Shown in pieces: positions 1-64,000 of a DNA stretch of 64,000 bases. The translations under genes were made by a program, and so were the position numbers. Below the pieces are notes generated by a model, which saw only the letters and a program-made list of their open reading frames with translations, ran no database searches and was not told where the DNA came from. The stretch spans positions 3,705,007 to 3,769,006 of the forward strand of contig CM032121.1 in the NCBI GenBank assembly GCA_018894105.1, in the 5' to 3' direction. The stretch's first letter is position 1; every line of letters begins with the position of its first letter. Source of the stretch: Jacaranda mimosifolia (taxonomy: Eukaryota; Streptophyta; Magnoliopsida; Lamiales; Bignoniaceae).

Positions 1-111
1 GTGGAGGCTTTGTCCGCTTTGGATGGGATTGTCCATATATCGTGTTTCTTCTATGTCAATAATTTCTCTCGTGCTGAAACTCCCATGCTGACGGTTTTTC
101 ATGTGTTGCAG

Positions 112-3100
112 GAAAAAATAGCAATGCTTAGAGAAAATGAATCTTTGCGGAAAGAAAATGACAGGCTGAAAACCAATAGTCAAACCTTGCTAAAAAGCAA
201 AGAAGTGTCAGATGCACAAGTCATGGCATTGACAAAGTCATTGGAGGTGCTTCAGAAAGACATCAAGGATAAAGAAAATCTGGTAATTTTCTCAACCGGA
301 TATCTGTGGTGCTCATTTTGTGTTCTATTTATCTACGAAATCAAAGTTAAGAATGTCTATCAGGTCCAAGATTTGAAGAAGATTTTGGAAAGCCAAAAAC
401 GAGAACTAAATGATTGTAGAGCTGAAATAACTTCACTGAAAATGCATATTGAAGGAGCTCAATCTGGAAAAAATGTTTTGGCAACAGACTCTGCAGCCAT
501 GCAGTCACTACCAGAGAGCTATAATGGCGACGTAAGACTTCTTCAGGATGAAGTAGAGATGTCGAAGGCCAAAGCTTTTGTGAATGCAGACCCTATTGAG
601 TCAATGAAGAGAGAGGAAGGAAAAGAAGGGGAAGTAGATGAAGTTGAAGAGCCACAAGTAAATGACAATGCATCATCTACTGTTGGTTCGCTTGCTGATG
701 TAGTAAATGCAGATATTCAGATGATGGGGATACAGGGTTCTGATGAAACAGCTAGCATAGCTGTGGAAGTGCTAGAAGACTTACTAGCTTCTTCAGGTGA
801 AAGTGGGTTTGTTGGAAATATTGACAATTCTTGCAAGGATAATGGAAAACCATCCCGAGACTCTGATAGCCTAATTGTAAAGTCGGACAATCTTGACACA
901 GAATCAAATTCTGAAAAAGCGGTAAAGTTCTTGTTCCTCTTCTGAACATGCTAATCTGATGGTCTGAGTTTTTCTTTTTCTTTTCCTTCTCCCTTCTTAC
1001 ATGAAATGAACATGCATTACTCATTTGTACTTTTCAGGGTCTTGGAACTATTCAGATACTTTCAGATGCATTGCCTAAAATTGTACCTTATGTTCTAATC
1101 AACCATCGAGAGGTTTGGCAATCAATTTTGCAACATGTTATTTCAAAAGCTTCATTTATTAGGAATAAAAGTTACAAAACCGGTGTATGTACTTCTCGAG
1201 TTTTTCCTTGTCATGAAATTTATTGGAGTTCCTCCCTTGTAGGAGCTTCTTCCTTTGATTATGTGTGCAATCGAGCGTCACCCAGACAGTGCCACTCGAG
1301 ATTCCTTGACCCACACATTATTTAATCTAATAAAGCGTCCAGATGAGCAGCAGAGACGAATTATAATGGATGTAAGATTCTGAAAACGAAGCAATTGCAA
1401 TTTACTTAATATTTCACTTCGCACTCAATATCTGTTCATTATATCAGGCTTGCGTTACTCTGGCCAAGAATGTAGGAGAGTTGAGAACAGAAACAGAATT
1501 GCTACCCCAGTGTTGGGAACAAGTAAGAATCATCCTAAAATTTCTAGTGTTGCCATTTTTTCGTCGGTTTAAAGGAGCCAGAAATTTGGTCTGCACACTG
1601 ACTTATATTGCTTGTAGATTAATCACATGTATGAGGAGCGTAGGCTGCTCGTTGCTCAATCATGTGGTGAGCTTGCAGAATTTGTGCGGCCCGAGATACG
1701 TGATTCCCTCATCTTGTCCATTGTGCAACAGCTCATTGAGGATTCTGCTACGGTTGTCAGGGAGTCTGCTGCTCATAATCTGGCTTTGTTGCTGGCACTC
1801 TTCCCAAATACAGACAAATATTTCAAGGTCAGCCTCACTAATCATGCTTCGAGGCAATCATGGAGAAGATATCTGACTTGACAGTTGCCTACAATGTAAG
1901 CTCCGTGATCTAGGAATGGAGCATTTCACCTGATCATACTATGAAGCCTTACAAGAAAAAAGAAAAAGACAAAAGATTTTCTCCAATACTTTCTTTTGTT
2001 TTTTGATAGGTTGAGGACATGATGTTTCAATTAGTCTGTGATCCCTCTGGTATAGTTGTCGAAACTACAATAAAGGATTTAGTTCCCGCTCTAATAAATT
2101 GGGGAAACAAGTTGGATCATATTCTACAAGTTTCACTCTCTCATATCTTGGGATCCGCTCAGGTAGAGTTGTACTCTGCTTAGTTTTAGCGATTAATCAA
2201 CTTCATGCTTAATATGCTTACCTGATATACTGTGTCTTCCAGCATTGCCCACCTCTCTCAGGGGTTGAAGGTTCCATCGAGTCACATCTTCATGTTTTAG
2301 GTGAAAGAGAACGTTGGAACATTGATGTTCTGTTGCGGCTGCTTGCTGAACTGCTTTCATATGTGCACCAGAAAGCTGTTGAGACTTGTCCATTTTCCTC
2401 AGTTTCAGATTCTACCGGAATATCATTTACTATGTCCTTGCTTGAATTATATGCAGGGTAAGCTTGTTACCTAGTCTTCTCTAATGTTCTCTTCCACCGT
2501 TGGTTTTTATAAGTTATAGACTAACACTGATTGGTCAGGGGACACGTGGAATGGCCTGCCTTTGAGTGGTTGCATATTGAGTGCTTTCCCACTTTGATTC
2601 AATTGATCTCTTTATTGCCTCAGAAGGAAGACAATTTAAGAAATCGTGTGACAAGGGTACTTTGCTTCCTTATTGAATTTGAATTGCTTTGATTTTCATG
2701 AAATTTCCATGTTTTTTCTTGTATGTAGTTTTTCTTTCTCTTTGTTAAATATTTGAAATTTTGGACCACCAAATGCAGTTTTTGCTGGCAGTGGCTGAAC
2801 ATTTTGGGGAACCTTATTTGACACACATCATGTTGCCGGTATTTTTAGTTGCTGTTGGAGACGATGCAGATTTAAAATACTTCCCCTTCAAAGCCCAGTC
2901 AAAACTTAGAGGCAATGGATCTTCACTTTTTCTACTTTATTTTATCAGTAGTTGCTGCCATTTGTCTTGAAAATATCGTCTTTTCTCTTTATAGGTTTGA
3001 GGCCTCAGTCTGCAATGGCTCAGAGGCTTGCTACAATGTGCGTCCTACCACTTCTCCTCGCTGGCATACTAGGACACCCAAGCAAGCGTACTCATTTGAC

Positions 3101-4872
3101 GAAGTATTTGAGGAATCTGCTGTTTCAAAGTTCTGGACAGGATAGTGAGCCAGCAAAGAATGACATTATCAATTCTGTTCGCTTTATTTGGTCTGTGTCT
3201 GCAGCAACCCTTACAAACTATGATGTATTCTTCATTTGTTGATTCATGGAATTTCTGTGGTGCAGTACTTTCGAAGAAAACCATGGTATAATATTTAACA
3301 TCCTCTGGGAAATGGTTGCAAGTTTGGATGTAAATTTGAAAACCACTGCTGCCAATCTTCTAAAAGTCATTGTGAGGCCTTCTGTTTTTCTCCCTAAAGA
3401 AATGCCATCTCCTTCTAATCTTGTTAGAGTGCTCACAAGTTATGATGTCTTTATTCTGTAGGTACCATATGTTGATGCTAAGGATGCCTCGGCCCATGTT
3501 TTACCTGCTCTTGTGACCCTTGGTTCTGACCAAAACCTGAACGTAAAATATGCAAGCATCAATGCTTTTGGTGCTGTAGCACAACATTTTAAGAATGACA
3601 TGGTATGAAAATTGTACTCAACTATGTTTCGCTGACTTGATGGAGCAGGTTTGATGTAATTGACTGATCAAATTCCCTTTATAGATTGTTGACAAGATAC
3701 GCATTCAGATGGATGCTTTTCTTGAAGATGGATCACATGAAGCTACCATTGCTGTGATTCGTGCACTGTTGGTAGCTGTGCCACATACAACCAATAGTCT
3801 GCGTGATTATATCCTTGACACTTTCTCTTGGGCAGATTAAGTCTATTTTCCTTTCAAATAATGATGAATGCTATTTCTTTTGTAGTGCTCTATGTTCTTG
3901 TTTTTTCCCTAACTTTGTGTACATCTTATGTCCAAGATTTTTCAACTAACATCATCCCCATTCCCTTCAAGTGACATAATACGTCGGCGAGAGAGAGCTA
4001 ATGCCATCTGTGAATCAATTCGGGCTCTTGATGCAACAGGTCTGCTTCTTAAGATTTCCTTTCTTTCTTATGTCTTCAATGTTAAATTACTCAAAATGTA
4101 AAAATTAAGAAGAAAAGCACAAGTCGATATCAACTCAAATCATACGTCCCATTTAACATAGATAATTTGTTTACTATATACCTGCAGGCTAACTTCATTA
4201 AAGTGTGTGCTTGTGCAGCACGCGTACTTGATAACATACTTTAGCATACTTCTACTGTGATACTGTTGTTCAATATTGAAAACAAATTGATACCATGCAT
4301 AATCCCCCTTAGGATAATTTTCTTGTGAGAATCAGGATGGAAAAAGCTCCAGTTTTCAAGTTTGAATACATAGCTTGCAATCAATACTTGAGTGTTTGTT
4401 CCACTTGGTATCTGCGTCGTATTGCTTGTCTCTGTTAACCTGTTTTAACTCCTTGGTACATTAATTATCTGTTGGTGCAGACCTTCCAGCTTCCAGTGTT
4501 AGGGATTTCCTCCTTCCTGCTATTCAAAATCTATTGAAAGACCCTGATGCACTTGATCCAGCTCACAAGGAAGCTCTAGAAATTATATTGAAAGAAAGAT
4601 CAGGTTTTACATTCGATGCAATTACTAAGGCGATGGGTGCTCATCTCGTACTTCCCTCCTCTGTCAGCAGTTTTTTTGGTGATACTGGGTTACTTGGGAA
4701 GAAGGAAACTGGAGATCCAGGTGGTTCCCCATCAGAGGTAGTTGAAGCCCCGAAAACTGTTCCGCAGCCACCGGTGGAGGATACAGGATTTAGACGGATT
4801 ATGAGGGTTGGCTTCACAGATATGCTCCGGGGGAGAACCAAGAACAGTGAGGAAATTCAGCCGAGCGAATGA
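112..4872 (+). CDS. RELCH: RELCH/KIAA1468-like LisH and HEAT-repeat protein, 3' part of gene
   Basis: The gene enters from the left edge. Exons inferred from splice sites and frame: 112-282, 364-921, 1038-1112, 1243-1371, 1448-1522, 1618-1827, 2010-2162, 2243-2457, 2539-2656, 2779-2911, 2995-3190, 3266-3371, 3462-3602, 3685-3808, 3923-4039, 4481-4872. They give 970 continuous residues ending in a TGA stop. The first two exons encode a coiled coil (EKIAMLRENESL) and an acidic low-complexity linker; the rest is helical HEAT repeat (for example LLVAQSCGELAEFVRPEIRD and the C-terminal KDPDALDPAHKEALEII). The N-terminal LisH part lies outside the window. I recognise it as the plant homologue of Arabidopsis At5g16210; animal RELCH links Rab11 recycling endosomes to cholesterol transfer, but the plant role is not known to me. 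Two introns are unusual: 2912-2994 is GC-AG and 3809-3922 is U12-type AT-AC. A naive GT-AG annotation would misjoin both. Confidence 0.93.
2912..2994 (+). other. GC-AG intron in the RELCH-like gene
   Basis: The upstream exon ends AGAG followed by GCAATG, and the next exon begins after TTATAG at 2994. Only this GC donor leads in frame from the conserved LPVFLVAVGDD segment into LRPQSAMAQRLAT. No suitable GT donor is seen near 2911. Confidence 0.75.
3809..3922 (+). other. U12-type AT-AC intron in the RELCH-like gene
   Basis: The 5' end reads ATATCCTT, the minor-spliceosome donor. The 3' end carries TTCCCTAAC at 3905-3913, one mismatch from the U12 branch-site consensus TTCCTTAAC, followed about 10 bases later by AC at 3921-3922. 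Joining base 3808 to 3923 restores a frame reading LRDYLMSKIFQLTSS and then SSDIIRRRERANA, as expected for the family. No GT-AG pair in this stretch gives that protein. Confidence 0.92.
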
Positions 4873-5851
4873 TTGGGCTGCTGTTTTGTCCGGAAATGTT
4901 ACAAAGAAAGGAGAAAATTTGTTGTGTAGAAAAACTACCCCATACGCATTATTTTTTCTTCTCCCTTAATAATATTTTGTGTATATTTCCTCCCCATCTC
5001 TAGTTTCAAAATTTTGTGAAAGGACCTCAGTGTTGTATCAGTATGTAAAATACGACTACTTGTATTATTATTTTATACATCCATTTCTGCATTAAATTCA
5101 TGGAAATGCGATATTTTGGATTCCTCATCGACTGAGACGTGATTTTGCAAATGGGAGGAGCATGTATCCGGGAGAATTAGTGCAAATGTACTGTCTAATT
5201 TTTGCTTAAAAGATATATCATAATAATTATTATTATTATAAATTGCCATCCACCTCATAAATAGTGTAAATGCTGTCTTATGATGTAGCCCATTGAATTT
5301 TAGTAACATAAATAATCATTTTGCTTTTATATTAGTTTCTTTGTTTTTGTAAGTTGTTCGTAGAAGATGGACAAGGATCAATATTTGAAGACAGTTCTAA
5401 CAGAGTTTGGAGGAGGCTCGCTAATGCGCCCAGATAAGCATAAATTTCATTTTTTATCCTCAACACAAGGGTAGGGTACCTTCAGGATAACATGGGAATG
5501 ATATATGTGAAAAATTAGTTCGCTTGCATAGGGCAGGAGAGGCATGCTTCCTTTAATTGTTGCAAATTTCAATTACTCACCACTTACCTCTATTCTTCAA
5601 AAAAAAAATTAGGCTGAAATAAGCTGTAATCCAATATTGCTTAATTAGTTCGGTAATTGGATTAGTTTCATCCATAAATTGTCAAAAAATGCAATAGTTA
5701 TTAAAAATGATGAGGCTTTTTATTAAGCTCCTTGGATCGCGAATTCGAGTAGTTTAGAAATAGTTGGAAATCAATAATAATCTTTTTGTTAAAATGAAAA
5801 AAAAAAAAAAAGAAGGGATATATGCAAAAGCTCACCGACTCAGCTGCCCTC
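4873..5851. other. 3' UTR of the RELCH-like gene and intergenic DNA
   Basis: The 3' untranslated region probably ends near 5000-5100, where AATAAT-type signals occur (for example TTAATAATATT). Beyond that no coding sequence is recognised. There are short A runs at 5599-5608 and 5799-5811. Confidence 0.5.
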
Positions 5852-5852
5852 C

Positions 5853-5859
5853 TATAAAT
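5853..5859 (+). promoter_or_regulatory. TATA box of the first lipid transfer protein gene
   Basis: CTATAAATA lies about 60 bases upstream of the ATG at 5916, a usual plant spacing for a short 5' UTR. Confidence 0.6.
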
Positions 5860-5915
5860 AATATATATGCAGCAGAATGCAGTATAGATCAACAATTTTT
5901 TGTTCTCTTACCAAG

Positions 5916-6227
5916 ATGAAAAAGGGTGTGATGGCTAATGTAGGCATCTGTTGTTGCCTGGCGGCGATGATGATTTTGCTGGTGGTAGAGGTGCGTGAGA
6001 CGGCGGCGGCGAATTGCAGCATGGCGGAGCTTATAAATCCATGCATCGGAGCGATAAGGGGGACCGAGCAGCCGTCGGAGGAGTGTTGCAGCAAGGTGAA
6101 GGAGCAGAAGGTGTGCTTTTGCCGCAACATGAAAATTCCAATTCTCAGGGCGTTTATCAACTCTCTCAATGGCAAAAAGGCCGCCGCCGCCTGCGGCGTC
6201 GCCGCTCCCCCCATATGTCTCCATTAA
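5916..6227 (+). CDS. Type-2 non-specific lipid transfer protein-like, secreted
   Basis: Single exon, 103 residues. The ATG at 5916 (MKKGVMANV) is chosen because it gives a signal peptide of about 32 residues with a hydrophobic core, and a TATA box sits just upstream; the frame has an earlier ATG at 5877 that would spoil this. The mature part has the eight-cysteine pattern C-X8-C-X13-CC-X8-CFC-X23-C-X7-C. The family standard is C-X7-C-X13-CC-X8-CXC-X23-C-X6-C, so the first and last loops are each one residue longer. Such proteins carry lipids in the apoplast, often toward cutin or suberin deposition or defence. The Lys/Glu-rich middle (SKVKEQKV) matches the second paralogue downstream. The lipid bound cannot be read from sequence. 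Confidence 0.87.
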   Translation: MKKGVMANVGICCCLAAMMILLVVEVRETAAANCSMAELINPCIGAIRGTEQPSEECCSKVKEQKVCFCRNMKIPILRAFINSLNGKKAAAACGVAAPPICLH

Positions 6228-7000
6228 GAAATTAAAGATGAGCCTTTTTATTAATTTTTTGGTGTCAAAAATAAAATAAAATTAGAAATCATTAAATGTT
6301 ATATTTTCTCTTCAATTTTCAGTCAAGGCTTTTTGTTCTTTTGCTCCCTTTCTAATCCAACAATAAATTTTCATGGATCATAATTCATTATTTTCATTTT
6401 CTTTTTTTTGTTATTTTACTCTTTCAATTAAAAACTTTTACTGCAAGAAACATAATTAGTGACAATATATTAATTAAATGATAACATAAAAGTTATCAAT
6501 AACTTATATGTTAAATGACAAATTAATTTTATTTTTTCAGAATAATAATTTTTATAAATTTAATAATTATAAAAATTATGACTGAGTTGTCACTATAAAA
6601 ATTAGTAACATATTTATATTGACAATAAAAATTTGTTAGAAACTACAATGATTAATTGTCATAAAGTTGTTACTATACATTTGTCGCTAATCATCAATAA
6701 TTAAAAATACTAGTCTTGTTAATTAATTGTTATTATTAAGCTATATTTGATAAGGCAAAAATTATTGTCCACTTAAACAATATTATTAATGACAAAATAA
6801 AAATCATTGTCTCGTAATATACGTTACTAGTGACATCTAATATATGTTACTAATAACAATTGTCACATAATCACTTAAGTTTTATCGTTAATAATATGTT
6901 TTGTTATAGTGTCTTTGAGCAAAAGAGTAACTTTAAGTTAGTCTTTTTTGTTGGTCCAATGTCTTCAAAAAATTGGTTAAAATTAATGATTTCATATAAG

Positions 7001-7205
7001 TGTCAAGTGGCTTATAACTCAAGTAGCATCTGTCTCTCCTATTATGTAGAAGGTCTTGTGTTTGACACGAAATGAGCGTGTTGTGCACTGTATCTACACT
7101 ATGTATAGTTTATTATACTTTAATTTATTTGATTTGAGAATAGAAAAATATTGATTTGTTGAAAAAGATAAAAATTCGTCATTTGTTATGCTCTCTAAAA
7201 AATAA
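7001..7205 (+). repeat. Dispersed repeat, copy 1
   Basis: The run from GTGGCTTATAACTCAAGTAG through TGACACGAAATGAGC and TTGATTTGTTGAA to CTCTCT recurs with many substitutions at 8607-8833 in the same order. The copy contains a weak GTTTGAC box-B-like motif, so a decayed tRNA-derived SINE is possible but unproven. Confidence 0.5.
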
Positions 7206-7277
7206 AGAAGAATAAGTGTCCACGTACAGATATTAAGTAGGGAAGAAAAATTAACACTACTATATAATTTCATGTCA

Positions 7278-7400
7278 CAACTTTAATTGATTAATCCAAA
7301 AGTAGGGTTTCACACACACAAAACTTTAATCGATTAATCCAAAAATAAGGGTTTCACACACACACACACACAACTTTAATTGATTAATCCAAAAGTAAGG

Positions 7401-7464
<64 letters not shown>

Positions 7465-7479
7465 TCCAAAAGTAAGGGA
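7278..7479 (+). repeat. Tandem repeat carrying an expanding (CA)n microsatellite
   Basis: A 30-40-base unit (ACTTTAATTGATTAATCC, then AAAAGTAAGGGTTT) occurs three times from 7278, each followed by a longer CACACA run than the last. The third run is about 66 bases and is followed by a fourth, partial unit, CCAAAAGTAAGGG. Confidence 0.9.
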
Positions 7480-8606
7480 TTGTAAGGCAAAAAAAACATA
7501 ACCTATTAAAAATCCAACTAGTGAACGATATATCATTAACAGATAATGAACAGGCTAACTTTTAGTGTTAGATAAATTTTATAGTACAAGTTGAGTTGCG
7601 GGATCCTTTAATTAGCCTCTTGTGTTTATAATTGGTATATTTAGTAATTTTTAATAAATGTATCTTTATTCTTTTATATAAAATCAGTTGTGATCAATTT
7701 TCTTGGAATGTGAAATAATTACATAGCAAATATACATTACATGCTATATCAATGATGTTTAAAAATATTGCTGATATGAAATTTTAATTTCGTAAGGTAT
7801 TGTCATGTCGATATACATAATAGAGCGTTTATTTTTTTAAAAATATCTCAATGAGTAAGATGTAGAGTTTACAAGTTTAATAAGAATTATCAACTCTTTT
7901 GTCGTGGAATAAAATATCATTAATTGATTTAAATTTTGAATCTAAGCTAAAATTATATGCGATCTAGAAACTAAATGAAAACTTGTAGTTGATATAAAAT
8001 ATAAGAAATCAATATATTTTAAGTTCATTTATCAAAAGATCAAATATTGGGTTCGTCTCGAACTTAAAAAGTCGATCATTTAAGGTTTATGACATCAGAA
8101 TAATAAGTAAACTATTACACAGGTGATAGCTGTATGGATTGGGAACTAGTTGGTGTGATACTTGGGTGGTACGCACGTCGAAAGATCGATTATTAATCGA
8201 ATAAGATCTCTTTTCACTTGTCATTTTAAGTCCAGTAATTGAATATTTAGAATTATATGTAGAGTTGGCTCAATACTGTTCATCCTAAATGATGATCTTA
8301 AATTTGGTTGTGCGTCTCCATCAGATGATGATGATTTTTGGATGATCTGTCGCCAATTTAGGTAGCGACTCGATCCAAAAAAAAAGAATTAAAAAAAAAA
8401 AAAAACGCGAGTCCATAGGAACGATAGATAATTTTACATACGGGTCCTTTTTTCTTCATGGTATACATTACAAGTTAATGTGCAACCATGATTTTTGGGT
8501 TGGAAATTGGCGTAGTGGCTTTGGACTTGAATGGATGAGGCTGACCGCGTCAATTAGCGTTTAAATTCTTGATCTCAATTGACTGTTATTACTGTCCAGC
8601 TGTATA

Positions 8607-8833
8607 GTGACTTGTAGTTTAAATAGCATTTATTTTTCTCTATTATATAAAAGTTCTTGTGCTTGACTTAAAATGAGCACATTGTGCACGTTATGCGCAT
8701 TGTTTATAATTTATATTTGATTTATTTGATTTAAAAATAAAAAATTATTGATTTGCTGAATTTAATAATAAAAAAATATTAATTTATTGAAAGAATAAAA
8801 AATTCATCATTTATAATACTCTCTTTAAAAAAA
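8607..8833 (+). repeat. Dispersed repeat, copy 2
   Basis: Diverged second copy of 7001-7205, sharing landmarks such as CTTGTGCTTGACTTAAAATG, GAGCACATTGTGCAC and TTATTGATTTGCTGAA. It has an extra internal duplication of the TTGATTTGCTGAA part. Confidence 0.5.
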
Positions 8834-10223
8834 ATGACTGTCATTACATCGTTCTTTCTAGTGTGAATGATACTACTTTTTCCCTTAGAATGTCACAATC
8901 CAAGGAAGGGAAGAGGACTAAAGCATAGTCCAAGTCTTTGTCTGCTTCATGAATTTTCTAGTCTATTTAATTGGTTCCAATTGCGTGGAACATGGGCTAT
9001 AAGAAATGTCATGCAAGAAAATAAATAGTTACATTGTATTGATGATCCATGATGTTTACCTAATTTGATGGAATGCTAAGGTGGGACCTTGTCATTTATA
9101 TGATTAAATTGATTGATTTGAATTTAGAAAAAATCAGAGGTAATCTAAATTTTTGTTTTTGTTGAAATGATAATCATTTTTTTTTTTTAAAAAATGTAAA
9201 ATATTTAGTGATATCAAATTTTATCTTAAATAAAAATAGTCCAAGAATTTGATTGTTGTTATGAATATTTTACTACAACAACTAATATATTTCTGTGGAA
9301 TTTTTTTTTTAATACTTGTAACTTCAAATTTTGAAGGTGGAAAGAGCTGTTCATTGTACTTTCACGAGTCGTATTCCTCAAATATTGTCCTACATGAAAT
9401 AAGTTGAGTTTTGAGATAATTTATAAATTTTACTTACTCTTTCACTTAAAAAATATTTTTTATTAGGAACAAAATTTTCCAAAATTCTGATTTCTTGCTA
9501 AACCGATACTTTCTTTAGAAGGAAAACATATTTTTTATTCCTCGAATATTTTCCTATATCAAATAAATTAAAAAAATTTGAGACAATTTAAAAATTGTTC
9601 CAACTCTTTCATTTTTCACACTTTTGCGAATGAGATATTTGCTATAAATAAAATAAAAATAAAAATAAATCTGTTACAAATACTAATAAAAAACAATGGC
9701 AATGTTTTATTATGTTTTTTGTGTGATTTTAATATGTATTTTAAGAGAATGAATATTGAAAGTGATGTTGGAGAATGTGAAAATTGTGCTGGAAATGTAA
9801 TGAATTTTTGGTTATATTTTGGGGAATAGTTAAAAAATAATTTTGAAAAATTTTGGTATGTTTATTTATGTTTTGGGGGGTATTTTTTTTACGGTAGCAA
9901 TCAAATCAATATTTTTTTGTTAAATTTTTTAGATAAAAGTGAAATTGAGTAATTTTTTATTGTTAAAATAAAATAAAATATTTATAATATGTATATAAAT
10001 GGAGAAAATTTGAAGATAATAAAAAATAAAAAAAATATTTTGATAAATTCTTTTTAATATTTTATAAAAAAATAAAGATGTGTTTTGTTATGTTCCCAAA
10101 ACAAAAATATTTTGGGAAACATAACCAAGCATTCCCAATACTTCTTAGGTACGTAGAAAAAGACATATGTACTTCTGTTATTTTCTACGAACATTCCAAA
10201 GACCCAATACTTCAGTCCACCAC

Positions 10224-10230
10224 TATAAAT
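10224..10230 (+). promoter_or_regulatory. TATA box of the second lipid transfer protein gene
   Basis: CACTATAAATTC, about 135 bases upstream of the ATG at 10363, within a pyrimidine- and A-rich leader free of ATG codons in good context. Confidence 0.55.
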
Positions 10231-10362
10231 TCAGCACCATTTCCTCACCCCCAAATTCACCAAAGCCCATCCAAAACTACTCCACAGTCCCCAAAGAGCT
10301 ACCATTTTCCTCTTAATTACTTTAATTCCGCATATCTGCAGCCATCAAAAGTCGGTCCAAAT

Positions 10363-10656
10363 ATGAAGAGGGTCGGGTCCAGCATCGGAGTCTGGTGGCT
10401 GGTGGCAGTAGTGGCGGCGCTGTGGATGGAGGCGCATGTGGCGGCGGCCGTGAACTGCAACCCTCTGGAGCTTAGCGTATGCCTGGGGGCGGTGATGGGG
10501 TCGCAGCCGCCGTCGGCCGCGTGTTGCAGCAAGCTGAGAGAGCAGAGGCCGTGCCTCTGTGGGTACCTCAGGGATCCGAACCTCCGGCAGTACGTCGGTT
10601 CCCCCGGCGCCCGGAGGGTGGCCTCCACCTGTGGCGTCCCCACCCCCAACTGCTAA
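10363..10656 (+). CDS. Type-2 non-specific lipid transfer protein, secreted
   Basis: Single exon, 97 residues. The open frame extends upstream, but the ATG at 10363 (MKRVGSSIGVWWLV) gives a clean signal peptide of about 28 residues ending AHVAAA before VNC. The mature protein matches the family spacing exactly: C-X7-C-X13-CC-X8-CLC-X23-C-X6-C. The CLC motif with hydrophobic central residue is typical of type 2. The protein is expected in the cell wall, where it would bind and move lipids. It is GC-rich against its surroundings. A polyadenylation signal AATAAA lies at 10734-10739. It is a diverged paralogue of the gene at 5916, 4 kb away on the same strand. Confidence 0.94.
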   Translation: MKRVGSSIGVWWLVAVVAALWMEAHVAAAVNCNPLELSVCLGAVMGSQPPSAACCSKLREQRPCLCGYLRDPNLRQYVGSPGARRVASTCGVPTPNC

Positions 10657-10976
10657 ATTACCTCTATAATTATAACTTAAATTAGCCACCTGAAAAGATG
10701 AAGACAGAGTATTATTAAATCATTAAATAAGGCAATAAATGTTTGTATGATTGTGTGTTTGTGTGTGTGTTTTCTTTTTTTTTTTGGGGTTAATGATAAT
10801 TGATATTTAATGTGGTATATTGTTGTGTCTTCTTTAGGTGATATTGAAATTCTATGGTGTTATTTTCCCTAAGAATAAATTGTGTTATCAAATTTCTTGT
10901 TTAATTTTTTTTTTATGTAGAGTTTCAAGGATGCCTGCACGGGTTTGTGTTTTTTAAAAGTGATTAATTTGACAGA

Positions 10977-10980
<4 letters not shown>

Positions 10981-11007
<27 letters not shown>
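10981..11007 (+). repeat. Poly-A run, 27 bases
   Basis: Uninterrupted A27 just before the MITE at 11024. It may be a retroposon tail or a simple repeat. Confidence 0.9.
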
Positions 11008-11023
11008 GAGAGGAAGGTACTAA

Positions 11024-11409
11024 GAGAGTGTTAGGCTAAATTTATTTAAAATGTTTTATAAGCTCCTACATCTTATAAAATATTTTTAAAATTTATAAGA
11101 TGTTAAATTTCATTTTTAAAATAAGTTGTTGAAGTGTTTGGATAAAATAAAATCTTGAAGCTTAAAATATGTTAATAATGATAATTTTGTAATTTAAATA
11201 GTTAAAAATAAAAGAAACTCATTAAAATTTTAAAAATAAGTTATGGTCTCTTTACTTTAAAAGAACTTATAAACTCCTAACATCTTATTTTAGAATTTTA
11301 TAAGCTCTTTTTTAAAAAAAAAATTGTCAAATACTTTTTATCAACTTAAAAGCTCTTAAATATTTTATAAGATGTTTTGAGAAGTTTATAAGTTCACCCA
11401 AACACCATC
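11024..11409 (-). mobile_element. PIF/Harbinger-like MITE, copy 1
   Basis: 386 bases flanked by TAA (11021-11023 and 11410-11412). The right end reads CACCCAAACACCATC and its complement resembles the left end of the second copy at 36591-36977, so this copy is inverted relative to that one. It is largely palindromic (TTATAAGCTCC, CATCTTATAAAATATT) and has no coding capacity. Confidence 0.8.
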
Positions 11410-11838
11410 TAAATTATCTTTTAGTTTGGATTTTGGGATTTGTAAAAAAAAAAAAAATGAGAAAAAGAAGAATAAAATTATTAAATATAACTTATAAATT
11501 TTACAAACAAATAAAAAATGTGAAAACAACATTTTCAATAGCATTTTAAATGTTTACTTGCCAAGAGACTTTTATCCAGTGGCATAGGTTGACACATAAG
11601 TATTTGGTGGTTTGAATTCATATTGTGCGTGTATATAAATAAAAAAATAAAACACTATTTATCCTATTTTATTTTTATTTTTTTAATTCACTCGTGGATG
11701 GTGAAGAGAACAATTGAGCATAAAGTTGATTTTAAACTAATTCCAAACACTTCCTCAACAAAACTTAAATTATCATCTTCACAATTACTCCTCCGATGCA
11801 TGCTAGGCCTCATCGGGCCCAAAGCTCAGACGTTCGTG

Positions 11839-12514
11839 TAGGATTGTTAATGGGTCAGATTTGAATCAAATCAGTTATATTCAAATTTAAATTCGGTTCA
11901 ATATCTTATAAAATCTTTATTAGTCAGTATTATATTCAAATTCGATGAATACCTAAAATCCAATATAAAAAATCCGACTCGATTCAATATTTATTTATTT
12001 ATTTATTCCTTTTGAATTGTATAAAAATATTCTATTTATAAAGTAAATGTATGTTATATTTGAATTTTTAATAATTTTTTATTATATATTAGTCTAAAAA
12101 TTAAATATTTGAATAATAAAATCCGATTTCACATTATATTAATACATATGTGAATAATACACTATTATATTTGATATTTTATTAGTATTCTTCGTATTTT
12201 TTAGGCTAAAAACTCAATATTAATAGCATAACATAGGCATTAATTTAGATATTTGGTCAATATAATATATAAATTTAATTTTAAATTTTTTATTAATATT
12301 ATATATAAGAGTATTAATTTAATAAAAAATTATTAAAGTTCGGATTCAGATCTTTAACGAATCAAATTGTTTAATTCCATATTCAATTCACTTATTTTGA
12401 ATTTTGGATATTTATAATTAAATCTTATCCATCAAATATTTTAATCAAATAAAAATCCTAAAATTCGAATAAATTCATATTCGTTTCGGATTAAATTCCG
12501 ACCATTGACACCTA
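11839..12514 (+). mobile_element. hAT-like non-autonomous element, degraded copy
   Basis: About 676 bases alignable by eye, in order, with 32403-33119 (for example GAGTATTAATTTAATAAAAA and TTGTATAAAAATATT). The ends are imperfect inverted repeats: TAGGATTGTTAATGGGTCAG against the complement of the right end, TAGGTGTCAATGGTCGG. The flanking target duplication is no longer evident. Confidence 0.65.
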
Positions 12515-13600
12515 TCCGATAAGGAGGTCCATTTCAACCCAGGCCTGTTGTGGGATTGGCTCAAATTTAGATCCAGCCCAACCTTAGTAAATGGACAGGA
12601 CCTTTTTATATTTTCATTTTTAGATACGTATATTCCTCACATTTTTTTAAGAGTTTAAAGCAAATTTCTTATTTAAATACATGGCCTAGCTCGCTAGGCC
12701 CAAACCGACACAATAGTCCTGGGTCCCTGGATCAAGTTGGATCTGGGTATAGTCAAGAATCAAGATTGTTGAGTCTAACCCCGATTCACTCAATATGTAG
12801 GCCTATCCGGGTCTGGGCTGATCCGAATTTGTGCGGATTTTTTAAAATCAGGCCAATCCGAAAAGTAAGAAAAAATATTAAATCGAGTCGAATTTTTTTA
12901 TCGAATTTCAAATATTCATCGAATTCGAAAATAGTACCGATCATATATGTTATCGGATCAAATTCAGATATAAATTTTGATAATTAAATTCTAATTTGAA
13001 TATGTTCGATTCGATCCAAATCCAACTCGTTGACAACTTTAAACCGAGATTGTGGAATGATGATATCAAATTATATTCAAATTTTGTTAGGCCGGCTGAC
13101 GTCAAGGCATACGTCACACATGCTGAATGGATATTATTCTTCTTATACATAATATATGCTCGCTCTACCAAATTTAGCATTATAATTATTGCTTATTAGA
13201 AGAAAAAAAGAAAAAAGAAAAGGGGAATAAAAGTCTACATACATCTATTTTTAATGCTCTTTTCTGAGATGACATTTTGATCTTATCATTGCTCACATGA
13301 AAAATGGTGAAAGAATTTCAATATGAATTAAATACTCACTATAATAATTTTTCACTTTATTTGTGCAATAGGAATTAAAATAGTATATAAAAAGGACTTT
13401 TTGTACATTAAATTTTCATGTAGTTATATTCCAAATTCATCTTCTTAGCTAATTTTTAATTTTACTTCGCCATGATTGTATTGTTGTAGCAAAAGTTACA
13501 ACTATGATGTGGTCGCAAAATTTACAATTAAGATATTTGATTAAATTTATTTTAAAAAAGCTTTTATATGGTGCTAGATATTTTAGAAATTTATAAATGT
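12515..13600. other. Intergenic AT-rich DNA with transposon fragments
   Basis: No gene recognised. The stretch 12780-13045 resembles element-end sequence rich in CCGAATT and TCGAATTC words, but no clear termini or target duplication were found. Confidence 0.4.
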
Positions 13601-13611
13601 TAATAAGTTCT

Positions 13612-15350
13612 TGTTGTATTTGAATAATAAGATTTTAGAGTTTATAAAATATTAGTAATGATAATTTTATAATTAACATAATTAAAATTATAAGAGTTTG
13701 TTAAATTTTAAACATAAATTAGGAGTTTCTTCATTCCCCCACCCACCAACAACAAAATGCTTATCAGCCTTACATCTTATTTTGGTAGCTTATAATTTTT
13801 TTTTAATTTATTTTTTTAGTAAAATGGTAATGCATTATTGCCCGTGTGTTTTTATTAATCCAAACTTAAAACACCGTAATCTTGTAATATCCACATTAAT
13901 TATCACTTGAATTATCCTTCATTAACAATAATTAGTAAATTAAGCTATTTGATAAATATAAACCACCTCATCTAATCAACCTTTGAAATAAAATAAATCA
14001 TGATCTACAACTATATATAATTATTGGCATGTTAACAAGACCTAAAAACTAAAACGTCATATTGGCTATAGTTTGGTTGAGATCATAAGGTCGATAAAGT
14101 ATTTTTATTCCACCTTATTATTCGTTTGATTGAAGTAATAATAAACACTCAGGTCAAGATGAGTAAAAAAAAAAATCATACTTATATATGCAATTTCCAT
14201 GATAAGTTAACCTATCGTCCCCATGGAATTATTTATTCATAGGTCCACTTCTTGTGTTGAAATTATCTATTTACCCTTTAAGTTTTGAAATTATGAATTT
14301 TATATTTGAGTAATCAAGATGCTTTAATGTTAAACCAAACACAAGGACCACACCCACATACACATAAAATTAATCATGCAAACCAAACTATAGCGTAATG
14401 ATAAATAATAACACAAATTATCACATAATAAATAATTATAAGATAACTTAAAAATCAAACCAAACTATAAGTTCATATACTTGCCTCTCCAAATCAAAAT
14501 CATAAATAAACATTGTGTTTTAAATTATTTTTTATAAACTATTTACATACATTTATTGTTGACTAATTGGTTGAATAATATCGTTTCCGCACATAATAGC
14601 CTCAAGCAGATGTGTGTACATAAATAAAAAAAATACATATATACCTATAAAAGTAAAATTTATACTAAAATATCAATTCAAATTTAAAGTCCAAAATAAT
14701 TAAAATATAAGATTCAAATATTAATCCCAATCGATAAGAACTCCATCAAACTAGATAGCATTATATATACTGTAAAGGTAAGATGCCTTCAAATAGAAAA
14801 TTTCCACTTGACCAATCAACTTATTATATCTCTCTATATATTTTATGTTATTTGTGACACCATTTTTGTAACTAACCTACATTAATAAATTGTGCACGTT
14901 TGTGGGCATATACTAAATCAATGTTAGCACGATATTATAATTAAAATAAAACATGTTGGTTCCAACAACCGATCATATATATAACAAAAAAATTTCATAT
15001 ATAGTTTATTTGATCAATATTCCTATCAATTACACGTAAGTTGTCTTTTTTGTTTATTTAATAAAAAATGTTAAAAATAAATATGTTTATTATACAATTA
15101 GTTTGGATCGAATTAGCCAGTGACATCAATCTTTAGACGAGGTAATAAGTATAATCAAATATGAATGTATTTCTATTTTTGACATGAATAAAAAATCTAA
15201 TTTAATCAAAAAATAATTTCTTTTTTTTTTTTCCATTTCATCAAATTTACAAGTAAATAGAGGTATTCATTAAAAATGAAAATGTGGATATGATTCTCTA
15301 TAAACTACAATAAAATTAAATTATTAGAGGCAAATAAATAAAGGTACAAT
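13612..15350 (+). repeat. Non-coding repeat unit, copy A
   Basis: Shares an ordered series of landmarks with copies B (15597-17115) and C (19917-20873): AAGATTTTAGAG, ATTGTTGACTAATTGG, CAAGATTCAAATATTAATCCC-like text, GATGCCTTCAAATAG, ATGTTGGTTCCAACAAC and GATATGATTCT near the end. It begins with sequence resembling the inside of the PIF-like MITE at 11024. No coding potential seen. Confidence 0.8.
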
Positions 15351-15596
15351 TTTTAAGATATTTTTATAAATTAATTAAATAATTATTATATATTAATAAT
15401 ATAATTATTTCTTAAATACTTTCTATATTAATTAAATAATTATTTATATTAATAATTTACTTCTTTGTATTTTTAAATATTATATATAATGTTAAATAAT
15501 TATTATATATTAATAATTAAATTTTATTGAGTTGAGCTGAGCTAGAACTCAAGCTCAAAAAATTTTTCGAACTCGACTTATTTATGCCCCTAGTAT
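15351..15596. mobile_element. AT-rich spacer ending in a truncated hAT-like terminus
   Basis: Ends with GAGCTGAGCTAGAACTCAAG and then ATTTATGCCCCTA, resembling the right end of the hAT-like element at 30565-30918. The left terminus is missing. Confidence 0.4.
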
Positions 15597-17115
15597 AGTA
15601 TTTGAATAAATAAGATTTTAGAGCTTATAAAATATTACTAATGATAATTTTATAATTAACATGATTAAAATTATAAGAGTTTGTTAAATTTTAAACATAA
15701 GTTAGGTATTTCTTGAATTTTTTTTTAAATGCTTATCGGCCCTAAATCTTATTTTGATAGCTTATGAGATTTTTTTCTTAAAAAAATTATTTATTTTTAG
15801 TGAAAATGGTAATGCATTATTACCCACATATTTTTATAAATTTAAACTTAAAACATCGTAATCTTGTAATATCCACATTATCACTTGAATTATCCCTCAT
15901 TAACAATAATTAGTAAATTAAGCTATTTGATAAATATAACCAACCTCTTCTAATCAACCTTTGAAATAGAAAATCAATCATGATCTACAACTATATATAA
16001 TTCTTGGCATGTTAATGAGACCTAAAACTAAAACCTTATAAGTTCGTATACTTGTCTCCCCAAATCATAATCATAAATAAACATTGTGTTTTAAATTATT
16101 TTCTATGAAATATTATATAAATAATATACAATATTTACATACATTTATTGTTGATTAATTGGCTAAATAATAGCATTTTTACACATAATTGTCTCAAGTA
16201 CACCTGCGTACATAAATCAAAAAAATATATACATACCTATAAAAGTAAAATTTAAACAAAATATAAATTCAAGTTAAAAGTCCAAAATAACTAAAATAAA
16301 AGATTCAAATATTAATCCCAACTTATAAGAACTCCACCATACTTAGATAGCATTATTTATACTCCAAGATAAGCTGCCTTCAAATAGAAAATTTCCACTC
16401 TACCAATCAACTTATTAATTGATATCTCTACATATATATTCTGATATTTGTGTCACTATTACTTAACTAATATACATTTATAAATTGCCAATATTCATAT
16501 ATTCGGACAATTTTAACAATATCACTTGTGCAACTTTGCGGGCATATACTAAATTAATGTTATCACGATATTATAATTAAAATAAAATATGTTGGTTCCA
16601 ACAACCGATTATATATATAACAAAATTTTTCCGTATATAGTTTATCTGATCAATCGTATCAATTACATGTAAGTTGTATTTTTTATTTATTGAATAGCAA
16701 ATGTTAAAAATAAATCTGTTTATTATACAATTAATTTGGATCGAATTAGTCAGTGACATAAATCTTTAGACGAGATAGTAAGTATAATTAAATGTGGATG
16801 TATTTTTATTTTCGACATGAATTAGAGAATCTGATTTAATCAAAAAATACTTTCATATATATTTTCATATATATATATATTTATTTATTTTTTTCATTTC
16901 ACCAAATTTACAAGTAAATCGAGATATTCATAAAATTGAAAATATGGATATGATTCTCTATAAACTACAACAAAATTAGATTATTAGATGCAAATAAATA
17001 AAGGCATATTTCAAATTAATCACTGATGATATCCAATTTAAGTTGGCAATATTTAATCTTAATTGTCCTTATAACGTGTTGTCATATTTTTGGAGGCATA
17101 TGTGCTTAAAAATAT
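15597..17115 (+). repeat. Non-coding repeat unit, copy B
   Basis: Second copy of the unit at 13612-15350, same orientation. It continues further at its right end with TCCAATTTAAGTTGGCAA and GTGTTGTCATATTTTTGGA, text shared with copy C but not copy A. Confidence 0.8.
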
Positions 17116-19916
17116 AATAGAATCTATACTATTATATATGGCACAACGGTATATGATCCATAATTATGCAATTTTGATTTTAATTGTATAATTTTGGCCA
17201 AATATCAAATTCTTAGAATTTTGAATTTTTTAATTTAGTTGAAAAATTTTCGTTGGTTGTTTATTTACTTTTATATTGCATTTTAATACAATCAACTTAT
17301 CTATTATAAGTAAAATATCATGTTGTGTTTATCCAGAACTATAATATAGATTTCTATCTCATAAGATAATTTACAAAGTATCTATAATCATATTTTTATC
17401 TCATTAAATAAGTTTATGATTTAAAAAATATTTTATAAGCATTATAGTGAGTACTCTTATTAGAAAATTCTATCTTATAAATTTAATTTATCACATATTA
17501 ATAGATCAATATTTTATTTATTCTAGATATAAATTTTATTATTCTATAATTATTCTTTTTATATTTTATTTCTACATTATTCGTAATACAATTCTATATT
17601 TTTAATTTTAGGACTTTTTTTCCCAATTAGCATAATATAAAAAATTATAGTTTTTATATTATTTAAAAGTATTAGCATGCAATACTTTTTTGTTTTAATT
17701 AATTATATTTTACATATTTATTTTCAATACTATTTTCAAATATTTTTGTACGTTCGTATAAGAGTTTATCTTTGATATTGAAGTTTTATTTTACTATTAT
17801 TTTAGTTGTAGCTTTCTCGATTTATCTATATAAAATAATTATATATACTTCATAGTTGAATAATGTACCTCGACTAATGTGATGTTATGAAATATTTAAA
17901 AAAATTATAATTTTATTAAGTTGTTGAAATTATTTCAATTTTCTTATCAAATGAATAAAGAAATAATATATATATATATATATATTAAAATATTCATAAA
18001 ATTTATTAGCACTTGATTTACCCATTTCTAACAATGTGCATATAAGAATTTTTTTCTTCTATATAATATCATATGCTTTGATAAATTTATTTCATTTACT
18101 TATTTATAATATTTTTTTATAAGAAAATTATTTTATTTCTCTTTAATAAATAAATTATTTATAAAATATTATGTACATACAACTAAAGTTTCATTGCTAA
18201 GTAAATACTTTTACATAATTGATATATTTCATATTTAATCATTATATTCACTTTGATAATATTAACTATAAAAAATTAAATGGATATATGAAGTAATGAA
18301 AATATCTAATAAATATGATTTCTAATAAATATTAACTTATTTTTTTATTTAAAGAGTGAGATTTTTTTTAATTTAATTATATAGATTTATCAAAAAAAGC
18401 TTAAGATTTATCCAGAAAAAGTAGATGATAAACTAAGTTATTTCAAAACAACAACCAATTTTTCATATTTATTTTTTTATGTATGTTTATATAGATAAAA
18501 TGAAATTATTTTTAGTTGAAGTAGTACAATAGTCAATTATTTATAATGAAAATTAATAAATAAATAAATAATATTCAATCATTAGGTCAAATAAACTATT
18601 TTTATTTATTAATTAAATAATTATTTTGTAGAAAACTTCAAAAGTAAAATTAAAATATTTAACAATCATAATTATCTCTTAATACTGTAACTTACTTAAA
18701 AAATTTTACAACTTATTTGTTGCTTATAAAAGAGATAAACAAATATTTATGTAAAATATCAAATCCTCACTTTTTTTATTAAAGAGTTAGAAGTTTGAGA
18801 AATAAATAATTATAAATTAATTGATATGCATGCAAGTCCTCAATTTATTGAAATCTTTAAACTTAATTATTTTTAAAATAATATTTTTAGATATGTAAAA
18901 TATTTTTGGATAAAATTATATATATAGAATACAACATATAATTTAATTGAAGACTTTGTTTCAAATGTAAATAGTTACTTTCTACAACCACTATATAAAC
19001 TCTGTTGTATTATTAATTTATATCATTTTACTTTTTTAGCAATATAGTAATGGAGAACTTATTTTTAATTATTTGAAATAGATTCTTTTATATGGGAAAT
19101 GTATATAGTTGACATAGTTGAAAATTTTCAAAAGTTCAATCAATGACAACTTAAATAGAAAATGATATCAATTTTTATAATTTTGAATATATTTAATTAT
19201 GCTATTTTATAATTATATTGTGTATATTTATTTTAATATTGTTATAATAATTCATAAAAATATTTTTACATGGATTAATGATGTGAGAAAAAAAAATGAC
19301 TGAAACTAAGTATTCATTTACTATTTTTAATTTTTACATTCTAATTATAAAAGAAACTTATGAGAGATTGATATTTTATTTTAAACTGAATATTAAAAAT
19401 TCACTTATTATTTCATTCATGTACATCATATATGTTAATTGATATTTCAAAAATAATAAAATAACTACATACATAAATAAATAAAATAAATTTTATTTAT
19501 TAGAGCTACATATATGAAATACGAAGAGATCTTTTGACTTATAAAAATTATATGTTACAAACTGCTTATTGAATTAGTTATCAAATTTAGTAACATAAGG
19601 TAAGTTATTTTCATAGATAAAGTACAAAGAGATTATATATTTGTTGTAACAAAAATTATTTAACATTTAAAATTCTCAAATATCATGAAAATTGTAACTA
19701 TAACTTTCACATTATTAAGAAATCATACAAAGAAGTTTTATATTAAAAAGAATTATTTGCTTATTTATCATATCAAAATATGTGTATATAAATATACATA
19801 TATATATTTATTTATATATAATTAATTTAAAAGCATATTTAGTAAAACATCTGCACTACTTTTATTTTCTTAATTAAATTTTTTTTAAAATTTTATCATT
19901 TTATAAAAACATAATT
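17116..19916. other. Extremely AT-rich region without recognisable genes
   Basis: About 2.8 kb of mostly A/T with short TA microsatellites, for example (TA)n near 17962-17984. It separates repeat copies B and C. Long ORFs are absent and no terminal repeats were identified. Confidence 0.5.
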
Positions 19917-20873
19917 AGCTGAATAATATCGTTTTCACACATAATTGCCTCAAGTACACGTGCGTACATAAATAAATAAAAAAAATACAATCCTACGAAA
20001 GTAAAATTTATAATAAAATATCAATTCAAATTAAAAGTCCAAAATAACTAAAATATAAGATTCAAATATTAATCCCAACCGATAACAACTCCGCTAGACT
20101 TAGATAGCATTATTTATACTCTAAAGATAAGATGCCTTCAAATAGAAATTTTCCACTCTACCCATCAACTTATTAATTGATATCTCCACATATATTTTGT
20201 GATATTTGTGACACTATTACGTAACCAATATACATTAATAAATTTGCCAATATTCATAAATTCGGATAATTTTAACACTATCACTTGTGCACCTTTGTGG
20301 GCAAATACTAAATTAATGTTAGCACGATATTATAATTAAAATAAAATATGTTGGTTCCAACAACGGATTATATAACAAAATTTTTCCATATATAGTTTAT
20401 TTGATCAATCCTATCAATTACACGTAAGTTGTATTTTTCGTTTATTTAATAGCAAATGTTAAAAATAATTAATCTCTTTATTATACAACTAGTTTGGATC
20501 AAATTAGTCAATGACATAAATCTTTAGACGAGGTAGTAAGTATAATCAAATGTGGATGTATTTCTATTTTCAACAGGAATTACAGAATCTAATTTAATCA
20601 AAAAGTATACTTTATTTTATTTTATTTTTTCATTTCACCAAATTTACAAGCAAATAGAGGTATTCATAAAAATAAAATAAAATGAAAACATGGATATGAT
20701 TCTTCCTAAACTACGAAAAAATTAGATTATTAGAGGCAAATAAATAAAGGCACATTTTCAAAGTAGTCACTCATGATATCCAATTTAAGTTGGCAATTTA
20801 ATCTTAATTGTCCTTATAATGTGTTGTCATATTTTTGGAAGCATATGTACTTAAGAATATACTAGAATAATCT
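19917..20873 (+). repeat. Non-coding repeat unit, copy C (left-truncated)
   Basis: Third copy of the 13.6-17.1 kb unit, starting at GCTGAATAATATCG and lacking the MITE-like left part. It is closer to copy B than to copy A at the right end (GTTGTCATATTTTTGGAAGC). Confidence 0.8.
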
Positions 20874-21041
20874 ATAAATGATGATAAAATAATCTTAAAA
20901 AATAAAAAAATAATTTTATTATTTTATATATAGACAATCTTCAAAATGATGCCCATATATTTTACAATTACAAGCAAATAGTTTGTCCAACTATCTCCAA
21001 GAAATTTCAAACTTGCAAGAGGAAAAAGAATGCCTGAGAAG

Positions 21042-21946
21042 TAGGGGTGTTCAAATCCAATCCAATCCAATCCAAAAAAAAACCGACGAATCGATCCAAA
21101 AAATCGAAAACCGATTAAAACCGATTTTTTTTTGTTTAAATTGGATTTGTTTTTTTATAACCGATCGGTTCGGTTCGGTTTTCGGTTTCAGTCTGAAAAA
21201 CCGATCCAATCCAAATCGAACCGATTTATATATTAATAAAATAAAATAAATATTTTAATTATAAAAATATTAAATATATTTAAATAAAACTAAACCTATA
21301 AGTGTAAACCCTAAACTTAATTTTCCACTTATTCTATTTAGATTTAATTGTTCTTTATGTAAAATTTGGACATGTCTAGTTGGTGCATCAACCCTCAAAA
21401 ACTGATTATGCTTGGAGGTTGCTAAAGGTATTGGATGTATTTGTTGCTGTCATTGTGATTCTTAATGAGGATAGTCTCTGCTGGAATTACCTTGGCTACT
21501 TTATTATTTTTTTTTTTGTTGAACTGGATATTCGAACCTATGTTGTACTAGAAGCTACAATTTCATCTCAGCTTCTTTTACTGTTGCTGGCCAATTACTT
21601 TTCTAATTACTCTTTTGGAAGTCAAATTTGAAACTTGATGAATTTATGAATTATGTTTATTATTGACTTCTTGTGGACTTATATAATTTTATAATCTAAG
21701 TATTCTTACTTAATTTAGTTCAATTTTGTTGCCAAATGATATTATTTTCACTTACTTTAAAAAAATAAAAAAATAAATTAAAAAACCGAATAACCGATCC
21801 AATCCAACCGATTTAAAATGGATTGGATTGGATTGGATTTACTATAAGAATCAAACCGATCCAAACCAATCCAAAAAATATTATATAATTTGGATCGGTT
21901 AGCTTTTTCCCCAAAATCGATCCAATCCAATCCGCGAACACCCCTA
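21042..21946. mobile_element. hAT-like non-autonomous transposon with intact ends
   Basis: 905 bases. The terminal inverted repeats TAGGGGTGTTC and GAACACCCCTA are perfect. The 8-base target duplication CTGAGAAG (21034-21041 and 21947-21954) is identical on both sides, as expected for hAT. Subterminal repeats of AATCC and AACCGAT occur near both ends. The middle (about 21310-21730) is less repetitive and could be captured DNA, but no transposase is encoded. Confidence 0.92.
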
Positions 21947-22230
21947 CTGAGAAGCCCTCTATTCAATTGGTGATAGTATAATTTACGTAGTAGATTATTC
22001 CGGATGAAACTTTTCAATTTTTTTTATTAATTATATTTATTTAAATTTTGTCAATTTTAAGAACTATTAAGCCCTTCTCGCATGATACGTGACGTATCAA
22101 TAATTAAATTTATTTATAATTAGCCATGATTTTAGAAACGTGAGGTAATCACACTATCATAATCACAAATATGTATTTTATAAAAGTCATTTTCAAGTTA
22201 TTTTCGATTTTAGCTTAATGAAGCAAAACT

Positions 22231-22483
22231 AAGGCTTTGTTTGGGAACATTCTCCCAAAACAAGTCTATTATGGAAGAGTGTTCCCAAAAATATCAGCCG
22301 TTTTCCTTCCTTTTCTTGCACAATAAATACCCCAAAAAGCCCCTCATTTTCTCATCTAATAACCAAAAGCCCACTTCATTTTGTATTCTCCAAAGCTGTG
22401 GCATCCCATCCCCCACTTCTCTCTTGTCTCCTCTCTCATGTGTGCCATAATAATAATAGCATCAGCAGTAATAGTAGTAGTAG

Positions 22484-22522
<39 letters not shown>

Positions 22523-22960
22523 AAAATAATAAAAAATCAACATACAAACAAATACATAAAATATTATAATACAACCCACATAATTATTTAATCAATCATT
22601 ACAAACTTACAACATAATTATATCCATTTACTATATATATACACATCATTTATTATTATTATTCTTACAATTAAAAAATTCAATTACTATCAAATTTTAC
22701 CCTTAAATACCAATGCAAAGGCATTGATTCGACATCAACAGTATAAAATGTATCATTTAAAATATAACCAAACATATCAAAACTCTTCAAACTCATTTTT
22801 TAACTATTCCCCAAAATATAATCAAACATTAATCACATTCCCCAACCTTCATTTCACATTCTACCACATTTCTTTTAACATTTATTCTCTCCAAACACAC
22901 AATAAACACATAATAAAATCAAACCAAAAAACATATCCAAACACTACCCTTTTTTTTTTT
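22231..22960. mobile_element. Possible PIF-like MITE with internal trinucleotide repeats
   Basis: The left end GGCTTTGTTTGGGAAC and the complement of the right end, GGGTAGTGTTTGGATATG, are loosely inverted, and TAA is found just outside each (after a T run on the right). The interior is rich in ATCAAAC and TCCAAACAC words typical of such elements. Confidence 0.35.
22447..22532 (+). repeat. Trinucleotide microsatellite (AAT/AGT/ATT)n
   Basis: Runs of ATA, AGT, AAT and then ATT triplets, the last two forming an A/T palindrome around 22490-22520. Confidence 0.9.
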
Positions 22961-23283
22961 TTAATTGTTGTTTTGTCTTAGCTAGCTAAATTTAAATATG
23001 AAAACGAAACGTTACAATAAACCACTTTGATCGAAATTCGCTTAGTGGTTTTTAGCTAATAATGTAAATTTTACATATAAAATATTAGATAAAAAATTCA
23101 TACTTAACAAATTCTAGTTATAAGTCAGTTTAATTTGTACAGCACATGAATGTCTTCGTAAACACATGTCAAGCAAATAATCAATTATGAAATCTCATGA
23201 CATTTGAATTTGGTCGAATTTTAATTTGATTATAAGTCGGATAAGATGAGAAGACCGACCCATATTAGGTTTAGCCCATCAGC

Positions 23284-23289
23284 CACGTG
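23284..23289 (+). promoter_or_regulatory. G-box/ABRE core upstream of the glutamine amidotransferase-like gene
   Basis: CCACGTGTAC contains CACGTG about 100 bases upstream of the TATA box. Such sites bind bZIP or bHLH factors, often in abscisic-acid or light responses. Function here is inferred from position only. Confidence 0.4.
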
Positions 23290-23387
23290 TACATCATTAA
23301 ACTAATCAAGAAGTAGATTTCATTAACCAGCTAGTATTATTACTTTCTTGTGTTTATTTATTTATACAAATATACTTGTCATCAGTG

Positions 23388-23396
23388 TATATATAT
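23388..23396 (+). promoter_or_regulatory. TATA box of the glutamine amidotransferase-like gene
   Basis: GTATATATATGCGG lies 130 bases upstream of the ATG at 23518, followed by a GC-rich leader. Confidence 0.55.
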
Positions 23397-23517
23397 GCGG
23401 CGCGCCGGCGCCTAGACTTCTCCATCAGTTCTGTCTGTGTCTCTCTTTTTCCACATCCTAAGCCCTCGGCTTTTTCTAGACAGAAAAGAAGGATACTGTA
23501 AAGGCGGCGGCGACGAC

Positions 23518-26484
23518 ATGGTTACTGATCTGTCGGTGATTCTGCCTCGCGTTCTCATTGTCTCCAGGCGAACCGTTCGCAAGAACAAGTTTGTTGATTT
23601 TGTCGGTACGATGATTTCTCTATTATCATTCTCTACATTGTTTTACCATAGAAATTTTTGTTGTGATTTAGATTTTGTTTTAAGTATCACACAATCTCCA
23701 TTTTTGATCTCTTTATATGACTTGTATGTTTGTATTTTTTTGAAAAAGTGATTTAGTATGAAATTTAAGATATTGGTAATATTGATATTCAAATATTTAT
23801 GCTTGGAATGTATTGATTTGTCTTTTTATCAACCGAGCTGGTTTAAATGTTATATTTCATTTTTTATTCCATGTTTTCTTCAATTATATGAATATATGAT
23901 ACGTATAATAAATATTTTTTTAAAGTAAAATTAGATAAATACAGTAAAAGATGAAATAGAGGATGAAAGAGTCAATCGAGAGCAAGCATGTATTTCTATT
24001 AGACAAGTGGTAAAGTTGAGGCCCATAGAGTCGTTTCTTTCTTCCTTGTATATGTCTTTTTTTCCTTTTATATGTGTGTTTTGATTTGGTGAATCTCATG
24101 TAGAATGAGCAAATAAATTCACTGCAATATTAGGATGATTGGAGCATAGATTGCATATGTTGTCCATTCAACTTGTCGATTTATTTGTCATTCCTTTGTG
24201 TCTAAGGTGCAATATTAATCGTATATCACATGTTATGCGACTCACATGAATATGTTTCAAAATGATGAACTGTTAAATTATATGTTGTATACAATTGTGT
24301 CTGCGTTTCACTTTATAATATCATTATATGTTATTTCGAAGACTGAAAAAATTGATGAATAGCCGACTTATATGGAAGAAGTAATGTACTTGTATGAAGT
24401 GGAACAGAAAAAGGAAATGTGCAGATCTATATCTTAGTCTCTACATGAGAAACTGAATCATATTGACAATGATTATATTTACACAGGAGAGTATCATCTT
24501 GATCTCATAGTACGTTATGGGGCGGTACCAGTAATCGTTCCAAGAGTAACTGGAGTGCACATGTTGCTAGACAGCTTCAAGCCGATCCATGGGGTTCTTC
24601 TGTGCGAAGGAGAAGACATTGATCCATCATTGTACGAATCCGAAACCTCAAACTTATCCTCAGAAGAATTGGAAGAAATCCGCAGGTTACACTCGAGCGA
24701 CACTACCATAGACAAAGAAAAGGACACAATTGAACTGAGACTTGCAAAGCTTTGTCTAGAAAGAAACATTCCTTACTTGGGAATATGCAGAGGGTCACAG
24801 GTCCTAAATGTGGCTTGTGGGGGTACACTTTATCGAGACATTGGCAAAGAACTCACAGTAAATGTGCCTGAAAATCAGAGGGTGCTGCATATGAATTATG
24901 AAAACTATGATGGCCACAGGCATCCTGTCAGGATTCTTGAGGACACCCCTTTGCATCATTGGTTCAGAGATTCTTTGGGGGATGGGGGAACTGAACTTTG
25001 GGTTAATAGTTATCACCATCAAGGGGTCAAGCGATTGGCTCAATGGTTCGTGCCTATGGCCTTCGCCCCGGATGGTTTGGTCGAAGGGTTTTACGATCCG
25101 GATGCTTATAATCCTGATGAGGGCAAGTTCATCATGGGGCTGCAGTTTCATCCGGAGAGAATGAGGCGGCCGGATTCGGATGAATTCGATTATCCCGGGT
25201 GCCCTTTTGCTTATAAGGTGTTTGTTTGTTTGTTTGATTGATTTGTCAGCTTAACAGATTGTCTATATGTATCTTTTTCTTTCCAGAAATTGTGTTTAAG
25301 TTTTTGTGGAATTGGTGCGTGCAGGAGTTTGTTCAGGCAGTTATTGCATATCAGAAAAGATTTAATAGCTTGACAAGTGTACCAAAGTCTTTGAAGCTTG
25401 ATGGAGAAATGGAGAAGAAGAGAAGAATTATTGTTAGGAGTTTTTCGATTGCGAGGAACATATATGAAGGAGGCCGTGGGTTGAGTTCTTCCAGAGAATC
25501 AGAACTTGAGGCTGGAGCAGAGTTTCTAGAGGTAAGTTTTCATTTGTTATACAGTCTTTCATTGTGATGTCGGCATGTCGCTATTGTACATTAGACTAAA
25601 TTCTGGTGTAATTTTTATATCACCTAAAATTCATTTGAGGTCAATAATTGAGACCAGGCCGATCTTTTTCTGTCGAAATAGAAAGAATGAAGGATAAACG
25701 TATCTATTGAATACTGTATCGAATGATTAATGATGATTTGCATCCATATTTGTATTTTCCCGTATGGAAAATGAATGAATTGGTATGGCATTCATTCATA
25801 AAAAATTCACTCCACACCCGATAATTAAATCTTTTAAAGTTTAATCAAACGAGAATAATGATGGATTTCTATTCTACATGACAGTACCAATTCATGAAAG
25901 TTCTATTTGATTTCTCGATTTAATAGAAGCTCAACAAGATGAATAGGATCCCAAAATTAATGAGAGATATGGGATAAACATGTCAAATTACACTATTCCC
26001 AATCCTAAATAGAACTAAAGGACTTTGGGATCCATAAGTAAACACAGCATCTATCAAGATACGCTCAAGTGACCATTTGGAAATATATATAACCCTTTTC
26101 CTGCCTAGTTCAGTTGAGGATGAATTAATGATCATAGAATCAACTCAATCATCATATCATAAAAGTTCATATGTTCCAAGCCTAGAAGTTCTTTGATGTT
26201 TCAATGATGTACCAACATTGTTTCAACTCGTTCTTCGTATGCAGTCGAACACAGCTTTGAGCTTTCAGCAAGAAACAAGATTGAAGCAAATGGGTGCAAC
26301 TGTAAGAAATGCATCTTCCTACTTCGAAACATTGAAATTGAACGAAGAGAGGGAGAAGTTGGCCAGGAATTTGATGGGGAAGATGTCCATAGAACAGCTA
26401 TCTGAACTCATGTCTTTCTACAACATGATGGGCCAGATTTGTTCAGAAGTCCTGGAAAGAAAACTTGCATGGCATAGCCAATGA
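23518..26484 (+). CDS. GAT1_2.1: Class I glutamine amidotransferase-like protein (GAT1_2.1 type)
   Basis: Four exons: 23518-23605, 24487-25217, 25325-25531, 26245-26484, giving 421 residues in one frame. The start [20 protein letters not shown] and the joined [20 protein letters not shown] match the plant GAT1_2.1 family (Arabidopsis At1g15040), related to bacterial gamma-glutamyl hydrolases such as PuuD. The catalytic cysteine is in LGICRGSQ (about Cys130), and the partners are in GLQFHPER (about His251 and Glu253), so the amidase centre is complete. The C-terminal third is a plant extension with charged helices. The family is thought to hydrolyse glutamine or gamma-glutamyl compounds, and the Arabidopsis member has been linked to nitrogen and branching; that is recalled, not shown here. 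A polyadenylation signal AATAAA lies at 26603-26608. Confidence 0.93.
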
Positions 26485-26929
26485 ATTCTACTCTTGATCT
26501 TTGTTTCATCTTCTTTGCCTTTTCTGTTGTCGATTTACTTAAAAAGATCGATGAAATTTGTACATTATAAGATATGTAATTGTTTCAATGTAGAAAAAGT
26601 TCAATAAAGTTGAAGAAACCCCCGATTTTATACGACCAAGAATGAAAATGTAAATGTACCAAGTTACATGTTAATAATGCATTTTGTACTAAAGTTTGAT
26701 TCAGAAGCAATGTAAAATCTTTAGACATTTATTTGTCATATGTACAAATTTGAATCCTAATAAATTTTAAATGTACAAATGTCTGTATTAATAAAAGAAA
26801 AAAGTATATGTAGGATAACTAGATCTAGCCATAAGTAGGTAAATAAAAAGATAATCGAATTTTTTCACTATTTTGAATCTCAAATTTAACACAAATTGAA
26901 TTTGTATTTTGACAAACTTGCTCTTCATC

Positions 26930-27651
26930 CATGTTTTGAAAATTGGACCGGTGATCGAAGGCCAATTCGGTCCGGCTGAAGCTTAAAAATCGGTGGCCTT
27001 CCGAACCGGTTAAAATCAGTCAAAAACCGATTCAATCGGGGGTGGTTTGATCAGTTGACCACCAGTTTACTTATTTTTTTAAAATTTAAAAATTATTTTT
27101 TTTAAAAAAAAAAAGTGAAAAAAGAAAAAAAAGTTATGAGTTGAAGATGATGACTAAAGATTTTGAAAATGTAGTTTTCTGAAACATGATTTATTTCCTT
27201 AAAATTTAATGAAGTAGTTGTTATATGTCGATGTTTATCTTTATTTTGTTATTTTATTTTTTTTAATTTCTCTTAAATTGTGTTGAATATTTAGTATATA
27301 AAAGTTTATTTTTACTTGATTTTAAATTATGAAACGAATGATTATTTAAATTAATGTTAAATATTATATTTTTATTTATTTATAGTTGACTAATTGTGAA
27401 TTTTTTTTTTTAAAGAATATATTTAAAAATATGTGATAATTGAATTTTTTTCAAATAATATTTTTCTATATTATTGAAAGTTTTATTTTTTGATAATATA
27501 AAAATATTATATATATTCATAAACTTACATATAATTATTATGTCATTATAACGTCATATCGATTGAATTGATGATCTAATTAATTAAATTAATAAACCAA
27601 TAACTAATTATATTGCCGATTCTTTATCCCATCCGATTTTAAAAATGTTGC
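26930..27651. mobile_element. Probable hAT-like non-autonomous element
   Basis: About 722 bases. The left end CATGTTTTGAAAATTGGACC and the complement of the right end, CAACATTTTTAAAATCGGA, are imperfect inverted repeats. The 8 flanking bases TCTTCATC (26922-26929) and CCTTCATC (27652-27659) agree at seven positions. The left subterminal region is rich in CCGGT and CCGAT words, a common plant hAT signature. No coding capacity. Confidence 0.6.
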
Positions 27652-28325
27652 CCTTCATCAAGGTGCAATCCCTGTCAAGATTAGTTAGTAGCTACACAAC
27701 AATTTTATCTCCTATTATTATTAAATTAATTACTCATCCAAAGTGGAGGCTGCTCAATTAATGAGGAAGATTGATATTATGATATGTCAATGAAGTTGAC
27801 TTCTTCCTTCCATTTCTAAGTCTCCCAACTCCCAACATTTATCACTCTTTAATGCTCTACATATCTTCTTATTCTTGTAAAGGGATGGAAGAAGATGATC
27901 AATGATAAGATTCCTCTAGATCAATGTTGATCATAGAATAATCTCATAAGAATGATCAATTTAAGTTGTAATTATTATTTTAGAGACAAATTCGTTATCT
28001 TTATCCCATTAAAATGTGATACCTCTCGACCTGTTTTGATCATAAGTATAATTAATATTATTTTTTCAATCAATAATGAATATGGATGTTAAAAAAAAAG
28101 TTCAAGTACAATATAGTACTTTACGCGTGTGAATGTAAATCGAATTTGGTGTAAATTGAGGTTTTGCATTATATATATAGGCTTTATTTGTTAGGGAAGT
28201 GTTAAATTTGCTTGAAATAATAAAGAAACAACGAGTATAAGTGCATGGACATATTTTTTATTGTGCCACTAGAAAATTATATATGAATTGACGTAATTAC
28301 AAAAATATTATAATTGAACGCATGT

Positions 28326-29004
28326 TTCTTAAAAAAGTACTTATCGATAGGCATATTTATTAGTAATAATTATATTTATCAGTACAGTCATATTTATTTT
28401 TTCTATAAATATATTTATTGTATTATTGATTCCTTTAGCTTAGGTCAATCAAATCAAATCACATCAATTAGGAAACGTACTTGGCCCAGTATTTTCTTAG
28501 CTAAATTGAATAGCTCAATCGACCTTGAGCGAACTTTTACCCATATAAATTCTCTATTTTAAATTTAATATTTTATTTTATGAATATATATAATATGTGT
28601 ATTAAATATTTTTTAATAAAAATAATTAATTGAGATTTGAATACACTGATCATATAGACATCATATTCTTGAAAAAGTACTTATCGATAGGCATATTTAT
28701 TAGTGATAATTATATTTATCAATACGGTTATATTTATTTTTTCTATAAATATATTTATTGTATTGTTGATTCCTTTAGCTTAGGTCAATCAAATTAAATC
28801 ACATCAATTTGGAAACGTACTTGGCCCAGTATTTTCTTAGCTAAATTCAATAGCTCAATCGAATTTGAACGAACTTTTACTCATATAAATTCTCTATTTT
28901 AAATTTATATTTTATTTTATGAATATATATAATAGTGTATTAAATATTTTTAATAAAAATAATTAATTGAAATTTAAATACACCGGTCATATAGACATCA
29001 TATT
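28326..29004 (+). repeat. 340-bp tandem duplication (two copies)
   Basis: Copy 1 at 28326-28665 and copy 2 at 28666-29004 start with TTCTT(A/G)AAAAAGTACTTATC and end with ATAGACATCATATT. They differ by scattered substitutions and small indels. The part with TTAATAAAAATAATTAATTGA also recurs, diverged, near 54515-54615. Confidence 0.93.
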
Positions 29005-29396
29005 AGAATATAAAATGAAATATAAAATTTAAAAATACTCTTTTACAAGCCAACTAGACTTTTAAGTGGGGCCACTATTAATTTTAATTATCGCAAGTCC
29101 AAATTTTCAAACCATTGTTCCTTCACTCTCATAGTTCATTATTGTATTCAAGTTTGTTTGACTACTTTTTTTTTTTTTTTCAAACTTAAGATTATACTTG
29201 AGTTAGATTTTTTTTTTAAGATAACAAAGTAAGATAAAATAATTTTTTAACAATTAATCTCAAAAATAAAATAAAATAATTTAATTTATTTGTCAAACCA
29301 TTATAATTTCTAACTGTACTACACCTACAAGGCTGCTATATCATGCCCAAAGGGCTACTCTAATATCTGAAGCCCGGAGGATACGAAATATGAACC

Positions 29397-30234
29397 ATGA
29401 AGAGCAAATACTTCCTAACTACCAAAACTTTCACACTATTTTGGCTTGGCACAGTTCTGCCGGCGATCGTTAATCTTCCTCCAATTTCTGGCGGCGGAAA
29501 TGAACCATACACAAGGTGCGGAGTGCTGTTTAACTGCGGGAAACTCACCGGAATTGATTACCCATTCTGGGGCAGCAACCGGCCGGAAGAATGCGGCTAC
29601 CCCGGCCTCAAACTCGGCTGTGAAAATGGCACCGCCGTCATACAAATGAACAACGTTAAGTATCGCGTTCTGGACTTAAATCAGGAAACCCAAGTTCTCA
29701 AGATCACTAGAAATGACCTCTCGCAAAGCCCCTGTCCGCAAGAATTCACAAATACGACTCTGGATTTCGGGCTCTTCGAGTACGCTGCGAGCTACGTAAA
29801 TCTGACGTTCCTTTACGGTTGCCCGCCCCTGGATTTTCCAGTGCCGTACCAATTCGAGTGCCCAGTGAAGGGGATAGCGGAGAGAAATGGGTATGTCGAA
29901 TTTGGGATGCAGATTTCGGCGGGGTTGTGCCATTCCAGCGTGGTGGTTCCGGTTAGTTCTACGTCGTTCGTTAATTTTAATGGTTTGATCAATTTGGAGG
30001 CACTGGTGGGACAGGGGTTTGAGGTGAGGTTTAAGGTTGAAAGTGGTGCGTGCCGTGAGTGCGAGACTTCGGGTGGGAGGTGCGGGTACGATGTTGCGGG
30101 GAAGCAGTTCGCTTGTTTTTGCCCCAATCAATCGGCGGCGGGGGAGTCCAAAACTTGCTTCGCAGCCGTGGTGGCTGCTGCGGGAAATTACGGCCCTCAA
30201 GCGTCGACGGTAACGGTGGCTCCATCAGCATCAG
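29397..30234 (+). CDS. LRK10L-type ectodomain exon, unit 1
   Basis: An 838-base exon (279 residues plus one base) starting MKSKYFLTT with a hydrophobic signal segment. A GUB_WAK_bind-type cysteine domain follows from about residue 40 (RCGVLFNCGKLTGIDYPFWG), then a WAK-associated C-terminal domain ending with C-X2-C and GGRCGYD...CFCP. Several N-X-S/T sites suit an extracellular glycoprotein. The donor CAG/GTATGC follows 30234 in phase 1. If not spliced, the frame adds eight codons and stops at 30260. No transmembrane or kinase exon is seen before unit 2. It is either a first exon spliced to a distant kinase module, a secreted ectodomain, or a gene that lost its kinase. It is the most diverged of the array's units 1-6. 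Confidence 0.85.
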
Positions 30235-30384
30235 GTATGCTCTTACGTTTATTCGTCTGATTAATTCTATTTGTTTTGAGCAAATTACATAGTACGATAT
30301 GGGATTACGAATTACGCATAAATTTTTGTTGTTAATGTAAATTGGGCCGTGTATCAAGCCATTCATCACGCGGGCCTACAAGTC

Positions 30385-31480
30385 AACGTTAGATTCTTAC
30401 ATTTGTTAAGTACATATGTGGAGGTCTTTTTATATGATTTTAGATAATTCCTACTTGTTGAGCTAGTTTTTTGGTTGTATTAGTGTCCTACGTTAGTAAA
30501 ATAAATAAGTTGTGCTTTCTATATATGATTTTGGATAATCCTCACATTTAGAGTTAACTTTTGATAGGGGTGCAATCGAACCGAGTAGAACTAAGTTTGG
30601 ATAAAATTTTCAAACTCAAGCTGTACGAGCCTAAAATTTTAAACTCGAGATCTGCTCGAATTGATAAATGACTTGTAAAAAACTGCAAGTTCGAAGTCGA
30701 ACTTGAAATAAAAAAATTGTAATATAATGTATATATATATATTTATTTATTAATAAAATAAAATTAATATTTAATTATATACTGACTCGCAAGCCTCGAG
30801 CCTACATACAAATGGCTCAAGATCGGCTCGAATTAGAATTCGAGCTCAAGCTCAATTCGAGCTAGCTCCAGCTCGGCTCGTGAAGATCGTGAGTTGGCTT
30901 GACTTGTTTGCATCCATAACTTTTGAGGTTGAATTAGGCTCAGGGTCTATTTCTTAACATAGTATCAGAGCCTCTCATTCTCGATGTTGGGTTATTCAGT
31001 GTTGTTTAGCCACCCATTTCATGTTATTCCACATTCCAGATGTCCATTCTTGAATGATATTGGGTTGCCAAGTGCTGTTGGGTTATCCATTTCATTTTAT
31101 CCATACTCCAAATGTTCATTGTTGGATGTGTGCGGGTGTGTTAGTATCCTACATCAGTAAAATAAATAAGTTGTGGTATTTATATATGGTATTAGGCAAT
31201 TCTCACCCCTTGAGCTAGCTTTTGGGATTGAGTTAGGCCCAATGTCTATCCTTTGATATAGTATTAAAACCACCTAGTCCTGGCGTTGGGTTACCAATAT
31301 TGTTGCTACCCCTTCATGTTACTCCATCGTCTATGTGTCCATTCTTAATTGTGCAAGGAGTTAGATTCTCATATCGATTAATATATGTAGTAATTTTTTA
31401 TATAATTCTAAACAATCCTCACATTTTGAATTAACTTTTGATGTAAGTTAGGCCCAAATCCGTTCTTTAATATTCAATGA
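30385..31480 (+). mobile_element. Degenerate LTR-like repeats with primer-binding-site remnant
   Basis: Three diverged repeats share the ordered words TTAGATTCT, TATATGATTTTAGA, AATCCTCACATTT, GAGCTAGCTTTTGG and GTTAGGCCCAA. The first is followed by TTCTTAACA and TAGTATCAGAGCC (30960-30972), one base from the plant initiator-tRNA-Met primer-binding site that follows an LTR; a more decayed version occurs near 31259. No gag or pol sequence is present, so these look like LTR relics. The hAT-like element at 30565 is nested in the first. Confidence 0.6.
30565..30918. mobile_element. hAT-like MITE nested in an LTR relic
   Basis: 354 bases. The ends TAGGGGTGCAA and TTGCATCCATA are near inverted repeats. 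The 8-base target duplication ACTTTTGA (30557-30564 and 30919-30926) is perfect. The interior is rich in GAGCTCGA-type words. A relative lies at about 50905-51172. Confidence 0.85.
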
Positions 31481-32394
31481 TCATGTGTAGATTAAATGTA
31501 TTTCACTTGATCCAAAAGTTTCACAAATTAGTACCATAGAATACAAGATAAATCTTCTTTCATACTATTTTTCTACAAAACTCAACAAGTGGTTCACTTA
31601 ATTGTTGACAGATGATATGTTGTTCAAGAGATAAAGATTGTTGGATCGTTAAGTTGAATAAAAAAAATTGTCCCAATTAAAAATACACGAATTTTAAAGT
31701 ATTTCAAATTTTTATTTACTAATAGAAAATGTAACAGAATTTTTTTATCCATCCACGTCAAAAACATGCATAACTAAATCTTCTTTAGGGCATACTTTTG
31801 ATGAAATTGCATGGCGCACGGGAAATGCACCTCCACCAAGAGTGTCTTCAATACGATCACATTTCAATAGTGTGAGGTCACTTTAGGCGTCTTTTTTGAC
31901 TCTTTCTTGTATCCCTATGTTCCATAGCAGACCAAGACTGCAAGAGCATTAATATTAGGGCGTTGGGAGTTGGGAATTGGATGATTGTGACCATATGAGG
32001 TGTTGATTAATTTAGAAATATGTAATTAAATTATTTTCCACACATTGTATATAATAATAATTATAATTTATGAACCCATTTAAGATGCATAGCAACGCGA
32101 ATTTTGGAAAAAAGCCTTTGTATTAGGAAAATCATGGCATCAAGGGATGAGCATATTTACACACATAAATTGGACTCATCAAGACCTGTCGAATTTATGT
32201 TACTCGGGCAAAATTTAGACAAAGGCCTCTCCGCCCCCTTTTTTTTTTTTTTTTCCTAGGAATTTTTAGGATTTGTACGAGGTGTTTTCAGCCCGCGTGG
32301 TAATGAACTAAATGGATAAGGCCATCTTAGGAGATGGGCTTATCACCAAGAAGCCATTTCAACATCAAAAAGGCTTATTTGTGTTAATTAGTTA
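31481..32394. other. Intergenic DNA between ectodomain units 1 and 2
   Basis: No gene or intact element recognised. A T/CT run occurs at 32236-32256. Confidence 0.4.
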
Positions 32395-32402
32395 TTCGTA
32401 AA

Positions 32403-33119
32403 TAGGGCAGTTGATGGGTCGGATTTAAATTGGATAAGTCATATTCGAATTCAAATATGATTATTAAAATTCATATCCGAATCTAACCAGATATCCCATA
32501 GAATCCTTATTAGTCAATTCCACATTCGAATCCAATGGATATCCAAAATTCGATTTAAAAAAGAAAATCCTACCCGTTTAATTTTCTTTTTCTCCTTTCC
32601 CCCTTCCTTTTTGAGTTGTATAAAAATATTGTATTTATAAAGTAAATTTACGTCATATTTGTATTTTTCACAACTTTTTATTATATATTAGTCCAAAAAT
32701 TAAATATTTGAATACTAAACCCATATTTCACATTATATTAATGCATAAATGAAATATTATACATTATTATATTTGACATTTTATTAGCATCACTCTTATT
32801 TTTTATGCTAAAGACTTAATATTAATAGTATAATATCGACATTAATATAGATACTAGATCAATTTAATATATAGATTTTATTTTAAAATCTTTATTAGTA
32901 TTATATATAAGAGTATTAATTTAATAAAAAAAAATTAAAATTCGAATTCAGATTTTCACTGGATCAGATTTTTTAATTCCTTATCCGATCCACTTATTTC
33001 GTATAACATAATTTATAATCAAATTTGATTTATCGAATATTTCAATTGGATAAAAATTCTAAAATTTGTATAAAATTCAAATCGAATTCGAATTAAAATC
33101 TGATCGATTGATAGTCTTA
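32403..33119. mobile_element. hAT-like non-autonomous element with target duplication
   Basis: 717 bases. The ends TAGGGCAGTTGATGG and, complemented, TAAGACTATCAATCG are imperfect inverted repeats. The 8-base flanks TTCGTAAA (32395-32402 and 33120-33127) are identical. It aligns by eye over its length with 11839-12514. Confidence 0.82.
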
Positions 33120-34054
33120 TTCGTAAATGTCCAATAAAAATATTTTGATAAATAGATCATGGTTGGGCGTCAAGTAGTCCCTTGAACTTAGCTACACTAT
33201 TGTACCTAATCTCATATGTGGGTAATGTGTCGAAGTCCAAAGGACCCAAAGATAGTGCTTCACAAAATGACAAAATATTGTGCTTAAGGACCTTTTGTAT
33301 TTCCTAGTTAAAATCATGATTTATTGCTTCATTATTATTAATGGCTTTCACATCTTTAGTGAAATCAAAGTTTACTTAATTGACTGCCAACCAAAAACTT
33401 AGGCAACAATAAGTAAGCAACCAACTATTTTCATTTGTTTAATTAGGTTGAAACGCTCAACAAACCACCTCTTTTTAATTAGGCGAAACCGATGTACTAC
33501 TAATATTTTTATTTTATGAATACATGTGAATATAATTTAAAATTAAATATTTATAAAAGTAAATTAAAATATAAGATATGAACCGTCTAAAATGACTCTA
33601 AATATCATTAGCTAAATACTTGCAGCAAATTTTATTTCATAATAAAGGAGTCGAAAAGGGTTCATTTTTCACTTATTGAAGCACATTTTTTCTGAGAATA
33701 AAACTCCCGTTATATGTACTTTTTAACAGAATAATATTTCATAAATTTAAAATAAATTTGAATATCACTAACAAATTAAGTTGGTGAACCACTTTTTTTC
33801 TCTTACCAAGTCATTGTATTTGTATCATATCATGAATGATTTCTTTAACTATAAGAATCTCTCCAGTTTCTCTTCTACCAATGTCTTTGAATTTGAAATA
33901 CCAACTTCTTGAAAAATATGTGTTATTTAGGAGGTGAGTCAATTTTCTTTCGGCCAATAACTTCTTTTATCTTCTTCTGGATTCCCTTCAACCACCTGAT
34001 TATGTCTAAGTATATCTAAGTCTTCTATACCGTCTTCCAACTTATCAATCTTTA

Positions 34055-34847
34055 ATGGATTCCCAAAGCTTTTCACTATACTCCTTTCTTCATTTCCTCT
34101 TCATCACAAAACTCTTGCTTCTGTTTCAAACCCATTATGGATCCAGCAACCCGGAAGAATTGTACCATGCATGTGGCAACAACTTCACCTGTGGCAATAA
34201 GATCACTGGAATCGGGTACCCGTTTCGTGGATCCAGTGATCCTCCCTTTTGTGGCCATCCAAGTCTAGTGCTCACTTGTGATGATCAAACTAATATAACC
34301 ACCATTGATATCACGAACACGACGTATTGGGTGCTGGAAATTTACCAAGCCACACAAACCATGAGGATTGTTAGAGAGGATGTTATGAAGGGAACTTGTC
34401 CACAAGAAATGGGTAACACAACTCTGGACTACTCGATCTTTGACTATGCTTCTACTTACATGAATCTTACATTCTTGTACGGCTGTCCGGCCCTGAACCT
34501 CCCTGGTTTAAGCCTTAGTTCTTGTGGGAATTCTGGTGTTTATGTGTTGCCTGGAACTCCGGGCCCTGGAAATTGTAGTGATAGTGTTGTGGTTCCAGTA
34601 CTTGTGACTGAAAATGGAGCTGGAGGATCCTTGAATTCTACAGGATTGGATCAAGCCCTCCGGCAGGGGTTTGAGATTAGGTGGAAGATCAGTAGCAAAG
34701 CTTGCAGTGATTGCACTGAGTCAAATGGCCGGTGTGGCTATAATTTTGAAACTAATGGAACTACTTGCTTCTGCTCTGATCCGCCATATGTTTCTGATAC
34801 TTGTCCAATGGCTAGTAGGGATTCTCCAGGCAAAACACCATCCTCCG
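34055..34847 (+). CDS. LRK10L-type ectodomain exon, unit 2
   Basis: A 793-base exon (264 residues plus one base). It starts MDSQSFSLYSFLHFLF with a strong signal segment, then a GUB_WAK_bind-type domain (HACGNNFTCGNKITGIGYPF, about residues 35-55) and a WAK-associated domain ending CSDCTESNGRCGYNF and CFCSDPP. It has many N-linked glycosylation sites. The donor CCG/GTACGT follows 34847 in phase 1; readthrough adds 16 residues and stops at 34897. The closest relative is the pseudogene unit 4, identical in exon length. Downstream sequence to 37150 has no kinase. It is expected to face the cell wall, where the family is proposed to sense pectin fragments; the ligand is unknown. Confidence 0.86.
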
Positions 34848-35792
34848 GTACGTATAATGCTTCCTACTTCCTTACAATGAGATGTTTTATTCATTAAACT
34901 AGAGTTATTCTTTGAATTGGAGCCAAACTCTTGGGATTAGAATAAGTTCAACACTAAATTACGAAATCTTGGTAATATTTTCTGTCAAATAAAGGGAGAT
35001 TCTTCTATAAAATTGTCCGTTTATGGTCTGTGCCTATCTCAAAATATCTATTAAGATCAACTGTTTACCATAAGCTAATAGTTATGGCTATTATATATTT
35101 GGTTGTGCAAAGTAAGGTTATGGTGGACTTGATGTGGCTATACCATATAAGTATTACAGGTTGAGTGGTTAGTCTTTAAGTACTGACAATAAATTTAATT
35201 AGGAATCACATTAAAATAAATTAGGAATCTCTTGTAAAATGCTTGCCTGTGATTCAATCGATGAAATAACTTACGTGGTTCAAGAATTGGTGACTTATAG
35301 TATCAGAAATATGTGTGAGCTCTGACCTAGTCCTCCTTGAAATAGCAAATATTCTGTTTTTTCGTTCAACAATTTTTGGACTAGGATAGAAGTTAACACC
35401 AAGTCTTGATTGTAGTTGAGTTTTCTACCAAAACAACTTTGAACTTTGGATCTTATCACAAGTCCTCTATATTTAAACAGATTCTTGTCACATATAAGAA
35501 ATAGCATATGAACAAAGTATTCCTTCAATATATTTTCAGTTTCATGTGCTCGAGTTCCAAGATATGGAATCTGAAATCATTTAGAATTGCACAAATCTGA
35601 AAAAAGTGGCAAAACTGAATAGAAAACTCATCTTCCGAAGTGATTTTATACAAGACAATACGGCCTGCCCACTTTTTCTTATTAATTCTCTTAACCAAGT
35701 TGATATTTTGACAACGCATGCAGGCTGGTTATTTTGACTAACTCCACTCGTTAACATCTATTCAATTTCCTGCTCTTTTTTATGAAGATTAA

Positions 35793-36523
35793 GGGTTCAT
35801 GGATTGGGCAGGATGAGGGCCCACATTCTAGCTCATCCCATGTTTACTTTAAGGGCTTTGGGTCCTGTAACAAAGCACCAGCCCACAACTGTGCAGACTA
35901 TTTGTTGGATTACTTATCCGGCACATGAGGTTTTATAGTTTTATCACAGGAACGGTGCCGCAACTTCAAATAATTTAGAGTTGTGGCATCAATCAAATAA
36001 TTAAAAATATGTTCATATTAAAATATATTTATATTAAAAATAATTAAAAAACATATATATAAGTTATTAATAATATATATATATCTAATGATATTAGATA
36101 TTATATATATATATATATATCTAATGATATTAATAACAAAATGGAAAAACATTACCCTAAATTTTTTATTTATAAGATTTTATTTTTATGTGTAAAGATG
36201 TTGTATTGAAATGGAGAAAAATTAATTTCTTCATGTTTGGAAAAAAAGTAGAAATAGTTAGATGTTGTATTAGAATGGAGAAAATTTAATTTTTTTATAC
36301 TAAATAGAAAAATATTTTAACTAGGGTTACTTTAATTTTTTATATTTTATCATGATATTATAATTCATCAAAGTACAATTCAACATAATAATCCACTTTT
36401 ATCATTCATATCATCCCACAAAATAAACATAATTCAAAAAATATAAAATTATCTTAATCCTACTCTCAAACCCTCATTTTTCATCCTATCACCCCACATC
36501 CCATATCACAAAGTAAAGGACCC
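35793..36523. mobile_element. 731-bp TAA-flanked insertion in block I
   Basis: Flanked by TAA at 35790-35792 and 36524-36526. Blocks II and III carry the uninterrupted site (TTTTATGAGGACTAAAACAA near 41223 and the equivalent near 43225). The ends GGGTTC and GGACCC are weakly inverted. It contains (AT)n and AT-rich internal sequence, possibly a composite. The TAA duplication fits PIF/Harbinger-type insertion. Confidence 0.7.
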
Positions 36524-36590
36524 TAAAACAATTACCAGTAAGGAAAGGCAACCACTATATGAATACGCAATGCCCATTTCATTAGATTAA

Positions 36591-36977
36591 GAGGGTGTTT
36601 GGGTGAGCTTATAAGCTCCTGAAAATATCTTATAAGATGTTTAAGAGCTTATAAGTTGATAAAAAGTATTTGGTAAATTTTTTTAAAAAAGATTTTATAA
36701 GATCCTAAAATAAGATGTTAGGAGCTTATAAGCTCTTTTAAAAAAAATAAGAAGATCTTAACTTATTTTTAAGTTCTTAACAAACTCCTTTATTTTTAAC
36801 TATTTTAATTACAAAATTGTCACTATTAACATCTTTTAAGCGTTAATATTTTATTTTATCCAAATACTTCAAAAACTTATTTTAAAAATAAGATCTAACA
36901 TCTTATAAGCTCCAAAAATATTTTATAAGATGTAGGAGCTTATAAAATATTTAAAATAAATTTAGCCAAACACCCTT
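36591..36977 (+). mobile_element. PIF/Harbinger-like MITE, copy 2
   Basis: 387 bases beginning GAGGGTGTTTGGGTGAGC and ending TTTAGCCAAACACCCTT, an inverted-repeat pair, flanked by TAA at 36588-36590 and 36978-36980. The empty site is preserved in block II (CATTAGACTAAGTCC near 41296) and block III (near 43296), which proves the boundaries. It is similar to 11024-11409 in opposite orientation. Confidence 0.95.
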
Positions 36978-37150
36978 TAAGTCCAATAGAAGCTTCCCTT
37001 TGTTGGAAAAACTTACCACAAAGTGGTAACATTTTCAATTCTGTCTTCTCCTTCCATGTGTCCTGTTAAACACAAGTTCGTCATGCACAACTTCTATAAC
37101 TCTGCCCCCCACCTTTGACTGACAAAGATCAACCTCTTCTTCCTTCCAAA

Positions 37151-37928
37151 ATGGATCCAAAACTCGATCCAAGAATTCTCTCCTTCATCCTTGTAAGCCT
37201 CATATTACTAGGAATCCCGGGTTGTGTCTGTCAAAACGACCAGCAGTATGAAACCTGCCGCCAGCTATTTGAGTGCGGCAGCATCAGGGATATAGGCTAT
37301 CCCTTCTGGGGTGGTAGGCGGCCAGCGTCCTGTGGCTATCCCGGCTTCGGGCTCAACTGCCAAGGCGACGTCCTTCGGCTGAACATCTCATCAACAACCT
37401 ACCGAGTCCTTTCTATTAATAACCAGACTCGAACTCTCAGGGTCGCAAGAGACGACTTATGGAACACCATTTGTCCTAGATTTCTCTTCAACACATCCTT
37501 AGATTTCAGCATCTTCGACTATTCTTCAGCTACTAATGACCAGAACATCACTCTGTACTATGGCTGCCCCCAGAATATTCTGCCCCCTGCTCCCAATCAG
37601 TTCGACTGCAATGTGAACGGAGCAAGCAGCTTGAGTTTCTACTTTACGAGTTCTGTGGTAAATATTACCACATGCAGCGGTAATATTTTTGTTCCGGTGA
37701 ATCAAACTGCGGCCCAGTTTTTGGCGTCTCTGGGGACTACTCCAGTGACAGTTCTTTTACAGTCTGCTCTTAAGAGTGGGTTTTCGATCCAGTGGTCGGC
37801 AGATGATGATGACTGCAATAACTGTGTCCGATCGGGTGGATCGTGTGGGTATAATCAGAATTCGAGGTCTTTTGCTTGCTATTGCACTGATCGAGCTTCT
37901 GACTTCGCGTGCAATAACACTCGAAACG
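37151..37928 (+). CDS. LRK10L-type ectodomain exon, unit 3
   Basis: A 778-base exon (259 residues plus one base). The ATG at 37151 (MDPKLDPRILSFILVSLILL) is chosen because units 5 and 6 start at the same place, although the frame is open further upstream. A signal peptide runs to about GCVCQ; the mature part begins with QQYETCRQLFECGSIRDIGY, a GUB_WAK_bind-type domain, followed by a WAK-associated domain ending DDDCNNCVRSGGSCGYNQN and CYCTD. The donor AACG/GTAAGT after 37928 is consensus and phase 1. The intron's third in-frame codon is TAA, so unspliced RNA would yield a protein ending Asn-Gly-Lys. No kinase follows before the next unit. Confidence 0.87.
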
Positions 37929-39493
37929 GTAAGTAAAACATGGATTCTTCCTTTCTCTGTTTCTGCATTTTTTCTGGCTAATTTACTTTTCTAGGTGGTG
38001 CGGTTAGAGGATGAACTCTCAGAACAACCTACTAACAAATTATTTCTTTCAGAACAACCTACTACCAAATTATTTCTTTCTCTTTTTCCATTTGGCGGCC
38101 TTTCCAGTCCAAACAGTATTTCCCGTGATCCTAATTTTCCAGGACTCTGATTTCCCAGATGACAGCTCTGGATCTTGACAAATATTTGAGTTGGTTTTTA
38201 TAGGGTTAATTCATGATAAGGGTTTGCTTGTTTTGATCTCTAAATCTTATATAAACATCTTAAGCTCTTCCTCAGCAGATTTGAATCCTTAAAACTTCAC
38301 CTGCTTCGCCAATATTAAGGAACAATCTCTTTAAGATCATTGGCTCCAGTTTTCAATGAAAATTGTATCCTGCTTCAGGTTACCTTGGCAAAAAGACGCA
38401 CGCTAAACTCCTCGTTTGCCTTGGTTCTCACAAAGTCTTCCCCCTTGTGCGCTTCGGGCATGGCGGCTTGTCTGGATTTTACGTTCACCTTGTTTTGTTT
38501 TTCCCTTTTCTTTTGGTAAGAAAAATGTCTAATGAAATAGAAAAAAGATCAAGGAGTGACAAGGGTGTTCTCTATCCTTAAAAACATATCGAAAAAGGGG
38601 TAAGTACTTTATATATAGTATATATGTGTGCGTATGTCAAGCCTGAAAGAAAAGTTTCAAATGATAGTAATTTACTTGAAAGATATAGAGAGATCCTTCT
38701 CTGGAAGGATGACTTCAACTGAAGGAGGAAGTTTATTTATAAGTGAGGTTATTATGGAAACATTTCGTAACCGCCTATTGGTTACAAAAATGTCTGGTAA
38801 CCGCCCGTCAGTTACAGAAACGTCTAATAATCACTAAAAATATTTTTAACTGTAAAAAACATCTTATAATAGTCAAACATTTATGTGTAAAACATTAGTT
38901 TTTCAAACAATAATGCACCTTTTTATACATTTACTTTGGATATAATTTGAGCACTTGAAATAATTCTTACTTGAATTATATAAGGTGCATAGCAACAGTT
39001 TTCACGTGATATAATTCTTGAAAATTTCTATATTCATCTTACATTCTTATTAGAAAAACTGACGGGCAGAACTAGGATGTTCCAGTGAGTTCATACTTCA
39101 CTTATTGAAGCACATTTTTCTTGGAATAAAATTCGTCATTATATGTGTTTTTTTTTTTTTTTTTAACAAAACAGTATTTTACAAATTTAAGACGAATTTG
39201 AATATAACTAAAAGATTAAGTTCGTGAACCATTTTTTCTCTTATCAAATCCTTGTATTTATACCATATCATGAATGATTTCTTTAACTATAAGAATCTTT
39301 TTAGTTACTCTTCTACCAATTTCTTTGAATTTGAAATATCAACTTCTTGAAAAATATGTGTTCTTTAGCAGGTGAAGTCAATTTTCTTTCAGCCAATAAC
39401 TTCTTTTATCTTCTTCTGGATTCCCTCCAACCACCTAATTATGTCCGAGTATATCTAAGTCTTCTATGCCATCTTCCAACTTATCAATCTTTA
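37929..39493. other. Unit 3-unit 4 spacer
   Basis: Matches 44269-44780 up to about 38515 and again at 39003-39067. The intervening 38516-39002 is an insertion of unknown type containing a short tandem repeat of GTAACCGCC(C/T) and GGTTAC words. No coding exon recognised. Confidence 0.5.
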
Positions 39494-40286
39494 ATGAATT
39501 CCCAAAACTTTTCACTATACTCCTTTCTTCATCTCCTCTCCACCACAAAACTCTTGCTTCTGTTTCAGAACCATTATGGATCCAGCAACCCGGAAGAATT
39601 TTACCACACCTGCAGCAACAACTTCACCTGTGGCAATAAGATCACTGGAATCACGTACGCTTTTCGTGGATCCAATGATCCGCCCTATTGTGGCCATCCA
39701 AGTCTAGTGTTCACTTGTAATGATCAAACTAATATAACCACCATTGATATCATGAACACGACGTATCGGGTGCTGGAAATTTACCAAGCCACACAAACCA
39801 TGAGGATTGTTAGAGAGGATGTTATGAAGGGAACTTGTCCACAAGAAATGGTTAACGCAACTCTAGACGACTCAACCTTTGACTAAGCTTCTACTTGCTT
39901 GAATCCTACATTCTTGTAGGGCTGTCTGGCCCCGAACCTCCCAGGTTTAAGCCTTCTTTCTTGTGGGAATTCTGGTGTTTATGTGTTGTCTCGAACTCAG
40001 GGCTCTGGCAATTGTACTGCTAGTGTTGTATTTCCAGTACTTGTAACTGGAAATGGATCCGGAGGATCCATGAATACTACAGGATTGGATCAAGCCCTCC
40101 AGCAAGGGTTTGAGATTAGGTGGAAGATTGGTAGCAAAGCTTGCAATGATTGCACTGAGTCAAATGGCCGATGTGGCTATAATTTTGAAGCTAATGGAAC
40201 TACTTGCTTCTGCTCTAGTCTGCCATATGTTTCTGATACTTGTCCAATGACTAGTAGAGACTCTCCAGGCAAAACACCAACCTCCT
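39494..40286 (+). pseudogene. LRK10L-type ectodomain pseudogene, unit 4
   Basis: Copy of unit 2 with the same 793-base length from ATG to donor, so there is no net frameshift. Two in-frame nonsense codons break it: TAA at 39884-39886 (codon 131, a Tyr codon in unit 2) and TAG at 39917-39919 (codon 142, also Tyr in unit 2). The remainder, including CNDCTESNGRCGYNF, stays open. The donor is still GT (CCT/GTATGT) in phase 1. The signal peptide and first domain are intact, so a short secreted fragment of 130 residues could still be made. It appears to be a recent loss. Confidence 0.92.
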
Positions 40287-41476
40287 GTATGTATTAACGC
40301 TTCCTACTGCCTTACAATGAGATGATTTATTCATTAAAGTAGTGTTATTCTTTGAATTGGAGCCGAACTTTTGGGATTAGAATAATTTCAACATTGGATT
40401 TCGAAATCTTGGTGATATTTTCTATCAAATAAAGGGAGATTTTGCTATAAAATTGTCCGTTTGTGGTCCTGTGCCCATATCAAAGTACCTATTGATATCA
40501 ACTGCTTACCATTAGACTAATAGTTATGGCTATTATACATTTGGTAGTGCAAAGAAAGGTTACATTGAACTTGAGGTGACTATATCATATAATCACTATG
40601 GGTTGAGTGGTTAGTTCTTAAGTACTAACAATAAATTTAATTAGGAATCATATAGAGATAGATTAGAAACCTCTGGTAAAATATTCGCACATGACTCAAT
40701 CGATAAAATAACTTATGTAGTTCAGGAATTGACAACTTGTAGTCTTAGAAATATTTGTGAGTTCCGATCTAGTCCTCCTAAAAATAGCAAATATTCTATT
40801 TTTTATTCAACAATTCTTGGACTCAGATAGAAGTTTAACACCAAGTCTTGATTGTAGTTGAGTTTTCTACTAAAACAACTTTTAACTTTGGATCTCATCA
40901 CCAGTCCTCTATATTTAAACAGATTCTTGGCTGCCACATATACGAAATAACATATGAAAAAAGCATTCCTTCGATATATTTTCAGTTTCATGTGCTCGGA
41001 TTCCCAGATGTGGAATCTGAAATCATTTTAGAATTGCATAAATCTGAAAAATGTGACAAAACTGAAAAGAAAACTCATCTTCCGATGTGATTTTATACAA
41101 GACAATACACCCTACCCACATTTTCTTATTAATTCTCTTAACAAAGTAGATATTTTGGTCGCCTGCAGGCTGGTTATTTTGACTAACTCCACTTGTTAAT
41201 TTCTATTCAATTTCCTACTCTTTTTTATGAGGACTAAAACAATTACCAACAGGGAAAGGCAAAACACTGTGTGAACACACAATGCCTATTTCATTAGACT
41301 AAGTCCAACAGAAGCTTCCCTTTGTTGGAAAAACTAACCACAAAGTGGCAACATTTCTAAGTCTCAGTCTTCTCCTTCCACATGTGTCCCGTCAAACACA
41401 AGTTCGTCATACACAAGTTCTATAACTTTTCCCCCCTCCTTTCACTAGCAAAGATCAACCCCCTCCTCCTTCCAAA
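40287..41476. other. Unit 4-unit 5 spacer
   Basis: Homologous to 34848-37150 without the two TAA-flanked insertions, so it shows the ancestral empty sites. No gene recognised. Confidence 0.6.
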
Positions 41477-42254
41477 ATGGGTCCAAAACTCGATCCAAGA
41501 GTTCTGTCCTTCATCCTCGTAAGCCTCATATTACTAGGAATCCCGGGTTGTGTGTGTCAAAACGACCAGCAGTATGAAACCTGCCGCCAGCCATTTGAGT
41601 GCGGCAGCATCAGGGACATAGGCTATCCCTTCTGGGGTGGTAGCCGGCCAGCGTCCTGTGGCTATCCCGGCTTCGGGCTCAACTGCCAAGGCGACGTCCT
41701 TCGGCTTAACATCTCATCAACAACCTACCGAGTCCTTTCTGTTAATAACCGGACTCGAACTCTCAGGGTCGCAAGAGACGACTTATGGAACACCATTTGT
41801 CCTAGATTTCTCTTCAACACATCCTTAGATTTCAGCATCTTCGACTATTCTTCAACTGCTAATGACCAGAACATCACTCTGTACTATGGCTGCCCCCAGA
41901 ACATGCTGCCCCCTGCTCCCAATCAGTTCGACTGCAATGTGAATGGAGCCAACAGTTTGAGTTTCTACTTTACGAGTTCTGTGGTAAATGTTACCACATG
42001 CAGCGATAATATTTTTGTTACGGTGAATCAAAATGCGGCCCGGCTTTTGGCGTCTCCGGTGACTACACCAGTGTCAGTTCTTTTGCAGTCTGCTCTTGAG
42101 AGTGGGTTTTCGATCCAGTGGTCGGCAGATGATGATGACTGCAATAACTGTGTCCGATCAGGTGGATCGTGTGGGTATAACCAGAATTCGAGGTCTTTTG
42201 CTTGTTATTGCACTGATCGAGCTTCTGACTTCACGTGCAATAACACTCGAAACG
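41477..42254 (+). CDS. LRK10L-type ectodomain exon, unit 5
   Basis: A 778-base exon (259 residues plus one base), very close to unit 3. It starts MGPKLDPRVLSFILVSLILL, then the same CRQPFECGSIRDIGYPFWGG domain and a WAK-associated domain ending DDDCNNCVRSGGSCGYNQN. Differences from unit 3 cluster in the second domain, roughly residues 155-205 (for example FVTVNQNAARLLASPVTTPV). The donor AACG/GTAAGT is phase 1, with the same immediate readthrough stop at 42262. No transmembrane or kinase exon follows directly. Confidence 0.87.
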
Positions 42255-42446
42255 GTAAGTAAAACATGGATTCTTCCTTTCTCTGTTTCTTCATTTTTTC
42301 TGGCTAATTTACTTTTCTAGGTGGTGCGGTTAGAGTATGAACTCTCAGAACAACCTACTAACAAATTATTTCTCTCTTTTCCATTTGGCGGCCTTTCCAG
42401 GCCAAACAGTTTTTCCCCTGATCCTAATTCGAATGTGGCACTAACT

Positions 42447-44778
42447 ATAAAATTGTCCGTTTGTGGTCCTGCGTCCGTCTCAAAATATCTATTAAGATCA
42501 ACTGCTTACTATTAGGCTAATAGTTATAGTTATTATCTATTTGGTAGTGCAAAGTAAGGTTATGATGAACTTGAGGTGGTTATACCATGTAAGCACTTTG
42601 GATTGAATGATTAGTCCTTGAGTACTGACAATAAATTTAACTAGGAATCATATAAAGATAGATCTGAAACCTCTAGTAAAATGCTTGCCCGTGACCCAAT
42701 CAATAAAATAACTTACGTAGTTCAAGAATGGGCGACTTGTAGTCTCAGAAATATTTGTGAGCTCTGATCTAGTCCTCCTGGAAATAGCAAATATTCTATT
42801 TTTTCATTCAACAATTCTTGGACTAGGATAGAAGTTAACACTAAGTCTTGATTGTGGTTGAGTTTTCTACCAAAACAACTTTTAACTTTGGATCTCATTA
42901 CCAGTCCTCTATATTTAAACAGATTTTTGGCTGCCACATATAAGAAATAGCATATGAACAAAGCATTCCTTAAATATATTTTTAGTTTCATGTGCTCGGG
43001 TTCCAAGATGTAGAATCTGAAATCATTTTAGAATTGCATAAATCTGAAAAATGTGACAAAACTGAATAGAAAACTCATCTTCCGATGTGATTTTATACAA
43101 GACAATACACCTGCCCACATTTTCTTATTAATTCTCTTAATCAAGTAGATATTTTGATCGCCTGCAGGCTGGTTATTTTGACTAACCCCACTTTTTAATT
43201 TCTATTCAATTTCCTACTTTTTTTTATGAAGACTAAAACAATTACCAATAGGGAAAGGCAAAGCACTTTGTGAATACACAATGCCCATTTCATTAGACTA
43301 AGTCCAACAGAAGCTTCCCTTTGTTGGAAAAATTAACCACAAAGTGGCAACATTTTCAATTCTCAGTCTGGTCCTTCCATATGTGTCCCGTTAAACACAG
43401 GTTCGCCATAAACAACTTCTATAACTCTTCTCCCCTCCTTTCACTAACAAAGATCAACCCCCTCCTCCTTCCAAAATGGATCCAAAACTCGATCCTAGAA
43501 TTCTGTCCTTGATCCTTGTAGGCCTCATATTACTAGGAATCCCGGGTTGTGTGTGTCAAAACGACCAGCAGTATGAAACTTGCCGCCAGCCATTTGAGTG
43601 TGGCAGCATCACGGGAATAGGCTATCCCTTCTGGGGTGGTAGCCGGCCAGCGTCCTGTGGCTATCCCGGCTTCGAGCTCAACTGCCAAGGCAACGTCCTC
43701 CGGCTTAACGTCTCAACACCAACCTACCGAGTCCTTGCTATTGATAACCGGACTCAAACTCTCAGGGTCGCAAGAGACGACTTATCAGATACCATTTGTC
43801 CAAGATTTCTCTTCAACACATCCTTAGATTTCAGCATCTTCGACTATTCTTCGACTGCTAATGACCAGAACATCACTCTGTACTATGGCTGCCCCCTGAA
43901 TCCGCTTGCCACCTTGCCCAATCTGTTCCCCTGCAATGCGAATGGAACAGACAGCTCGAGTTACTACCTGACGAGGGAAGCATCCGGATCCTCTACGTCA
44001 AATGTTACCACATGCCGAAGTAATATTTTTGTTCCGGTGAATCAAACTGCAGCCCAGTTTTTGGCCTCTCTGGGGACTACACCAGCGCCAGTTCTTTTAC
44101 AGTCTGCTTTTGCGAGTGGGTTTTCGATCCAGTGGTCGGCGGATGATAATAACTGCAATAACTGTGTCCGATCGGGTGGATCGTGTGGGTATAATCAGAA
44201 TTCGAGGTCTTTTGCTTGCTATTGCACCGATCGAGTTTATGACTTCACGTGCAATAACACTCGAAACGGTAAGTGAAACATGGATTCTTTCCCTCTCTGT
44301 TTCTTCATTTTTTCTGGCTAATTTCCTTTTCTCGCTGGTGTGCTTAGAGGATGAACTCTCAGAACAACCCATTAACAAATTATTTCCTTCTCTTTTTCCC
44401 CTTTGGCGGCCTTTCCAGGCCAAACAGTTTTTCCCCTTCTGGATTTTGACTAAGATTTCGGTTGGTTCTTTAAGGATTAAACATCTTAATCTCTTCCTCA
44501 GCCGATATGAATCCTTAAATCTCATCTGCTTCGCCAGAATTAAGGAATAATCTCTTGAATATTATCACCATCAAAATTGTATCCTGCTTTAGGTTACCTT
44601 CACAGGATGCACACTGTAGTCCTCATTTGCTTGGTTCTTCCGAGTCGTCTTCCTTACGCGTTTCGGGCGTGGCGGCTTGTCTGAATTTGACTTTCACCTG
44701 CTTTGTTTTTCCCCATGTGTTTACGTGTGATGTAATTCTGGAAAATTCCCATATTCATCTTATTAGAAAAACCAACCG
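42447..44778 (+). repeat. Segmental duplication block III (unit 6)
   Basis: Starts inside sequence that follows units 2 and 4 (ATAAAATTGTCCGTTTGTGG) without a unit-2-type exon, then carries unit 6 and its downstream flank to about 44778. It matches block I up to 38515 and again at 39003-39067. Confidence 0.8.
43476..44268 (+). CDS. LRK10L-type ectodomain exon, unit 6
   Basis: A 793-base exon (264 residues plus one base), third member of the unit 3/5 subfamily. It starts MDPKLDPRILSLILVGLILL, then CRQPFECGSITGIGYPFWGG. It is five residues longer than units 3 and 5 because of an insertion in the second domain near YLTREASGSSTSNVTTC. That region is the most variable among the three copies, while the cysteine frame and the C-terminal NNCVRSGGSCGYNQN are conserved. 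The donor AACG/GTAAGT is phase 1; the readthrough stop TGA ends at 44276. No kinase exon follows before unit 7. Confidence 0.87.
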
Positions 44779-46613
44779 GTGATATTTTATGTATGAAAGT
44801 TTATAGATGTTATAAATTTTATGGTAAACTAAAATACCCAATAAGTATTAGCTCTTCGTTTGCTCCTACTGTATTGATGCTTGGTAGTTTCCACCATCTA
44901 TTTAGCTTTGAGTCTTAAGATTTGACTGCAGACAGTCATCTATAAATACTTTACGCCTAATCATTTCGGAAAATGCTTTCATTAGAAAAAAAAAAAATTA
45001 TAAATTCTTAAAATGTTATAATTTTATAATTTTTATTTAAAAAAATTAAGAATATATAATTTGTTTATGAAATCTTAACAATTTTCTTTTTAAATTATAA
45101 TTATAAAAATTATTATTATTAATATTTTATAAATTTTGAAAATTTTATTTCATTCTATATTTTAAGAATTTATTTTTTAATTAAGTTTTAATATCTTATG
45201 AAATGGAAGAGTTTATAATTTTTTTTAAATAATTTAAATAAATATTTTTTTAATTTTCATAATATTGCGTGTAAGCAAAATTTCATACACAAAAATATTT
45301 AATTTCAATTTAGGGGTAAACGAGCATGAAAATTAAATATCCCACCCGGCCGACATATGTATGAATATTCAACTTAGGAGAGTTGCAAGGGAAGTTTTTC
45401 TTTTATTTTTATTTTTTATAATAGATTTTGTGGAATTGTGGGGCAAAAAAAAAAAAAAGAACTAAATGCTGACCTTCTTCCTCTCCAATAACAATTTTAT
45501 AATCATGACAACAACTATTAGATTTATTTAATATGAAAAGTGGACCATTTTTTCCTAATAATAATACCTTTCATAGTGCTTCAATGTCAAAGTTTGTGGG
45601 CTATGAAGTCCACAAACATACACCACCATCACTGGGCCCCCTTGGAAAATTCTTGTGATTGATTTGGCCACCTAATTAATCACTAAATAAATATAATATT
45701 ATATGTTTATAATTATTTAATTAATTAAATATCAGGTAATAATGTCATCTGTCCTGGTCAAGTTCGAGTCCAAATCATATATTCTAATTAGCATTTTGTT
45801 TTCTATTATACACACTGTTTATAAAATATGAATCATCTAGTAACTAAATTAGTGTACTTTAATGAATTATGATGACAAATAGTTTTGGTTTTTTTATATT
45901 ATTTTCTCTCTTTTTGATTTTTAGCTCTTTTTTTTTTTGAGATTATTTCTTGTTGTAATAGATTGTTTATTTTATTTTAAAATTTTAAAAATGGATAAAA
46001 TTTATTTAAAATTTGTATTATTATATAAAAATAAATAGCATTTTTATTTTAAAATTATAAGAGTTCTAAACCATATATAAATGTGTATAAGTGCACTGTG
46101 CATTAAAGTTGCTAGTATATTTTAGATAAATCCAATGGTTAAAAAATACATCATGAAATAATCAATCATGTTTTTTATTTATATATACATGCCCAATAAA
46201 ATTTATTAGAGTTTGAACATCAAATTTTATATATATATATATATATATGTAATGAATGTTACTGAACTAATTGACTGTTCAACATCCTTCAGCAGTTGAT
46301 TTTGCATATTATACTCTTACATAAGACATGATTTTGCAAAACCTTCACCTAATCCTCTTCTTAATAAATTTAATATATCATTAATCACTCACAATAAATG
46401 ATAATTTCTTATTATACTATTTGATTTATTACATCATAAACTTTTGTCTGTTCCCTCCAATATTAGTTTCCTAGTCAACTAAAGTCTGCTGCACGAGAAA
46501 AAACAAACTATTCAAAATTTAAAAAAAAAAAATTCAACTTTTAGGAATTATGCCTTCAAAATTACAACTAAAAATGGCATCTCACTTCCTCGGTCTCTCC
46601 GCCACCACCACCA
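44779..46613. other. AT-rich spacer upstream of the kinase-bearing unit
   Basis: No gene recognised. It includes poly-A/T stretches, a TA microsatellite at about 46230-46249, and a GTCAAC (reverse W-box core) near 46474. It probably contains the promoter of unit 7. Confidence 0.45.
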
Positions 46614-49459
46614 ATGCCGCCGTCTCCCCTTCTCCTCATCATCCTCGCCGCCGCCCTTCTCACGGCGGCGTATTCCCAGCCCACCACCACTACCACTTAC
46701 CCCAACTGCAACCGCACCTTCTCCTGCGGAACCATCATCAACATCACCTATCCTTTCACCGGCGGCGACCGTCCCGCCCACTGCGGCCTCCCAGATTTCC
46801 GAGTTACCTGCCGGAACGCTACCACAACTGAGTTGACCTCCGGCTCGCTCACCTACCGGGTTCTTCAACTCGATCAAACTCAGAAAACCCTCATTCTCTC
46901 CCGTTCCGACCTTTACAACAACACCTGCCCTTCTGAGTTCCACAACACTACGCTCAATACCTCTCTTTTCTCCTACGATGGTCCTCAAAACGAGGCCCTT
47001 ACTTTGTTCTATGGCTGCAACACAACTGCCAGGACTACCAGACCCTCTAATCTTTTTAGCTGTAATTCTAGTGGTTTGAATTTTAGCGACGCTTATCATT
47101 TGATTGGGCCAGTCCCCCGTGATCCGATCTTGAGTATCATATCTTGTAGCATGAATATTAGCGTCCCACTTTTGAGGGCCGTCGGCAATCGGCTCTCGGC
47201 CTCGCAGATTAGTCTTGGGGAAGCATTGATGCAGGGTTTTAGTGTGAATTATAGCGTGCCTTTTGAGAGATGGTGTCTGGAGTGCAATAGATTGGGTGGG
47301 CAATGTGGGTTTGATTCAGGCTTGGGCCAACCCCTTTGTATTTGTGGCGATAGGCCTTGCCCTTTTAATTTGACACTTCCCCCGGAAGGTAGTTCAAATG
47401 CCACAGGGCCTTTCGAAGGTAATTGGGATTCTTTAGTGCCCTGTTTCTTGGCACTATATTAGTATGTTTGATGATTTAGAATGATAATTTTCTTGGTTGG
47501 CTGTTGTTTCTGAGTATGTTTGATACTTCCTAGGATGGCATTTGAGGTTTTTGGTCGTTTACTAGTTTTATGCTTCGTTAGACAAAAGTTCTACTTATTT
47601 ATGTTATTTTACTATGCCTTTTGTGGTTGAAGTTCTTGCTGAAATGCTCAAAATTTTTCCAGGTCTTTTGTTGGTCTGTAGCTTTGGTATCTAAAGGTTT
47701 TCCTTTTCTGCCCCCTCTAAAATTAATCTGATCAGCTGGATTCTTTCTGGGAACTTCTGGACAGTATTCTGCTTGTGCAATGTATGTAGTATTGTTGGTC
47801 GTAGTTTGAATCTTTGATAGGGCTTAGTTATTCCTATTTCCTGTTTCTGAACCCTGTATATTGTTCTATTCTTGCTTAATTTTTGTTCGCATTGACAGTA
47901 TTTTTCATTTCTTTAATGATTTAAGATGGATGAATTATATATTTACTCTTTATCCAACACTGCCGAGGCATTTACTCTTATCATTGAAACTAACACTCTG
48001 GGATCTCATGGCTGCTGCAGGAAGCAACAACTCGAATTTGGGCAGGAATATTGGTATGATATCATTCTAATGTTATTTAACATTTATACTCCATCAGACA
48101 AATTAGCTTGCAGAATTGAAAAGCTTGATAATCTCTATCTATATACAGGCCTTCCCATAGGGGGTGCAGTTCTTGCTGGTGTAGGCTTGGGATGGTTAAT
48201 ATTCCACTTTAGGCAGAAAAGAAAGCAGCGTCTAGCTGCCCAAATTGTGAGCAAGGACACCATAACCCCTCCTTCAAGCAAACCCCTTTCTACACCTGCT
48301 TCATCTAACTTCACTAAAAGCATCCCTTCATATCCGTCTTCGAACTCTGACTTTGGTAGAGGAAGCACATACTTTGGCGTGCAGGTATTCAACTACAGCG
48401 AACTTGAAGAAGCTACTGATAATTTTGATCCTTCTAGAGTACTAGGAGATGGTGGATTTGGCACAGTATATTATGGTAAGAATATCACCTGGCAATTTGA
48501 CCGGACTATATGAAATATTAGAGCTCCAATAACTTATATTCATTTTTCAAACAGGGGTGCTTCCTGATGGCCGTATTGTTGCTGTGAAACGCTTATATGA
48601 GAACAATTTCAAGCGTGTGGAGCAGTTCATGAATGAACTTGAGATCCTGACTCGACTGACACACGTAAACCTTGTTAAGCTCTATGGATGCACGTCCAAG
48701 AGAAGCCGAGAGTTATTGCTTGTTTACGAATATATACCAAATGGAACGGTAGCTGATCACCTCCACGGAAAACGCGCCAAGTCCGGCTTGCTATCTTGGC
48801 CTGTCCGACTGAATATTGCCATTGAAACGGCCGAAGCATTGACTTACCTCCATAAATCTGATGTCATACATCGAGATGTCAAGACCAACAACATTCTTCT
48901 AGACAACGATTTCCACGTAAAAGTTGCTGATTTTGGACTGTCCAGGTTATTCCCAGACAACGTCACCCATGTCTCGACAGCTCCACAAGGGACTCCCGGC
49001 TATGTCGATCCTGAGTACTACCAGTGCTACCAACTCACGGAAAAGAGCGACGTATATAGCTTTGGAGTAGTTCTGATCGAGCTTATATCGTCTCTCCAGG
49101 CCGTGGACACCAACAGGCACCGGCACGACATCAACTTAGCTAATATGGCTATCAATAAGATTCAAAACCACACATTGCATGAGTTGGTTGATTCAACTCT
49201 CGGCTTTGAGACGAATAGTATTGTGAGAAGGATGGCCACATTAGTTGCGGAATTAGCTTTCCGATGTTTGCAGCAGGAGAGGGATATGAGGCCCTCGATG
49301 GAAGAAGTGCTGGAGGCTTTGAGAGGGATTAAGAATGATGATTTGAATGCTCATAAGCTTGAAATTGTCGACATATTGGTGGATGATGATAACGAGCCGC
49401 TGAAGAATAGCGTTGCTCCACCTTCGCCAGATTCAGCAACACCTAATTCTAGTGCGTGA
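46614..49459 (+). CDS. LRK10L1: LRK10L1-type receptor-like protein kinase (unit 7, complete)
   Basis: Exons 46614-47418, 48021-48053 (33-base mini-exon), 48149-48475 and 48555-49459 give 689 residues. A signal peptide is followed by a GUB_WAK_bind domain ([20 protein letters not shown], about residues 32-51) and a WAK-associated domain ([13 protein letters not shown]). A transmembrane helix lies at about 282-300. The kinase has [16 protein letters not shown] (Lys400), HRDVK (Asp496), DFG (Asp514) and [11 protein letters not shown]: a complete RD kinase of the At1g18390 type. All exon junctions are phase 1. The Arabidopsis counterpart is recalled to act in abscisic acid and drought responses and to use alternative promoters and mini-exons. 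A second in-frame donor at 47388 would shorten the linker by 10 residues. This is the only transmembrane-kinase module in the array. Confidence 0.92.
48021..48053 (+). other. 33-base mini-exon encoding the juxtamembrane linker
   Basis: Bounded by CTGCAG and GTATGA, with a CTAAC branch-like motif upstream (near 47990). It encodes [10 protein letters not shown] between the ectodomain and the transmembrane helix and is phase 1 on both sides, so skipping keeps the frame. Confidence 0.8.
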
Positions 49460-49679
49460 GTTATCCTTTCATCTGCTTAGTATTTTGTTCCATACATAGA
49501 TACTATGAAACTTGTTAGAGAACTTCATCAGCTGTCATAAAAATGGTTAGAGTATGTAGTACAATTTGATCTGTTTGCATGTTTATGTCTATAGATTACA
49601 TGGTCTTTTTTGACAGCAAGCTTCAAGGGAATGTACATAGTATATGGAGCTGTGTGTGCTCTTTTGTTTAATTTTCTTC

Positions 49680-50097
49680 GGGCATGTTTGGATATATAGA
49701 TAGGATTGATAAGATTATAATAATACAGTGGGATTATACTATTTAAAATAAGATAATACTGTTTTGGGGGCTTAGGATTATACATTTTGTATTGTATTTG
49801 TTTTATCAATCCTTTGTATGGATACAATGATTAAATAATTGAACAATTCAATTTACTAAAATATCCATTATAATAAGATAAATTCAAAACTCAATATTTT
49901 TCGTTTAAGGGTATACTTGTCAAATGATTAATTTCTTTTTTTTCACTCTCATTTTAGATTACACAATTTAGGCCATTTGGGAAAGATTAATCATCAATTA
50001 AAAATAGGATTGTGGATCGGACCATTTATCTATTATGAGCTTTTTTCACTTTATCCAAACACTTGATAGGGCCCCATCCAACAATCCAAATGTGCCC
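49680..50097. mobile_element. MITE just downstream of the receptor kinase
   Basis: About 418 bases with inverted ends, GGGCATGTTTGGAT on the left and the complement GGGCACATTTGGAT on the right. The target duplication is not clear. No coding capacity. It starts 220 bases after the kinase stop codon, so it may lie in or next to the 3' UTR. Confidence 0.65.
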
Positions 50098-50904
50098 TTT
50101 ATGCATAAGAAATCCTTAAATAATTGGGCCGTGCGTATACTTTTCATTTTTTTTAATGAATAACTAGTTTTTATTGATATCAAATGATAATGTTATTATT
50201 CTAATAATTTAAATTATTTTCTAAATATTTTAAATGGTATTATTATTCTTTGATTCTTTCTTTTCATTGAATAGCTAACAACAATTTTGGTCACGGTCCA
50301 AATTCAACTAATGGTATCTTGTCTGACTAAAACCGAATAACCTTGATTTGTTAATTTTGTGAAGATAACTCTTATTATTTTCCAATACTGCAAGAAGAGA
50401 ATCTACAAACTCATTCGATTAAAGTTTTGGAACTTATGCTTTCTTGTGCATAATGCAATTTATTTTCACTCTTTTGAATATCAGATGACACTGTGGGTTT
50501 CGTCTATTTTTATATAATTACTTTTACTCATTATTATCGAATATTTATTAGTCTACATTCTAAAATATTATGATTGTTGGATGCTAAATTATTCAATGTT
50601 CACTGTGTATGCATAATAACTGAAGTATAATTAGTGGGCATATATGCATATTGTACGTGTTAAAAATATTTATTGACAAAAACTAAAAAGGTAAAATAAA
50701 ACAATCTAGTTAAAAATATTTATTGAGAATAGGCAATGATTGAATTGTAAATGATAGTTATATGAATTAAAAAATAAAAACAATAATATTTTAGATACCT
50801 TACTTCAAAAACAAAAAAAAAATGAGTTGATGCTTTATTTATGGCGTAAATGTTAAAAGGATAATGAACAATAGAGCGTTAATATTAGTTTCTAATAGCC
50901 TTAA

Positions 50905-51172
50905 TTTATAAAGGTGCAATTGAGTGGAGTCTAGCCGAGCTTGGAGAAAATTTTCAAGTTCGAGTTTCAGCTTGAACTCGAAATGAAAAAATAGTAATAT
51001 AATATATACTTATTAATAAAATAAAAAATAATATTTAATTATATACTAGTTCGCGAGCCTCAAGTCTAAATACAGACGGTTTGAGATTGTCCTGAGCTCG
51101 ATTTCAGTTCAACTCAATTCAAACTCGAAATAGCTCGAGCTTAGCTTGCTATACTTGTTTGCACCTTTACTG
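50905..51172. mobile_element. hAT-like MITE, relative of 30565-30918
   Basis: The ends TAAAGGTGCAA and TTGCACCTTTA are perfect inverted repeats. The internal order (TTTCAAGTTCGAG, AATATTTAATTATATACT, CGCGAGCCTCAAG) follows the element at 30565. No matching 8-base flank is left. Confidence 0.7.
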
Positions 51173-51758
51173 TTAAAGCACAAATCAACTATATAAAATA
51201 CACACTTTTATCATTAAGGGGACACTACATAATTAGTTGAATTTATTATTGATAAAAAATTAAGTAAATGACACTTTACCTTTCTTCAAATTTTACCATT
51301 TTCGCACATTATCATCCAAAAAGTAATTTAAGAGCATTTTACTCATTGTACCACTATATGTGGGAAAGTTATGGAATATATGGCTATCCTCTGTGGTGTT
51401 TTAATTTATATGCCTTGGTGAATTAATTTTGAAAGTGAATTTGAAAAGTGGAATTGGGAAATGTAATATATTTTTATATTTATGACATTTGAGCAGAAAA
51501 AAAATAAAATAAAATACCATAGTTAATAGAGATTTTCAAACAAAATTTAATAAAAAATGCCATATTAAATATAAATTAAGGGAAAAAAGAAAAAAAGAAA
51601 AAAACCACCACTCTGAATTATTCCACTTCCCACGTCTTCCGTATTCTGAAATATTCCACTTTTCTTCTCTTTTCTCTGTCTCTCTCTCTGTCTTTCCTTT
51701 TCTCCGTTTGCATTTCACTCACTTCCATACTTTTATACTTCCCTTCACATATTCCACA

Positions 51759-51766
51759 TATATATA
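51759..51766 (+). promoter_or_regulatory. TATA-like sequence upstream of the uncharacterised gene
   Basis: ACATATATATACATATAC precedes the ATG at 51925 by about 160 bases, after a CT-rich stretch. Confidence 0.4.
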
Positions 51767-51924
51767 CATATACATACACATAAAAGAAGCAAAGAATCAT
51801 TCCATCCATGGCTGCTCTTCCTCACAACATGCCCAAATCCCACTTTTCCATTCTCTCCCCGTTCACCTTTTAACTGGTATTCCCAAACCCCCATCGAATT
51901 CTACAAATTATTTTGTAAAATAAA

Positions 51925-52392
51925 ATGGCAACTCTGCAGAAATTCAAGCTATTGGCAACGCAGTGCGCTGTCGCCGGCAGTCCAACCAGAAGCCCGACCA
52001 CCAGCCCAGTTATCCACCTCCGCCGGAGAAAAACTCTCCGAATGCTGCTCAGCCGCGCCGGAGGGGGAAGCTGGAGGAGGCAGCTGCCTCCGCACCGCGA
52101 AGACCGCTCGCCGGATCGAACCAGAAGCAGCGACGAGAGAAGCTCTCGGGAGAAGGGTAACGAGTTGATGGTCAGCAACAAGCTGAAGGATTTATTTGTG
52201 TCCTCGCCTCCGGCGTTGGGAGAGAGCGTTTCCCAAAATGTGAGAGAAGGATTGCTGCCGTCTAGCGGCGGCGGAGAGAGGGGCGACTTGAGGAGAGGCG
52301 GTGGCCGCTCCCTGCGGCCGCTTTCGGCTACTTTCCGGCAACGGCTGTTGAGGAGAGCTTGGCGACCTGTGCTCGTCGCCATACCTGAGTAA
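51925..52392 (+). CDS. Conserved uncharacterised plant protein, basic and Arg-rich
   Basis: Single exon, 155 residues. The N-terminus MATLQKFKLLATQCAVAGSP and the following SPTTSPVIHLRRRKTLRMLL look like a conserved signature I recall from uncharacterised plant proteins. The middle is Arg/Ser/Gly-rich, then comes a short conserved-looking NKLKDLFVSSPP motif, and the C-terminus is Arg-rich (FRQRLLRRAWRPVLVAIPE). No transmembrane segment or known catalytic motif is seen. The coding region is GC-rich against AT-rich flanks, and a long antisense frame exists only because of that composition. Localisation is unclear; the basic clusters could serve nuclear or organelle targeting. I do not recognise a function. 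Confidence 0.8.
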   Translation: MATLQKFKLLATQCAVAGSPTRSPTTSPVIHLRRRKTLRMLLSRAGGGSWRRQLPPHREDRSPDRTRSSDERSSREKGNELMVSNKLKDLFVSSPPALGESVSQNVREGLLPSSGGGERGDLRRGGGRSLRPLSATFRQRLLRRAWRPVLVAIPE

Positions 52393-55300
52393 CACTGTGA
52401 CAATCAATTTTTTTTTCTTTTGTAACTCAGCATTTGCAGAATTTGGCCATATGAGATTTCCTAATGCATAAATCCCATTTTTAGCACTTTGTAATTGAAA
52501 TTTTAACTTGGAAAATTTTAAATTTGAAGGGTTTTTTTTTTTCCCCTCAAAATTCAAATAACCTTTTTTTTAAAATATAATTTTAGAAAAAAAATAACAA
52601 AAAGCATGGAAGAAAGAGAGGGAAAAGAAAAGGGCTAGATTAGCTGTAAAATTATTAAGTCTTTTATTATGTACTTTGTCTAAGCTAAAATGATTGATGC
52701 AAATGGAAAAATTATTGTACCTTGTAGACATTAATTGTCTAGTGACTACTTTCTTGTAATTGCCACAAAATTTAAGTACCATACAAAAGCTTTTGGCATT
52801 TGTTCAACACAAGACAAGACAAAAGAAAAGGGGAAGTATGGTCAAAAGTACTTGAATAATGTTTGTGTTCCAAAATTTTGAGTGAAGTTCCTATTTGTGT
52901 GAAATCAAAATATGTTTGCATATTGAGCATCTTTCCTAAAAATAAATATTTCACCTCATTGAATTTTAAAATATAAACTACTCTTACATTGACCCTTATC
53001 TTTCACCTCTTCTCTTTTTAATTTTTGATCAAATGTCATTTATTTATTTATTGCATGTATCGATCGATTTCGTCTCAAATCAAGAAAACATTTTGTTTTC
53101 TTGGTGGATGCATGTGTGTAAGAAGGGCTATGATTATGCCTTAAAAGATTATGATTACAAGATACATCAATGTGATTGTCTATGTTAAAAGATTACGATC
53201 TTAGAAAAGTAGCGATTTCGTAAGAATGGGTTTTAGATTTTCACAAGCCATGTTTTTCTTCTCATCAATATTTGGTAAGATTAATTTATTAATGATATTA
53301 CATTGTTAATTCTCAAATAGTATCTACTTTTTAGAATAATGATATAAAAATAAAAATAAAAAGTTTTTCTTTTAATTTTTATTTTTTTTCCATGCTTACT
53401 TGGAGCTTTTCTTATGAAACGAAGGGAATAAGGGATTATATAGTATCATGTCAAGCTTTTATTGATGGAAAAATTAATATTGAACTCATTTAAGGTATCC
53501 AATGGAATACATTCAATTCATTTATAACTGTTGAATTTAAAAAGACATATGGTAAAAAAATTTGTCCAACTATTCATTTCCTAAAATTTAATAATTATGA
53601 ATGAAAATTCAAGCTATTAATGGTTAGGATCAGTTCTCTTTCACCATATATCTTATCATTGATGATTGTAAAAGTCTTAATGAAGGTTTAAATCATCTTA
53701 AAATTTCTTTTGTTATGTTGATTTGCGAACACAATAGCTCATGCTATTGCAAGAACATCTGGTTCTATATCTAATCATGGGATTTATTAAATGTATAATC
53801 CTTCCTCATTCATTGTTGAAGCTATTCATAACGATCTTTATTAATGATTAAAAACTTTTATTAAAAAAAAAAAAATTACGAATGAATCGACTACATTGCA
53901 ACCAATGCACTATAAAACACCCCAATGATAGAAAAACATGATACATGAAAAATGGGATAGAAAAACATCATTAAATGATGGAAAGTTTCATAAGATGCCT
54001 CCAACAGAAGCAAGAATAATCACCACCTTCTTTTTCCTTCCTATTGTTGATTTTTATCATTCACATGTTTATAGAATCTTTATGGGGTCATGCATTGGTA
54101 AGTGTTCGGCAAATCCCAGTCGTCCGATTGTGGCTTCTCTGACCTACAAGGCAAGAAACATATCTTTTTTTTATTTTTTATTTTTTCCATAATTAAAAAT
54201 ATGTTTGAAATTCGACTTTTTTTCATTAGTGGTGGGGTCGGGATAATTGAAAGTGCCAGGGATCATGACGACAGGCCTTATGGAAAGATGTCAAAAAAGA
54301 AAAAAAAAAAACAATTAAATAATAATCTAAATTAAAAAGTTTCTGTCTCATTTTAGTTTTACCTTTGTACATGTGTTTTCTGCTTTTTAACATGTCGTGG
54401 GGTAATTATTTTGGCCATGGTTTCTCACTTTTCCAGTCCTCGGTCATGCTGTTAGCATCTTGACTATAAATTTGGGCGGTTTAAATCGTCTGTTTCATTC
54501 TATGCTGTATTTTTTATTTCATTGCATAAATATATGATATGTATATTTAATTTTTTTTATAAAAATAATTAATTAAAAATTAAATATACTTAATATATAC
54601 ATATATATGTCATCTTGAAATAGAAGATTAAAAATAAAATAAAATAAAAAATTCAAAGTAAAATTCGCGGGGCTCGTGATAGTAGGTAGGTCTACGTTTT
54701 GAGGATTAATTTGTGTGTGTGTGTGTGAGTTGATTTTATGTAGTGCAATTTGATTCATGATCCAACTATTTATAAATATATAATTATATCTAAAGCATTT
54801 TTTTCCTCCAAATATTTTTATCTTCCAATTCAGAAACATTAATTTGATTGTTGAGAGAATTTCATTGTGTAATTCTAGTGCACCAGATTGTTTGTTGTAC
54901 TTGTATGATCAGTAGATTTGAATTGATCAGACAATTTTATAATTGAATAACTCACTTTAATTTATAACTAAAAGAAGGATCTTTTCGATATCATAGTAAT
55001 ATGGTAAATTAAGTATCTAAAGGTAAAAAAGAACTAAAGGGATCCAATTAATTAAACTAGGGATTAAACACTATAAATATCAATTTCCAAACAAAAAATT
55101 ATTTGCAAAAAATCGAGACCACTGACTCTACGCAACACATTTCAGAGTAAATAACTCAAAAAAAAAAATTTATTTTCTTCTGGAAAGAACCTCAACTCCA
55201 TTTTCAAGCAATATCAGACACCGTGTTAATAGTTTGATGAAGTAGATTTCATGTCACCCAATTATATGCATGTAAATTATGAATTATTAAATTAAACTAC

Positions 55301-58300
55301 ATATAATTAATAATATTATAAAGAAAATATTAGTATCATTATTAACTGTATAAATCACTAATTTAGTATTTAATTTAATGATTCATTACCACTTCACTTT
55401 ATAGCTAAGTGGGCGATATGATATTAGCCTATTGGTGCTTCTCTCATTCATATTGTGGTTCTTACATGATCTAAGCTGGTTCTAGAGCCATTTGGTACAA
55501 AACTTTAGGGCCCAGCTTTCAAGAATTTCTCATGTTTCTAAGTTTTTGATTAATGTATTAGATGTGACATGTTCGTAATCCACCAATTTTTGCATTCAAG
55601 GGACCATGCTCGTACTATACACATATATTGATGTAGGGGGACAAGATCCTTGTATCTTTACATAGGTTGTACCCGTCTGAACCTCGATCAAGACTTGGTG
55701 ATCCACAAATATATTCATGGACATCGATATTTTAAATTTCAATGTCAAGATGTACTAGTACAAATCATAGTTTCTAGCAGACAAATTATGCTAACTATGA
55801 TTTGAGCAAGAATATTATATATATGTATAATATTATTATGGAAACCTTAATGAGTTTCAAAAATGCTCAAAATGTCCTTATTTAATGGGAATTTGTATAT
55901 TTTTTCAACTGAATTCAATTTGAATCGAATCTTAACTGAAGTTAATTTGTACTCTTGATCCAAAATGATGTGGGCGTTCAAAATTGTACCAAGTAAGTCA
56001 CTATATACTTGACAATTGACACCAAATATAAACAGTTAGGTTCACTCTATTTACTTGTAAGGTATGCTATTCAAATTTTACTTTACACTTTTCTTTCCAA
56101 ATTTTCCATATTTGCTTGACCTCATTGATTTTATTTGAGCGTATGAAGATTTTCGTTGATCCCGCTAATGATTTTAACGATCTTACTGTGATTTCAAGTT
56201 CTAAATTGCTTGAACTATCCAACAAATCTCATCATCCCGAATAGACCTCAACTACTTGAAGAATTTCTCCTAAACCTACGTCAAATTTATTTTTTATTTT
56301 ATTTTATTTTTTTACCCACCATACCAAGAAGAAATTCGAGGATTATGGGACAATTTATCGAATAATCCCTTTTCAATGAATGAGGAGAAAAAGAATGAGG
56401 CCCATATTGGGGCGGGTAAGGATTGGACTTGACTCATGTTTGGGATTTTTTTAAAGTGGGCTAGACCCTATTTCTACAGGCTATTTCAGTTAAAATGGAA
56501 TATTCTAGAATATTATTTTTTTTATGATTTATTTATTTATTTTTACTGATGTAAATTCCAAATGTTAATTAGCATCTGATTTCAAGCATTTGAAAATTTT
56601 GAATGTCAATGCAGTTTCACAAGGTATTTTCTGTCGGTATAAGGGGTTTCTTTTTTTGTTTTTAAAGAAGTCTTAATAGACGAGAGGGTATGGAATAATT
56701 TTATAAATTAAATAAAACCATCAATATTTTTTATATGAACAAAATATTTTACAAACATTCATATAGTTATCTATATTTTTTTTAAAAAAGTATTAGTTTT
56801 TTCTGTATTTTTTAGTAATCTTTTTAAAATGACCTTACTATATTATATTTCCTCGTAATTATAATTTATGCATAGAGTTATTATAATTTACACCCCGCTA
56901 TTGTCTCTATACTCTACTATTATCACTTTATGTTATTTCTCCAAAAATTCAACTAAAAACATTGAAATTATTAAAAATTATTCTATTTTGTTGTATAAAA
57001 ATTCTAGTAGAGTGCACAGAAATTATCAATATAAATAAATAATAATAATTCAAATTCATCGTTCATATGAAGGTCTAACGGCATTAAGGTATTGTCTCTT
57101 CAATACACAGATGGAGATTTTTATTTTTAAGAATAGATTCTTCTAATGAGGGTGGGAGAGATCATTCTATATCCAAACCAAACTCCACTTGATAGCTCCA
57201 TGTGGGACAAGGCCATATAGAATCAATAATCACATTAACATTATTATTGTTTCCTGAAAATTATCAATAAAAATTATTTTTTAAAAAAACTTTATACCAT
57301 CAAAACCCATGTAATTAAATAAATAAGTCAACACTAAACTATTTATGATATTATTACATTTTTAACTACAAAATATTTTTTTAAATAAATTTCATGAATA
57401 CGGACACTTTACTTAAAATCTTAAATTTTCCATACCCAAATCCTTTTAAATATTGAAATTTGATCATATAAAATGTTAGTAATGAGATCAGATTAGATAA
57501 ATGATAACAAAATTCATAAGAAAGATATGCTATTAAATTTAGGATAAGTGCTTTCGAACATGATAAGCGGGCCCATGTCCGATTGAAAAAAATAAAAAAG
57601 AAAAGAAAAAATACATTCTACCAAAATCTAACTCGTTAATAACGTAATAAAATAATTATTATGAATAAATAAAAAGGAAAGGACAATGACAATAATATGG
57701 GGGGAAAATCATAAAGCAAAATTGGGCATTGTCTCAACCACATTTCGTGGTCCAATTTTCCACCCATTTAATGTGACATAATTGTAATTAAAGCCGTACT
57801 TATTTTAAAATGGCGAAAATACCCCTAAAAGCAAAATTTTAATATCCAAATAATTTGGGATCTGCGAATTTTTATTTGGATTAGATGAACCCGAATTAAA
57901 CTCATAAATAAAAATTTAATTCATAGATGTCTCAAATTTTGATACGTATGCAATAGATACACACTTTTTGAGTTATAAATAGGATTCTTATGAAGTAATT
58001 ATACTTATTTTTGGATATTTAAGCGTTCATTAATCTTACTAATTTAAGCAAGAGTCTTTGCTAAGTTAAACCTTCTACTTTAACTATTTGTTTTGCTTCT
58101 AAATACTCGAATTAAGATATGATCGAATTGATTCATATATATTAGAATTAACTTCGAAAACTTTGAAAAATAATATTCTAATATTCCCTCACCCAATTAG
58201 ATTTGACTTGACTTAAATGACTATGATTTAACTCGGATATCTCAATAAAAATGTAGATAAATATAAACTTGTCATAAAAAACTTTAACTATTTTATTATA

Positions 58301-59436
58301 CTTCCAAATATCCAAATTAAAATTCAGACATGATTGAAACAATTTACATTATCTTGAAAGAGTACTTTAGAATATCTTATTCAAATCATACTAGGCTTAA
58401 ACCAAATGTTATCCGAAACTAGTTACTAAAAACACTACTTATTTAGAAACACCTTTAAGTTAAAAAGATTGCAATTTCATGTAATGAAGGGGGTGGCCTT
58501 CTTTTTGTTTTTTTGTTTTTGTTTTTTTTAAAAGTGTCAGTTGACCCTTTTGCCCCTAATTTTTACTTGCACGTTGGGGGCAAATTTAGTTGGTGAGATT
58601 ACATGGGATTAGAGAAAATAATCATTTTTAATTCAATATTTGGTTTATACACACAACCCCGTAATTTATAATTGTGCCTGTATATATAAATTTAGTATGT
58701 GGTATTATTAATTCTACCATCACCCATGAGATAAATTATCTCACCTTCTCATGAGATAATTTATCATCAAATAACTAATCATAAAATAAATTTAAAATCC
58801 AATCAAATTTGCCCTTAAAAGAAGAAGCAAGCGGGCATTATTTCAACAAATCGACAAAAAGTTGTATTTTAGGTGGAAAATGTTAATTAAAACTTCACAT
58901 TACCAATATTTTAAGTTACAAAATGCTAAAACTCTAATTTCGAATTTCAAATTTTAATTATTTTTTATTTTATACTAAAATATGATGTGGCGTGTGTATA
59001 AATAAAAAAAAACAAATTACAATTAACCATCCATCCTAAAATGCATAAAGTCTGCGCCAGACCACACACCTGGACTATACACCAATTTCTGATAAAAAGA
59101 ACATCCAATCTGATAATCCACCAAACAGTCCCTCCGCCCGCCCGCCCGCCACCCCGGGCCAGTAGATACACCCACCAGATTCCTTTGAAAATTCCGCGTT
59201 CACTTTCCCACTCTCATTCCCCCTCGCCTTCTTCCACGCGCCACCACAGCCATCTCCGTTTTCCCCTAACTTCGTCTTTTCCATCTACCGGGCGGGAGGG
59301 GGATCTGATTGCAGCAGGGAAAGAACAAAAGAAAGCCGAAACAACCGATTAGAAAAGGGAAAGTTACCACCTTTCTTTATGAATTTTGCAATAAATTTGC
59401 TGAGCCGCCAGAGAGAGGGAAATAATCGGGAAAAGA
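52393..59436. other. Long intergenic region
   Basis: About 7 kb without recognised genes. It holds a 5'-truncated LINE fragment (53606-53873), a (TG)n run near 54711-54727, a repeat piece near 54515-54615 related to the 28.3 kb duplication, and near-palindromes of GAGATAAATTATCTC type around 58727-58765. From about 59040 the DNA is GC-richer and probably forms the promoter and 5' leader of the hydrolase gene. Confidence 0.5.
53606..53873 (+). mobile_element. 5'-truncated LINE fragment with poly-A tail
   Basis: Frames across the segment recall the C-terminal RNase H part of plant LINEs (DDCKSLNEGLNHL, then ANTIAHAIARTSGS, then PSSFIVEAIHNDLY), with a frameshift and stops. A 13-base poly-A tail ends near 53875. 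Flanks AATTATGAATGAA (53593-53605) and AATTACGAATGAA (53874-53886) agree at 12 of 13 positions, a likely target-site duplication. Confidence 0.6.
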
Positions 59437-62400
59437 ATGGGCGGGGTGACGTCATCGATTGCAGCTAAGTTCGCGTTCTTTCCTCCCACCCCGCCGTCGT
59501 ACACGGTGGTAGCTGATGAGTCCTGCGGCGGAACACTCTGCATACCGGAGGTGCCGAGGAGGGAGGACGTGGATGTTTTGAGGCTGAGGACTCGTCGGGG
59601 AAATGATGTCGTGGCGGTGCACGTCAGCCACCCCAAGGCCAACGCAACCATGCTCTATTCCCATGGTAACGCCGCTGATTTGGGTCAGATGTATGAGCTA
59701 TTCGTTGAGCTTAGCCTCCGCCTTCGCGTCAATCTTATGGGGTACTTTCTGATTTTCTTACATTAATTTTTCAATTTTATTAATTTTGCTGAGCTAATTT
59801 ATAAAAATTGGAATGGAAGAAAATGAAAGGAGTAATGAATGTACTCCTAATCATAGAAAATTTTAATTTTCTGCCATTATTAGTTCACAAGATATCTCAT
59901 CCATATCTGTCGATTCTGCTTAATCATGCATAATTAATTCTTGCAAGATTTCAGAAACTTCTAATGCTTTCAGTGAACCTACCAAATATGCTTTCCATGC
60001 CTTCCGTGATTGCTTCTTTGATTAATTATAGTTAGCCTTTTTGTTGGTAAAATTAAGAAAAGAGATAAAAGATCTCAATTTGAAAGAAAGCCTATACAAT
60101 TCGAAGCTAACTTGATTGGAGTAAAAGTGTAAAACTAATAAATCTTTTCTGGCCAGATGATTTCCCCCTTTATCCTCTAGTTTTGTTTATTTCCTTATTT
60201 ATTAATTATTGTAGTAGTAGAAATTGACAAATCAAATTGTTGATGGTGATGTACTTACTGCTTACTCCTTTATCTTCAGGTATGATTATTCAGGTTACGG
60301 ACAATCCACCGGAAAGGTTAGATACCTACTTTAAACTGCAATTTATAGAAACTTTTGTGGCTCGCTGGTTTGTCATGGTAGAACCTTATGATTATTTTCT
60401 AGTGAATTGCTCATCCCTTTTGGATTTAGTTTCTTTAAGATGTTTGGACGACATATGCTAATGACACAAATATTGTAACTATGTCATTTCATAGAAACCT
60501 GCATTATCCTTGCTCCTTTCTACTAGATGTTCTTCATCATCCACAAATTGAATGATGTCTTTTCTTGACTTGGCTCGATTTGATGCGAGGTGTTTTAATG
60601 TAGCTTCACATTATTATCCTTCATCCCGGTATAAAGTATTGGTTGTTCCACCTCTGTGGTTAACTTTATGAGGAAATAACAAAATGTGATTAATTTAGTA
60701 AATGTGTTTTGGCAAAGAGAGAAAAAAAAATGTTCATTTTGAGAAAGTGAAAATTCATTTGGCCACTAGGGAGAAAGTGAATTCAGTTTGGAATGGGAAA
60801 GGTATCATTTACACGAGCATTACTTAATGCTATAAATGAATACCATTTTAGCATGCAATATTCAGATTTTTCTAAAGGACTTCATCCAGCATTGGTAAGT
60901 TAAAAGGCAGAGTCTGCTATATTCCAAGTGATCAAATGCCGATTGATTCTCGAAGGACAATGTTATGCTGGAACCAAAACTTAATGAGTTTGTCATTTAG
61001 AATTCTGAAGCCATAGGAAGAAAGACAACATAAAGGGTTGTATTATGTAGTTGTCCTTTTTTCTCCTTTTTGCTGGTTATTTTCTTTAAGATCATTAGTG
61101 AAATTAAACCAATGATTCTGCATTTAAGCATGCATGAAGTTTTTTTCACTCTATATATATAGCATGGGATCTCTTAAAGTTAGTATCATGGTTGATTTAG
61201 TGAATCTTGAATGAATTCTTATATCTAATTGGTGACTGATTTCCTTGATGATGATCTTTTCAGGAAGTAACTTGGGTTCGATATGAGTTGTTTGCACTGA
61301 AAGATAAAAAGAAAAACGCCTACTGCATAAAAGTCTTTTCATTCATTGTTCAAGTTGGGTGTCCTAGATAAACTTCGAATATTTGATTTGTGAATTTTGT
61401 ACTTCTGTCTATGTGTTCAGATCATTAGGTCCTGTCATGATATGACAAAACCACCCCTTTTTCTTTGAAACAGCCAACTGAATGTAATACATACACAGAC
61501 ATTGATGCTGTATATAAATGCCTCAAGGAGCAGTATGGTGTGAAAGATGAACAACTAATACTATATGGTCAGTCTGTTGGTAGTGGCCCCACCATTGATC
61601 TTGCATCACGTGTACCAAACTTGAGAGGTGTTGTTTTGCATAGCCCAATTTTGTCTGGGTTGAGGGTGTTGTACCCTGTAAAACGGACATATTGGTTCGA
61701 CATTTACAAGGTAATAATACATATTATTTCACATGTATTGTCACTCCACCTATTACACAAATTGATATACTTATTTCTTTGTTAACTGCAGAATATTGAC
61801 AAAATTGGTTCAATAAACTGTCCAGTTCTTGTTATTCATGTAAGTTGCCTCTTGCTTTAAATAGTTTGCTGCTTCCATGCCCCTCTTTCTCATTTTGTGG
61901 ACAATATTCCCTTGTGTCTTTTATTAGGATCTTACAATTTTTTTTTTTTTTGATTGTCATGTTATATTGATTGATATAATATATGAATTTTTTATGATTT
62001 TGGTGATCTTAACACTATCAATAATAAATAATGTTAGTTGCATAATGGTTGCTTATTACGACTTCCATATTTTAGGGAACTGCAGATGATGTTGTCGATT
62101 GCTCCCATGGGAAGCAGCTTTGGGAGCTTTGCAAGGTAAAATACGAACCTGTCTGGATAAATGGAGGCGGGCATTGCAATCTTGAACTCTATCCCGACTT
62201 CATTAAACATCTGAAAAAGTTTGTCCTAGCTATTGGTAAATCAAAATCAGCAGCCAATGGATCTGAATCAACATCATTAGATCCCAACAGTAAGAATAAA
62301 TCTACCGAAAGCAATACCACAGACACATTTGAGTTGCAACCAGATCTTCCAGAAATTTCTAGAAACAGTTTGGATAGCCGACTTGACAAATCCAAGAAGT

Positions 62401-62477
62401 CCAGCAAGCCTGAAAAATCTAGAATGAGTACAGATAATGTTGACAGGTTCAGGAGAAGAAAAGGCCTCATCTGGTGA
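59437..62477 (+). CDS. ABHD17-like alpha/beta hydrolase
   Basis: Five exons: 59437-59741, 60280-60316 (37 bases), 61474-61710, 61792-61839 and 62076-62477, giving 342 residues in frame. The N-terminus [17 protein letters not shown] fits N-myristoylation at Gly2. The hydrolase core has [10 protein letters not shown] (oxyanion loop), [18 protein letters not shown] (nucleophile Ser148), GTADDVVDC (Asp213 or Asp214) and NGGGHCNLE (His242), so the triad is complete. The last 90 residues are a Ser/Lys-rich tail ending [10 protein letters not shown]. Animal ABHD17 proteins remove palmitate from membrane proteins, and plant relatives (ABAPT family) are reported to do the same; activity here is inferred. 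Likely membrane-associated through the acylated N-terminus. No TATA box is evident; the leader is C-rich. Confidence 0.94.
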
Positions 62478-63837
62478 TTTCTATAGGAACACATTCAACT
62501 TATGCTCCCGCATTTACCTGAGAAGGTAATGTTGTTGTACAACACTTTCTGTCTTCCATGTCCTGATTATGTATAATGTTGAGCTTGTCTGTTTAGTAAA
62601 TTATTTCAATTATATGTGAGCTGATCTGGAGAAAATAAGAAAAATTGAATTTGTTCTAACCTGTAAAAATTTTGTGTATCAATTTTATGTAAGCATCTCG
62701 TTGTTTCAGCAGTATTCATCTCATGCCTTATTAGATTCAAGCCTCAACTGCTCTCTTGGTCGCAAGTTTTTCTGAGTTATTTTCTCAAGTTGGTTCAAGA
62801 ACAAGATCTTGCCAATTGTAGGTGCTTTAATATTTCTCGCGGGTATAAACCAAGCAGCTCAATCCATGGTGATGCTGCAGCTCCTGAGTGAGGTCGGTCT
62901 TCAGGAAAGTGCTATTCTTCTTCCCAAATAGTACATTTGCGATTCAAATGGTAATATCAAAATTGTAGCTAATAATGTACATTAAATAGTAATAATTATA
63001 TTTATCTTTAGAAATTTAATAATTATAAAAATTAATAATGAATTTCTCATTATCGACAATCAAATAATTTTTGAACTCACGAGGAAGAAGAAAGTATTAT
63101 GGAATTTGGAAGGTTTAGGGTGCATAGGAAACCACTGCATGGAAGGCAATTGGTGTCTAAAGCTGGAGACATATTGGAATTGTGCTTTATTTTTTATTCC
63201 GCTTTATAAATGCATGTGAAGGGCTTGTTCAAGAATCCACAGCTATAGATGAAATTATTGGGTTCATGGATAAGTGGCTCGTTTGAAGATGAAATTATTA
63301 GGTTTATGAGAAAATGTAAAGAGACTTTGTTTGAGAATCCACAGCTATAGATGAAATTATTGGGATTGAGCTTTCGGGTCGGGCGCTCAATAGGCAGTCT
63401 TACTATTAGGTAGTCGTTAAAATTTACAGTGAGATGAAACCGTTGGGATTTAGCTTTCAGGCGTTCAACATAAAATCTTATAATCATGCACTAACGTACG
63501 GAAGTTGTTATTGTTATTGTATGCTCTCGTGGGTCTGGAGGCGACGGGGGCAGAAGGGGGACGTTGCTTTTCTTTTTACTCGAGTGATGGTTGCATATGT
63601 AGTAAACTTTTTTAACAGATGACATAATGAACACCAATAATTTGAACATAAGAAAGTCTTCCATTAATACAATTTCTACGAAAAGGCCATGCCGGTTTTC
63701 TCCCTATGCTGTTGGGCAAGAATTTTCCTTTGCCATCATCAATGAATGTAGAGAGAAAAGTCTGAGTCGTCGCTCCAAGTCAAGTTCATTCTTACTACAA
63801 ACAAGGGAGTACAAACAATCTCTCTCTTCATCCAAAA
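62478..63837. other. 3' UTR of the hydrolase gene and spacer before unit 8
   Basis: The hydrolase 3' UTR probably runs a few hundred bases. A two-copy repeat lies at 63233-63363. The last 200 bases should hold the promoter and leader of unit 8. No other gene recognised. Confidence 0.5.
63233..63363 (+). repeat. Short tandem repeat, period about 102
   Basis: GAATCCACAGCTATAGATGA followed by AATTATTGGG occurs at 63233 and again at 63335, with a diverged GATGAAATTATTAGG between them. Confidence 0.8.
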
Positions 63838-64000
63838 ATGAACCCAAGACTGAATCCAACACTTCTCTCCTTAGTCCTCACAAACCTTATCTTGCTAAAA
63901 ACCCCAAGTATTGTCTGTCAAAACGAGCAGCAGTATGAAACTTGCCGCCAGCCATTTGAGTGCGGCAGCATCACGGGAATAGGCTATCCCTTCTGGGGTG
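63838..64000 (+). CDS. LRK10L-type ectodomain exon, unit 8 (cut by window end)
   Basis: Starts MNPRLNPTLLSLVLTNLILL, a signal peptide, and reaches ETCRQPFECGSITGIGYPFW in the first domain before the window ends. Its mature start is nearly identical to unit 6, while the signal peptide and upstream flank differ. It lies beyond the kinase exons of unit 7 and beyond the hydrolase gene, so the receptor array continues to the right. Whether a second kinase module follows cannot be seen. Confidence 0.88.
   Translation, partial: MNPRLNPTLLSLVLTNLILLKTPSIVCQNEQQYETCRQPFECGSITGIGYPFWG

Follow-up and report, generated by a model that had tools for sequence, protein, structure and literature searches.

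Plant receptor kinases are usually seen as one gene carrying one ectodomain. For Arabidopsis LRK10L3, the passages of PMC13136898 (2026) drawn on here report peptides for both alternative-first-exon isoforms, which have distinct extracellular domains and identical transmembrane and kinase parts, and the authors suggest in the same passages that diverse signals are recognised through a common signalling core. At1g18390 (LRK10L1) yields two transcripts from two promoters according to an excerpt of PMC12479429 citing Shin et al. 2015, which bears out the small-scale precedent that an initial annotation of the present DNA had named, and it has two start sites according to an excerpt of PMC10337256. 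LRK10 genes matter in disease resistance, as in strawberry anthracnose (PMC11899574, excerpt). Going by these excerpts, the alternative-first-exon principle is already published, at two units, and no description of LRK10L arrays larger than two units was found in the portions consulted of the openly licensed literature searched.

The window analysed here (the whole stretch of DNA, 64 kb) most likely holds an enlarged LRK10L/WAK-like receptor of the alternative-first-exon type, with six intact units against two in Arabidopsis. Like LRK10L3, it would combine alternative first exons with an invariant transmembrane and kinase part; the LRK10L3 case, as given in the excerpt, consists of two isoforms with known peptides, whereas the window, known from DNA alone, has six intact units, a pseudogene and block duplication. 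LRK10L1 likewise uses alternative starts of one LRK10L gene, from two promoters in the excerpt cited, as compared to six intact units here. Comparable multi-isoform LRK10L genes are found in Olea, Cornus, Coffea, Quercus, Corylus, Vitis, Ricinus and other plants, and carry related ectodomain classes, a common linker and one kinase per set; these same-kinase sets, which are annotation-based, hold at most four distinct ectodomains among the matches listed (in Corylus), whereas the window holds six intact ones. Vertebrate clustered protocadherins consist of variable ectodomain exons with their own starts and one constant part, have grown by tandem duplication, and are expressed by stochastic promoter choice with chromatin looping. 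In both systems tandem variable exons precede one constant module, but in the window the constant part is a kinase and the units are far fewer, and no homology is claimed. What the window adds is scale and age, in its six intact units and its apparently old ectodomain classes, the principle itself being in print in the excerpts above. If exon sharing is ignored, LRK10L family counts, single-exon knock-outs and ligand screens could be misread, and the array provides a direct test of ectodomain choice changing with tissue or stress at fixed signalling output.

Structure of the Locus

Six intact ectodomain exons (U1, U2, U3, U5, U6 and U7) and one pseudogene (U4) lie 5' of the kinase in the 64-kb window. 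The count of six upstream units, one of them a pseudogene, made in the initial annotation is thus correct, five intact units and U4 preceding U7. The features are as follows.

29397..30234, + strand: U1, ectodomain first exon, class A; GUB_WAK_bind and WAK_assoc, phase-1 donor
34055..34847, + strand: U2, ectodomain first exon, class B; Pfam domains, phase-1 donor
37151..37928, + strand: U3, ectodomain first exon, class C (Pfam domains, tree); phase-1 donor
39494..40286, + strand: U4, pseudogene derived from a U2 copy, interrupted by two in-frame stops
41477..42254, + strand: U5, ectodomain first exon, class C; 92% identical to U3
43476..44268, + strand: U6, ectodomain first exon, class C; 80–81% identical to U3 and U5, 5 codons longer
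46614..47418, + strand: U7, ectodomain first exon nearest the kinase, class D (Pfam domains, tree)
48021..48053, + strand: mini-exon of 33 bases, juxtamembrane linker, frame kept
48149..48475, + strand: common transmembrane/juxtamembrane exon and kinase start, in-frame joins
48555..49459, + strand: common kinase exon to the stop; Pkinase with VAVK, HRD and DFG

Measured from ATG to donor, the intact exons span 838 (U1), 793 (U2), 778 (U3), 778 (U5), 793 (U6) and 805 bases (U7). GT follows directly after all six, and every length leaves remainder 1, corresponding to phase 1, as had been noted earlier; U4 also measures 793 bases. From each of the six intact units the frame runs open through 48149–48475 and 48555–49459 to one final stop at 49459, and it does so with the mini-exon at 48021–48053 either included or skipped. 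The proposed in-frame joining to the kinase is thus confirmed for the six intact units; U4 has two stops and a changed last base. We dropped the common donor phase as independent support, since the units are homologous copies and equal phase among these proves little. The 33-base mini-exon recalls those of LRK10L1: the title of the Shin et al. 2015 study reportedly states that mini-exons affect localisation (LRK10L1.1, LRK10L1.2).

GUB_WAK_bind (PF13947) and WAK_assoc (PF14380) score above the curated Pfam cut-offs in 6/6 intact units, as does Pkinase in the last exon. VAVK, HRD and DFG, the motifs of active kinases, are present by eye in the kinase exon translation, and a transmembrane segment, without Pfam match, can be seen by eye as well. 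The resulting layout of GUB_WAK_bind plus WAK_assoc, transmembrane segment and kinase is that of an LRK10L/WAK-like receptor kinase, a name also borne by relatives matching along the whole protein. The start of U1 is hydrophobic and signal-like as judged by eye. Sequence comparison of U7 with solved structures gave no match up to an E of 1. In line with the earlier statement that units 1–6 are without their own kinase, tblastn with the locus's own kinase at E up to 1 returned no second kinase copy or remnant in the 64 kb, the stretches between units included.

We consider it very probable that these exons belong to a single receptor-kinase gene of the LRK10L1 type (GUB_WAK_bind/WAK_assoc) in which alternative first exons form an array. 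Each intact unit has a full ectodomain with a signal-like start and an ATG of its own, and would presumably be transcribed from its own upstream promoter. Splicing from its phase-1 donor would then skip the units further downstream and lead to either the mini-exon or the transmembrane exon, to give mRNAs for receptors with differing extracellular domains and a constant membrane and kinase part. One kinase is probably fitted in this way with several cell-wall sensors, and we infer that in this species all six units are put to use, through the choice of promoter, for sensing different wall-derived or other ligands. The introns implied by joining to 48021 measure 17.8 (U1), 13.2 (U2), 10.1 (U3), 5.8 (U5), 3.8 (U6) and 0.6 kb (U7); they are long for a plant and, at up to 17.8 kb, count against use of the farthest units. 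Upstream, TATA[AT]A occurs within 250 bases of U3 only among the units, and CTATAAC is common to U3, U5 and U6 at −57 and absent within 120 bases of U1, U2 and U7, a sharing that means little because U3, U5 and U6 are recent copies.

Comparison with Relatives

Relatives were collected in searches that included one with the transmembrane/juxtamembrane stretch and kinase start as query (best 120 of 1071) and one with an oak relative (best 120 of 2665). The matches listed comprise 266 proteins; the kinase is matched by 214 of these, and in 168 both ectodomain and kinase are usable. The comparison covers rosids and asterids. At 99.5% identity the kinases of these 168 proteins (matches listed) fall into 128 clusters. 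Of these, 100 are single proteins, which speak neither for nor against sharing, and 28 are multi-member. In 27 of the 28 (matches listed; a proportion inflated by the database's merging of near-identical proteins) the same kinase is found with two to four ectodomains less than 70% identical, the sole exception being a Primulina pair with one ectodomain. Between the different ectodomains of the 27 clusters (matches listed), the most similar pairs are 28–45% identical, and the reading of the locus as variable ectodomains before one kinase, put forward in the initial annotation, is supported by these sets.

Judged by their names, which are often incomplete, 23 of the 27 sets (matches listed) are isoform numbers on one contig or share one locus tag, the isoforms being database annotations. 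Sets without one-gene names are Nicotiana P0112/P0117 (two contigs), Juglans regia P0127/P0128 (two tags), Manihot and Hevea, with protein names in the latter two coming from different sources. The Juglans regia pair, with kinases 100% identical under different locus tags, fits the alternative that gene conversion has homogenised the kinases of separate tandem copies in the relatives, in which case sharing would be only apparent. Against this stand the 23 sets named as one gene, and the window itself, which has one kinase for seven units, and we hold this alternative to be extremely unlikely.

When the ectodomains of the 27 sets are compared, 62 of 66 have their closest counterpart in a protein from beyond the set, which may be that of a congener (matches listed), the four exceptions being a Corylus pair (99% identical) and a Ziziphus pair (44% identical). 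In those sets that were inspected by eye, each ectodomain is followed by an equal or nearly equal linker, and the mini-exon peptide of the window (15 protein letters, not shown) is identical in Sesamum P0008 and conserved also in Paulownia P0001. Within Lamiales, ectodomains of the U1, U2, U3 and U7 classes are each fused to a kinase 84–87% identical to that of the window. For the U1 class these are Paulownia P0001, Perilla P0022 and Erythranthe P0035, for the U2 class Olea P0015 (the same class occurring in Handroanthus P0067 and Solanum P0103), for the U3 class Handroanthus P0004, and for the U7 class Paulownia P0002 and Sesamum P0008. The U1 ectodomain is 75% identical to that of Paulownia P0001 over 282 aligned positions, with the P0001 kinase 87% identical to the window's. 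Contigs labelled 'lgn', of 2368, 2551 and 2807 bases, contain intron-free frames of 701, 699 and 721 aa that join class C, C and A ectodomains, respectively, to the kinase; their length suggests that these three short contigs are transcript assemblies. Taken with the published precedent, this comparison with relatives makes the proposed sharing mechanism a well-supported one.

Read without splicing, all six intact units stop 6–48 bases past the donor, and 43 of 56 stand-alone relatives (matches listed) end 0–62 residues past the aligned donor, with 9 of the others extending further and 4 ending before it. Such ends are what would be seen if U1–U6 were separate secreted proteins, read into the intron to an early stop and polyadenylated there, and serving as soluble wall-binding proteins or decoys. 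Chance alone would place a stop soon after the beginning of an intron, however, and the stand-alone models look like first exons that gene finders read through; moreover, the GT donor is preserved in every intact unit, always in the one phase compatible with the kinase, and relatives have the same classes joined to the kinase. We therefore give the purely secreted explanation little chance. The same early stops and stand-alone relatives bear on a second possibility, which overlaps the alternative-first-exon receptor, namely that splicing gives kinase-bound receptors and intronic polyadenylation gives soluble ectodomains. Some stand-alone forms are found on short 'lgn' contigs (for example P0217, 10 member sequences, 2147 bases), but such contigs could be genomic DNA instead of RNA. 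Secreted stand-alone forms are a plausible additional product; a locus with both outputs is in our estimation unlikely, though less so than secretion alone.

Age and Order of the Units

For tree building, 53 relatives from 20 genera were hand-picked from the 168, the rows of some genera lying on different contigs. The ectodomain tree has 59 rows (53 plus the six window units) and the kinase tree 54 (53 plus one); both are quick trees, with SH-aLRT as the sole measure of support. Class D (U7) comprises 14 rows at SH-aLRT 100, a joint A/B group (U1, U2) 24 rows at 99, and class C (U3, U5, U6) 18 rows at a weaker 87 with three class-C rows falling outside, and each of the three spans rosids and asterids. 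Within the A/B group, the U1 subgroup (6 rows, 98) and the U2 subgroup (12 rows, 97) contain asterids only, and a third subgroup is made up of the rosids; separate U1 and U2 classes thus exist in asterids alone.

Ectodomains thus group by class across rosids and asterids, and kinases by genus: on the ectodomain tree genus labels need 51 changes as compared to a shuffled mean of 49.3, and on the kinase tree 22 changes as compared to a shuffled mean of 45.4 and a least possible 20. Paulownia, Perilla and Handroanthus, with two rows each, are split in the kinase tree and have different kinases, which points to classes on paralogous loci and not to sharing in these genera. Together, the trees and the best matches outside the own set indicate that the variable parts go back a long way and that each set has a constant part of a single kind.

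Among the 266 proteins of the matches listed, 12 exceed 790 residues, and 8 of these hold at least two ectodomain matches to hand-picked class representatives. All eight usable fused models (matches listed), from asterids and rosids, keep the order of the window, with A before B, A/B before C/D and C before D. The fused models are probably chains of adjacent exons made by gene finders, and as such they would show genomic order. Judged by a quick tree, the ectodomain classes appear to predate the rosid–asterid split, with their order kept.

Growth of the Array

The U2-bearing block at 33660..35792 (+) has a copy at 39089–41237 that bears U4 (88% identical), and the U5-bearing block at 40445..42419 (+) has one at 42445–44437 that bears U6 (89% identical). 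These matches indicate that blocks of the U2–U3 type were copied in tandem, and recent duplication of this kind would have enlarged the array to give U5, U6 and the dead U4. The latter is 82% identical to U2 in protein, has its stops at codons 131 and 142, and ends on T, not G, before its GT. U3, U5 and U6 are mutually 80–92% identical in protein, with pairwise dS of 0.08–0.16 and dN/dS of 0.43–0.69, which is only moderately lower than the dN/dS between U2 and the dead U4 (0.79). Strong purifying selection was rejected as proof of function, dN/dS being only moderately low and the recent copies too young for an open frame by itself to decide. In simulation, 5% divergence leaves a neutral U3 copy stop-free with a probability of 0.27, and 10% divergence with one of 0.06; a single open frame alone proves little, and three intact class-C copies are a suggestive but not decisive sign of function.

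The dead U4 and the fairly high dN/dS among U3, U5 and U6 would agree with U1–U6 being relics of once complete receptor genes whose kinases disappeared, U7 being the sole unit still used. Against this stand the lack of any trace of a kinase between the units (E up to 1), the intact state of U1, U2, U3, U5 and U6, the joining of U1-, U2- and U3-class ectodomains to a kinase in several relatives, and the presence of both rosids and asterids in the joint U1/U2 group as well as in class C. We deem such decay highly improbable and retain the alternative-first-exon array as the preferred explanation.

Differences between U6 and U3/U5 cluster in alignment columns 138–182, between the two Pfam domains, where silent and replacement differences are both high, and patchwork by conversion or exchange fits this stretch better than simple selection. 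By analogy, the array might be a plant counterpart of the clustered protocadherins, in which competing promoters would choose one of the six ectodomains per cell or condition for the one kinase, intronic polyadenylation of these exons would release matching soluble decoys, and duplication with partial conversion would renew the sensors, with a hypervariable interdomain stretch; we regard this as a speculative and rather unlikely extension. At the far end of the window, at 63838..64000 (+), lies a further U3-class (class C) start of 54 codons, on which the initial annotation is silent; it is cut by the window end and probably belongs to a second locus.

Variation among the Ectodomain Exons

Compared with U3 and U5, the other ectodomain first exons of class C, U6 differs mainly at alignment columns 138–182 (approximately 43887–44021), a 40-codon stretch that sits between the GUB_WAK_bind and WAK_assoc domains and in which both silent and replacement sites are affected. 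The pattern looks as if this stretch had been exchanged, or as if the remaining sequence had been homogenized. The kinase-proximal unit U7 (46614–47418) contains a second GT at 47388 that is, like its donor at 47418, in phase 1; at the corresponding place, the sequence of Sesamum P0008, a relative in which a U7-class ectodomain is fused to a kinase, agrees with the 47418 donor.

Sequence Surrounding the Array

A further class-C ectodomain unit starts at the right edge of the window (63838–64000, forward strand), 14 kb beyond the kinase, with its initial 54 codons present and the remainder truncated by the window end. This partial unit is 69–76% identical to U3, U5 and U6 and probably marks where a second array, or a second receptor gene, begins.

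Upstream of U1, at a distance of 0.4–1 kb, lies a direct tandem duplication of 340 bases (28326–28667 and 28666–29004, 94% identical), and a stretch of about 1 kb occurs in three diverged copies (79–87% identical) within 14446–20868. Two dispersed repeats, one direct (11854–12508/32438–33111, 77%) and one inverted (11019–11414/36982–36586, 85%), each have one copy between units of the array and the other towards the left end of the window; they are probably transposon remnants. Left of the array, the forward strand also carries a 267-codon open frame (24438–25241) matching Peptidase_C26 and class I GATase, and a 208-codon open frame (10030–10656) with matches in its final portion to PF00234 and PF14368, both plant lipid-transfer/protease-inhibitor families.
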